Below the pieces are notes generated by a model that was not told the origin of the DNA, made no database searches, and saw only the letters and a program-made list of their open reading frames with translations. This document shows positions 1 through 64,000 of a stretch of 64,000 nt of DNA, piece after piece. Numbering within the stretch: the first letter of the stretch is position 1; each line of letters begins with the position of its first letter. The position numbers were made by a program, and so were the translations under genes. Location of the stretch: assembly GCA_903813345.2 (NCBI GenBank), contig CAIIXF020000007.1, positions 15,232,714-15,296,713 on the forward strand, read 5' to 3'. The DNA is from Owenia fusiformis. Its lineage: Eukaryota > Annelida > Polychaeta > Sabellida > Oweniidae.

Positions 1-1319
1 ATTTCAAAAGTACTAGTATAATAGTATTATAATATAGTAAATGGAAACTCCTCTATTCGGACATTTATGCATTTATGCATATTTGATCAGATACCTCAAA
101 CCCTCTTCAGATATTTAAGGGAAACAATGTGATAAATATTGTTTTCATTCCTTTGGTGCCACTTTAACGACCCACACTGTCACTGAAAGTAGGTTGCACC
201 TTCTACGTCATCAAAATATATTGGTATGAATTCAACTAAATCCAATTCTGATTTAGCCAAACAACGAATCCTAACTGACTATTCTCGAACTATCCTCTTA
301 ATCATAATCCCATTATTTTTGAGGGGTATTGGTCATGATTGAAAAAGCGAAATCCCCTCCTTAATTCCAACAAATCTTGACATTTCTGCATCTTTATATT
401 AAATTTTTCTCATTAGATCAGATACTATCTCAATTCCTTTTTCAGAAAATAAGGATTGTGACGAAAATATTGCTTATGCTTTTTAGAAGACTACTTTCAA
501 CATTTTACACTCTGTTCTTTGCTGCTACCTTTAAGATCAAAACAATTAGAAATGAAGCTTTCAAATCCATGGCTTTTACCATACTCGTTTCCCAGTTTGA
601 TTTTCATTTTTCCTGAGATTTTAAGAGATTCAGACTTTTGATCTCTAACAACTAACTTTGTTTCTTTTTAATGGCATATTTGAATTCAGTGAAAGCACAT
701 CATACCTTGGAAATCCAAGATGGGCTTTTACAGGGAGTTCGAATATCAAATGATTGTTATGTATCAATAGGACATTAACACTGTAGTACGCACTGTAGTT
801 ATAGTTTAAATGTTAAAATGTTCATGATATGTCATTATTTAGTTCCTAGATATATAGATGAAAGTATCGCTTTGGTTGGACTTAACAATATGGCAGGGTA
901 TACTATAAATAAACATTATTCTTTATCACTTAAAGGAACAAAATGCGTAAATGAAGTCTCACATTTGATCGTCATAGTATTTCCAATGGATTAATAAGTA
1001 CCTGATCTTTCATTTGACACCAAAAACAGATCAAACAGATCACATCAGAGTTGACACTAGATCATGAAAAAATAATTTTGATCTATCAATTTATATATTT
1101 CAAGTTTTTAGCAATGCCATTGAAAAATGGCATTGTTGTTTGCATTAATTATCCATTCATTTTTGATAGGATTTTCAACCATACGCCATTTTTAATTCAA
1201 GAGTTATTTAAAACATACACTTTGTGAAAAGTGGTAGTTCACTTATTTTGATCTCTGAACTTCAAATGCTGTTTTCTATGCAAGTATTATTTTCACTTCA
1301 GTATTGACCCAAATTACCC

Positions 1320-1743
1320 AAATGCGAGTAGGTAGTTACCAGTTTCACCACCAGGTGACTGATTCGGGTCAATTAACATGGCAGGTATATAAGAACGTTC
1401 CCTTAAACTTGAATATTATCAATTTAAGTGGCTCAATTTTCATATAACCCTTATGTGTCTGATACTTATACTAATGCAAATATATCCAGTGAAGCAAAAT
1501 ATTATCTGTCCACTAAAAGAAAAGATATTTCATTTTTTGTGATTTTATAGCATGGGGTCTATGGGGAATCTCCCCGAGCTAGAAGTGACATTTTCAAAGA
1601 AAATTAATTTTTCAAAGTTAATAAACACTTTTTAAAACCACATTTCTAGATGTAATTTTACATGTAGATTTCAAATATGATATTACTTTGACTGAATTTT
1701 GAATTTTTAATGACGTAAATCAAGATTATTTCTACTCGCATCT
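1320..1743. repeat. 424-bp inverted-repeat element, copy A (MITE-like)
   Basis: The left end reads AAATGCGAGTAG and the right end CTACTCGCATCT, forming a 12-bp terminal inverted repeat with one mismatch. A second copy of similar length lies at 53693-54115, where the ends are perfect inverses. The two share most of their interior, including a stretch around a 'catggggtctatggggaat' core. No transposase-like frame is present, so this is a non-autonomous DNA element. The superfamily is not clear because I cannot define target-site duplications. Confidence 0.8.
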
Positions 1744-2900
1744 GGGTTATTAAAGTTTTTATCATTTGATTGAGTGTGTGAGTAACATGTCTCAAATAAT
1801 ATTTTGTCCCCTTTCCTTCAAATATTTTGCACTGCGCCCGCAAACAATCTGATGCATGGTAATCGCATCTTGATTCACTAGGTTTCAGTTGCTCCTATGT
1901 ATTTAGACCCGGTGGAAAGTGACGATGTGGAAATCATACGATGATCACACGATAAGATACTGCACCTGCCGTCTGGACATCCTTCCAACAACCAACCAGT
2001 ATGTGTCATTTTCTTCATTTGATTTAAATTTTATAATACTAGTATTTGTAATACATCTTAATTTGTGAAAACTTGTATATAAAAGTTATATAAAGTTTTC
2101 ACTTTAGATGTATTCTCGGGCTACTAAGAACTTTTTCATATTTTATCAATATCTTAGCGTATTCAATAGATGAGATGATTGGCCTTTGAAAGAGGTGAGG
2201 TAGATATACAGTAGGTCTCACAAATCTTCTGATATGTAACTATAGGTAGGTATATAACTATTTTCTAAATTAGAATCAAGTTTTATAAATCATTAAGTAT
2301 GCAATATTGAACGATTTTATTACCTTTCAAAATGGTCATGATTACTCAGTCATCCGTAACAATTACATGGTGATCTAGGTATCATCTGATGGAGGATAAA
2401 TTAGGCATTTTACTGCTATTTTTGTATTTCAAAAAAAAAATTGCTTGAAGGATTTGAGTAATCTTGCATTTGGTTGGGTATACTTTTTGTGGACGCCCTG
2501 TAGTACCAGAGGGTGAACACGTCAAGTGCTTAATCATTGAAAAGACACTATTACAAGGGTCAACTTGTCACCTTTACAACATTCAGCATTTTCCATTTGA
2601 CCTGTATGAACACATGGCTTGTCATTCTCTCGTATTTATAGATTTTTACTATTTTACAATGGAATTGATCAGCTTATCGGTTTCATTAGTTTCACTAGAA
2701 TCTAAACATGACCTTGGTTATAATGCAGTTCAGTTATATCAAATAGCGTGTTATGCTCGGCTGAAATTGGACACACCATGTCTGGTTATAGTGTGAATAT
2801 GTAATGTCATACTTTGATATAATATTAAATAATATAATTTTCCATATATGTATAAACATGTTTGAATTGTTTAACAACAACACTTAAATTCATTATGTAG

Positions 2901-3808
2901 ACGTGTCGCAAAAAGGTGGCGCATTTGTTTTTTAGGGGTATCGCGTGAATGTAGCTTTGATTCCCCGGATTCTAAAATAATATTCTAATTAAAGTTGTAT
3001 ATCATTTTAAAGCTGTTTCGATGAAGTTTTTAGATCAACTACACTCCGTTCACAATTCTTGCGCGTTCTTTTTTAAAAAAGAGTTTTTTACCAAAACATC
3101 TGGCAAATATCCCCTGTTGACACGTTACATTTTGAATTATTTTTCGTCTTTAAACGCTCATAACTCAAACAATATATGACTATTATACTTATTTTTCGTC
3201 TTGATAAAGGTAGATAGAAGTTTTATTTCAAAGGATGAATTTTAGAAAGCGTCCCATATTGTGACGTCATAGAGTCTGAAAAATAGAATCTGTTGACAGC
3301 GACCTTTTCTGCTCATTTTTTTGTTCCTTCAACTTTTCAGGTGTACATTAAACAAAAAATACGAGATCAATTTTTAATAAATCATACATGATTATTTTGC
3401 TCCTAAACTCTAGTTTATTAATAAATAGTTGATTTTGTTCGCAAAAATATGTGTTTTCTGTTGTATGTGGAAAAGTGGAGGACGAAAGGTTTTCAAAATT
3501 CATCAAAATAGGGCTAATTAACGCCATTCGCCTATTTTCAAGCACAGCAACGCGTATATTTATTTCACCTAAAATATCAATTGATTCGTGTTTTATGATG
3601 CTCCTAGCCCATTAACAATATATATATGATATGAGAGTTATTCGTCTAAAATGTTTTGAGATAGAGAGGTAAATGTGGAGGACGAAAGGATTTTCATTTG
3701 TATACATTTTTCTCAAAAACGTCACATTCTACCATGTTAAAAGCGAGGATCCTCTGGATTACGCCACAAAATGTGTAACAATGCGTGCGCGAGCTTTTTG
3801 CGATACAT
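2901..3808. repeat. About 0.9-kb terminal-inverted-repeat element, copy A
   Basis: The element starts with ACGTGTCGCAAAAAGG and ends with a decayed inverse near 3790-3808. A close, same-orientation copy lies at 10655-11532, where the right end (CTTTTTGCGACACGT) is intact. The interior is highly similar between copies, including a pair of 'gtggaggacgaaagg' motifs about 200 bp apart. There is no long open frame, so it is a non-autonomous DNA transposon. Confidence 0.82.
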
Positions 3809-4002
3809 CGTAATAAACGTGTATACTTTTATAATTTTGTAATAATAAACGGTTATGAAATAGCACGTCAGATATACCAATTATCATTTGTTGTTACATT
3901 TGATTGGGAATTCATGAAATATAATATAATACATCAAAACAAGCATTGTCTTAAAATATTGTTACGGTATGGATAATTGTGTTCTGTGATCACCTTTAAT
4001 CT

Positions 4003-4103
4003 GGTTTGTATTCAATATTTTGATGTTTGTATTCATTATTTTAATGTTTGTATTCAATATTTTAATGTTTGTATTCAATATTTTTTAATGTTTGTATTTA
4101 ATA
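4003..4103. repeat. 21-bp tandem repeat
   Basis: About four head-to-tail units of the pattern 'tattttaatgtttgtattca', the last one slightly longer and diverged. It is a small AT-rich minisatellite with no evident function. Confidence 0.75.
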
Positions 4104-4317
4104 CTATAAGACTGCATTTTTGTATGCCTGCGGTGCTAGTGAATTGGTAATATTGTAATGAGGTTTCTCCCCAGGTATCACTAAAAAGAAGAATAAGCCT
4201 TGCAGTGCTCATTGCATGCTCGTGTGTTTTCAACAAACAAGCTCATTCAAGCGCACTCACGGCAATTACATAATGTAATTTGTAATGTGTGGGCTCATTG
4301 TTCTTTTTTATCATACC

Positions 4318-4465
4318 TAATGCCTTGGTCACATTTGCTACGATTTTCACTACGGCGCCCGGCAGATTTCAAGTATTTTGTTCAAAATTGAATACAAATT
4401 TGAACAAAACACTCAATCGGCCGGGCGCCGGCCGATGGATCTGAGCAAATATGACCCAGGCATTA
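4318..4465. repeat. MITE, TAATGCC family (copy 1)
   Basis: The element runs from TAATGCCTTGGTCACATTTG to a matching inverse ending GGCATTA. The internal arms are rich in GGCCGGGCGCCGG-like palindromic sequence around a central 'ttgttcaaaattgaata' loop. Other copies lie at 18970-19115 and 39910-40055. More decayed relatives are at 39545-39695 and 40543-40707, and there is a lone end near 16552-16586. The element can fold over nearly its whole length. Confidence 0.85.
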
Positions 4466-4877
4466 GGGGGAAAATATTATGCAATACTTGCAATGCTGGC
4501 AGTTCAAAAATGAGTCTTAGTCTTGTTTATTAGAGGCGACAAGCTCAAGGTCACAATGTTCTAAAAATAACCTGTTTTTGTACACAAGACTGGTGAGTCA
4601 TATACTTGTGACTTTGGGATATGGGCTAAACAAAACATGTAAAAAACTTTTATAACATTAAATCATGTGTCAAACGCTACATGTGAAGTTAACTGGCAAA
4701 TTTTGCATAGACTAAACTCAAAAGTTGAGTTTACATCATATATAATAAACTCAGTGCGCTAAGAACTACAGGTAAAGTAGTTAACCCATGGCATAAATGG
4801 TAACATGTTATAGAAAGCTACTCAAAGTGTCGAACTGCTAATAGTGGCATGGGGGAGTGTTCCAAATGTGTAGTGTA

Positions 4878-7800
4878 TTATAACTGAGGTAATCCAGCAA
4901 CGATCGAACTTTCAATTCCACATTCATCTTTTCCTCTCAAGATCTTAAAGTAACCTGCAACATAAAGCAATAATTAGTTTTCAAATATGGAGTCCAACAC
5001 AAATGACATTTTCAAACATTTGTGAATTATTATTTCTCAATTGTTACCTTTATCTCCCCAGGTTGGGTTCCATGAGTTAGCAGCCAACCAATATGGGGTT
5101 CCATTCTCCTCTCCCCAACCAAGGATCTTAACAGCATGTCCCTTTAGAGCAGAGCCAGACATATGCTGGTACACACCTGCAAATACACCACTTGTAAGCC
5201 TTATTGCATGATGATGATGTATTAATGAGGTTGACAGATCAAAGTTATCGATGAAGCAAATAATGAAGAGAACCAAACAAGTATTGAAAGGAGTAGAATA
5301 TGACAATATGGCATAACATTTTAGTTTTCCTTTGAAAATCAAGTTGTTAAAATGAAATATCCAGCACTTGCCATAATCTACTCCAAACATACGCTTTTAA
5401 AGTAAATGTTTTAAATTAAAATAATTTCTACCAGCTAATCAACCTACCAGATTTGTAATTTGGGAAGTCAGCGAAAACAGTAAACGAGGCTTCTACTGGT
5501 CCATTGGTCATGATCTCAGTCTGAATATCCTTCACACTGGAACCCACTGTGTATACACTCTTTCCTGGAATATAATATGCCACATTCTGTGTTGTATGAA
5601 TACTATTTGAAATGATTGTGCTCCTATAGACCCTATTAGTCCATTTCATGGCGTAGAATAATGGAAACAACGTCACAACGCATGCGCGTAAATCGACATT
5701 TCATGGTCCAAAGATTTCAATGTAGAGCAGTCTTCATCAAAATTTAAAATCTTAATAACTTTTTAGCAAATAATTTATTTTCTTAGGATTCAACGGATCC
5801 TTGTTAGACCCAACGAAGTGTTCATTTTGATATATAAAACAGCAAAATCCATCCACAGATCTTTCGGCCTTTTAATGATTTAATTTTCGGGATATTTTGC
5901 TAAAATCCCCCATTGGCCGCCATTATAGACTTTGAAAAAACCCAAATCCTCATCATTTCATATCATTCGTTAAGTGATCTAAACAACTCCAATCGCTTAG
6001 GATTCAACGGATTCTAAGAGATCAAAGCTAATACAATATGTTGACAACCCCCGTTTCAATATTTGCCGCATAATCTTTCGGCCTTTTAGGTTATAAATTT
6101 GTCAATATTTTGATTTTCGACCATTAATGACGTACTTGGATCCAAGATTCATTGTCCCTCTACGACATGCCATTTTCTGAACGTATAAATATTTAAAAGT
6201 ATGATGTTTTTCTGTGTAAATACTATCATTATTATTGGAGTGATTTAGCTGGGTTGCCAAAAAAATAACTTTGGGGAAATTTTTTGTATCTATTACCATG
6301 GTAACATACCAGGTATATGGTGGTATCCAAACGCTAAGTCAATAGTCAACGCCATGTTAAGCGATTGCACCCCTCCCTAATCAGCCTATATCATTTTTTC
6401 CCCAAACAAAATTTTTGGGCAACCCAGTTAAATCACTTCAGAAAACCCTTATTATCATAAATCGACCATAAAACATCGTACTTTTAACAATTTCTAGGTT
6501 CACTATTGGATGTATAGGGGTGACAAATGGACTATATAGATTGATCAGGACAAGTCATAACTATCACAAAGCAAATAAATACTTGACTTGACTACATGTA
6601 TTTTGAGAAAACAGATATGGAACACTAAATAAACCCCTGATCTGCTTCTAACATCCAAAAAGTACATCTGGATAAAAAACATCGTTAAACTTTTCAAATA
6701 TGGGCTGAGCTTACTCGAGTCTCATAGAGAAGGCTTTGGACCGAAGTAAGGCTGAGCAGATGTAACAAAAATGTTTCAGGTATTCATGATATTAGTTTTT
6801 AACGTAAACATAAAAATCTTGATTGGGAATTGAGTATTGTCACTCAAAATTGAAACCTCAGATTGGGTTCGGAGCCGAATTAAAGCGACAGAGCAAAAGC
6901 CGGAATTCACACGATTATTCTCGAAGAATCTCAATAAATCTTGCTTAAACTCCGCCTTTGTGAGAGTGTCAATCCCCTGATTGTAAGTAACTTCGCCTTT
7001 TGTCCTTATATCGAGAGGCGATACAATGTCGGATTGTCGGAAGTTTGAACTGTGAGAGATTCTAAATATTCTTGTGTCCATTACTCGATAGTCGATACTT
7101 CATTTGTACATGTATATTGCACCATTCTTCCGTCATATATACAATATCATGAACATTTATACATCTGAAATCTATTGCCGAGTAGTTACATTGTACTTGT
7201 ATTGGTTTTGACAGAAATTCTATCAGAAAACTGAAATATTTCTTGCAAATTTTTGATTTTACAACCTACTCATAAAAACTTGTTGAATACTAAAATATTA
7301 TAGGTAAAAGGGGCTAGCCCTTAAATTGCGGAATGGTGGTAGAATTTTGGAGAGTGGGCGTGGTATTTAAATGTTTGATCAAACCTACTTAACAGTAGAT
7401 AACTTCAATTATATAGCCCGTACTATCACAATTTCAACAGAATGTAGGATTCTAGTGTCATTCACAATTCATATTTTTTATGAGATTATTATAATAGGTG
7501 ACATTAACAACCTTTAATTTAGCGGCAGAAAAGAAGGTTTACAATATTACCTGATCCTTAAGGTTTCTTTATAATGCTTTCATTAGATTCCATACCCTTT
7601 TGTGTTATGGGAAAATATATGAGATTAAGGGATCGAGGACATACACAAAGAATCTTAGATATATGCGGTTCAATTGATGGTTGTGGGAAACATTTCAACA
7701 AGGCCTTCAGAGTTCTTAGAGTCATGAATGAGGAATTGGAATCCTTGGTGATTTCAAAATTCCATGAATCGGGAGAATATTCAGCTTAAAAGATGCTCTA

Positions 7801-10800
7801 AATCTCCTTTAGTTGCTACTTTAGTTATCACAAAGTACCAAACATTCAAGAATGACATGAAGAATGGAGAGTTTGAAAGGACTGCCCAATACTGAGTTAA
7901 ATATCAGAACATAATTGATATATCACCGTACTTTGAGAATGGAACATCGGCCTCTTGACGAAATGTGTTTGGAAATTTGGCTAATTGGTAAAATGACATG
8001 TTGCCACTAATGCAACTTTTACTGTTTAAGCCCCAGATTTTTGACGGTATCCTCCCCATGTAGGATTTTTTCAAAATACTACTGAAGAGATAATCTTCCT
8101 ATTTTAATCACAACATTTCTAAAAGGTTTCTGACCTCGATCATATTCCTTGTTTGTATCCAGTTTTATGTATTTTTCAAGAGTTTTACCACAGTTAATGT
8201 GACAAAAATGTAAAATAATCTCGGGAAAAAATATTTTAGACTCCGGAAAAGCTATTAGACTGGAGCAAAGAGGGTCTTAAATCATTATACTCTGAAGAAC
8301 CTTCGGAGTCTAAAAGCTCAGAAGTCTAAAACCCCGCATGGCTCTCCATGAGTTTTTATTATGAACTGACTTGGTTGTTTTGCAATAAATCATTCTTTAA
8401 CAATAACTGACCCCTTTGTTTTCTCTATTCAAACCTCATTTCTTACAAGAGTTTCTCAATTTGCAGTTAGTGCACAATCTCTACATTGAAAATATCTTAT
8501 AATTAGAATTCGTCTCCCATCAAAACTATGTGAGAAATTCAGTTTCAGTTCCTAGCTTTTTACACAAAGGCACTGTTCTGAAGATAACATGGTTGTGTTT
8601 TTTTTTTATCAAAACTACAAAGACAACATCGTTTCAACACTTTGCCAAGTGTCTTTATTTGTATTTTTGATTTGAATTGTTATTTCAGTTAATGCAGTAC
8701 AAGCATGTACTAGTACTTCTTTTGCAAAACATTTCATTTATCGGTCAAGCCAAGTAACTTAGTCAACATTCAATATTCGTATGTTCATCAATATTGACTA
8801 AGAATGGTGCCACAATTGAAGTAAACCTCTGTTTAATTATTTTCAATAAACCTATCATCAAACGTGTAAATGATAAATTTGATGTTCTGTTACATATTGG
8901 TGAAGCAATCTTGGGGATATGGCCTAAATTTCTGAATTTCCACTATGTCCCTGTATACCCCTACTTCAAAAGATGTATGTTATTGGTCATTTTTCATTAT
9001 GAATCAACCATTATGTATTTTTTCTTGTCTACATACAGAATGAACTTTCTGTTTTCAAATATTGAAAGATGGTACTGCATCTATTTTTTCATGATATGGA
9101 GCAAACAAATGCGTGTCAATTTACACTGTAATATCCCACATACTTATATTTTAAGGGTAGTTTTGAAGAATAATCAAGAAAATCCATGTTTTCAAATGAA
9201 TTCATCCTTGTCAAAGAACGTAAATGAGGATGTGCGGTTTGAAAAACTAACAACATGTTTTAAGTTCTTACAACTCTTGGTTAAAACAAATATTTCGAAA
9301 GTTGTGATTACGAATGTAATATCCAACTCAATGAAATTTGTTGATATTTGTGAATTTTTTCTTTCGGAATGCACATTGCTGGATCACAGAACATTGCCTC
9401 TTTCGAGATGCACGAAAAGTGTATTGCTAATACTTGACGTCGTTCGGATATTTGGATGTGATTGACGTTTTTGTTAATCTCCAACCACTGTAACTTCCAA
9501 CTTAATTTTTGAAAGCCAAATATGATAGTCACGAATTGATATTTAAGTCACACGTTGATGCATACATCATGTGTGTACATTAACTGTCAAATGCATGCCG
9601 ACTTACATTTATATAAATATCCACAGTTAACTCAAATCATCAATTCTCGAAACGGTTTATCAAATAACCTGGTGAGTTTGATATTTCATTTTAATTCATA
9701 ATTATGGTATCGGATTTGAGTATGATATTAGTCGAGGCTTAAACAAAGCAATAAAATTGCGTGAAACCTTTTGTGAAAATTTGAACAATTTTTCAAGAAT
9801 TCTCCTTCAAAGTGTTACCACAGTGCTCCCCGGGAGTAGAAATTTCGTCTTGTGTAATCAAAATAATAGCGGGTGGTTTGAATTTTTGTTTGAGTTTATA
9901 GCCCAGCATCTATAAATTTAAAAACGTGTCGCCTCATTGAGAGGTACATGCAGATTTTGGCGATCTATCATTCTAAAAGGCTAAATTTTGTGCAAAAACA
10001 GGAGTTGACACGCTTACATTTGGAATTGAAATTTCCTACATAATTGTCGACTCATGTTTAAAAGTCATGAAAACAAGGTTGAACACAAAACAATGACCTA
10101 ATTACTGTCTATTTAGCATGGGATCACTTAGGGAAATATTATTCATGACTTAAATCGTTAACAGTTAAGTTGTATCCCAAGAAACTTATCAATTTAGAAA
10201 TGCAAAATGTTCAATTTTGTTTTTCAATTATAAAAATGGCACCTGTAGAGAACAACGTTTACAAAATTATTTAAAACGGAGATATTTACTATGCATATGA
10301 TTCTATATCTTGTTCCCAAAGGAGTTTGTTAAGGAGCGGTATATCTTAACGTACTTTTATCATCCCAAACTCAAATATTTCGAATACTTATTTCGAGAAC
10401 GTTTTGTTGAGAATGGATTCGAGATGTACTCAAAATTAATACGTTAAAATGTGTATTATCGTCTTAATAACCACCTCACAAATTATTTTGGAAATCAAAG
10501 ATGTACGATTTTTGAGATTTTTATTTTCGAATGTTGACTTACTTACTTGGCTTGACTGTTATGCTAAAGGTTAAACAAGCATTTCTGTTTTCAACCTCAA
10601 AAATAATTTGATGTCTAAAAGATTAAAATAAAACAAATTAATTATACTTGCATGGACGTGTCGCAAAAAGGTGGCGCATTTGTTTTTAAGGATATCGCGT
10701 GAATGTAACTTTGATTCTCCGGATTATAAGATAATATGATAATTAAAGTTATATATCTTTTAAAGCTGTTTCGATGAAGTTTTTAGATCAACTACACTCC

Positions 10801-13800
10801 GTTCACGATTCTTGCGCGTTCTTTTTTAAAAAAGAGTTTAACATCTGGCAAATATCCCCTGTTGACACGTTACATTTTGAATTATTTTTCGTCTTTAAAC
10901 GCTCATAACTCAAACAATATATGACTATTATACTTATTTTTCGTCTTGATAAAGGTAGATGGAAGTTTTATTTCAAAAGATGAATTTTAGTAAGCGTCCC
11001 ATATTGTGACGTCATAGAGTTTGAAAAATAGAATCTGTTGACAGCGACCTTTTTTGCTCATTTTTTGCTACCTTCAACTTTTCAGGTGGACATTAAACAA
11101 AAAATACGAGATCAATTTTTAATAAATCATACATGATTATTTTGCTCCTAAACTCTAGTTTATTAATAAATAGTTGATTTTGCGCAAAATTATGTGTTTT
11201 CTGTTGTATGTGGAAAAGTGGAGGACGAAAGGTTTTCAAAATTTATTAAAATAGGGCTAATTTACGCCATTCGCCTATTTTCAATCACAGCAACACGTTT
11301 ATTTATTTCACCTAAAATATCAATTGATTCGTGTTTTATGATGCTCCTATCCCATTGTTAATACATATACGATATCAGAGTTATTCGCCTTAAATATTTT
11401 GAGATATAGAGGCAAATGTGGAGGACGAAAGGATTTCCATATGTGTACATTTTTCTCGAAAAACGTCACATTCTGTGGTGTTAAAAAGCGAAAATGTGTA
11501 ACAATGCGTGCGCGACCTTTTTGCGACACGTCATGACAATTAAACGCAGGAAGGAATTTGTATACTTTAATATGTTAATATAAATGACTAACGTAGATTC
11601 AAGAATAACCGAGTATTTCCATTTTTGATCTCATGACTTACTGTATTATATCGCACGTGCGTATATAAGGGTTATGTACTGGGAGGTTTTGGATACAGGG
11701 TTTATCCCAAGGGAAATATGTGTATCTCACGAGGGACCGAAAACCGACCGTACATAACTGGTGTATCTCATACTTGAGTGGGTTTGGGGTAGATATAACC
11801 TTTACCACCTTTTTCAAATGACAAGATAGGCCTATACTGTAAAAGCACAATTTATATTTAACATTTTCATAATATTCCTTCAGCTCAATACAATAGAATT
11901 GTAACATTTAAACTTTTTGAAAAATTTTAAACTTCTGAAATTTAAATTTTTAAAATTTTAAAAACTTTTGAAAAAATTCCCGGGAGCGGGATGGATATAT
12001 TATATCTGCCCGCATTTGGCCTAGAGCGGGACATATACAATATATCCTGCCCGCTCCTCAGATATGATATATATTCCCGGGTGATATCTACCCCAAACCC
12101 ACTCAAGTATGAAATACAATATTATTATATGGCCATATTATATATACTATACATATAAAACCCCGTATCTTGCCCAGTATTTTGCCCAGTGTTTCTCACA
12201 TCCAATGTTTACATCTGGATACAAATGAAACAAAGAAAATGCCGGATGATATAAAACAAATAAATCATCTTGGAAATATTATCTTACCATAATGTTTATC
12301 CTGTCCGTATGTCAAGTGGAATCCCGCCTCACATTTTCTCACACATTCAGGTGTGGGGTACGGCTGGGTACAAAGGGGGTATGGTTCACGGATTCCATGG
12401 TGGCCACATTTTGGGAGGGTGTAAGGACGGCAGCCCTTTAAACAATAAAAAATACAACAATAATTATGTGAGATACATTTTTGTGTGGACTGTAGTGTAC
12501 TCAAGGTTTCATTAAGTTTATCTCTGAGAAAATGAAATGTCAAATTGTTGATTTTATAGAGAACATGTTGTATGGCATTTTCATTCAAGGTGGGCAATAC
12601 CATCTTTGGCATGTTTCCACCTTACTGATTTATAAGGAAGAAAGACACAAATGGAGCCTTATTGAAGAGAAGGGGAAATTACTCTGCATCGAGTGTATAA
12701 ATAAGTAACTTACATGCTTGGAATTGTACTCTCCTCCTGAGACAAGACCATGATATTTCCAATACTGCCAGGCTGCTTCTGGGTAACCTCCATTACATCT
12801 AGAACAAATAAACAAAAATAAATACATATACAGAAGAACTGTTCAATTTCCCAATCATATAAGTGAACTTACACATAAAGGGCATTGCTCAGAATCCCAA
12901 CAGTCCGAATTCCATTGATCCAAAACCTGATCTTCCGAATACTAATAATCCAAATCCCATTGGCCCGAAATCCGCTCGTCCAAATCCTATTGGTCGGAAT
13001 TCCGTTCGTTCGAAACCTAGTGATCCGAATTTGATCTGTTATGTTTGTTGTTATGTTATGTTACGTTATGTTAATGTTATGTTACATTTATTTCCATATT
13101 ATAATTACAAGTAAAACAAACAAAGTAGGCACATGACGCATCTGCGTATACTGTGCAGGACACACCATTTTCAGTCTTCCACTGGTAATCTGCTCGACAT
13201 GATTACGCTGGTTACCGAAACGGTTTGTTTCGGTAACACAATGTCGGAACGTCGAAGGTACGATTTTTCTTTTTTCCTTATTTCACGAGTCGTAGGCAGA
13301 ATCCTCACGACATTTTTTTTCACAAACGTATATCAGTATCATATGTTTTAGATAGAAAATGTACATGATTGCGAAAAAAATAGCTCAGAAGACAACAGAA
13401 TCGTCGATTTAATTCCTAACTTAGTTACATAAACGGTAGGGGTTAAAAGTGCAGATATTAACTGTTTTTCGAAATACCGTTTATGTAACTTAAGTGAGGA
13501 ATTAAATCGACGATTCCGTTGCCTTCTGAACTATTTGTTCGCAAATGTGTACATCTTCTTAAACATATGATACTGATACACGTTCGTGACAAAAATGTCG
13601 TGGGAATTCTGCCTACAACGTGTGAAATAAGGAAAAAAGAAAAATCGTACCTTCGACGTTCCGACATTTTGTTACCGAAACGGTTTCAGCGTAATCGAGT
13701 GGATCACCAGTGATTTCTGCATTTTTACATTGTATCAGTACTGTATTATCTACATGTTTATAGTTGAAGCATGGACGTATATTATGCCCCCCCCCCCAAA

Positions 13801-16800
13801 CACTGGTGATCCACTCGATTACGCTGGTTACCAAAACGGTTCGTTTTGGTAACAAAACGTCGGAACATCCGGAAGGTACGATTTTTCTCGTTTCCTTATT
13901 TTACACGTTGTAGGCTGAATTCCCACGACATTTTTTAACACAAACGTGTATCAGTATCATATGTTTAAGAAAGTGTACATATTTGTGAACAAATAGTTCA
14001 GAAGACAACAGAATCGTCGATTTACTTCCTCATTTAAGTTACATAAACGATTTGGGTTAAAAGTGCAGATCTTAACTGTTTTTCGAAAAACCGTTTATGT
14101 AACTTAAGTGAGGAAGTAAATCGACGATTCTGTTGTCCTCTGAGCTATTTTTTCGCAAACATGTACATTTTCTAAAACATATGATACTGATGCACGTTGT
14201 GAGAAAAAACGTCGTGGGGATTCTGCCTACAACGCGTGAAATAAGGAAAAAAGAAAAATCGTGCCTTCCACGTTCCGACATTTTGTTACCAAAACGGTTC
14301 GTTTTGGTAACCAGCGTAATCGAGTGGATCACCAGTGCCCAAGGATCCGCCAGTGTATAGTATCCCTTTTCAACTTTATTCGTTGGGATAATTAGGCTAA
14401 TCTTGTACGGCGACTGTTTGTTTACTTTTGAAGAATCCCCGGGAATTTTGTACGTAGTATGAATCCTACAGGAGAATTTGGGAGATGCATTCTGAGACAA
14501 CAGTGTAGCAAAAATAATATACTTCATACATATTTTCTGATGAAAGTAATGAAGTAACGCACCCAAAGCCACATGAAGAGCAACAAGTCACCAGATCCTC
14601 TGCGGAGACACGTACATTCACTTTGCCCATGGAGGCGATACAGTAACGGTCGGACATTGCCTCAACTGCTGCAAAAGCCTACGAATAATTTTTTATCCTT
14701 TATATGATGTACATTCAATATCATTGTGTGAAATATATCAGAGTTACATTAAATGTTCACAATTAACTGTATCAAATCTTTAAATCGGAAGATTCAAACA
14801 TGAACAGTTTTTTTTTATGTACAATGTATAATTTGTACAATGACTTACCCAACTTGATCCACAGGAAGATTGGTCTCTAATCTCTGCAATAGTGGGGCAG
14901 TTGGGCCACTTTGTACGAGAGTCAAAGGAGTCAGGGATGGAATTGTAGGTAATATCACGGACTTTCTCCTCCAGGATAAGTTCTAGTTCATCCTTGATAA
15001 CACCACATAGGCGCTTCACAAACTCCACACTCTTTCCCTTGAATGTGGGTCCTGCCTAAAACATTATAAGCAATATGCTCATATTATATAAGCCTAACCC
15101 TTATATATTGTTTTCACTCAAATAACAGAAACGTACCTTGCTTAGTCTTCAATATACTCATTTTTAGAAAAATCAATAGACGGATGCAAATATTACCTTC
15201 CGCAAATATAGCTTGATAAATTGGTCACATTTTTAAAAGGCAATTAAGGTCGATGTGTACGTTCGAAATTTTTATGTCTTCATCGGGGTCATATTTTATT
15301 TTAAGGAATTAATCATTAATTAACTCGTTTCACATGGTATAATCTTTCACATTTGCACAAAGAGTGCATTAATGTATCTAGAAACTAATAGTGAGTGTGA
15401 AGAAAATTCTGTTTATAAAATGTATGAAAAATGAAAAAAATCAGTTACCTACTTTTTAAAAGTACAAAATAAGTAAGTCACTTTATTTTCTTATTTCTTA
15501 TAGACCTTATGAAAGAATATTATTCACTATTCTACTGGGGAGCTGTAGTGTAACGGGCCAGATACCAGGCATGCCCCCGTGCGTGAACCGAACCCTGGAC
15601 CCTCCGCTACAAAATCTGATGCTTTACAGCTCGAGCCAGAGGGACTGGCCACTACATTTAGCCTGAAGCAGCAGCAGGTGTAATTCAAAAAATAAGTAGT
15701 CAGAGTTAGCTATATGATTTATTCAAAAATGTATGTAATATATTGGCTCCTTTCCTGTTTTCATTCATTCAGAATCGTTGTCCTCCTTAAAATGATTAGC
15801 CATGTGAACGTATTTTTTTATGTTTATCCCTTAATTCATTCAAATCCTATTTTTTAAATCAATGTAGCTTTGAGCCAATGTAAGGCAAATATGATGACCG
15901 TTCTCACGTCTATTTTAAAACTTGGAAATAATTATTGTATAGTATCCCACACAAAAGGCTGTCCCTTACAGATCCTCATATTCTACCACTCCCCCTCCCC
16001 CCACAGCTCAATCTTAATGAAACTTGGTATGCTTATTCTGTGGTATATTTATTTATACACTCAACATTTTTAATATAATTTGAGTTAAAAAAAACCAGAA
16101 AAGTTATAGGCTTGAAAATATAGCTGTATTTTCTTAATATGTTAAAAATCACTTCATAATTATGCATTAAAATTCACGGTGACCAATTGTTAACAGTGGT
16201 GATTGTCCCGGACGTATTTTTTCAAACAATTTAGACGTGATTTTTGGAAATCCTGAGAGGTAGGTTGATAAATTTGGTTATGAAATTGCTGTCACTTGAC
16301 TTTAAGTAAATGTAAGTAATTTATATTGCTTACCATACTATATATCCTAACTTCAGGTATCCACAAACGCGTTATTTGCACGAATATTAAGCTATAGCCT
16401 TGTTTAATCGGAAAATGAGCGATTCTGGCAGTGTTACGCATATTTTTGCCTGGAAATCACTTGCCTGCCTTGTATTCAATGAATACAAGTAGATCGTTTC
16501 ATAAGGAAAGTACTCACAATATCACAGTGTATGTGCGAAACCACAAATTAATGCCTTGGTCACATTTGCCAAACTAAAATTTATGTACTATACAAATACT
16601 ACTATGGTCAGGAACTTGAATGCTGGAGGTGGCTGTGGCAGAATATCTATTTGAGAAAAAATATTAGACGATACAGTATCCGAGCCCAACATTTTAAATT
16701 CTTAAATGCTGATGTATTGCAAATAGGATAGTCCCCGAGCTCCTCCAAAGAATAAAGTGTCGTTGTCCGGTACTGCGCCACAAAAATGAATATATCGTTT

Positions 16801-17116
16801 GAAAGTACTGACATTCCTTGTAAAGGAAAATATTTTCTTTTTGATTGAAACGGGGACTTTTGCCTGTATGGAGTATGGTGTTGATGCTTTCCAAAATTAC
16901 CCAAATTTTGCTGGGGGTTAACAAAAATATAAAACCTCTATTTATTTCTGAATATTCAAAATTCAAAGGTTAAAGGTGCTCACCTTCCATGTAGTTTCTA
17001 CTTCACGGTTGACATAGTTTATGATCTCATTTGAGAGAGCCTCGTGGTGTGTGGGGATAGAGTTCAGAGGAGTAGCGGCAACTAGGCCTATCATACATAA
17101 TACTAGAGCTAGCATC
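4878..17116 (-). CDS. Cathepsin B-like cysteine protease paralogue with Ser in place of the catalytic Cys
   Basis: Eight coding exons on the minus strand join in frame to 336 residues: 17115-16984, 15055-14849, 14678-14563, 12798-12714, 12435-12288, 5564-5448, 5176-5048 and 4954-4878 (stop 4880-4878). Human cathepsin B has 339. All introns are GT-AG. The protein has a signal peptide ([14 protein letters not shown]), a short propeptide with a VKRLCG motif, and the mature domain from about residue 92. His282 ([11 protein letters not shown]) and Asn302 (ANSW) of the triad are present. So is the occluding loop with an HH pair (CGHHG), which gives carboxydipeptidase activity in the family. The active-site segment reads SSCGSSW: residue 112, the nucleophile, is Ser (AGT), not Cys. 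With no frameshift, stop or bad splice site, this is probably an expressed pseudoenzyme, like TINAG-type proteins, rather than a pseudogene. Introns hold many repeats; intron 5 alone is 6.7 kb, against 255 bp in the paralogue at 23440-27009. Confidence 0.93.
6239..6437. repeat. About 200-bp foldback element
   Basis: The left arm starts AGTGATTTAGCTGGGTTGCC; the right arm ends in its inverse (GGCAACCCAGTTAAATCACT). The arms are about 40 bp around a unique centre. It lies in intron 5 of the first cathepsin gene. Just beside it (about 5780-6090) two diverged direct copies share 'ttaggattcaacggat' and 'atctttcggccttttа'-type segments, suggesting older duplicated repeat DNA. Confidence 0.7.
8794..9465 (+). 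CDS. Unrecognised 223-codon open frame inside cathepsin gene 1 intron 5
   Basis: This is an uninterrupted plus-strand ATG frame of 223 codons, antisense to the host gene. It is the longest open frame outside the LRR-Roc-COR exon. The predicted protein is rich in Ile, Phe, Leu, Asn and Cys with hydrophobic patches in the first 115 residues. I recognise no domain or catalytic motif. An open run this long is uncommon in DNA this AT-rich, but amino-acid content mirrors base composition and there is no promoter, splice or poly(A) evidence. It may be a transposon relic, a nested gene or chance. Confidence 0.15.
   Translation: MTKNGATIEVNLCLIIFNKPIIKRVNDKFDVLLHIGEAILGIWPKFLNFHYVPVYPYFKRCMLLVIFHYESTIMYFFLSTYRMNFLFSNIERWYCIYFFMIWSKQMRVNLHCNIPHTYILRVVLKNNQENPCFQMNSSLSKNVNEDVRFEKLTTCFKFLQLLVKTNISKVVITNVISNSMKFVDICEFFLSECTLLDHRTLPLSRCTKSVLLILDVVRIFGCD
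10655..11532. repeat. About 0.9-kb terminal-inverted-repeat element, copy B
   Basis: This is the better preserved copy of the element at 2901-3808, in the same orientation. The ends are GACGTGTCGCAAAAAGG and its inverse CCTTTTTGCGACACGTC, so the terminal inverted repeat is at least 17 bp. It lies in intron 5 of the first cathepsin gene. There is no transposase frame. Confidence 0.87.
11655..12117. repeat. Inverted-repeat element with GTATCTCATACTTGAG ends, copy A
   Basis: GTATCTCATACTTGAGTGGG near 11763 is matched by its inverse (CCCACTCAAGTATGAAATAC) ending at 12117. The interior has an AT-rich low-complexity middle and paired 'gggagcggga'/'cccgctcc' segments. A second copy lies at 30640-31056. 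Similarity between copies continues about 100 bp left of the inverted end (from about 11655), so the true element may be longer. It lies in intron 5 of the first cathepsin gene. Confidence 0.75.
12893..13037 (+). repeat. Degenerate roughly 18-bp repeat around 'cc(a/g)aatcc.attgg'
   Basis: About seven or eight imperfect units, for example 'ccgaattccattgatccaaaacc' and 'ccaaatcctattggtcggaa'. Read in the plus frame from 12863, they give a PNPIGPK-like peptide repeat. The frame ends soon after in a 'gttatgtta' simple-sequence tract. This looks like simple-repeat decay, not a gene. It lies in intron 3-4 DNA of the first cathepsin gene, between exons at 12714-12798 and 14563-14678. Confidence 0.6.
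13180..13712. repeat. Foldback element 1 (533 bp, nearly all inverted repeat)
   Basis: It begins CACTGGTAATCTGCTCGA and ends in the diverged inverse TCGAGTGGATCACCAGTG. The arms, each about 260 bp, contain smaller palindromes (GTTACCGAAACGG...) and the mirrored 'cgttccgacatt'/'aatgtcggaacg' and 'taacttaagtgaggaa' blocks. It can form a very long hairpin or cruciform. A sister element follows 88 bp later at 13801-14337. Confidence 0.85.
13801..14337. repeat. Foldback element 2 (537 bp, nearly all inverted repeat)
   Basis: The ends are CACTGGTGATCCACTCGATT and its exact inverse AATCGAGTGGATCACCAGTG. Inside the ends lie GTTACCAAAACGGTTCGTTTTGGTAAC palindromes in both arms. The arms meet in an AT-rich centre near 14070. 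It is better preserved than element 1 and is probably the same family inserted or duplicated in tandem, separated by a short spacer with a C run. No coding capacity. Confidence 0.88.
14849..15055 (-). other. Coding exon 2 of cathepsin B-like gene 1, carrying the Cys-to-Ser active-site codon
   Basis: This 207-bp phase-0 exon encodes residues 45-113: the end of the propeptide, the mature N-terminus ([17 protein letters not shown]) and the oxyanion-hole/nucleophile segment. It ends in a Trp codon before GTAAGT. The nucleophile codon is AGT (plus-strand 'act' at 14852-14854). The homologous exon of gene 2 (25865-26071) has TGC there. A single T-to-A change from TGT would explain it. The exon is otherwise well conserved (about 59 of 69 residues identical to the paralogue). 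Confidence 0.9.
15578..15650 (-). repeat. tRNA-like sequence (tRNA-derived SINE or tRNA pseudogene)
   Basis: On the minus strand TGGCTCGAGCTGTAAAGCATC resembles a tRNA A-box/D-arm. About 30 bases later GGTCCAGGGTTCGGTTCAC resembles a B-box/T-arm. The anticodon stem is poor and the acceptor stem does not pair, so it is unlikely to be a functional tRNA. It sits in intron 2 DNA of the first cathepsin gene. Confidence 0.4.
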
Positions 17117-17404
17117 CTGGAAATGAAAAAAAACACAATGCTATTATGCAATGCATGTTGCTAGCTGTGACTCGATAGGGAGATTAAGTTACACGTTTTT
17201 AAGAGAACTTGTACGTGAGTGTGAAATATTTTGACCCCCGGGGATTACTGCCCCGCTCTTTTAAATCCACTTTTCCAGGGACCCAATTAAAATTATTTTC
17301 CGTATACCTTTATATTCAATCGGCCAAGTAAGCTTAAACAGCACCAATGGGAGAATTACTAGGCTAGATATAATCCACAGAGGACCATAATTTTACACGT
17401 TCCA

Positions 17405-17720
17405 GGGGCAGATCCAGGATTTTGTCTTGGGGAGGGGGGCGTGAGCGAAGCGAACGCAGTAAACGAGCGGGAGAATTGAACATCATTTGGTGCATTCTGA
17501 CCGATTCCCGAGCAAGAATAGGGGGTCTGGTTCCCCCCCCCCCCCCCAGAAAAAGGCATTCTGACCAATTTCAGAGCGTAGGTCCAATCCCCGGGTCGGA
17601 TTTCAGCTTCTGCAAAGCGTTATTGATAATCCATAACCATCTATTTTTTGATTTCCAGTTCAAATTCCGACTTTTTAGGGGGGATGGGGCGTGCGCCCCC
17701 ATGCCCCCGTCTAGATCAAC
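17405..17720. repeat. G/C-run dispersed repeat fragment ('gatccaggatttt ... cccccc')
   Basis: It has a 'ggggcagatccaggattttg' start, a long C run near 17535 and a G-rich/C-rich tail near 17685-17710. Similar 'tagccaggattt' plus C-run pieces occur at 42715-42900 and 45811-45900. These are typical degraded mobile-element ends in invertebrate genomes. The open frames crossing it are low-complexity by-products. Confidence 0.5.
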
Positions 17721-18883
17721 TAGTGCGTTCACGTACAAGTTTTTAAAAAACATCTTAACCTTCCTGTTAAAAAGTGAACCCCTGCAATGGGCCATATCAT
17801 ATCATATTTCCCTTATTACTTGCAGGAATTCTTTTGTTTTCGCGTGTTGTAGAGGAAGGTCTCAAATTTATGTTGGCCCCTTACATTTTTCTTAGTCTTG
17901 AAATTTGCAGAAATGTTAAGCCCTAACCAAATATTACTGAAAATGGATAAAATGTGATTTTCAATATTCGCAGTTCTTCAACCCTTCAAAACCCTTTCCC
18001 TGACATTTTTAAAGCTGCAGTCTTAAAGAACTAATATTTTCTCACTTTGTTCAATCTTGAATCCCACACATTATGGCTTAAAACTAGCATCCTACCTTTG
18101 TTCGTTGCAAAGTTCTTGTGATCCAAAGAAATGTTCTAAGCTTCCATAGACGATAACATTTTCCAATGAAATCGCGAACATATCCCTATAATGATCTTGA
18201 AATGTCAATATCTAATTCATAAATCATGGACCGATTCAAATGAAATGTGACTCAGAACATTGAATATTGGATTTTATTTTGAATTTTTAAAGATATTTGA
18301 TGAAGGGCTTCTCAGATTCCTGGTCACAGGGGCAACTTCCTTCTACAAGAGGCCCTCCTCTAACTGTTGGTGTAGGTAGCATATATTGCCCCTCAACTGT
18401 TGAACGGTTAAAACTGCTTCAAAATGATCAATGAAAGTGAAAGTGTGAAATGTGTTTTCTGCTTTAAATTGTATCTCTATCCGAAAGCTGTTTAAGATCA
18501 TCTAATATGTTTCAATAATTTCTGTGAATCACATTGGTAAAATTTTGCACAATATCTAATTTTCAGGCATGTTTGCTAAACTCTTGTAATTTCTTTAAAA
18601 CTTAAGACTGAGATAAAATTATGGCATCAACCAACATTTTAGACCTTTCTCTACAACATGTGATAATATGAGTCTATTCATGCAAGTATTAAGGAAAATA
18701 TAGCCTGTTCCAGGGGTTCACTTTTTTGGACCACCCTGTATAAGGTATAAGGTATAAGGTTCTGACCTAAAAAATCATAAGAAATGTTTTTTTGACCATG
18801 TCTGTTTTTTTATAAATCATAGTTCTCATTATTAACGAGAAAATTTTTCTTCCATTGCAATGAATTTTTTGATAAAATATGAC

Positions 18884-19201
18884 CATCCTGCAAAAAGATG
18901 ACATACTAAAACTGTAGAAAGTTGAAGTAAACATTACGACAAATTGGAACTGTAAAAAACATATCTCTGTAATGCCTTGTTCACATTTGCTCCGATTTTC
19001 ACTTCGGCGCCCGTCCGATTGAGTATTTTGTTCAAAATTGAATAAAATATTGAACAAAACACCCAATCGGCTGGGCGCCGGCCAATGGATCGGAGCAAAT
19101 GTGACCCAGGCATTACAGATATATGTTTTTTACAGTTCCAATTTGTCGTAATGTTTACTTCAACTTTCTACAGTTTTAGTATGTCATCTTTTTGCAGGAT
19201 G
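18884..19201. repeat. 318-bp near-perfect hairpin with a MITE as its centre
   Basis: The left arm 18884-18969 and right arm 19116-19201 are both 86 bp. By eye they are exact inverses apart from one base (cagaga versus cagata). The middle 146 bp is a MITE that is itself an inverted repeat, so the whole block can fold on itself. The paralogous locus at about 27570-27615 has only one copy of the arm and no MITE. The block lies 13 bp inside the first intron of cathepsin gene 1, next to the 5' splice donor at 19215-19220. Confidence 0.9.
18970..19115. repeat. MITE, TAATGCC family (copy 2)
   Basis: The ends are TAATGCCTTGTTCACATTTG and a matching inverse ending GGCATTA. The interior is the same GGCGCCCG/CGGGCGCC palindromic type as the copy at 4318-4465. 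It forms the loop of the surrounding 318-bp hairpin. Confidence 0.88.
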
Positions 19202-19220
19202 CATTACGTAGATTACTTAC

Positions 19221-19320
19221 GTATACTTGAATTATAACTTGTCGCCCGGTCAAGTCGTCTTCACGTCTCCTATACAGATACGCAGTGTAAGTTGGCAATA
19301 GATTTGAACAATCAGATAAA
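19221..19320 (-). other. Probable 5' non-coding first exon of cathepsin B-like gene 1
   Basis: Minus-strand sequence up to GTATAC|GTAAGT aligns well with 27635-27720 of the paralogue, including a shared 'ataggagacgtgaag' and 'acaagttataattca'. Both are followed by a plausible donor and precede the coding exon, whose acceptor lies just before the start codon. The transcription start at the high-coordinate end is not defined. The donor differs from the paralogue, lying six bases further downstream. Confidence 0.6.
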
Positions 19321-22300
19321 TCATAGGGGATATTAAACGGTCCTTCATAAAGCTCAACCTTGGTTGAACCATGGATGAATAGCAAATTGGATACCTAATA
19401 GCCGGTTGACTAGGTACACACATGCACCTGTGTATGGAATGTTTTCTGTTTCATTATTCATATTTTACAATATGTATTCGTATTTTGAACTTTTGAATTA
19501 TGTTCGTAACTTTCAAGTATTTTTATTCATTGTTTGTATTTAAGTGACACATTGTATATCCGTATTTAAATAAATTTAAGTTCATTTAGTACCTTTATCG
19601 TTGAATAAGTACTTGTCTTGGCATTTCATTTTTTAATTGTCGAATTTATTTTCGCAACAAGGTAATATGTTTCCACATAAAAGTGCACATTTACTGTTCG
19701 TAACTATCGTCATTTGTATTTGTAAATTACACTTATATATTCGTTTTTCATTGGTTCATTTAGATCACGTGATCATTCTCAACGAGACATGGTCAAAGTC
19801 ATCCCCCTCCCCTCACACACCTCAGGATTTCATTCTGTTCAATAAAAAAGTTATATAGCACCCTACACAAAAGGCTGTCCCCTTACATTTCCTTATCCTT
19901 CCACTTTCCCACAGCTCAATTTTGATGACCTTTGCCTCGAGACTTGCAGTTTATATTCGTTAACTCACATTTGTATTCGTAAAGTCACATTTATATTAGT
20001 AGTTTCATTTTATTATTCGTTAATGTACAAATATGATAGTAAAATAGCAATCCCACTCTCTGAAAAATTATGGATTAGGATTCCACTTTGTCACTTTTTT
20101 AAAAATGCAAGGCTTATTTTCTAAAAAGAGGTTCTTGTTTTTCTCAATTTAAATGTCTCAAACGTTTCTTCTACACTATATTAATAACTTCTAAAAGGGG
20201 GATGGGTATTGAAATGCGATAAAGTTAAAAACCACATTTCCCGTGTTATTTTCCCATAAGAAAATGCTATCCATTGTTTTCAGCATGATTTTGGTCATCG
20301 AAAATTGATATCTTCAAAACTAAACTTTCAATACCTTTCTACTTTTGAAGATGTTTTAGACCTCTTGTTGAATAATGCTTTCATGCAATAAAAATCAGAA
20401 AAGAAGATCCTCTTTTGAGCAAATAAGTTCAACATTTTGAAAAAGTGTTGACGTCCCTATTTATAATTTTTCGAATTGTTCAATTGATATTTTTATCATC
20501 ATGGGGACTTCACTTGAGAGAAAACATATTGTTTTAATAAAAACACTGTATTTATGCCCAGAAACTTGCAGAAAGTATTCATGGTGAAATATATGACCGT
20601 CTAAAATCACTTGCCATCTGCACATGCACACCGGAATAGCCTGACTACGGTAAAGTCAGATACCGATGTCACAAATGGCGGACATCACCGTCGCTTCAAC
20701 TGTTTAATCACCTGGTCCTAATTTCATGGGATTTTATCGTCGCTAATTCTGTGCATGCATTAAACTCTTGTGAAAATGTATCATATGAAAATATCCCATC
20801 TTCGATCAATATGGGTCGTGAATCGCCACAATATAGCGTCTACGATATCGTCAATGACAACGGAATCTGAATTTGAGAAAGGACAGGTGGCGGTAAACCC
20901 CTCTTTTAGCCCCCCTACAAATCAAGTATATATTGACATGGAATTGAAGAGGAAGTATGACTCATTACTCAAAATGTGAATTCTGAGAGTTTTGACATTT
21001 GACCTTAACACTAGGGTGGTTTAAAGGTCAACTTTGAGAGTTGCTATTTTTGTCAAAATTTTACTGTTTCCAATCCAATCCAAGAAATAAGAGCAATTGG
21101 CTTTATTTTGATTGTGACTGATAAAAAGACATGTGAATAGAAATAAAAAAAATTTTAATAAATTATCACGGGCAATTAAAATCTTGAGAATAAATACCGA
21201 TATGGACATTTTTAGAGGGACTAAATTTTCTTGTTTCAAAATGATTGCTCTTGTTGCCTTTTGAGACTCTAACAGTATCCTAAGCATGTTTTAAGAGTTG
21301 AGATGTGATTATTATTTTAAATGCCCATGGGCAATTAGGATAAAATAGCTTAAATTAAATGCACACAAGGGCACTTCAAAAAGAATGGATTTTCTTATTT
21401 CCATTGCTTCTCGCAAGTTTTCTAAACATGTTTGCCATATTCTAAATAGTTATAGGCACACTTTTACTAAATGCCCATTGGCATTTGGCATTTGAAATTA
21501 AAATGTTTGAATGTACACTTATTTGCCAATTTGCAGTTCCCATATTTGAAACACAAATAATTCAGAGAAATCCTCTCTCAAAATATATCATAAAATATAA
21601 GGCAGCATCATGTATGAATGGCATGACACTCAAAGGATTGGCTAAAATAATTTCTACTTATTCCCTATTTAGAAAAATACTTAGGCCATTCAAATATTTT
21701 CTTCTAATAATGTCACTAAATTCTATGTTTTCAGAAAAAACAAAATGTCCCCATGTACTCTCTACTTGTAATGTATATAAATGACAAAGGGAATTGTGAT
21801 CTTGGATTATATTGTAGCGAAATGAGTTCCAAGATTGATTAAAAACTACATGTATATAAACTTCATTAACAAGGCCATCTGAACTCAAGAGGTGTGTTAC
21901 TTGCTTTGGTACAATGTGTTATTGCATTTTCATTCTTAAATAATATAACCCTTTAAATAAATGAAGGTTTTGTAGTTGTTAATATAAGGCTCTTCATCAG
22001 AATGCCAACATATAATTAATTTTGGATGGCCTAATCTGTACATGCAGTTATGTAGTGTACATGTATGCCCAGGTTAGCTGCCATATTGAAAACATAAACC
22101 AGTCAGGCTTATTTTCATCACAAAAGTTAAGTTTTAGTGGTGAGCCCGAACTCCCACAAAAATGATATTTGCAGAGAAGGTACTTTACAGTCTCTGCATT
22201 ATACAGTTTCAATATATTTTTTGTGGGAGTGTGGGCTGACGGTTAATTTTTCAATGAAAGGGAATGAGCACCATGCTAAAACTTGATAACAAAGTGAACG

Positions 22301-23439
22301 AAAAATGACAATGTTTTCTAGATTTCCATAGGTAAACTACATACATCGCATCACTGAGAAACTATACATGGTAATTAAATAAAATATGAGAAATCTGCTT
22401 GATGTAGACTATATACTGACATAGAATCATTTCTGTCATTATTACACGTTGACCTTAATTAGCTCTACAGCTTTCAATTCTAGTCTCGGTTTGAAATCTA
22501 AAAAATTTGGGAAAGGGGGGGGGGTGACGCCAATGTAATGCGGAATGTTACTGCAAAGACCCACTACTACATCAAAAAACACAAGTAAAGCTTCCTTATC
22601 CGTTTTGACATGAAACTTTCTGAGAAAATCAAGTCGTCTTGGACGTAACTCGTATTTACTAGTATATAATAATCACCATCATCATCGGTTTTAGAAGTTT
22701 AAGGTTGTGTTCCTGTGCATTACTCCCTTCCAGTTATCCAATTTATCTATCATGAGCTACTTTGGTATTTTATTTCCCAAATGTTTTGAATATATTTAAA
22801 CTACATGTATATCAAATCAATGTTTACATGAAAGCTCTAAAATGTGTATTTTATCTTAAAAAATTATTTATTTCATAAAACATTAAAAATGACATATATA
22901 AATTCATTCTTACTTGAAATATTCACTCACACAAAAGTAGTTGAGCAATACATTTAATTATGGTACATTGCATAATAGAAAGAACTATTTCATCTCTTTG
23001 ACATCCTCTTAAATTAACAGCACGATCAACAAAATAAGTTAAATACATGAAAACAAGCATTGCCTTGGATATACTAAACATAGCATATGTCAATAGACTC
23101 AATACAGTATTGCATTCGATTCTATGTACATCATTGTTATTGCGTATTGTGTGCTCGAACAAATTGAAGACAAAAACCTCTGTTAAATGTCTCCATCTAT
23201 AGTTTATATTATTATATTTAGAGTATTTTGTCACTGTAGTCTGTAAAATATGGCTGGGAATGGAAAGTTGAGGCATGTTCAACTCCTTTCATGCTCCATT
23301 AAGTTAACTCATTGTGTCAAATGTTACATGAAGTTAATTCATTGTGTCAAAATGCTGAATGAATTTAACTCATTGTGTCAAATACTGCAAGTAGTTAACT
23401 CAATGTGGCACGTGGAGAGTATCCCGAATGTGTAGTTTA
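19321..23439. other. Gene-free spacer between the two cathepsin genes
   Basis: It contains the presumed promoter of gene 1 at its left end and 3' flanking DNA of gene 2 at its right. Between them are AT-rich sequence with recurrent 'tattcgt' words (19440-20040), a dispersed fragment near 19855-19935 that matches 15938-16030, and a small inverted repeat at 22142-22245. At 23300-23405 about four loose copies of 'aactcattgtgtcaaa' lie just past the gene 2 stop. I see no convincing exon. Confidence 0.55.
22142..22245. repeat. About 104-bp small inverted-repeat element
   Basis: The arms 'agcccgaactcccacaaaaa' and 'tttttgtgggagtgtgggct' are inverse with a few mismatches around a roughly 50-bp centre. 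It looks like a miniature foldback element. Confidence 0.55.
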
Positions 23440-26400
23440 TTATAACTTAGGTAGCCCAGCAGTGATCTGACCTTCAATTCCACATTCATCTTTTCCTCTC
23501 AAGATCTTGAAGTAACCTGCAAAATAAAGCAATCGTAAAAAATCATTTTTTGCTTCATATTAAGTTAACAAACCCTATAATAAATCAAAATCAAGATCAA
23601 ACTAACTATCTACATTTGTACAATTTGTAGAAAAAACATGTACAAATATTAATTTGGAGATTTCGGATCCAGTGGAGTCAAAGCTTTTACAGTATGCTGT
23701 AAAAGTCTGCAAATATTGATTCTAACACAAACATTTTTGTACATTTGTATAACTGTAAAACCTGTTATGTGGAACACCTTTGGTACCTCTAAAAATGTTC
23801 AGCTTTGGTTCCACGTGTACTTTCATTAACATTAATTCTGTTGATCTTTGGACTCTGAAAAGTGTTCCATTTACAGATGTGTTCTACTTCTAGAGGTATT
23901 CCAATTTACATGTTTCAATGTATTATTTCTCAATTGTTACCTTTGTCTCCCCAGGTAGGGTTCCATGAGTTAGCAACCAACCAATATGGGGTTCCATTCT
24001 CCTCTCCCCATCCAAGGATCCTAATAGCATGTCCTCCTAGAGCTCTGCCAGACACATGTTGGTACACACCTGGAAAACCACCACTCTTGTAGGCATTAAT
24101 GCAACTAAATGATGATGTATTGATGGGATAGATATGTTTAAATTAGCAATGAGATAAATTACGTAGTGAACCACTGTTTAAGGGATGAAAATATTCAGAT
24201 AATGACAATATGACCTAACTTTTTATGGTATGATAAAAAGCATTGACAAATACGAATTCGCTTTGAAAATCAACTTGTTAAAATATTCAGTATTTCCATT
24301 TGTTATACTGTAAACGTACGCAAAGGTAAATGTTTTAAATTGAAATAATTTCTACCAGCTAATCAACCTACCAGATTTGTATGTTGGGAAGTCAGCGTAT
24401 ACAGTAAAAGCGCCCTCTACTGGTCCATTGGTCATGATCTCAGTCTGAATCTGCTCCACAGTGCGACTCACTGAGTATGCACTCTTGCCTGGAATATAAT
24501 ATACCCAATTCTGTATGTTGTATGAATAATATTTGAAATATTTGTGCATTAATGGTTTGCTCTGGAAAATAAGTCTCATAGAATTTATTTAGTATAAATA
24601 AACTATTTTAAGAAAAAATGATATTGAAGACTAAACAATCCACTGATCTGTTTCTAACATACAATGTGTATATCTGGACAACTGAGGAAAAAATGTACAA
24701 ATGATACAAACGCACACAAAACATCTTGGAAATATTATTTTACCATAATGTTTATCCTGTTTGTATGTCATGTTGAATCCAGTCTCGCATTTTTTCTCAC
24801 ACTTGGGTGTTGGGTACTCAGACTTTCCACATGGGGGGTATGGTCCACTGACATGGTGCTCACATTTAGGGAGAGTGTAAGGACGGCAGCCCTATAAATA
24901 AACAATGAGCAATAAAACGATACAGATGTGAGAAACATTTTGATTTTGGTTATATGGTATCTAAAGCGTTTTTCTCTGAGAAAATGGCAAATTGTTGAGT
25001 GTTTATAAGAGAATACCTTCAATTAAGGTGGGCAATAACATTTTTTGTATGGTTCTACCTCACTGATTTATAACGGAATACAGACCCAAAGGAGCCCTCT
25101 TGAAGAGAAAGGGACTTTGAATTCAAGTGTATAAGACAGTGACTTACAGTCTTGGAATTGTACTGTCCTCCTGATACGAGACCCTCTACTTGCCAATACT
25201 TCCAGGCTGCTGCAGGGAAACCTCCATTACATCTACAACAAATAAACACAAATATACTGTGGTTCAAATTCTTCTCGGAGGAATTTTCTTCATTGTGTTG
25301 TGAACCTGGACTACACATAACAATACAAGAACCCATATACTTCATCTTCTACAATCTACGTGTATCAATTAACTTACCAAACTTTCAATTGCCTGTATGT
25401 TGGCTCTTGAAAATTTTCTGGCAAACTTTGTGATTTGAGATTTATGCATTCAGCGTTAAGACATGTAAGAGAGAAAGGATTGTAAAATATATGTCATATA
25501 CATTTTTCTAATGAAAGATATGAAGTAACGCACCCATTACCACATAAATGGCAACAAGACAGCAGATCCTCTGAGGAGACATGTATGTTCACTTTGCCCA
25601 TGGATGCAATACAGTAACGGTCAGACATTGCCTCAACTGCACCAAAAGCCTGGAAAAAAGAACAAATTTGCTTCAACATGATATAGACATGCTACATTGT
25701 ATGAATCATATCAATGTATCATTAATACATGAAATATATACTAGCAATGCTAGTCTTTAAAATATCTTTTAACCATGAACAGACATTTTGTGTCACCCTG
25801 CATAATGACTTCAGAAAATTTTAATATGAACAGACATTTTGTGTCACCCTGTAAAGTGACTTACCCAGCAAGATCCACAGTCAGATTGATCTCTAATCTC
25901 TGCAATGGTTGGGCAGTTGGACCACTTGGTGCGAGAGTCGAAGGAGTCGGGGATGGAATTAGGGGTAATATCATGGACTTTTTCCTCTAGGATAGGTCCT
26001 AGTTCACCCTCAATAACACCACATAGACGCTTCACAAATTCCACACTCTTTCCCTTGAAAGCTGGACCTGCCTAAAACATATGATCAACAATATGCTTAA
26101 ATTCTTTTTTATAGCAATACTTTCTTCAAATTTTACACTGAGCCAATTCACATGTGCAGCAATAGATGTCCTTGATTATATCATACAAGAATTACAGAAT
26201 TAATTTTTTACATTTCACTTTTTGCTTATTAGTAAAGTCCCCAGGGGGTTTACTCACCTAGGAAATCTAAAGAAATCACTGATATATGTATATAGATTCA
26301 TTCAATTGTAAAATAACTGATAAATAACTTCATGAGCTTCACTCTTATTTTCAAACCTTGACAAACTGATAATCAACATGAGTAAACATTAAATTTGGAT

Positions 26401-27009
26401 ATCTCATTTATCTGTAAGTGTATGTTGACCTATGTTAAAGTCACCTCAAATCTTGACAATCATTGTGTATTTATGATAGTATGAGTTGAAAAGACCAATT
26501 TCAACCCCATTGTCTTTAAAACAAGTGTACTTCTATGTTAACAGGTTGTTTGAGAGATTCTTATTGTATTCTTATTGATATCTTACTTTTTAATTTATAG
26601 GTTCATTAAGTTTGAAAAACCAGCTGACAAGATCTTACATATAAAACACATGTAAATGTGGGGAGGTAGTATTATAAAAAAGTTTCAATCTTTTTAAAAC
26701 AAAATGTCAGAATCCTAAAACACACGTTTAAGCACACACAGTTTAGTAAATAACATGTTTTTTGAACCATATCATGTATACATTGATACATGAACATGTA
26801 CATGTACATGTACAGTACACAGCCACATTGAACTGAACTTAATCCATATTCAAAATTCAAATGTTAAAGGGGCTCACCTTCCATGTAGTCTCTACTTCAT
26901 AGTTGACATAGTCTATGATCTCATGTGAGAGTGCCTCGTGGTGTGTTGGGATGAACTTCAGTGGGGTAGAGGCAACTAGGCCTACCATACACAGTACTAG
27001 AGCTAGCAT
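23440..27009 (-). CDS. CTSB: Cathepsin B (papain-family lysosomal cysteine protease), intact paralogue
   Basis: Eight coding exons join to 336 residues: 27009-26878, 26071-25865, 25649-25534, 25232-25148, 24891-24744, 24488-24372, 24069-23941 and 23516-23440 (stop 23442-23440). Every intron is GT-AG, and lengths and phases equal those of gene 1. There is a signal peptide ([14 protein letters not shown]), a short propeptide with VKRLCG, and the mature start near [10 protein letters not shown]. Catalytic Cys112 lies in SDCGSCW, His282 in [11 protein letters not shown] and Asn302 in VANSW. The occluding loop keeps CEHH, the His pair used for dipeptidyl carboxypeptidase activity. [12 protein letters not shown] is the usual cathepsin B disulfide region. 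It should be made as a secreted zymogen and sorted to lysosomes. It is about four fifths identical to gene 1 by hand count and compact at 3.6 kb. The conserved 5' exon is at 27635-27720. Confidence 0.96.
25775..25860. repeat. 53-bp direct duplication at the exon 2 donor of cathepsin B gene 2
   Basis: The phrase 'tgaacagacattttgtgtca' followed by 'ccctg' occurs at about 25775 and again at about 25828. The second copy abuts the splice donor of the active-site exon (25861-25864). It is a local tandem duplication within the intron; the donor itself is intact. Confidence 0.7.
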
Positions 27010-27634
27010 CCTGGAAATGAAAAAAACACATTGCATGTTGCTAGCTGGGACTTCTCAGTAAGATATCACACTCATAGACTATAATTTTGTATAAATACTG
27101 ATTTTTACAATTTGCAAGTGACTTTGGCTAAGATTCAAGTATCAAAATAATGTTTAGGGTATCGAGAATCAGCTTGGCCCAAAAGGTAAGGTAAAATACA
27201 GTATAACAAATCACTGAATATGAAAAAATAAAATTCGAGGTACATGTACAAAGTGGAGTAAAAGAAAATCATCTCCCATTCAAGGTATAAAGATATGCCC
27301 CTACTCCGCAATAGGGGACAATTCATAAATTGCAGTTCTCAATCACAGACACGGGAACAAGAGTTCATCCCCCTCCCACTCACTATGTATTAGGTAGATT
27401 CTTTTTACATTTGCAATACAGTGACGGGGGGGGGATTTAAATCTTCATGTGCCTGTGTTCTGAATACTAACAAGAAAATGATTCTCCCATGCAAACATGT
27501 TTTCTTCATAAAAATATGAGCATAATGCACAAAGGGAGTCAATCTGACATGCTAAAAACTGAAGTAAGAAGTAAACATTGCGACAAATTGGAACTGTAAA
27601 AAACATATCTCTGTTACACAAGTAAATTACTAAC

Positions 27635-27720
27635 CTGAATTATAACTTGTTGTCCAGTCGAGTCCTCTTCACGTCTCCTATAAGCAGATAAGTTGACAAC
27701 AGATTAGAACAATCAGAGAA
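27635..27720 (-). other. CTSB: Probable 5' non-coding first exon of cathepsin B gene 2
   Basis: Minus-strand sequence ending ATTCAG|GTTAGT matches 19221-19320 of gene 1 over about 85 bp. The intron from here ends at the acceptor right before the start codon (27011-27012). Conservation against diverged flanks supports a transcribed 5' UTR. The start site is not mapped. Confidence 0.6.
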
Positions 27721-27721
27721 A

Positions 27722-27749
27722 TCATGTGATTCACTATCAGTCATGTGAC
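27722..27749. promoter_or_regulatory. Two TCATGTGA E-boxes (M-box/CLEAR-like) upstream of cathepsin B gene 2
   Basis: TCATGTGA at 27722-27729 and GTCATGTGAC at 27740-27749 lie just upstream of the 5' exon. MiT/TFE factors (MITF, TFEB) bind TCATGTGA and GTCACGTGAC, and cathepsin B is a known target in vertebrates. The aligned region of gene 1 reads 'tcatagggg' and lacks both. Function is inferred. Confidence 0.4.
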
Positions 27750-28319
27750 AGAGTCTTATGACTTCCTGATACAGATAGAAATGTTTCAAAGTTGAAAAAC
27801 AAAGCAATTAAGCAATTAATTGTTCTTATCTTGTATTAAATGTGTACATGAGGATCTCAAGTACTTAAAATGCATCATAATTTGTCTACCAATACCACTG
27901 CTAGTCAATAAATCGACTCAACAGAATAAACATAAAAAAATCTTACAAAACCCAAACAGGAAGTAAACAATGAGAAGTTGCTACTTGTTAGAAATCATAG
28001 AAAAGCACAAGTGGCAACCATTCTACTGTGCATGTAAAGAAATTTTATTCTGATATTTCAAGCATATGCAACAATTCAAAGATTCAATGCAATGTTTTGA
28101 TTTTTATTTCAGATGTCACAACTTACTTTGGTGAAATATATAGCTATACATCTGTTTGGACTTGGCTAAGTGTATGGACTTTTAAAGGTCCCATCCAAAG
28201 AAAATATTTTTTAGATTCATTTTCTATTTTCAAGTCATTAAAGTTATTTGAAAGTTTTTTGACAAAAGTTAAACTTTCTAATCATCAAATATTCAACTTT
28301 ACTTTACATACTTTTGAAT

Positions 28320-29935
28320 TTTTAATAATTTTACACATACTCCCATTTTATCAATTACCTTATAATGTTCTCCATACTCCCATTATATCAATTACCTGAA
28401 CATAATGTTCTCCTTTCTCCCATTACATCAATTACCTTAACATAGTGTTCTTCATACTCCCATAATATCAATTACCTGAACATAATGTTCTCCATATTCT
28501 CATTATATCAATTACCTTAACATAATGTTCTCCATACTCCCATTATATCAATTTCCTTAACATAATGTTCTCTATATACTCCCATTATATCAACTATCTT
28601 AACATAATGTTCTCCATACTCCCATAATGTCAATTACCTTAACATGATGTTCTCTATATACTCCCATTATATCAACTATCTTAACATAATGTTCTCCATA
28701 CTCCCATAATATCAATTACCTTAACATAATGTTCTCTATATACTCCCATTATATCAACTATCTTAACATAATGTTCTCCATACTCCCATAATGTCAATTA
28801 CCTTAACATAATGTTCTTCATACTCCCATAATATCAATTATCTTAACATAAAGTTCTCCATACTCCCATTATATCAATTACCTTAACATAATGTGCTCCA
28901 TACTCCCATTATATCAATTACCTTAACATAATGTGCTCCATACTCCCATTACATCAATTACCTTAACATACTCCCATTATATCAATTACCTTAACATAAT
29001 GTTCTCCATACTCCCATTATATCAATTACTTAACATAATGTTCTCCATACTCCCATTATATCAATTACCTTAACATAATGTGCTCCATACTCCCATTATA
29101 TCAATTACCTTAACATAATGTGCTCCATACTCCCATTACATCAATTACCTTAACATACTCCCATTATATCAATTACCTTAACATAATGTTCTCCATACTC
29201 CCATTATATCAATTACCTTAACATAATGTGCTCCATACTCCCATTACATCAATTACCTTAACATACTCCCATTATATCAATTACCTTAACATAATGTACT
29301 CCATACTCCCATTATATCAATTACTTAACATAATGTTCTCAATACTCCCATTATATCAATTACCTTAACATAATGTTCTCCATACTCCCACTATATCAAT
29401 TACCTTAACATAATGTTCTCCATACTCCCACTATATCAATAATCACCTTAACATGATGTTCTCCATACTCCTATTATATCAATTACATTAACTAAATGTT
29501 CTCCATACTCCCATTATACATGTATCAATTACCTTAACATAATGTTATCCATACTCCCATTATATCAATTACCTTAACATAATTTTCTCCATACTCCCAT
29601 TATATCAATTACCAACATAAAGTTCTCCATACTCCTATTATATCAATTTCCTTAACATAATGTTATCCATACTCCCATTATATCAATTACCTTAACATAA
29701 TGTGCTCCATACTCCCATTATATCAATTACCTTAACATAATGTTCTCCATACTCCCACTATATCAATAATTACCTTAACATAATGTTCTCCATACTCCCA
29801 TTATATCAATTACTTAACATAATGTTCTCAATACTCCCATTATATCAATTACCTTAACATAATGTTCTCCATACTCCCATTCTATCAATTACATTAACAT
29901 AATGTTCTCCATACTCCCATTATATCTAATATAAC
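28320..29935. repeat. About 40-bp minisatellite, some forty units
   Basis: Head-to-tail copies of a unit containing 'cttaacataatgttctccat' and 'actcccattatatcaattac', with single-base variants (gttctcc/gtgctcc/gttatcc, ttatatc/ttacatc/ctatatc). Some units are shortened, for example 'cttaacatactcccattata'. Blocks of several units recur, suggesting unequal exchange or replication slippage. The array begins about 0.6 kb upstream of the cathepsin B gene 2 5' exon and lies between it and the LRR-Roc-COR gene. Confidence 0.95.
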
Positions 29936-30639
29936 TGTTAAGATCGCAAAATTGTAGTTCTAACAATCCTCATTTTATTACCTTCACTTTTTCTAAATAA
30001 TTGTCAAACAAACATAAAAATCAATCATTTATAAAAATAAACTGCCAGAACGGATGAACTTCTTATTTTAAGCAAAATAAACTAGTAAAATTGGAACAAT
30101 TTTCTGGTGTTTGCTAGTCTTTGTTGTCTATTTAATACAGACATATTGGTTATTACAGAACTACATTCTTGCAGCAAATAGAAAGATGGCAGGATGATTC
30201 AACTAGACCTTTACCATAGAGATCACAACAACCTTTTACTCCACAGGCGGTTTGTAAATATATGAGATAATATTCTAAATTCTTGGAATTACCATTTGAA
30301 AGTGAGTCACAAGTCACGAGCTGAAAGTAAATAAAAGATAAAAATGTAGGAGTACGGTGCTCTTCATAACAATAGAAGCTCAGAAACGAGAGCATACTTC
30401 AATATTGAATAGAAAGGGTGAGTTCACATTTATCATCTCTTCTACATTCTATGTATGTATGAGCATATCACCTGATGTGACATATTTATGTCTCTTGTAT
30501 TTTATGTTTTTGTTAAGAGTCACTTGTACTTGTATGTTAGTTATGAGATTAATTATGTTATAATTAATCACATATATTTTTACTAATGGGATCAATTATA
30601 AATGGGATCGCAATATGGCAATGATATGTATTATAAGGT

Positions 30640-31056
30640 GAAATATATAAGGGTTATGTACAAGGAGGTTTGGGATATACTCTATATCCAAAACCAGTCG
30701 TACATAACTGGTGTATCTCATACTTGAGTGGGTTTGGGGTTCCACCTTTTTCAAATGACAAGATAGGCCTATACTGTAAAAGCACAATTTATATTTATAA
30801 CATTTTCATAATATTCCTTTAGTTCAATACAATGAAATTGTAACATTCAAATCTTTTAACAAATTTCTAACTTTTAAATGTCAAAACTTTTAAAATTTTT
30901 AAAACTTTTTAAAAATTCCTGGGAGCGGGATGGATATATTATATCTGCCCACATTTGGCCTGGAGTGGGACATATACAATATATCCTGCCCACTCCTAAG
31001 ATATGGCATATATTCCCGGGTGATATCTTCCCCAAACCCACTCAAGTATGAGATGC
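30640..31056. repeat. Inverted-repeat element with GTATCTCATACTTGAG ends, copy B
   Basis: Second copy of the element at 11655-12117. Inverted ends lie at 30713 and 31056, with the same 'caaatgacaagataggccta' interior and 'gggagcggga' and 'cattcccggg'-like blocks. The shared 'atataagggttatgtac' extension on the left begins near 30645. No coding capacity. Confidence 0.75.
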
Positions 31057-33538
31057 AGATGGTTACTGGTATTCCCCTTTTGGTCATCACTATAATAATC
31101 TGTGCATGCAAAATTTAAGGTAGTTCTGAATGTTCAGAAATTTGAATGATTTCCTAATTTGAGACCTTTGCTCGTATATGAGACCTATATCTTGCTGTAA
31201 TTATGCAAGCTTTGTGCAAAATTGAAAACTGTATGGAATAAATTAATATCCACCTGACAATAACATGGGACTCCAATCAACATATGGTACTACCTTAACG
31301 CCAAATGAAGGTATAATAGTAGTTCAAACAACAAGAGGTTCATTTGAAAAGAAACCCCAATAACTGATATTTATCATGTACCTGGAAAGGGTTGGTGAAT
31401 GTTCTACATTTCTGATCTTACCAGAACAAATAAAAGTTGCAGGATATACATCTAGGCCTATTCAGAGCTTTTCCACCCAGACAGATTTTTTATTACAAAC
31501 ATTGGAAGAAATAGAATAAAACATATTACATATTGATCATGAGGTAGAATACCTTTCGTCAGAACTAGCCTACGAGATCAATAAAAACATTGTCGTTGTA
31601 CAGCAATATTTGCAATATTCAAAGCTAAGGTCACATTGACATGGTAGAACTTGGTCAAGTGAGATGAACGCCCTTGCCATAAACCATATAAATTAGACTT
31701 CTAATATGATAGATATTAGTGATTTCCTGCTATATTATATCAACGCACAGTATAAAAACATTTCAATCATTTACTATATCCATACAGTCATTGATGAGAT
31801 AAAGCTATAATGTTATGTTATCAATCTACCTAGATGTCTGCAATCATTGGATTAATTATGCTAAGCACATCTAGGAACTTGTTTTTTATAATTCTAAACA
31901 TCTGTTTTGATATGACTGTTTTACTTAATGAGGAAGTTGTACTTGAAGGAAAAAGTAAGCCAGAATAAAAACAGAATAGTATCAAAAATGAAAAATTTAA
32001 TTTCAGATGAAACACTATAAAATGGGAACAAACGGACATATTCATCTCAACGAACACATGGCCTCGAACAAGAGAGTGCTGCCAGCAAATGCATAGTTCT
32101 GGGAACATTGATGTTATTAAAAGACACAGAGGCATTGGTACCCAGGTACCTATGTAGTCTTCAAAGCATCCATATATCTTGTGAGTAAAAGCCACATAGT
32201 AACATCAAATCTAATTGGTAGGCTATTCTATTTCTTCACTGTTTACATTTTACTGTATATACCCTTTAAATATCAAAATCTTTGTTTAAATCTAAATGAC
32301 TGACACTGTTTTGTTTTATTTTTGATGGTAAAACTAAAAGTACCTATATAAAAGAATTGTAGATTTGTTTAGGAAATGAATGAATTGTGTAATTTCTTAT
32401 GTGTCACTTCCCTATGTTAATTGACAAAACACTACATACATTTTAGAACTAAGAACACTGTCTGTTAACAGGGATGGTTTTGATACCATTTGATATTTTT
32501 ACATCTTGAGGTGCAAATCATATTTATTTATTGACAATCAGGTTCTGGCTTTTATCTTAACATGAAATTTTAAAATATGGTTATTTAATTGCTTGTTTGA
32601 TTTATTTTGTACAAATTGTTATATAAAGTTTTGTTCCTGCTTTGATTCTAAGAAGGCATGATTGAGTGTAGGAGTCATTATGATATTTGAGCATAGAAAA
32701 AATATACACTGATACATACACTTTGCAACTTGTGACCTTGGATTAAAGACTGTTCTTCATTCTTGGCAGTTTGAACTAGCTCAATAAGAAAATGTATTTA
32801 TATTTATCTGAGTACGAAAATTTATAACAAAAACATATAAATCTATAACAAAAACATATTTGAATTTATTTCATTTTGACAATATGTTGATCAAAATGAC
32901 ATTTTGACCTGCTTATATTGTTTTCACGAAATATAGAAATTCCATGACTCATGGCACAGCGTAAGTAGGTCAAAATGATGTACTTTTACATCAGTTTTTC
33001 TTCCATTCAAACCAGGGGGGGGGATTAACCTAAGAGTTTAAAGATGACCTACGCTTGTACTGAGGATGACATATGTCTCTAATTGGTCAAAATTGACTAA
33101 CAAAAATGGCACTCTGCAAAATTTTCGAAATACTTTTCGAATAATATTATGTTAATTCCTGTCATGTTTACCAATATCATAGCTTCTTATTTCATATCAA
33201 GATAAAGAAAGGTGTATGGAATTTACCTCAGAATATACCTACATTAATTAAAACATCACATCAAAGCATAGTATTTGGAAAATAGCCAGTGAAAATTTGA
33301 ACAAACGGACACGTGGTAAGCAAGAGACGTAATCTCCCTACTCTTAATTTAAACAAACCTCAATTTCCTAACTATACACATGCTTGATACCAAGTATAAA
33401 ATACCTACCCCATATTACTCAGTATCTTAAAGAGAAACCATGACTAACAGAAAGTCATAAGTCCATGCTATAAAGTAGCATGAATCAAAACTGATAATTC
33501 ATGTATCCTACATCTATCCTATTCCATCTTAATTTCAG
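31057..33538. other. Gene-free stretch upstream of the LRR-Roc-COR gene
   Basis: Unique-looking AT-rich DNA with a G run near 33015. It should contain the promoter and any upstream non-coding exon of the plus-strand gene, because a good acceptor (TTAATTTCAG, ending 33538) precedes the coding exon. I cannot place that upstream exon. The minus-strand 121-codon frame at 31830-32195 has no recognisable features. Confidence 0.5.
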
Positions 33539-33584
33539 AAAACAAAGCAAATCATAACAGTGAAAGTGTCACAAACCAGTAACA

Positions 33585-36500
33585 ATGTCTATCAAAAGAA
33601 TATCCAGCAAAAATATACTTGATGAAAGTAACAAACAGCTAACAGAATTGCCACATGACATTTTTAAACCAAAGACATCAGTAGTGAATCTTTCTAGAAA
33701 TCAACTGATTGCATTACCAGATCAGATAAATGAACTAGAAAAATCACTTGAAAAACTGAACATTGAAAGGAACCAATTTTCAAATGTTCCAGAACAAATA
33801 GCAAACCTCAAAAATCTGACATGGCTACACATATCTAACAATCCAATAGATGAGATACCTGAAAACATTTGCCAGCTTGTGAAACTTCGATCCTTATTCT
33901 GCTGGTCAACATACATCACAGATTTGCCTTTCAAGTTTGCACAGTTGCAGTCATTACAGCAACTTGATATATCCCATAATAAACTGACACATTTGCCTAG
34001 CTGTGTGTATGAACTGAAGAATTTGATCTGGTTGGACTTTGATGATAATCAAATTTCAGAGATTGATCCTAAGATAGGAAACCTAACAAAACTAAAGACA
34101 TTGCGTGTTCATAAAAACAAACTTACATCATTGCCAAGTGAGATATCAAAGCTGCAATTGAGGGAGCTGAATGTATCACAGAATAATATTGACTTTAAAT
34201 CTTTTGAGGAAGTAATAAGCAAATTGAAGTCATTGGAAATATTAGATTTTGAGAGATGTGGTGTAAGCAGACTTCCCGAATCTATCACAAAACTTGTAAA
34301 CCTGAAGACATTTGGTTGTTTCAACAACCCTCTGCAATACCCTCCAGAAGCAATATGCACAGATGGCATGCAATCGATTAAAAGTTACTTCATTGAAACA
34401 AAGAACCACGCAAGGCTGACTTCCAAGCAAAAAGTAGTATATGTGGGAGAAACATTAGCAGGGAAAACATCCCTCATCCATGGATTAACGAAGGGTGTTT
34501 CTCAACTCACAAGAATTGAAGACAGAACGAGAGTCCTTGAAAAGACCAACTGGGACATTGCAAGTGAACACATCGAAATTGTCAACTATGATCTTGGTGG
34601 AAATGAAATATATAGGCCAACACATCCTTTGCTGCTGTCACAAAGAGCAATCTATATTCTGACCACTGATATCTATAGCTTCATGAAAGAAGATGACAAA
34701 GATGATGCTTTTAAGGAGAAAATCTGGTTCTGGTTACACAAGCTGCAGGACTATGTACCAGGCTCGAGAGTTATAGTGGTTGCTACACACTTTGATCTCT
34801 GTGAAACGGACAAAGAAAAGGAAGATGCCAGAGATACACTGAATACTATCAATCAAAAGATAAAAGCAGAGGTAGAAAAAATTGAAGTGGATATCGATCG
34901 AAAACTGGAGGATGCCCAACGTGAAATAAAAGAAATAGAAGGTAACATAAATGAGAATAATGGAGAAGATATCAAAGCTTGGCGAATGAAGGAAGAACGG
35001 CTGAAAAAACTACAGGGGAAAATTCTACATGTAGAGGATTCCTTTCTCATCAGCTCTAATGAAGACCTGACTGGCGTGTCAGATTTGAAGAGATGTATTT
35101 TGAAGTATTCAAGGGAAAATCAAGTTTATGTCTCAGAGCAAATGTTCAAATTCATGAAGGAACTTACACATCAGAGTTTATGTGAACCAAAAAGACTTTC
35201 CATGAGAGAAAAGGATCTATCCAACTTCATGACAACACGAAGGAGTTCTCTAAAGAATCTGAAGCATAAGATGCGACAGAAACCTGAGGCTTACAAACAG
35301 AAAAAGGTTCTCACTCTTCTGAGCCTCATGGGGGAAATCCTTTACTACCCTGACCAGGATGCTCTCCAAGATGTCATCTTTCATAACATTGATAGGATGA
35401 TAGAGCTACTTAGGGCCATCTTTAGACATGATAGGGAACTGTTCAATAACGTCAACTATGACAAAGACCATATTATCATAACTTGTTGTGGATCCAAACA
35501 GAAATTTGAGGACATGGAAAGAGATTTCAGAGTAAATGCCATACTCCACAAAGGATTTTTTCTGTATCTTTGCCATAATGTAGCAAATAATGAAGAGGCA
35601 GAAATAATGCTGGAGGTCCTACAGAAGTTCAACCTGTGCTTCAAATTTGATAGCAGTAATGAATCCCTTTATCATTTTCCATGGTATCAAACCCAATCTG
35701 ATGGTATCTGCATACATCAACAAAACAGATACCAGTTAACGCTTGAGATCCACTTCACACGGTCTATCCCTGATAAGTACTTCAAGAAAGTAACTGTACT
35801 TCTTCAAAAGTACATCGATCCATCTGGGCGCAGAATATCCACACATATCTCATGTGGAAAGAAAGACTATACTGAAATATGTGTAGCAAGAAAACACTCA
35901 AATGGAAAGTACTTCATGCCAGTTCGCTTATATGGCATAGACATTGAAGACATCTGGAGGACACTAATGGACTTGTACAAGGATATGATTAATCTCCTTG
36001 TCCAATGGCCAGGGGTTTACTATGATGTCTACTTAGTATGCCCACATTGCCTGAGAACCAACCAAGAAGATCCTTTCAAGTACAATGCGGAAGCGGTTTT
36101 GAAGTTGCAGTATCCCAAGGGTAAAAAGAAGCATTCATGGAAGACCTGTGAGAAGGAGGGTGTGAAACTTCCTGCTGCTCTGGTGTGGCCTGTATTATAT
36201 GATCCTGGTAAGCAAACATGATTCATAAAGGTTTCTTTTTCAAAATACCCTCACAACGTGGAGAATGGTAGAGTAGAGATTGTTAGAATTGCAAACAGCC
36301 CCTACAATTTTAATGTTTTAATGTTTGTTCAGCCTGGTCACTTATTCTTTTTTCAAAGGTACATTCAGCTAAACAGAGTGAGGCAATTCACCTGTACTAG
36401 CCTACTAGATTATAAAATGTGCCAGATGTATTTTTAGGTGTGGAAAACAAAGAGAAAGAGGATTACAAGCAAGACCTCAAAAGCTATGAATCTTTCACTC

Positions 36501-37284
36501 GTAAAACAGAGGGTAAGTACAATAACATTAACAATATAACATCCATGTTTTCTAAGTACAATAACATAAACAAAATAACATCCATGTTTCCATATCCTGT
36601 ATGTGTTTAATGATTGAAATTATTATTTGCTACCATTTGTTACTTTTTGCCTGGAGCCTTGAAGCATTCAGCTTACTCCAAAATGGGTTTACTAATAATA
36701 CTCAATAATAATGAAAATATCAAATCCCATATCACATATGAAATTCAAATTACTAAATATATCCTGTTATTCTGTATATAGTTCTGTGTACAAATGATGA
36801 CCTACAAGTTAAAAACGGTAGTAATAAGGACAATACATCAGGAGACGTACCTATCAAAACCAGACTTCTGTTGAAACACTCTATATCTGCCCAAGACTTT
36901 CAGTCATCTGTGAAACCCATTTACAAGAGAAAGAGACTATTGTCACAAGGTGACAAAACAGAAGCCCAAAGGGGAATCCACATTAATGTACATGAAGGGG
37001 CTACAATGCAGTTGTCTGTTGGTGACAAGAGTGGAAATACAATTGTTTCTACGAGAAATGGGGACAGATCTCCAAGTGAATATGGCAGTGGGTATGTTCT
37101 GGATTATGATCCAAGTTCAGAAGATGATAGATCACCTATATGGAGCTCAATTCAGGAAAACATTTGGGAGATACCATTTGTAGATGAGGATACCTGTGAG
37201 GACAATGATGGAAAAAAGTCATCTGAAGAACTAGACCCAAATGGAAAGATGCCAAAAGAACTATTAAGAAAGTATGTTATATAA
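33585..37284 (+). CDS. LRR-Roc-COR (ROCO family, MFHAS1-like) GTPase
   Basis: Three coding exons, 33585-36207, 36438-36512 and 36782-37284, join at GT-AG sites to 1066 residues. A 5' UTR acceptor ends at 33538. Residues about 15-275 are some ten leucine-rich repeats (L..L..L.IS.N.I..IP type). The Roc GTPase follows: P-loop GETLAGKTS near 287-295, switch II DLGGNE near 336, and THFD near 401 in place of NKxD. Residues about 420-485 are a charged, coiled-coil-like insert. The COR dimerisation region spans roughly 490-800, then a VCPHC cysteine pair near 820. No kinase, ankyrin or death domain is visible, unlike LRRK or DAPK1. The C-terminal tail from exons 2-3 is polar and acidic, with a MQLSVGDKSGNTIV segment near 974. 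Such proteins act as intracellular signalling scaffolds; MFHAS1 modulates innate immune signalling. The exact role here is inferred. Reading through the first donor would give an 878-residue form. Confidence 0.9.
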
Positions 37285-37404
37285 ATTTATATTCATTTAT
37301 TTAGCTGAAAAGGAGAGCCCGTGCTTATAATAGAAATGATCTGTATCAGTTTCCACAGATATTTCTGTGCTCTTGTAACAGGGACATTAATATTTTATAT
37401 TTAG

Positions 37405-38040
37405 GTTTGTTAAAGGAGGACAATCACAAACAAGACCCTATAGCATGTGAAGCCTTCATTCAACAAACAGGGGGTAAGTGGTAAGTACAATAACATTAAT
37501 GTATAACATGTATGCTAGTATGCTCCTTGACAGATTATTAGCAAATTTTTGTACACCATACATGCATTTGTATTAATTCTAATTAAACGATAATGTTTTG
37601 GATATGGAATTCATTTACCTACTTTTGTTACTTTTTGATGTTTGTCTTTGATTGTCTCTACTTCAGATTTCTCTTGGGTATTCAGCTTTCAACTACTATT
37701 GCTTCATTGCTAATGTCCTCATTCTACAGTTTTTGTAATTGGGTTTAAATCCAGATTGATAGTTAATCAATTTCTGCTATTGTATTTAGGAAGAAAATGA
37801 CCAAGGATATAGTGTTAATATTCTGTTGAGGCACTCAATATCAACCTCTGAAGATACGGAATCTATAAAACCCAATATCTACTGGATTTTACAATATTTC
37901 ATACATGAGAAATAGGCGTAGATTCAAGTCAGATGAACAAAAACTCTTGACAAAGAGATATCAATATACATTGTAACTCATAAGGGCAGTATGCACTTAT
38001 CAACATTGTTTCTCCAAAATATAGAGACAATTCTCAAAAT
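37405..38040 (+). pseudogene. Decayed tandem duplicate of the last two LRR-Roc-COR exons
   Basis: 37405-37473 resembles exon 2 (36438-36512). It has an AG acceptor, a GT donor with the same flank (gtaagtacaataacatta), the same phase and a six-base shorter length; the peptide LLKEDNHKQDPIACEAF parallels VENKEKEDYKQDLKSYESF. From 37790 on, ILLRHSISTSEDTESIKPN parallels LLLKHSISAQDFQSSVKP of exon 3. Splicing into 37790 in the exon 2 phase soon reaches a stop (GRK*), and further frameshifts and stops follow. It is either dead or an alternative short C-terminus. Confidence 0.7.
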
Positions 38041-39544
38041 GATATTAATATATATGATATTAACATTATAGATAAACTACATGTATGTTGAGATGAATTC
38101 ATGAATGGGTAAGCATACATGGATGGGAGAAGAGACAGTGTTTGAAGATTTAAACAAGACACATTGAATGTGTATTTTTGTATGTTGGTTGAATCTCATT
38201 GTAGAAAAGGAGTTCAAAATTTATGATTGATGAATAGAGTTTGAGTTTTTAAGGATCTCGGTAAGGCAATTTTTGTCATTAGTCAAAACTTAAAGATTCG
38301 AGAGTGTTTATCATATAATTACTGTAATATGGGAAAATCTGGTGCAGGATCTATTTTGGTTAATTCAGCAATTTGAAAAACTTGCTAATTTATTTATTCC
38401 CAAGTTACAGTATGCCGAAAAGAAAGTTAGTAGTGTAGATTATGCCAAACATAGGAGTGCCATATTTAGTTAAATAGTGTTCAGATCTCAGCTTACAGCA
38501 ATTTTTATTCAATTGTACCTCAAGATATTCGAGGAAAATTGTGCCATATGTATTTTAGCCATATAAAAGGAACTAGATTTATATGTATAATAATTATGTT
38601 ATTTTGTATAAATTGGATTAATTCTACATTATGCTTAAATGGGAAATTGTGCTTAGAAATGCTATATTAATTGTTAATCATGTTGGTGTCAGAAAGTATA
38701 GCCATCAGCTATCAATTTGATTGTTGCTCCAACTGGGATAATAAATTTATCTGGTGATGTTTTAGGCGTGATTTTTGTAAAAATGTCAGTTAACATGTTT
38801 GTTCATTTGAGAAAGGTTCTCTACAAAGGCAACCTATAATGTATATAATTAAATTATAGTGAGCAACAGTTTACATTTTCTTGATGGTTGTTTAAAACAG
38901 ATATATAAATTCAATTGTAGTATCGTTGTTTATTTATTGTTACTGTATTGTAATACAATGGGATGTATTAGTTATTCAAGGTTAATTGTATAATATTTGA
39001 GACTGAGGTTCTCTAATAAATGTTGCTGATTTTGATTGATTTTTCTGGTCATTGTTGAAAGACCTAAATCAGGAGTGAGGTCTTTGGCAATGTTCAAATA
39101 AATCAAAGGTAATATATATTTGCCATAAAGCATGGTATCATAGATTTTGTTGTGATTCTAATATGATAGCAAACCAAAAAAACCAGCTAAATTGTATTTT
39201 CATTTTGAGGTTTCAATTTAGGAGTCATACGGTACTCGGCGGTACTCCTTTACAGACCTCAACTTCATTTATTCTTTCCATTATGATGTCATTTATCACA
39301 TAAGTGTAAAATTTTGTACAATATCAATTAAATTATATTTTAGAACTCTAGTGATTCAAATATTTATTTCATTGATTGCATCAATATTAATGGAGTAACC
39401 AGCATTGCTACGATACAGCATAGTGGTTTCAATTGAAAAGGATAATAAAAAATAGCTGAATAAAAGTTGTAATATTAGACACTGTGGTATCATCTGTACA
39501 AAAGCACACTTACTGTTCAGCTTGAAATGCTTTAGTTTTCCCAT

Positions 39545-39695
39545 ATGCCTGGCAAACAGTCACATAAGCTCTAATTCATCAGCTGGAGCCTGGTAGATTA
39601 TTTTGTTCAGCATCAAGCATTGCATTCATTTTTGAACAAAATACTCAATCCGCAGGGTGACTGGCAATGAATGGGAGCTTTTGTGAGCTAGGCAT
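39545..39695. repeat. MITE, TAATGCC family (degenerate copy)
   Basis: Inverted ends 'atgcctggcaaacagtcaca' and 'tgtgagctaggcat' surround a 'ttttgaacaaaatactcaat' core shared with intact copies. It is heavily mutated. Confidence 0.55.
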
Positions 39696-39909
39696 CAATG
39701 AAAGCTTTATTTTTAAAAACTATTATTCAGTACATATCATTTTTCTTAATGTAGTTCATAATTCAATTTTTAAGGCTTAAAGCATTATAAACAATACTAT
39801 ATTTTTTAGAGTCATGGGTGTATCTATACATGGCTTCAAATTTTAATTCATACTTTTTGGATTGAAACTGAATAAAAATAGAATGATCTCATGAGTATTA
39901 TTTCCCCCC

Positions 39910-40055
39910 TAATGCCTGGGTCATATTTGCCCCAATCCATCGGCCGGCGCCCGGCCGATTGAGTGTTTTGTTCAATATTGTATTCAATTTTGAACAAAAT
40001 ACTCAATCGGCCGGGTGCCGTTGTAAAAGTCGGAGCAAATGTGACCACTGCATAA
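39910..40055. repeat. MITE, TAATGCC family (copy 3)
   Basis: It starts TAATGCCTGGGTCATATTTG, contains GGCCGGCGCCCGGCC and its inverse, and ends in a worn 'gcaaatgtgaccactgcata'. The length matches copies at 4318 and 18970. Confidence 0.8.
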
Positions 40056-40121
40056 CTGAAAAGCAAGCCAGTCATTTGTCTCATCTATTTCTATATCCTA
40101 TTTACATCATGAAAGTAAAGT

Positions 40122-40284
40122 GAAACCTGTAAAGTGGAACACCTCTAGAAGTGGAACACCTCTGTTAGTAGAACACTTTTCAGAGTCCTAGGACCAACTG
40201 ACTTAATGTTAAATGAATCTCTATGTGTGGAACACCTCCCAGTTGAAACACACAAAGGTGTTCCACTTAGGCAGGTTTTACTGT
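40122..40284. repeat. Inverted-repeat element of the 'aacctg..agtggaacacct' family
   Basis: The ends 'gaaacctgtaaagtggaaca' and 'gttccacttaggcaggtttt' are inverse. Related pieces lie at about 23757-23912 and 58734-58864, both with 'ggaacac' and 'tgttcca'-type ends and an 'acttaatgttaaatgaa'-like middle. It is a small non-autonomous element family. Confidence 0.65.
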
Positions 40285-40542
40285 ACTTGAATATATGTAA
40301 TTGGTGATTTGAACATACTGTCATTTTGCAGATAACTGGAATTCAAAATGTCATGATGACCTGTCTGGTTCATGTGTAATACTGCATACTGTAAAAATGC
40401 CATATTGTAAGGGTTTGAAATAGAATTGGGGATGTATTGTACTTGTAGGCTATCGTATTTATGATATAACTTAAAGTATACCTGGTTTATCAGGACAAGC
40501 AATAGTAAAGCTATATGATTTCTACCATGCTTATACTGAGGT

Positions 40543-40707
40543 AATGTCTCAGTCACATTTGATCTATGGCAACCATAACTTCTCAAAATCAAGAGAAATA
40601 TGCAACATAGGATATAGGAATAAGCAGTAAGATGTAGATTTTCTACATCAATTTTGTGAAGCAACGCCTGCCATATATCTGCCATAGAGCAAATGTGACT
40701 GAGGCAT
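40543..40707. repeat. MITE related to the TAATGCC family, longer interior
   Basis: The ends 'taatgtctcagtcacatttg' and 'caaatgtgactgaggcat' are inverse and resemble the other family ends. The subterminal 'atctatggcaa' and 'tctgccatagag' also pair. The interior differs from the GC-rich copies. Confidence 0.6.
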
Positions 40708-42671
40708 GATTTAATAAAGGAGCAATAATTGTACCACCCCCCCCCCTTATCTAAAAAAACATTTCCTTAGGAATACTAGTATGTATAGAGATGAGGTGTG
40801 TAGAGGGGGGTACAAGAGTTTGAGGCAAGACTTAGTCATAATATTCAAAATCAAGAGGTTTTCTTATTATTTCACCAGACACGGTTGATTTGAATCCTTT
40901 GTTGATGTGAACATGACAATTTATTATGGCTCTGTGCCCCTAAAGAAACATCAATAAATAAAATGAAAACATACAAAAAAGTGAATTTATGAAAAGCAGT
41001 ACACAAAAATGATATAAAATGAATCATATAATAAATGAAGTTGATCAGTAAAAATTTGAAGTTAATTTTTATCTACTAGTATGTTAATTTAATTCATATA
41101 AACAAATCAACAATTTTGTATGCATTATGTGATGTTTTATGAAAAATGTTCACATTATTATACAGGTTGATTTTTCAGATATGACTGCTCACTTTTCAAA
41201 TTGGGAGGTGTTCACATTTCAAGGTTTCTTTAACATGAGAGTCAATGGGAGGTAAAAATGGGCCCAAAAAGTCTTCAGAATTGGGAGGTGTTTACTAAAA
41301 AATCTTTTTATTTATATTATTAAACTATTTTTTAGGCATTTAATTGTAGAAAAAATACACATGTGCCTGGTAGTTTTTGTATTCTGAGAACAAATGGTAA
41401 GAACAAAAACAAATGTTATGGTTAATATTGGGTTATTTCCCTGAAGATCTTATGGCCGTGTCTCCAATTATTGATCTCTTGTGTTACTGAGATTCAGGAT
41501 CTTTCAGAATATCTAAGGTATACAATATTGATTATTTAGCATGATATTTACTGAGGGACTGGGGAAAATGAAAATGGACTCAATACCTTTCACTCCCCAT
41601 ATTGGTAATTTCTAGAGTCAAATCATGTTTGGGAGTGAAAGCTCGCATGACCAATGATAATCATTGCATTTGGTGATGAATATTGTAAAAAATATCAGTT
41701 GAAAATACCAATGTGGTATATAATGGTTAATGATGTCAAAGATTTTACTGACAATGAATAATGAAGATGTAAGGATATCTTACATCATGATGGCTTTTTA
41801 ACATTACTCCTTCAATTCTTTCCTTATATGGTTGTATTATAATTGTACAAGACTTGTCAACTTCTTGATTTGCTTTGATGGTAATGATTCGCAAAGAAGA
41901 ATTTCTGAGCTCATCGAGAAAATCTTGTACATGTACAAATTCATTTATATAAGTAGCCTATTACCTGAGCTCCTTTGTAGAGAAGATGCTTCTTAATGTG
42001 AAAGAAAGCTCGCTTGTTAAAATAAATGTTAAGTTAAAATAAAATAGCATTAAATGAAAACCAGTTGTTTTTTCTTTATGAGAGGGTTTGGCGCCATCCA
42101 ATAACAATAGGCAACAACCAAATCACATCAGAAATATTAATGGTATAATTAGATGGGGATTTGGCAATAATATAACTGCATGTGACAGTATGATATTTCA
42201 AATATTCAACTGACAACATTTTTAGACTTTAGAAGCTAGATTTTATTAAGCTAACAAAACTGTATCATTGTGAAGGATATAAAGCTTTCAAAAATGCCAT
42301 ATTCCAACACAACATGGATTACATAGTATTTTAAAATCAGGGGTAAAATGATATGTGATTGAAGTATAATACATTCACAATGTAAATTCATAATTTTATA
42401 ATAGTACAGTAGAGTATACAGTACTAAATAATATGTACATATAATCATACAAGGTTTATGAGATTGCACTATTATGCTTTCATTTTGAATTGCACATTCC
42501 CAACAACAAAGCCAACAATTTTTCATCATATCATTTCGCCAACTAATCCTGTTTACCTGTCCAATGTTACATTAATATCATTTTTCTCATATACCCTGTA
42601 AAGTAATAATCTATCAGGCATGACAAGGAATGTGTGCTATTAAATTGCAATTTTCGAAAAGCTGCTCAGTT

Positions 42672-43219
42672 TACAGGGTGACCTAAAATTCTATGTCCTG
42701 GGTTATCTCAAAGAACTTCAAAACTATACAGACCCGTAGCCAAGGAGGGTTCAGAGAATTGAGCAAACCCCCCCCCCTCCCACTGGCCAAAATTTATTTT
42801 ACAATGGTACAGTTTTTCACCATTCTGAGCACTTTTCTAGTGAACCCCCCCCCCCCCCCCCTTGACAAATCCTCGCCTGCTATACATGGTCTCAATTAAA
42901 TTCCTCACATTCGTCATCTCTAATTTGTGTCTGACAAAGTCAAACTAAAACTATAACAATAACATATTTTTCACAATTCCATGGACATATAGAAATCAGA
43001 TACATGTACATCTCCCAACATTGATCCTTTGCGTGAATGTTTGGAGATATTCCAAAAAAATCTAATCTCAATAGATCTCAAGCAGACACCTAATTTGACA
43101 CCATTGTGTTGAATTCAAATGAACACATGAATATGTAAGAACCTGAAAAATTAAATTGATTTCATCTATAGTTCAGTTATTACAGATCATGTGAGGTCCA
43201 CTTTTTGGGTCACCCTGTA
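42672..43219. repeat. Possible 548-bp element with TACAGGGTGACCTAAAA ends
   Basis: TACAGGGTGACCTAAAA at the left is matched by 'tttttgggtcaccctgta' at the right. Similar single ends occur at about 18722-18740 and 25790. It contains the G/C-run fragment at 42715-42900, so it may be composite. Confidence 0.45.
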
Positions 43220-43662
43220 TACCAGTGGGGCAAAATTCCGTATTCAAAACTATATATTTTAGCACAGTACAAACATGACAACATGACTTTTTCAATAACT
43301 TTGCATTGGATCATAAAAGCTTCCGATGAATTCTGTGCAGAAAAACATTTTCTCTGTGAATAAGCAAGTTTTGAGTTCAAAATAAATTGCATGAAAATCT
43401 TAAAAATTCTTATAAATTAACCTGCTCCGCCGTATTGACCAAATTAGGCAATGATATCTCATGAACTAAGTTCAATATATAATGTTTGTTGATTTCTCAT
43501 TAATAACAGTTTGTGAGAACAGTCAACAAGTACATGTACAAAAAAGAATCACATAATCAAAATAAATGTTTCTGTTAAACAGTTATTGAAAGTCCATTCT
43601 AGTTTATAGTAAGGTTATCTTACTTAGTTATCATAACTTTATATTGCTCATGAAACACCAAC

Positions 43663-46600
43663 TTAAAGTTTTGAAATGTTAGTATTTCTAATCATATTTA
43701 TGCTTTGTATGACCATGTTGGTTGCGTCTCTGGCACAGCCCCAGTGCAATGTCACCCCAGCTCCTCCATGACCATAGTTATGTACCACCTAGAACAAATG
43801 AAGAAATCAAATACTTATACTACAGCCTGTATATATGCACGATATTGGAAAGAGGATCCTAGTGATAATCAGGGTTTCTATACACCATGTGGCTCCTTAC
43901 AGTGTTCATCATGTTCAGACTCAATGTATACAGGTGAACACCCCCCCCCCCCCCCCGTTGTTAAATGTGAACCCACCTGGAATTTTTTGAAAAGAGCACA
44001 TCCCCCTGGCAAAGCTGGCTTCAGGCCTACAGGACTTGCCATGATCATGTTCAATTTTAAAATGATCCTCATAATCAGGGTCACTGTTTTTATTATCAAT
44101 GGCCATGATCAGTATTACAGATTACAGTGATTCCCAATGATCACAGGATCACTGTTTACATTGATCAGGATCACTGTTTACATTGATCAGGATCACTGTT
44201 TACATTGATCAGGGTCACTGTTTACATTGACCAGGGTCAGTTATCAGTGAATACCATGATCATGGTCAACGTTTTCAGGAGTTACCATAATCAGGGTCAA
44301 TCTATACAGTAGTTACAGTAAAATCCCAAGATGCAAATACATCTTGAACTTCTACATATCGTGAGTAATTTACTCATCCCTTTCACTAACACCCTTCTAA
44401 TGATTGAATTGATAAAATAGCTTGCTTGTTCTTGAAGTATTTGTAATACAGAGGAGACATCGCTGGATTCTCTATTTGTAAGACTTAACTGACTAAGGTG
44501 CATTTATCATTAACTAAAGTGTTAAGTAAAGCAGGATATGGCTCCTTATCTACTTATTGCATATTATGCAGTTAGCAGTCTCACAGTTCCTTGAATGGTG
44601 AAATAGCACCTTTTTATAATGTGATATCTAAAAGATCATGCAGTCCCCAAAGTAAAAGTGAAATTAAAAAGAAAATAGTTTGGTAGCCAAGATGTTCGCA
44701 GAAAACAAAACAAAACTACAAATTGTTGAATGTGGTAATTACATGTACAAGAAAATACTGAATTTAGTTCAGCAAATAGAAAATGCGTTTTATCAGTATT
44801 AGCATCATTTTGATCAAAAATCAACAATACAGGCCTCAAAAATGAAGCAGCCAATGTTAACAATACAGCAGCTAACATTCACATGAACATATGAACATTG
44901 CTAGAGATATCTTAGAATAAGGAGAGGTGCTCAGTCTAGATATCTGACAATTTGCCCAACTACTAGTATGGGCCCAATGTCAAGAGTCATTTTAAGGTCA
45001 AAGACACAAATATGCAAAATTCAAAGGTTATCCAAATCAACACTATTGGGCTTGAAGAGGCTCAAGGTCACCTGAAAGGTCAATATATGAGAATTGCATA
45101 ATAGTCCCTGATACATCATGATAAACCATGGCATCTCATTTCTTCTCAGCCCTGAGATGCCATGATATAATGAGCTTGGTTTGGCGATCCAGCAGAGCCC
45201 AAAATTGAGGATTTTAAATACAATGCCTATCGTGATGTATTAGATACCCAGCGAAGCATTTGTATTGAAGTCAAAGGAGCTGAAGGTCGGCTATATATTC
45301 CTGTATAGCCGCCAAACCTTTTACCATGACAATCTTATGACGTCATCGGGACGTCATGTTTCATTTCTTCCTGATTTCACTCGCACAGACACGTGGCGTC
45401 ATTGATATAACGTAGCCATGATATAAAAGTATGTAATACAACAGTTATGTCCGTATCATTGAATATATGCCTTCGGTCTGTCGTAATATAACCCTCGCAA
45501 GCTCGGGCTATATTGGTGACAGACCTTAGGCATATATTCAATGATAGGGACATAACTGCTAAGTATTGTCATTAGGTAAATGATTACATGATAACTATCA
45601 CACTTATTGACAGTCATAACTTTTCCCATCTGATTTGCTCAGATCACAGAATATGGCTCATAATATCAGAGCATGTTTCAGGTGAAACAGAAAGATGCTA
45701 TGAGTATCAGAATGTCCCTGATACATTATACAAGTATGTAAAACCTATGAATATTGAACATTTCCTGCCGAGAAGAAATGCTCAGTGTTGGTAGGTGTTA
45801 ACTGCAGAGAGCAGTGGCGTAGCCAGGATTTGGTGACCGGGGGTTCTATTTTTATGTTATTCACAAATCCCCCCCCCACTTCATTAGGGTTCCTCAAATA
45901 ATGTACAATTACACCCCCTCCAAAAGTTTGGCAATCCTAACTAACCCATTGGATTATGTATTAAAAGCATCTTTAAGTTTTTTGGGAGGGGAAATGTAAT
46001 TCATTTTAATACCTTCATTAAGTGAAGTAGACAATTTGATTTGAATTTTATTTAACAACAAGGCATTAACATGACAAAATGTCACCACCTAAAACAATTT
46101 GGTCAATTTAAAGCAAGTTGGAAAATACCTTTTGACCTTAAGAATGTTTTTGAAGATTTGAGCTTCTGGGATCTTGTAGATGATTTTGAAAAAAGAAATT
46201 GTTCAATCTGAAGCAAGTTAAAACTAGTTGCACACAAATCTTAAGTCAGATTTGAACTTCTTAGAACATGTAGATGATTTTGAAAAAAAAATTCGTCAAT
46301 TTGAAGCAAGTTGAAAAAATACCTCTTTGACTTTTTTTGACATTGAAAAGGTCATTGAAGGTCAAATGTCAAATGTAAAGTCAGATTCGAACTTCTGAGA
46401 ACATGTAGATGATTTTGAAAAAAAATTAGTCAATTTGAAGCAAGTTGAAAAAAGACCTTTTTGACCTTGAGAAGGTCATTGAAGGTCAAATGTCAAATCT
46501 AAAGTCAGATTTGAACTTCTGAGAACATGTAGATGATTTTGAAAAAAAATTAGTCAATTTGAAGCAAGTTGAAAAAAGACCTTTTTGACCTTGAGAAGGT

Positions 46601-49600
46601 CATTGAAGGTCAAAGGTCAAATCTAAAGTCAGATTTGAACTTCTGAGAACATGTAGATGATTTTGAAAAAAAATTAGTCAATTTGAAGCAAGTTGAAAAA
46701 AGACCTTTTTGACCTTGAGAAGGTCATTGAAGGTCAAAGGTCAAATCTAAAGTCAGATTTGAATTTCTGAGAAAATGTAGATGATTTTGAAAAAAAAAAT
46801 TAGTCAATTTGAAGCAAGTTGAAAAAAGACCTTTTTGACCTTTTTTGACCTTCAGAAGGTCATTGAAGGTCAAATGTCAAATCTAAAGTCAAATCTAAAG
46901 TCATATTTGAATTTCTGAGAACATGTAGATGATTTTGAAAAAAAAATTTAGTCAATTTGAAGCAAGTTGAAAACAGACCTTTTTGACCTTTTTTGACCTT
47001 GAGAAGGTCATTAAAGGTCAAATGTCAAATCGAAAAGGCAGATTTGAATTTCTGAGAACATGTAGATGATTTTGAAAAAAAAATTAGTCAATTTGAAGCA
47101 AGTTGAAAAAAGACCTTTTTGACCTTTTTTGACCTTGAGAAGGTCATTGAAGGTCAAATGTCAAATCCAAAGTCAAATCTAAAGTCATATTTGAATTTCT
47201 GAGAACATGTAGATGATTTTGAAAAAAAATTTTAGTCAATTTGAAGCAAGATGAAAAAATACCTTTTTGACCTTTTTTGACATTGAGAAGGTCATTGAAG
47301 GTCAAATGTCAAATCTAAAGTCAGATTTGAATTTCTGAGAACATGTAGATGATTTCGAAAAAAAAATTTAGTCAATTTGAAGCAAGTTGAAAAAAGACCT
47401 TTTTGACCTTTTTTGACTTTGAGAAGGTCATTGAAGGTCAAATGTCAAATCTTAAGTCAAATCTAAAGTCAGATTTGAATTTCTGAGAACACGTAGATGA
47501 TTTTGAAAAAATTTTTTAGTCAATTTGAAGCAAGTTGAAAACAGACCTTTTTGACCTTTTTTGACCTTGAGAAGGTCATTGAAGGTCAAATGTCAAATCT
47601 TAAGTCAGATTTGAATTTCTGAGAACACGTAGATGATTTTGAAAAAAAAATTTAGTCAATTTGAAGCAAGTTGAAAACAGACCTTTTTGACCTTTTTTGA
47701 CCTTGAGAAGGTCATTGAAGGTCAAATGTCAAATCTAAAGTCAGATTTGAAGGTCAAATGTCAAATCTAAAGTCAAATCTAAAGTCAGATTTGAATTTCT
47801 GAGAACATGTAGATGATTTTGAAAAAAAAATTAGTCAATGTGAAGCAAGTTGAAAAAAGACCTTTTTGACCTTGAGAAGGTCATTGAAGGTCAAATGTCA
47901 AATCTAAAGTCAGATTTGAACTTCTGAGAACATGTAGATGATTTAGAAAAAAATTGAAGTCAGTCTAAACAGTATTTGTTAAGTTATAGGAAGTTGTAAG
48001 AAATTGTTACAGACGCAGGACGCCAACCTCTAACCGCCGGACGCCGTCGCAAAAAAACGGAGACCATAACAATATGTCACAATATGTCACCACTTTTGGT
48101 GGTGACATAAAAACGATTCCTTTATTTACGTTAAGCAAAGTCTGAAAGTAATAGGCTTTATCAAGAAACCTCTCCCATTGAAATAACAGAGGACGTAAAA
48201 ATGATTTTCAAAAATGACCTTGTAGCTTTGTAACTTTAATGTTCACTTTAATGTTCAAAGTAAAATAAACAGGCAACGTGCAAAAAAGTCAGACAACTTA
48301 TAATTAATTTTCTGCATCAAAATATATTTCGGTGAATCTTTTACTGAATACATATCCTGAAATCTGATTTGCCCCGAATCCACCATTATTACGTCTGATT
48401 TCTGGAAGACTCTGGAGCATGATTTGTTTCCAAGCAAGGATATCAACTATTTTGCACAATTTATTCCCTGACTTAAGCTACTTCATCTAGGACAAAATAA
48501 ATCACCTCGTGCAATGGCTTATCATAATTTTTCAGGAATTTTGTCGGAGTCCAGTTCGGATCAAACGCAAACGCCCTATACTCCGAAAGATCGTTCTTCT
48601 ACGATAACTTTTCACAACGTTTACACGAAGGCTTTTTAAACTACCCGGGATAGTCGTATTACTGATGAAAATATCTATTATTCAAATAAGTGGGTCTCGG
48701 TTATGCTTTGTTTTAAAAAGTTAAAAATATTTCTTTGGACGTCCACGGAGCTAAGTTGTAAGTCCCCAGCAGATCGTAGCAGATCAACTGCAATTGATTA
48801 TAAAAACGTTTTGGTGGATATAAATCATGTATAAATACAAGCGACTGTTCGAATATAAAACGTATTTTGTTAAGTTCAGACGGCTTGATAACAAATTAGG
48901 CCTTCATTATTTGAAGATTAATACCATATGATTTTTCAATGTTTTTTATTATGTAATTTATTCGCTAGACATATCATGACATTAACATGAAAATGGAGAG
49001 CAGTTAAACTGGAACGATAACAATTTGAATTCTATACCATCTCTAAGATGAGTGGGGTGTATCTGAAAAAACAAATCATTTTTTGCAATGATTGATTTTT
49101 CTTTGGAAAAGTGATTGGTAAATAAATACTGAACAAATGAAAGAATGAATAAATTGAACAAATGCGTGTGTTTATAAATGATATACGCTTTTAAATAATT
49201 CATTTCACAACGTTTTTAATTATTTAACGCAATTGGTTTCGGGGACTTGCCAGCCCAAGGGACGTCCCAAGAAATATTTTAAATTTTAATTGAAATTAAA
49301 CAAAACAGAGATTACACATTTGAAAGAACATGTGTTTCATCAATATTACGACTATTCCAGATATTTACTCGTCAATTTTGTAAAAATCACTCGGAGTATG
49401 GGACGTCTTAGCATTGTTTTCAATAACTTTCAATAACTTCGTATTAGACCAGAACTGGCTTAAAACAAAATTCCTACAAAGGACTGATTCAGCCATTGCC
49501 CAAGATGGGCTATTTTGTCCGAGAAGAAGCAGCTTTTAAGTTAATTTTGCGAAATTATTGTTATTTCTAAATGTAAAATCTCATGCTCTGGGGTCTTCTC

Positions 49601-52600
49601 AAAATCTCATACCGTGCCTAAGGTTGCCAACCGTTTTGAGGGAAGTGTAACTTCACACATGATGACATGTTTTTAACAAAATAAGGCTATCGTGTTCACC
49701 AAAACAAACATCAATTCATTTACTGCTCATATAATTATGTAGTTTTCAAACAGCACAGTGATTTAATGTTTCTGGTTATAAGCATTTTTCCGCAAAATTA
49801 TATTTTGGGAAAACCCAACGAACCCCCGCTGCCTACGGCTATGAGAGAGGGTAATATAAACAGAAGTCAGTTGAGTATGTGTTGAGGAAGGGTGTTTACT
49901 AGAGGCAGGTGTTCACTAGGCAGAGGTGTTCACTAAGACAGGTTCTACATGTGCATTAAACTCAAGCTCACATTATCAAAGTCAATGTTATATAATCATC
50001 ATATCAAAAAATGGTATTTCACAGTTTAGCAATGTTGGTATTCCTGGAAGGTCTCCAAAAGCTACTAAATGGATCACATACTGAGACTTCCAAAATAAGC
50101 AATATTTTAGGGTCCCTTGAGAGTCTATGAAAGTAAAGTTGCACACTGAGATTTGTCAACCAGTATTCTAATAGTGTAGTGTATGAAGGAGGCTGCCATG
50201 TAATGAATAACATGCAATATAATAATGAATACAATGTAAAATTGCTGTGAATGAAAGGTTATCATATTCAACAAAATGCAATGTAGTAAGCATTGCCATT
50301 AGCCTACATATAATATCATGCAATGTGTAAACTGCAATTTCATCCTGAATTTCATCCTAGTGAACACAATTGGTTGAGAATGTAGAAGACTTTCATTATC
50401 AAGTGTGATGCTCGTAACAATCCCTGCCTTCACAGGCGCGTCAGACACTTTTCTTCAAGGGGGGGGGGGGTGGTTTGTGTCTTGCAAAGATTGCACTTTG
50501 AGGAACTGATAGAAAGCTGTGATGTCTCTAATAATAATCAAACTTTTGCAAAACTTACATTTAGCTGCTTGTCATTTTTGCATAGAATCTCATGCTCCAC
50601 CCTAACACTCGGCCTTCCTGGTCTCAGACCCACCCATTCTCCTAGGATCTCGGCATTCTGAAACATATAATAACACATACATGTACTACACTTGCACAGC
50701 AAGAATTCACTAGAATTGTACATATGAAACTGGCATCATTTTGCAGGAATAGCATTGGTACATTGATGGATGGTTGGATGAATACATAGAAAGATACATG
50801 TACTTCTTTTAGAAGGACATTAAAAGACATGAAAACGAATCATATTAGCGTCCTTCAATTCTATATCAGACATCAAAGCTGCATTAGGCATTCAAAGTCA
50901 GAATATGTCATACTAATTGTATATCATAAAAGAATATAATGCAGCTAGATTAAAGAATTATTGATAATTCAGAGTACAGTTGAAGTCAATCTCTTTACTC
51001 CTTATGGAGGATATCACATTAATTATAAATCACAATACACTGCTCCTATGGATCAATACACTTATGATGTATGGTATAATATGTCTAGTCATAAGCAACG
51101 ATGATATCATCACATTCTATTACATCTGCATATAAAAAACATATCTATACTAACCTTTGAATTAAATCGAGCAATAGCGCCACTCAAAAATAAATAAAAA
51201 ATGTGTACAAATAGATAAATTGAGGGTATTTGCTTGGGAATTCAAGAGGGGTTTTATGCGAAGGCTTTGCATGTCAATGAACTAGAATTCTGAGAAAGCA
51301 GGTCAAAATGATTTCCTGTTCTCAAAATACCTCCACAGCTATTTTCAAATAATTCTGAAAACGGTAATGACACATTTAATACAATGTATATGTTGTGCCT
51401 GGTTTGCATTTAAGTTAAAGCAATAGCAATGTGCCGTTAAAAGGTTTAACCATGGGTCAGGGTAACTTGTTTTTTATTGTAGAAATAAACAAGGATGATT
51501 GGCTTCCATTCCTTGCAAACCATCATGCCAACCTTGCATGGGAGACTGAAGGTTTACCCAATACTACAAAATAAAGAAACAGGGATGCAGCACAGATACA
51601 TGATCAATATAAAGAAGTGTAACCCTTCCTTTAGCTAGATTTAATGCAAGCTTTTTTCAATGATGATGAATGACTTCAAAATCAGAAATAGATTATGTAA
51701 ACAATGTTATTGATCAGATGGAATTTTCCTATACAAAGTAGTAGAATAAAGGAACAGACAAAATGAATCATTCTGGAATATTCCACGTCTGATAAACCAG
51801 ATCGATTAATGAATTTAGTATGCATAAATGTACAATATGTGAGTGTGTAACCAATTGTTTTTTCAAAGTAGTACTTTATTAAAGCTTACAATATTGAGGA
51901 TAGAGAACATGTTGCCTGTATCATCATTCTATAAATGAAAAGCACCATGACCTTATGGTATAAACCAGATTGGCAAGCTCCCAGAACTGGAATGATTTAG
52001 CAATATTCACACAGCTCTTCTAAAGAGGGGGTCTATAATGAAAGTCCCTGAATTCCTCGTAGCTTATTATTTATATCCTACCTTACCTCATATTAGCATT
52101 ACTGGGGTGGTACCCCTGCCTTATACTTATTTTCAATAGACATGACATTGTAGAGCATATATGTGAATTCTTACGCCTTATGTTTTTGAGCCCTCATACA
52201 TCACTTTGATGCATCCGCCTTTAAGCCTCGAGGCCTACTTTTAGCAATTCTCAGAACATCTATTTTTGACTCAAACAGTTAGATAACAGCAAAGCTAAGG
52301 CATAGCAAATCCTATCGAAAAACCAATGAGTGTCAGATTATATTGCTTAAAATCAATTTCATAAAATGGTCACTACAGGATGAAGTCAAATGATAATATG
52401 TCATTCTTGCATGTACAGTACAGCATGTATTTACATAAAAATATCAACAAATTCTTCCTAATACTTTTTCAATTATGGCGAAAGAAAACACAAAATAAAC
52501 CATATACAAGGCATTATCATGTCAAAATGTCACCAACTAGTTGCTCACAATATTATGAGTTCAATCTTATGTCAGATTTGAATTTCTGAGAACTTGTAAA

Positions 52601-55600
52601 TGATTTTGAAAAAAAAATTGATCAATTTGAAGCAAGTTGAAAAATGACAATTTCAAAAGTGAAATCTCAAATCTCAAGTCAGATTTGAACTTGTGAGTAC
52701 ATATAGAAGATTTTGAAAAAATTAGTCAAGTCAATTTGAAGCAAGTTGAAAAAGACCTTTTTGACATTTTTTGACCATGTGAAGGTCATAGAAGGTGAAA
52801 TCTCAAACTTCAAGTCATATTTGACCTTCTAAGATCTTGTAGATGATTTTGAAAAAAAATTGGTCAATTTGAAGCAAGTTGAAAAAAGACCGTTTTGACC
52901 TTTTTTACCGTGAGGAGGTCCCTGAAGGTCAAGTCTTAAATTTAAAGTTAGATTTGAACTTCTCACAACTTGAAGATGATTTTGAAAAAAATTGAAGTCA
53001 GTCTGAACAGTATTTGTTAGGTTATTGGAAGTTGTAAGAATATGTCACAGAAGCTAATTCCTGATCGCCAACCACAGATCACCAACCGCCGCCACAAAAG
53101 AATGGAGACCATAACAATATATCACCACTTTTTGGTGGTGACATAAAAATGCCCCAATTAGCCAAATGTGTCATAAAATTATAAGACATTAAACTTCTAA
53201 GTATCTATTCAGACAGAAGGTAGGACAGATGGACACACACCGGCACAGACACAGGCATCGTTAATTGATTGGATACAATAACAAGTGAATACAATAAGAC
53301 AAATTTATGGCTATACAGAGAATGCAATCAATGACAAAATCACAAATATCTGAAGTGGTAAATAAACATATTCTATTTCATTGGACTTTTGTTGATAAAA
53401 ATGTTATGATATTAAGTTACTTTTTGTGCATTCTGACTCTTGCTCATGAGTTATTCTTAGTAAGATATTTTTATTAGTTTTTGTTCAAATAATCTAAATT
53501 GCACTTCCTTGTTCAACCCTACTGAGATTCTTTAGGTAATCTGGTAAAACATTATCAGGTTATTATGAGCTTACATAGTACATGTCATTGTGCCCAAAAA
53601 TTGCGTTTAAAAATGCTTACGTCTTGACAGCATATTTCTGCCATCTTTTGCCAAAGCATGAGGATGAATAGTAAGTTGAAATGCAATAATGCAGATGCGA
53701 GTAGGTAGTTACCCGATTCACCACCAGGTGGCTCGTTCGGGTCAGATAGCATGGCGGGTATAGTAGAAAGTTCCCTTTAACTTAAATTACATCTATTTGC
53801 GTGGTTCAATTTTCATATAACCCTTATGTATCTAATAGTTATGCAAATTAAAATATGTCGAGTAAAAGAAAATGTTATCTGTCTAATACAAGAGAAGATA
53901 ATTCACTTTTTGTGATTTGGTAACATGGGGTCTATGGGGAATCAACCCGAACAAGAAGTCACATTTTCAAAAAAAATTAAATTTCAAAGCTGATATACAA
54001 TTTTCGAAACCATGTTTCTAGATGTACTTTTACATACAGATTTCAAATATGACATCACTTTGACCGAATTTTGAATATTAAATGGCGTAAATCAAGATTA
54101 TTTCTACTCGCATCTAGTCTATTAGTTGATATTTGACAAATAATAGAGAGATTTCGCATCTCACTTATAGCATGTTTATTATTCCCATATAACGTATAAC
54201 TTATAAGTGTTTGATTACTTCATCATTTATTGCGCAGCTCTATACATCCATAAGTGTGAGATTCTTATGGAGAGAGGATGTCACAATTATGGATGTATAG
54301 AGCTGCGTAATTAAATGATGACATAATCAAACGCTTCATAAAAAAGTAGTAGCTCTTAAGAAAAAGTAGGAGCTGGACCAATGATGTAAATTACGAGGAC
54401 TTTTCATTTGTTTGTTGTTGTTTCACTGTCGACAGACAGATGGATGGACAATACTGATGGATTAACAGGTGGATGGACTGGTGGACGGACTGGTGGACAG
54501 ACAAGCATTCTCACCAGGATTTTTTCTCAAGTGAATGCAAAATTCTTATTTCCACAATTTAGACCAAAAATATATGACTATTTGTCATGATTTTTCACAT
54601 TTTCAAGTGACAGCAAATGGATTTTCAGATGGGTGCAAACCTATCATTTTAAAATCTCAGGTGGGTGCAGCACCCACTTGCTTATATGCTAGAGGGATAA
54701 ATTGAGACAGATGGACAAATTGCCAATTCTAACTGCTGTCTGGTTTTCCAAATCTATCTTTCTGGAGCTTCTTATGAGTAGTTCTGGGAAGTATTAATCA
54801 CTGAGACTAATTGGATGATATTCCATCTCAAAAAATTCCCATGTTCAATATGCTCACAAGATAATGATTAATAGACTTTCCAATAAATCCTGACCTCTAT
54901 TTGTGAACCATGGAAACTAAGGTATATTGGCTAGATTTATGATGTCATACTTTACAGGCACTGCTAAGTTCAGTTTCTGATTTTTGGAAAAATCTCACTG
55001 CTTTCACCTAACACATTTAGTGCATGTTACTTTTTAAATAAGAGTTGAGGCAAATTTCCTTTTTAAGTGACGAAAATAGGGTAGAAGAATTTGAGTGATG
55101 TATTTTATAGCTAAACCCCTTATGACAACCCTAATGCTGGAAATAAATACCATGAAATAACAAAAAATAGTCCTGAGCAATCCACAAATGTTCAAGCAAA
55201 ATACATCTACATCAATGTCAAACACTTAAAACTGGAAAACACCTCACAGAAATAGAAAAATTAAATTGCTAGATTTCTATTTGCAACAGTGAAGTCCTAG
55301 CTGGGAATAACATGTAAATTGGGAATAACAATGTTCAGTGACTTCCTAGATGGAATAATTATGATGATTTCACATAGTAATTCTATCAAAACAAAAAGAC
55401 TCACAAAAAAAATATGACACACACTTGAAGAGCAGAATGACTGCCTTGAAAATTACCCAAGATGGCCAAAACCTGATAGAGTTAAATGTAGTTTGATTTT
55501 CTAAATAACATTTTGACAACAAGAATTCTTGTGTCACATTTTCAAGTTTCATGTTAAAAAAGGAGCATGTCATTTTATAAGCAACCCTCTTTGTATGTTT

Positions 55601-58600
55601 AATGGTACTTTCACTATTTCACCTCCTATCCTCAGCCCCGCAACAGGAGATTAAACACATAATTGACTAACTACCAGAAGATGACCATAAATTTCAATAC
55701 CACATCATTTCTTGTTTAACCCTCCACATCCTAGGATTCAACAAAAAGCATCTGTCTAACTCTTACCTTAATACTTGGCATGAGACCGCAACAGCCCTCT
55801 ATAATCCTCTGTTTATCTTCTTCTTTGGGTGTTGTGTCATACACTCCATTTTCACGGGTCCCACCCAAGACCACACTCTCCACACTGGAAAATAATTAAA
55901 ACTGACAGTCAGAATTATGATCTGATGGTTCAAAGGGAGGGGAGAGCTAAGACACATACATGAGCTCACAGAAGTCATTGGTGTAAACATTTTGCATGTT
56001 TTTTGAAATACTGTACCATAGTGTTCATAGTGGTTATTAAACACATGGGCCAGTGCTTCACATATTTAAAGTGCAATTAAGTGTAAATTGAAAAGGTACT
56101 TATAGTTCATACTATTCATAATATTGGAATATATGGCTTAACATATTTTTATTGTTGGATTGGGTATTCAGGAAATTTTTTAGAGCAATTTAAAGTAATG
56201 TTTCATGTCAGGGAAATCTAGAAAAGCTATTATTTAGCTACATGTATGATGACAACATGCAAAGAGGCATTAACATGCTAAATGTCACCACCTGCCATTC
56301 ATTACAGATGACAAACACTTACTGCCAAACACCAACTGCCGAACATCATCCATAAAATAGTGGGAGATCATAAAAATATGCCACGACTTGGTGGTGACAT
56401 AAAAGAGTCTTAGTAACTTACCCTGGGAGTATATAGAATTCACTCAAGTTCTCTGAACTTATTGCTAATTTCACCCAAGGGGCCTTCACCTAAAAAAAAA
56501 AAAAATGTAAATTCAGTATTTTGCTATATTGATGACAATTGATGACCTCCCCCGAGCAGACAAAGATGACTACAATTTCGTGCAAATTTTAAGTTTGTTT
56601 AAAAAACATTATCAGTTAGAAAACACGATTGAGAAAATAATCAGTCAAAACATGCAGAACTTTAATAGACATGACATGATGCAGCATGGCAAAACATACA
56701 GGTACATACACATATCATTATCAAGAAAAAACATATGTCATGTAATATGTCTTACTCTTATAACATGACCCCTAACAGGTGAGACTAGAGGATCACTGAC
56801 TAACTCCCTTGCACCCAACCCTGCACTATTCACGACAACACTGTACTCCCCTTGCAACTGGAATAACAAAACAATTTATGTGAAGACATGGAGTGGAGAT
56901 GACAATGCTGTATGCTCCAGGGGTATGCTTCCCTTGGAATCCACAAGACTGCAAAGAGTGCAGCTATAAAAGTAGAAATTTCCAAAATATGCTTTAATAA
57001 CATCAACATCATAAACAAAGTTAACAAGGCATTTACATGCAAAATGTCACCACTTCTCATTTGTTACAGAAGTCGAACGTAGAACATCAACAGCTGAACA
57101 CATACTGCCGAACACAAACCACCGCAACAAAATTGTTGGAGACCATAACAATATGTCGCCACTTCTGGTGGTGATATAAACATAATACTAGAAGATATAT
57201 AAATCTAGTAAAAAATCAACATCCAAAGAAGAAAGTTAATTTAATTAATAACTTATATTACTGTATTGTTACAAAGTAAAATAGAATGAGGTCCAAGGAG
57301 CCATAATTCTAAAAAAGTTAATATCAATAAAAAGTTATTTAATATCGAAACAAACCTCATGTAAACTATGCAACTTCTGTTGGATGCAATTTCCACCTTG
57401 TGACTTAAATCTGCAATAAATTAATAATTGAATAAACAAGGGAGAGTTGCATTGGACAAAAAGTCCTGAACTGATGTCTCATACAAATGCACATGTACCA
57501 TAACTATGTTATCAATATAAAGGATGGCCTTTCAAGAATCATCTCTCTATTTTTAGTGGCAACAAGTAAATGAACATGTACAGTCATATGCATATGTTAA
57601 TGAAACACTGGTTACTTCATAGTTGCTATGGTAACAGTACCTTGAAGTATCCAGTAGCAACCTAGTGATGTTTAATTTTCAGCTTAACAATAGTGTCAAT
57701 TCTTTTTAACTTAATGTTGACGTAAACTTACTTTTCTAACAGCCACTGTGTGTATATTGTGCAGTCAGCAGCAAATGAGGTGAAAAACCAGCCATAACTG
57801 AAGAGAAAAATGACAGACATGTACATGGAGTTTTTTTGTGACAATATATCTGAAAAGGGCATGACTGATGAGGTTTTTGCATACTAGTTTTAACTTATGT
57901 TACCGTTATGTTAAAGTATGCTATTTTGCTGGTTATCAAATCATGTGTGTTTAATACGTTTATTTGTGCTTTTCAGAGCATACTTAATGTAGGCTCTGGT
58001 ACTCAGGGTAAGTGAAAGTATGCATTCAGTCCTCAGTTGATTTAGCCCTCTTGAGGTCAGTGTATGCCTCTGTAAGGTGAACGGCTCTACAAGTTGAAGT
58101 CCTTTTTCTCATTCACTTAATGTAAAATGAACCTCTATAAGGGGAGGCATGAACAGTTTGATGTCAGACCAAAAAACTAAATAAATATGTTTAGGGGGGA
58201 GGGGGTTCAAAGCCATTTCATTTTGTTATCTGACAAATTTCAACATTTCAATTTTATGCAATTTTGATTCGGAATGCCTTGGAATGGTTTAAAAATAAAG
58301 ATTTTACCTGATGCTTTCTTCGTCAAGGTCATTCCAATGGATTCTATTCTATCAATAGTTGTTAAAAGCTGCAAGTTACGCTAGGAACTAAATCGTTTTA
58401 GATTCGCAAAAGCAAAAGTAAAGGGTTCTCATTTTCTATCGCCCGGTAATTGATTATTTCATTGTATCAATGGTATTGATCTAACTTGAACACATTTTAT
58501 CATATGTTTATGATAATTCTTCACATAATATTTAAATGATATATACAATGAGAGTCTATGTGTAAAAACTATTATAAAGTAACAGGCCTATTGCGTTTTT

Positions 58601-60676
58601 TGTTTTTGTTCTGTGCAGTCAGCGATCAACTTTCATGGTACTGTATTTAGTTTTTTGGGGGAGGAGCGGGGTCAAAGTCAAAACTAGATTTATCTAGTTT
58701 CTGATCCAACATTGAACTTTTGATGCCTCCCCTAAGTGGACCACTTTTTTAAATTCTGTTTCTCATTTACTTAAAGTAAAATGAACCTCTGTGTGTGGAA
58801 TAGTCCTAAGTGTAACACTATTTTGAGCTACCACAGGTATTCCACTTTCACCAGGTTACTGTACATAAACCCTATATAAGGTCCTTATATCAACATCCCC
58901 CAGAGATGTATCAACTGAGGACAATGGCAGTATCTTCCATGACTAAACTACCAACTACTGTTAAGTCACACTGATTAAGATTTCTGATTCAACATGAAAA
59001 CATTAGATACAAGAGTTAGTCTATACTGATGACTTACTTATATTTTGGCCATTTTTCTAATTCCCTTGGTGTCATATGCCTGAATCCAAACACAGTATCC
59101 TTCCAATCTGGATCCTGGATAAAAACACAACACACATGCAGTGCAAAAAAATTGATCCAAGTCTTGTTTCATAAAAATTGGGCAATTAACCCCTGCACGT
59201 GATTATTGGGAATCTACCAATAGAGTTGAGTATTTGGCAATGTACTTAAATACAGTTGAAATTGATGAGTGACATCCCTATAACATATTTTGAGAATTTG
59301 GCAAACTGGTGTTTATTGGGCGATGTGGCCAGTGACCATGCAGTTGAAAATTGGACAATATACCCCATACTACAAAATGAAACTTGCCTGACACATAAAA
59401 AAATACATTGTCCCAGTTAGGAAATACTGAAACATTTCGATATTCTTTGCAAAGATAGTATACTCACTGCAGCAGGTTCATTGAAGAGCGCATAACTGGA
59501 TAACATTTGGATGCCTGTCTGGTTTGCATTGCTAGACATAAACACTTCGAACATGTGCTGGAATGTGTCAGAGCCCCATTTTCTGAAAAATTAACTCAAA
59601 ATGTGAAAAAAACAACATTTTAAGGTCATCATTATGACTTTGTCTTAAATAGCTATTTGTACAATATTTCAAGGCAAACCAAAATATGTTTCATTTCTGA
59701 AGACAAAACTTAAGTCGGTATCTTCCTTTTTGGAGAACTGGGGACCAACATTGATTTAGCCATTATTGGTCACTCCAGTAACCAATATAACTCTCTCAAA
59801 AGAGAATTCACTTCAACTACAGTGCCAAAACCTACTTTAAAATATTTAAGAAAGGAATATCATACAGTGCTTGACATCTTTGGAACAAGTTTGACAAGAC
59901 GTTTAAATAGTCTGATTCTTATGTCATGTTAGAAAGTGAACATTTATGTAAATGTATTCATAAATAAGGTGTTCTTTATATTTATGTAAATTATCTTTAA
60001 TTAGTTGTTCTCTATATCCATTCATGTAATCAAATCAAATCAACATAAAATACAAATGAAAGCATAAACATTAAAAATAAAACTTAACTTTCATTTAAGT
60101 TTAAACCACTTTGGCTTATACATTATACTATAGTCCTACCTAATGTTATCAAAATGTGCAATGTGAACTTTTTGTTCAAAAATTAGTGAATCTATTTCAA
60201 ATAAAATTTTAGTTATCACGCACATACATTGTTAAGCAATAATTTGCGCCAGCACATAGCATTCATCCTAACCTGTTTTGTGTTGAAAAAATTGGTAAAA
60301 AATATAAGCAAGAAATTAAAAAATTATGATCATTGCCTCATCAGAGATTATACAAGGCTTATACTTGTAACTACATGTCTCTGGCCTGATTCATTGGAGT
60401 AGAGAAAAATCATATTTGAATGGGTAAAGTTATATTTTCAAATTTTGCATGTAGTTTAGGTTTTCCAGTAGATTTCTATATTTACCTTTGGAGGAAAACA
60501 GGAGTGTCCTTCAGTAAATAAGGCTGCCAGAAACCTGCAGGGTGGTCACTGAGTGTATAAGGGGAGAACTTATCAGCAATGACTGTCACTAGTGCCCCGG
60601 GTACATGTTTCTGTATATTTAGGGCTGTAGACAAGCCAGATATACCAGCACCAACAACAGCTATTTTCTCAACCAT
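43663..60676 (-). CDS. DDO: D-aspartate oxidase-like / D-amino-acid oxidase family flavoenzyme
   Basis: Ten exons join to 338 residues: 60676-60486, 59582-59468, 59114-59038, 57797-57732, 57410-57356, 56857-56756, 56489-56422, 55884-55767, 50657-50559 and 43788-43663 (stop 43665-43663). All junctions are GT-AG and in phase; human DDO has 341 residues. The enzyme oxidises D-amino acids to 2-oxo acids, ammonia and H2O2. The N-terminal Rossmann FAD motif is [10 protein letters not shown] (residues 7-16). Other family blocks are [31 protein letters not shown]221 (EFYILPG), R235 (GGTR), R276 (GLRPGRP) and [14 protein letters not shown]. The last three residues are SKL, the peroxisomal targeting signal. 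The active-site lid is short like D-aspartate oxidase, but the lid Arg of mammalian DDO appears to be Ser, and several segments ([16 protein letters not shown]) resemble DAO. Substrate class is therefore uncertain. The start is chosen because the FAD motif begins at residue 7. Introns carry many repeats. Confidence 0.93.
44136..44300. repeat. About 24-bp minisatellite
   Basis: About five units of 'gatcaggatcactgtttacatt', with 'gatcagggtcac' and 'gaccagggtcag' variants and decayed flanks. It lies in the last intron of the oxidase gene, about 350 bp from its final exon. Confidence 0.85.
45440..45563. repeat. Foldback element with about 45-bp arms
   Basis: 'acagttatgtccgtatcatt' followed by 'gaatatatgcc' is mirrored by 'ggcatatattcaatgatagg' followed by 'gacataactg'. 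The loop is about 32 bp. Just upstream, 45118-45245 has another pair of inverted words ('catggcatctca'/'tgagatgccatg' and 'gatacatcatga'/'tcgtgatgtat'). Confidence 0.75.
45811..45900. repeat. Mobile-element end 'agtggcgtagccaggattt' with C run
   Basis: 'gcagtggcgtagccaggatt' plus 'accgggggttc' and a C tract is a widespread kind of invertebrate element end. Its inverse-like partner 'gaacccccgctgcctacgg' + 'ctatgag' is at about 49815-49845, 4 kb away, with an array element inserted between. Confidence 0.5.
46061..48108 (+). mobile_element. Helentron-like element E1 with expanded minisatellite core
   Basis: It starts 'aggcattaacatgacaaaat' + GTCACCACC and ends '...ggagaccataacaatatgtc' with a terminal hairpin ATGTCACCACTTTTGGTGGTGACAT. 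The core (about 46165-47960) has some 14 units of 120-150 bp, each with 'catgtagatgattttgaaaa', 'agtcaatttgaagcaagttg' and one or more 'gaccttgagaaggtcattga' segments. The subterminal GTCACCACC pairs with the 3' hairpin arm. A 3' hairpin, subterminal inverted repeat and tandem-repeat core fit non-autonomous Helentrons (HINE/Pearl type). It lies in the last intron of the oxidase gene. Confidence 0.75.
52509..53144 (+). mobile_element. Helentron-like element E2, short core array
   Basis: Same start ('aggcattatcatgtcaaaat' + GTCACCA) and same end ('ggagaccataacaatat..caccactttttggtggtgacat') as E1. The core has only about three repeat units, and the roughly 150-bp tail ('ttgaagtcagtctgaacagt', 'ttggaagttgtaagaat') matches the E1 tail closely. 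It lies in the intron between oxidase exons 8 and 9. Confidence 0.75.
53693..54115. repeat. 424-bp inverted-repeat element, copy B (MITE-like)
   Basis: AGATGCGAGTAG ... CTACTCGCATCT, a perfect 12-bp terminal inverted repeat. It aligns over its length with 1320-1743 in the same orientation. It lies in the intron between oxidase exons 8 and 9. Confidence 0.85.
54206..54336. repeat. Foldback element with about 47-bp arms
   Basis: 'gcgcagctctatacatccat' on the left is mirrored by 'atggatgtatagagctgcgt' on the right. The pairing extends outward through 'tgattacttcatcattta' and 'taaatgatgacataatca'. The loop is about 35 bp. Confidence 0.75.
56275..56400 (+). mobile_element. Helentron-like element E3, no core array
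   Basis: 126 bp with the family start ('aggcattaacatgctaaatg' + TCACCACC) and end ('gggagatcataaaaatatgc' then a hairpin ending GGTGGTGACAT), plus the 'caccaactgccgaacatcat' tail block. The repeat core is absent. It ends 15 bp before the splice donor complement of oxidase exon 7 (56416-56421). Confidence 0.72.
57027..57177 (+). mobile_element. Helentron-like element E4, no core array
   Basis: 151 bp: 'aggcatttacatgcaaaatg' + TCACCAC, the 'actgccgaacacaaaccacc' tail block, then 'ggagaccataacaatatgtc' and a hairpin ending GGTGGTGATAT. No internal array. It lies in the intron between oxidase exons 5 and 6. Confidence 0.72.
58734..58866. repeat. Diverged copy of the 'tggaacacct' element family
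   Basis: 'agtggaccacttttttaaat' at the left and 'attccactttcaccaggtta' at the right with an 'acttaaagtaaaatgaacct' interior resemble 40122-40284. A related block precedes it at about 58060-58140. Confidence 0.5.
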
Positions 60677-60916
60677 ATCTGAAGATACATAACAAATGAT
60701 CTTAATGCCTTGGTTTTAAACAATATTTATATATGCAGGAAACAACACAAGAATCCATATATTAAATGATTATATCTCCTAATTCCTACATTTGAAGGCC
60801 ATATCAAATAGCATGAAATTTTATTAACTATTGATTATATGCTGACATCAGAAAAAAGGGAGTTCCCCTTTTTTGTCTGCTCAGTGCTGGAATTTACATG
60901 TACATGTACTTCCTTG

Positions 60917-61186
60917 TTATCTGATCAAGGAGGATTAGCTCCCAGAATCGCAACTCAATATTTTCCAATAATGAAAACGTCAGAATGTATCAATATTATG
61001 ATCTTTTCTTGTACATGTAAGTTATTGAAATTTTCATTTGGAAATAAGACCAAAATTCACAATCCAAATGTTGAAGTGAACAAATTGGCGGCTGTTTGAA
61101 TTCGAATTTTGAAAGCACGAAATCTCCATATATGGCAAGAATATTGATTTTGCATTCTGGGAGCCAATCCTCCTTGCTATCTGATA
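60917..61186. repeat. 270-bp foldback element
   Basis: Left arm 'aaggaggattagctcccaga' + 'atcgcaactcaatatt'; right arm 'aatattgattttgcattctg' + 'ggagccaatcctcctt'. The arms are about 45 bp with outer 'atctgat' words and a unique centre. Confidence 0.78.
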
Positions 61187-61306
61187 TAAGGCCTGCAACT
61201 ATACAGCTAGTTCACTTTTGTTTTGGCCACACTTGTCATGCCATCTTTCTATGTTATTTTCGCATATTTCAGCTTTGTGTAAATCCACTTTTTACTTTCT
61301 AAAACT

Positions 61307-61674
61307 ACAGTAAAATTTGGAAGTACTTTGAATCTAAAAAATAAGCAATCAAAGGACCATATTGAAACACAATATGTAAAAAATAAAACATAGCCTAACT
61401 TTTGTATATTTTAGTTTGTTTTGTAGTTTGGCTATCACATGTATGGATACTTCTATTTTGTCATGTTATTTTTGAAAAAATTAACGCAGATTAAACTCCC
61501 TTAACTACAAAAGGCCATAGCTTTGCTACACATTAAGCATATCAACTATCTTAAATATACAAAAGTTAGGCCTTGTACATATGTTTCTATTTTTTTATAT
61601 ACTGTTACAATATAGTCATTTGATTGCTTATTTTTTAAATTCAAAGTACTTCCAAACATTTAAAATTTTACTGT
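61307..61674. repeat. 368-bp foldback element ending ACAGTAAAATTT
   Basis: ACAGTAAAATTTGGAAGTAC on the left is mirrored on the right by 'gtacttccaaacatttaaaa' + 'ttttactgt'. Pairing continues inward through 'aaaaaataagcaatcaaa' and 'tttgattgcttattttttaa', and again through 'cctaacttttgtatat'/'atatacaaaagttagg'. Confidence 0.82.
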
Positions 61675-62380
61675 AATGATTTTTCAGTTTTGATGCTGTT
61701 TAGTTAAGATCTTCGTGATCTCAAATGCAAATTTCATTAAAATTGCAGAAGAGTTTAGATCAGAAACAAAAACCCAAGGGTTTTGTTTTCAGACCACTCT
61801 GCTTCCAAGTACCCCCATAGTAGGGTTGATTTTTCAAATCATCCCCACAACTACTTGTATTTTGAGATCTTGCGGTGGAAAATAAGCTGGATAAGTGGTT
61901 ATCTAGATATAATTCAGCTTTGTGCCAACTACTTACAACAACTTACTGTTGTACGGTACAACAACATACTGTTGTACGGATTCCCCAGTTACAGTGTACT
62001 TCCTACCCTCTGTGTAGCTCTTGGAATACAAAGAGTGTTATCAGGACATCTCTACCTGCGGCCCAGGAATATGTTAAAAATGTTATAAAAAGTCCCTATT
62101 CTGAGCTCTCTTTTATACTAGAGATTACTTACATGTATAAGAATAAGACTGTTTTTTTTATTAATGACAGTATACCCGAGCCTCAGATCTCTACTATACA
62201 TGTATGCTCCAATACCTGTGGACTCATAGGTCATTTTCTTCATTCTTGCTAAAATCATGGACTTCTATGCTTAGTGCTATAGTGTATAAGACAGGTATAA
62301 AATGTCTCTTGAAAGCCCATGATCATGATAACTAGATTATAAGCGGGATATAAGGGTGTTTTGTTGAGATGACGGACATA

Positions 62381-62612
62381 TACAGTTTGGAACAAAACAA
62401 GTGACAGGTGGATTTTCTATCACCATATCCAAACCATGGTGTTTTGAAAGCCCTATAGTCTCAAATATTGTCTAGATACATTTCCCTTAAAATTTGTATA
62501 TTTTACATTTTGTTTACTGTCATCCACTGATGTATGATCTCTTGAAAAATTTTAACATGGGAAATCCTCACTTTAGCAAATCCATGTGTCATTATTTTTG
62601 TTCCAAACTGTA
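62381..62612. repeat. 232-bp Tc1/mariner-like MITE candidate
   Basis: It starts TACAGTTTGGAACAAAA and ends TTTTTGTTCCAAACTGTA. The terminal inverted repeat is about 17 bp with TA at each end, as expected for a TA target site. No coding capacity. Confidence 0.72.
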
Positions 62613-62705
62613 AACACTGAGTTACAATGCTGGTATATATTAATTGATCAGTCGTTTAATTGGCATATTTTCTTGAATTTTAACATTTACGGAGTGGCTC
62701 CAGGA

Positions 62706-62767
62706 CCGACAATTGTCGGTACTGGAGACTGTCCAGGGGTATTTGCTGGGGAACCGACAATTGTCGG
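62706..62767. repeat. Two CCGACAATTGTCGG palindromes
   Basis: The 14-bp perfect palindrome occurs at 62706-62719 and 62754-62767, and a half copy (GCCGACAATTTC) at 62841-62852. They sit in locally GC-rich DNA, probably subterminal repeats of an otherwise unrecognised mobile element. Confidence 0.6.
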
Positions 62768-62897
62768 CACTCTATCGTCAACTAGTAGTGCCAGATAGAG
62801 AACCGGTACGCAAGTGGCTGCTACGTGTTTTTGCTAGAGAGCCGACAATTTCATAAATAAATCCACTACTTTTACTTTTAGAAATAACCTCATCACT

Positions 62898-62949
62898 GGT
62901 AGCCTAGTGGTTAGCACACTTGGTCCCGAGTTCGAATCCCGGCAAGACC
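62898..62949 (+). repeat. tRNA-derived fragment lacking the anticodon arm
   Basis: GGTAGCCTAGTGGTTAGCAC matches a tRNA A-box/D-arm. After only a few bases GAGTTCGAATCCCGGC gives a B-box/T-arm. The anticodon stem-loop is missing, so it is a SINE head or tRNA pseudogene, not a working tRNA. Confidence 0.5.
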
Positions 62950-64000
62950 TACTTTTTTTCTTTTGAGGGGGGGGGGGGTATAGTGCTTCTTTTGCAGTAT
63001 GGAATCGTACAGGCATTAACTTGTAGTGAGCCATAATTTATTTCGACAAAAATTGATTCAACTTCCATCAAAATTGTCCTACAAGCTTCAATTAAAAAAC
63101 ATTTTAAAGCTCTTTTCTTGTTCTATCTAATGGGTCGATATATACAGTTAGGGGAGGGGATGCTTTCGACCCCGTCGCTCTCTACCCTTACTACGCCATG
63201 GCACAGGAGAAATATCTCATTTGGAATATATCAATGTTTACTTTGCGTTTGGTAGCTCTCTCATGCGAGATGGAATCGTGGCCATTAACTAAGGGAGCCA
63301 AATGCAACTTCCATCAAAAATTGTGCTATAAGGTATGAGTACCGTAATCCAACACCAAATTCGAAAATTCATAACAATACTTTGCACATATGGCGTTCGT
63401 GACCAACTATGAAACGCTTACCCCCCTGGTGTTATATATCAAAATGCACCTGTCCATATAGGGGTTCGATTGACCTACATCAAATTATAGGGAGTCAGGT
63501 TACTTTTTGAGATATCAGCGTCCGTTTATTGTAACTCGCGTTTGCTACCACTTCCTCAATTCTGATATGACGGGCAAACGCGTAGTAAACATGCTCACGT
63601 TCGGAACTATTTTGACCTACATCGCTATTTTCGTAATTCAAATGAAAGTTGAACTCCTCTTTATTTTGATACCAAATAGTGGCATACTAGGTACCCTAGA
63701 AGCCAACTATGGGTTATTTAGAACGATACCACAGGTTTTTAAATGGACTATATAGGGGTCATACCTTTTGGCGGATGGATATGGAACCTCATACCATAAG
63801 CTTCAAATAAAAAACATTCTAGCTATTTTCTTCTATCTAATGGGTAGCAAACGCCCCTTTCTACGCCTGATCGGCTCAGGAGAAATACCATGTCTGTTTC
63901 GAATATATATAGCCATTTACTCTGCATTAATAGCTCTCTAACGTCTTACTTGTTCATGTTTTTTATTGGGTTTTCAACGTTTACTACCATTCCCTGTTCC

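Follow-up and report, generated by a model that had tools for sequence, protein, structure and literature searches.

The kind of gene described here is already known: cathepsin B paralogues in which the nucleophile has changed from Cys to Ser or from Cys to Gly have been published in beetles and in a schistosome. TINAG and TINAGL1 carry Ser at the nucleophile position of a cathepsin B-related domain and are matrix proteins that lack the cathepsin B propeptide, TINAG having a somatomedin B-type N-terminus. The Tribolium/Tenebrio proteins TmB32, XP_967834 and XP_968689 are, like the gene studied here, cathepsin B-like paralogues with a Cys-to-Ser exchange and are termed inactive homologues, the active site of the first two reading CGSSW, while a table footnote in the same report states that one T. 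castaneum entry has since been annotated as TINAG-like (PMC4336737). For Trichobilharzia regenti, the cited part of the report describes TrCB1.6 (Cys29 to Gly) as highly transcribed, inactive and processed in trans, and as a protein that binds chicken cystatin (PMC7054455). Beyond cathepsin B, a hemipteran cathepsin L is reported in which Ser replaces Cys and Arg replaces His (PMC12653315), and the papain-like domain of SERA5 is reportedly essential in function though non-enzymatic (PMC4671257).

The window, a stretch of 64,000 nucleotides (C7:15232714-15296713; the genome comprises 498 Mb in 525 contigs), holds a tandem pair of cathepsin B genes, both on the minus strand (Table 1). The coding span of gene 1 runs from 17115 down to 4878 and that of gene 2, its Cys-type twin, from 27009 down to 23440, each with eight coding exons and 336 codons and with exon lengths of 132, 207, 116, 85, 148, 117, 129 and 77 common to both. 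The original prediction of an intact gene 1 is borne out, as its exons splice into a single 1011-nt frame with no internal stop and GT/AG boundaries at seven of seven introns. Upstream of the ATG, both genes have a region of 81% mutual identity over 100 columns, which is a probable non-coding exon in each. Gene 1 scores 218.8 bits for Peptidase_C1 and 50.7 bits for Propeptide_C1, both above the curated cut-offs and the latter higher than in the twin (44.8 bits), and a search for Pfam families beyond these two returned none in either gene (E up to 0.001). The structural cysteines of cathepsin B are retained in gene 1, which has 15 cysteines to the 16 of gene 2, the sole one without a counterpart being Cys112; the loop cysteine stands at 202 in gene 1 and at 201 in gene 2, and the N-glycosylation sequon NMT at 220 of gene 2 is absent from gene 1. 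The best-ranked structural-database match of gene 1 is the procathepsin B chain 1mir.

Table 1 Features of the two cathepsin B genes, in window coordinates.
Feature	Position	Strand	Remarks
Gene 1 putative non-coding leader exon region	19225..19324	-	81% identical to 27633-27725; candidate exon
Gene 1 coding exon 1	16984..17115	-	ATG, apparent signal peptide (judged by eye), propeptide start
Gene 1 exon 2	14849..15055	-	remaining propeptide, mature N-terminus, SSCGSSW
Gene 1 nucleophile codon AGT (Ser), cathepsin B position 29	14852..14854	-	within SSCGSSW
Gene 1 exon 3	14563..14678	-	spliced-frame reading
Gene 1 exon 4	12714..12798	-	spliced-frame reading
Gene 1 exon 5	12288..12435	-	occluding loop, CGHH
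Gene 1 exon 6	5448..5564	-	VEASF; G172A, A173S
Gene 1 exon 7	5048..5176	-	catalytic His and Asn, KGHA
Gene 1 exon 8	4878..4954	-	stop codon included
Gene 2 putative non-coding leader exon region	27633..27725	-	similar to gene 1 leader; candidate exon
Gene 2 coding exon 1	26878..27009	-	spliced-frame reading
Gene 2 exon 2	25865..26071	-	SDCGSCW
Gene 2 nucleophile codon TGC (Cys)	25868..25870	-	within SDCGSCW
Gene 2 exon 3	25534..25649	-	spliced-frame reading
Gene 2 exon 4	25148..25232	-	spliced-frame reading
Gene 2 exon 5	24744..24891	-	occluding loop, CEHH
Gene 2 exon 6	24372..24488	-	spliced-frame reading
Gene 2 exon 7	23941..24069	-	spliced-frame reading
Gene 2 exon 8	23440..23516	-	stop codon included

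The remainder of the window contains a minisatellite upstream of gene 2 (28336-29926, with a 40-bp unit repeated about 40 times), an open reading frame of 878 aa on the plus strand (33585-36221) with leucine-rich repeats, a Roc GTPase domain and a COR-A match below the cut-off, and tandem repeats with a period of about 133-148 bp at 46235-47787 and 52659-53007, whose units look similar at both places.

At the position of the catalytic Cys29 of cathepsin B (C1A), gene 1 reads Ser where the twin has Cys, as predicted, and by its sequence it is a cathepsin B homologue that is not classed with the active peptidases. The other residues named in the prediction are likewise all present in the translation: His282, Asn302 and the occluding-loop pair His192-His193 are retained together with Gln106, the counterpart of His110-His111 lying in CGHH at 190-193 and being followed by one inserted residue. 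Two further changes near the site, AFGA to AFAA (position 33) and GGHA to KGHA, were confirmed, but their proposed value as signs of lost catalysis is weak. The first site holds Ser in 11 and Gly in 3 of the 14 readable Cys-type C1 segments of the genome, and the second reads TNHA in the cathepsin C-like gene, the sole Cys-type gene alignable there; G33A and G197K alone are thus not diagnostic of inactivity.

The nucleophile codon was read from one assembly, where a search of the genome with exon 2 DNA returned gene 1 (100%), gene 2 (87%) and nothing else, including no second haplotype copy of this exon. A single base (TGT to AGT) suffices for the change, so a mistake in the assembly, or a null allele in the sequenced animal, might account for it. 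We consider this improbable, as the rest of exon 2 is clean and in frame and the independent changes at other invariant sites fit a gene no longer bound to catalysis.

When gene 2 was the query, the genome gave 53 matches at E up to 1, and those of at least 60% identity were confined to the twins, except for a 33-residue match of 61% on contig C5 whose neighbours reach 36% and 45%; no cathepsin B gene besides the twins turned up in the genome. Among 96 Peptidase_C1 matches in the genome, 30 stretches were chosen, of which 25 had a readable active-site segment (the others being L025 and L027-L030). The nucleophile in these 25 segments, all outside the window, is Cys in 15, Ser in nine and Asp in one, giving 16 Cys, 10 Ser and one Asp when both window genes are included (n = 27). 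All nine Ser segments read CASSWA or CGSSWA; seven of them lie on C3 (L015, L017, L019-L022 and L024, at 0.6-4.4 Mb and inside 3.8 Mb, the L024 segment carrying a stop) and the others at C1:45.73 Mb (L016/L031) and C4:29.85 Mb (L023/L032). L031 and L032 look TINAG-like, their pattern upstream of the C1 domain being what we take to be that of TINAG; in a search for Somatomedin B, none of the 104 matches listed lay closer than 0.9 Mb to a TINAG-like locus. The Asp segment, QCGSDWAF, belongs to a cathepsin L-like active-site exon on the minus strand at C7:35.02 Mb (L010/L034), and three more exon pieces of this gene are readable in L033.

These loci bear on the likeness to TINAG drawn in the original prediction, which holds for the Cys-to-Ser substitution but not for the family. 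If gene 1 were itself one of the Ser-type papain-like matrix proteins of the TINAG family, its nucleophile change would be the expected one, and TINAG-like segments of the same type do occur in the genome (9 of the 25). However, gene 1 is 79% identical to its cathepsin B twin and has the same exon structure, it bears a Propeptide_C1 domain with no third Pfam family in place of the TINAG-type N-terminus, and in a mature-domain tree of eight rows (five cathepsin B, two TINAG-like, one cathepsin C-like) the cathepsin B rows split from the others at 97% bootstrap, with gene 1 pairing with gene 2 at 76% and with the TINAG-like and cathepsin C-like rows filling just 118-175 of the 253 columns. On domain content and tree position TINAG membership was rejected, and we regard it as extremely improbable. 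Because the tree puts gene 1 with cathepsin B and apart from the TINAG-like clade, its change is most simply read from the sequences as the second of two independent Cys-to-Ser events in this genome, this one within cathepsin B proper.

The twins are identical at 79.1% of 335 aligned residues and at 85.3% of nucleotides, with dN 0.125 and dS 0.315 by NG86 and dS values of 0.304 (LWL85), 0.280 (YN00) and 0.268 (ML), and three blocks covering exons and introns show 73-77% identity. With dS near 0.3 and this level of block identity, the tandem duplication behind gene 1 is moderately old, so that the earlier description of a recent duplicate is right about the duplication but not about its being very recent. 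From the exon positions, introns 1, 3 and 5 are far longer in gene 1 than in gene 2, and intron 7 is shorter. Intron 3 of gene 1 contains two tandem foldback elements (13190-14337) of a high-copy family (2148 first-look candidates genome-wide, 40 of them scored), and a stretch downstream of gene 1 (about 2902-3810) resembles by eye one in its intron 5 (about 10657-11535), both being probably copies of one mobile element.

Pairwise omega between the twins is 0.40 by NG86, 0.41 by LWL85 and about 0.47 by YN00 and ML, pointing to constraint since the duplication; the bootstrap 95% range of the NG86 value is 0.28-0.60, with 88% of 300 replicates below 0.5 and 98% below 0.6. Protein conservation is highest in exons 1 (dN 0.084, dS 0.306) and 2 (dN 0.079, dS 0.542), and the per-exon ratios are noisy, those of exon 4 (dN 0.194, dS 0.204) and exon 6 (dN 0.166, dS 0.146) being close to 1 or exceeding it, with few sites in each. 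In neutral simulations that evolved a single copy starting from gene 2 (kappa 2.5, 3000 runs), half the NG86 dS gave a mean of 5.4 stops, with 0.2% of runs free of stops and some 96 amino-acid changes expected in one lineage, compared with 0 stops and 70 amino-acid differences observed between the twins, the latter summed across both lineages. When the level was set to 0.13 per site (roughly half the ML dS), 0.9% of runs were stop-free and 8% had 70 changes or fewer. Given that no stop or frameshift is found where about five stops would be expected and that omega is 0.40-0.47, gene 1 was probably coding-constrained during most of the time since duplication, these figures spanning the whole post-duplication period, in which the time before and the time after the loss of the Cys are inseparable.

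Which copy had changed was assessed by polarising the differences with three mammalian protein sequences only (human, rat and bovine); a search for outgroup coding sequences gave one distant archaeal locus in the genome contigs (24% identity, excluded) and none in the viral contigs. The differences were assigned 25 to gene 1 and 13 to gene 2, with 32 unpolarisable (P 0.073), and where the three mammals agree the counts are 21 and 9 (P 0.043, or 0.061 without C29S). With human as the sole outgroup they are 25 and 14 (P 0.11), and across outgroup sets P ranges from 0.04 to 0.11, or from 0.06 to 0.14 without C29S. In the tree, the mature-domain branch of gene 1 measures 0.23 and that of gene 2 0.09, and from these borderline values the rate of gene 1 looks roughly double that of its twin. 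In cathepsin B numbering, its changes include C29S, G33A, E109G, G114E, P118L, K127E, G172A, A173S, G197K and V217A, and those of gene 2 include S25D and T120G. Positions 173 and 197 presumably adjoin substrate pockets. Cleft positions (34 of 198 invariant columns) account for 7 of 18 gene 1 changes (P 0.019), 6 of 17 without C29 (P 0.044), and 2 of 8 in gene 2, an enrichment to which we give little weight because the position set was drawn up after the changes were seen.

The faster rate would also suit a dying duplicate, that is, a gene that was long active and lost its nucleophile lately, its frame reflecting past selection. Besides the longer branch and the strict counts, the introns much longer than those of the twin (three of seven) and the high-copy repeats in intron 3 agree with this, and at 0.05 substitutions per site 12.7% of neutral runs are still stop-free, the loss of the Cys being undatable. 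On the other hand, gene 1 has no stop, frameshift or splice loss, its propeptide score still exceeds the cut-off, and cathepsin B-invariant sites besides C29 are altered, so the loss of the Cys was probably not the last event. We therefore view a dying duplicate as a real but distinctly weaker candidate.

We favour, by a little more than even confidence, the reading of gene 1 as an expressed pseudoenzyme with a cathepsin B fold and without efficient hydrolysis. Of the pseudoenzyme originally proposed, the intact paralogue with Cys29 replaced by Ser is observed; inactivity is likely from the sequence and fits the constraint on the frame. G33A, E109G, A173S and G197K, which accompany C29S at mammal-invariant sites, support this reading. 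The product would be a secreted or lysosomal pro-protein that is expected to lack efficient peptide hydrolysis because its nucleophile Cys29 is Ser. Loss of the thiol should also block self-processing, so trimming would depend on the active twin or a legumain-type protease acting in trans. Once trimmed, the protein may bind the ligands of cathepsin B, be they inhibitors, propeptide or substrate, without turning them over and thus act as a decoy or modulator. The roles named in the original prediction (substrate trap, inhibitor sink or regulator of the twin) are tentative suggestions, as is that of inhibitor decoy in particular, and the cleft changes A173S and G197K might lower the binding of normal ligands. 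Inhibitor binding has been described before for an inactive paralogue: TrCB1.6 binds chicken cystatin according to the cited part of that report (PMC7054455). The cystatin profile PF00031 gave 0 matches in this genome, and because 14 control genomes gave none either, the result is silent on cystatin absence.

Ser29 could instead be catalytically competent, making gene 1 a serine-type cathepsin B of low or altered activity, in which His199, Asn219 and Gln23 are retained. Some papain-like enzymes reportedly retain residual activity when Ser is the nucleophile (PMC10318531, PMC5840727); the cited section of a review credits human bleomycin hydrolase and congopain with activity that is not negligible after such an exchange, and ties this to a negatively charged pocket (PMC10318531). 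By our charge argument, G114E and K127E would add negative charge in the occluding-loop region, whereas near the site gene 1 gained Lys197 and lost Glu109. Moreover, such exchanges in archetypal cysteine proteases are said to reduce substantially or ablate activity, and natural-Ser SERA5 is described in the same passages as having no detectable activity while its Cys version is active (PMC4671257). A competent Ser29 thus appears unlikely, and still less do we expect a serine-type peptidase or acyl-transfer enzyme whose specificity would come from A173S, G197K and the remodelled loop.

The literature searched, mostly without the species name, returned no published description of gene 1 itself, and several known proteins serve for comparison with the preferred pseudoenzyme reading. 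The PDB 1mir procathepsin B chain reads SCGSSW as gene 1 does, and the matching chain 1cpj has Cys; we take the 1mir chain to be rat procathepsin B with an engineered Ser. The two window genes form a clean natural pair, an apparently active cathepsin B beside a Ser29 twin of equal exon structure and closely alike in the signal and propeptide regions. With the Cys replaced while the occluding-loop His pair is kept, gene 1 might be of use in telling ligand binding apart from catalysis. Overall, gene 1 is ordinary in evolutionary terms and modestly useful as part of a matched pair. Eudiplozoon nipponicum EnCL2 has a natural Cys-to-Ser change like gene 1 but is a cathepsin L (PMC5840727), and Plasmodium falciparum SERA5 has a papain-like domain with Ser and a non-enzymatic role but belongs to the SERA proteins and to a distant lineage (PMC4671257). 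In T. regenti, the inactive paralogues TrCB1.5 and TrCB1.6 stand alongside active cathepsin B genes, as here, yet TrCB1.6 has Gly at position 29, has lost His110 and belongs to a parasite setting, whereas gene 1 has Ser and keeps His110 (PMC7054455). The beetle homologues, as described in the cited part of their report, have a shortened occluding loop and more active-site changes, while the loop of gene 1 has both His (PMC4336737). Gene 1 contributes an instance in which the catalytic Cys has been replaced and the occluding-loop His pair kept, unlike in the beetle and TrCB1.6 cases.
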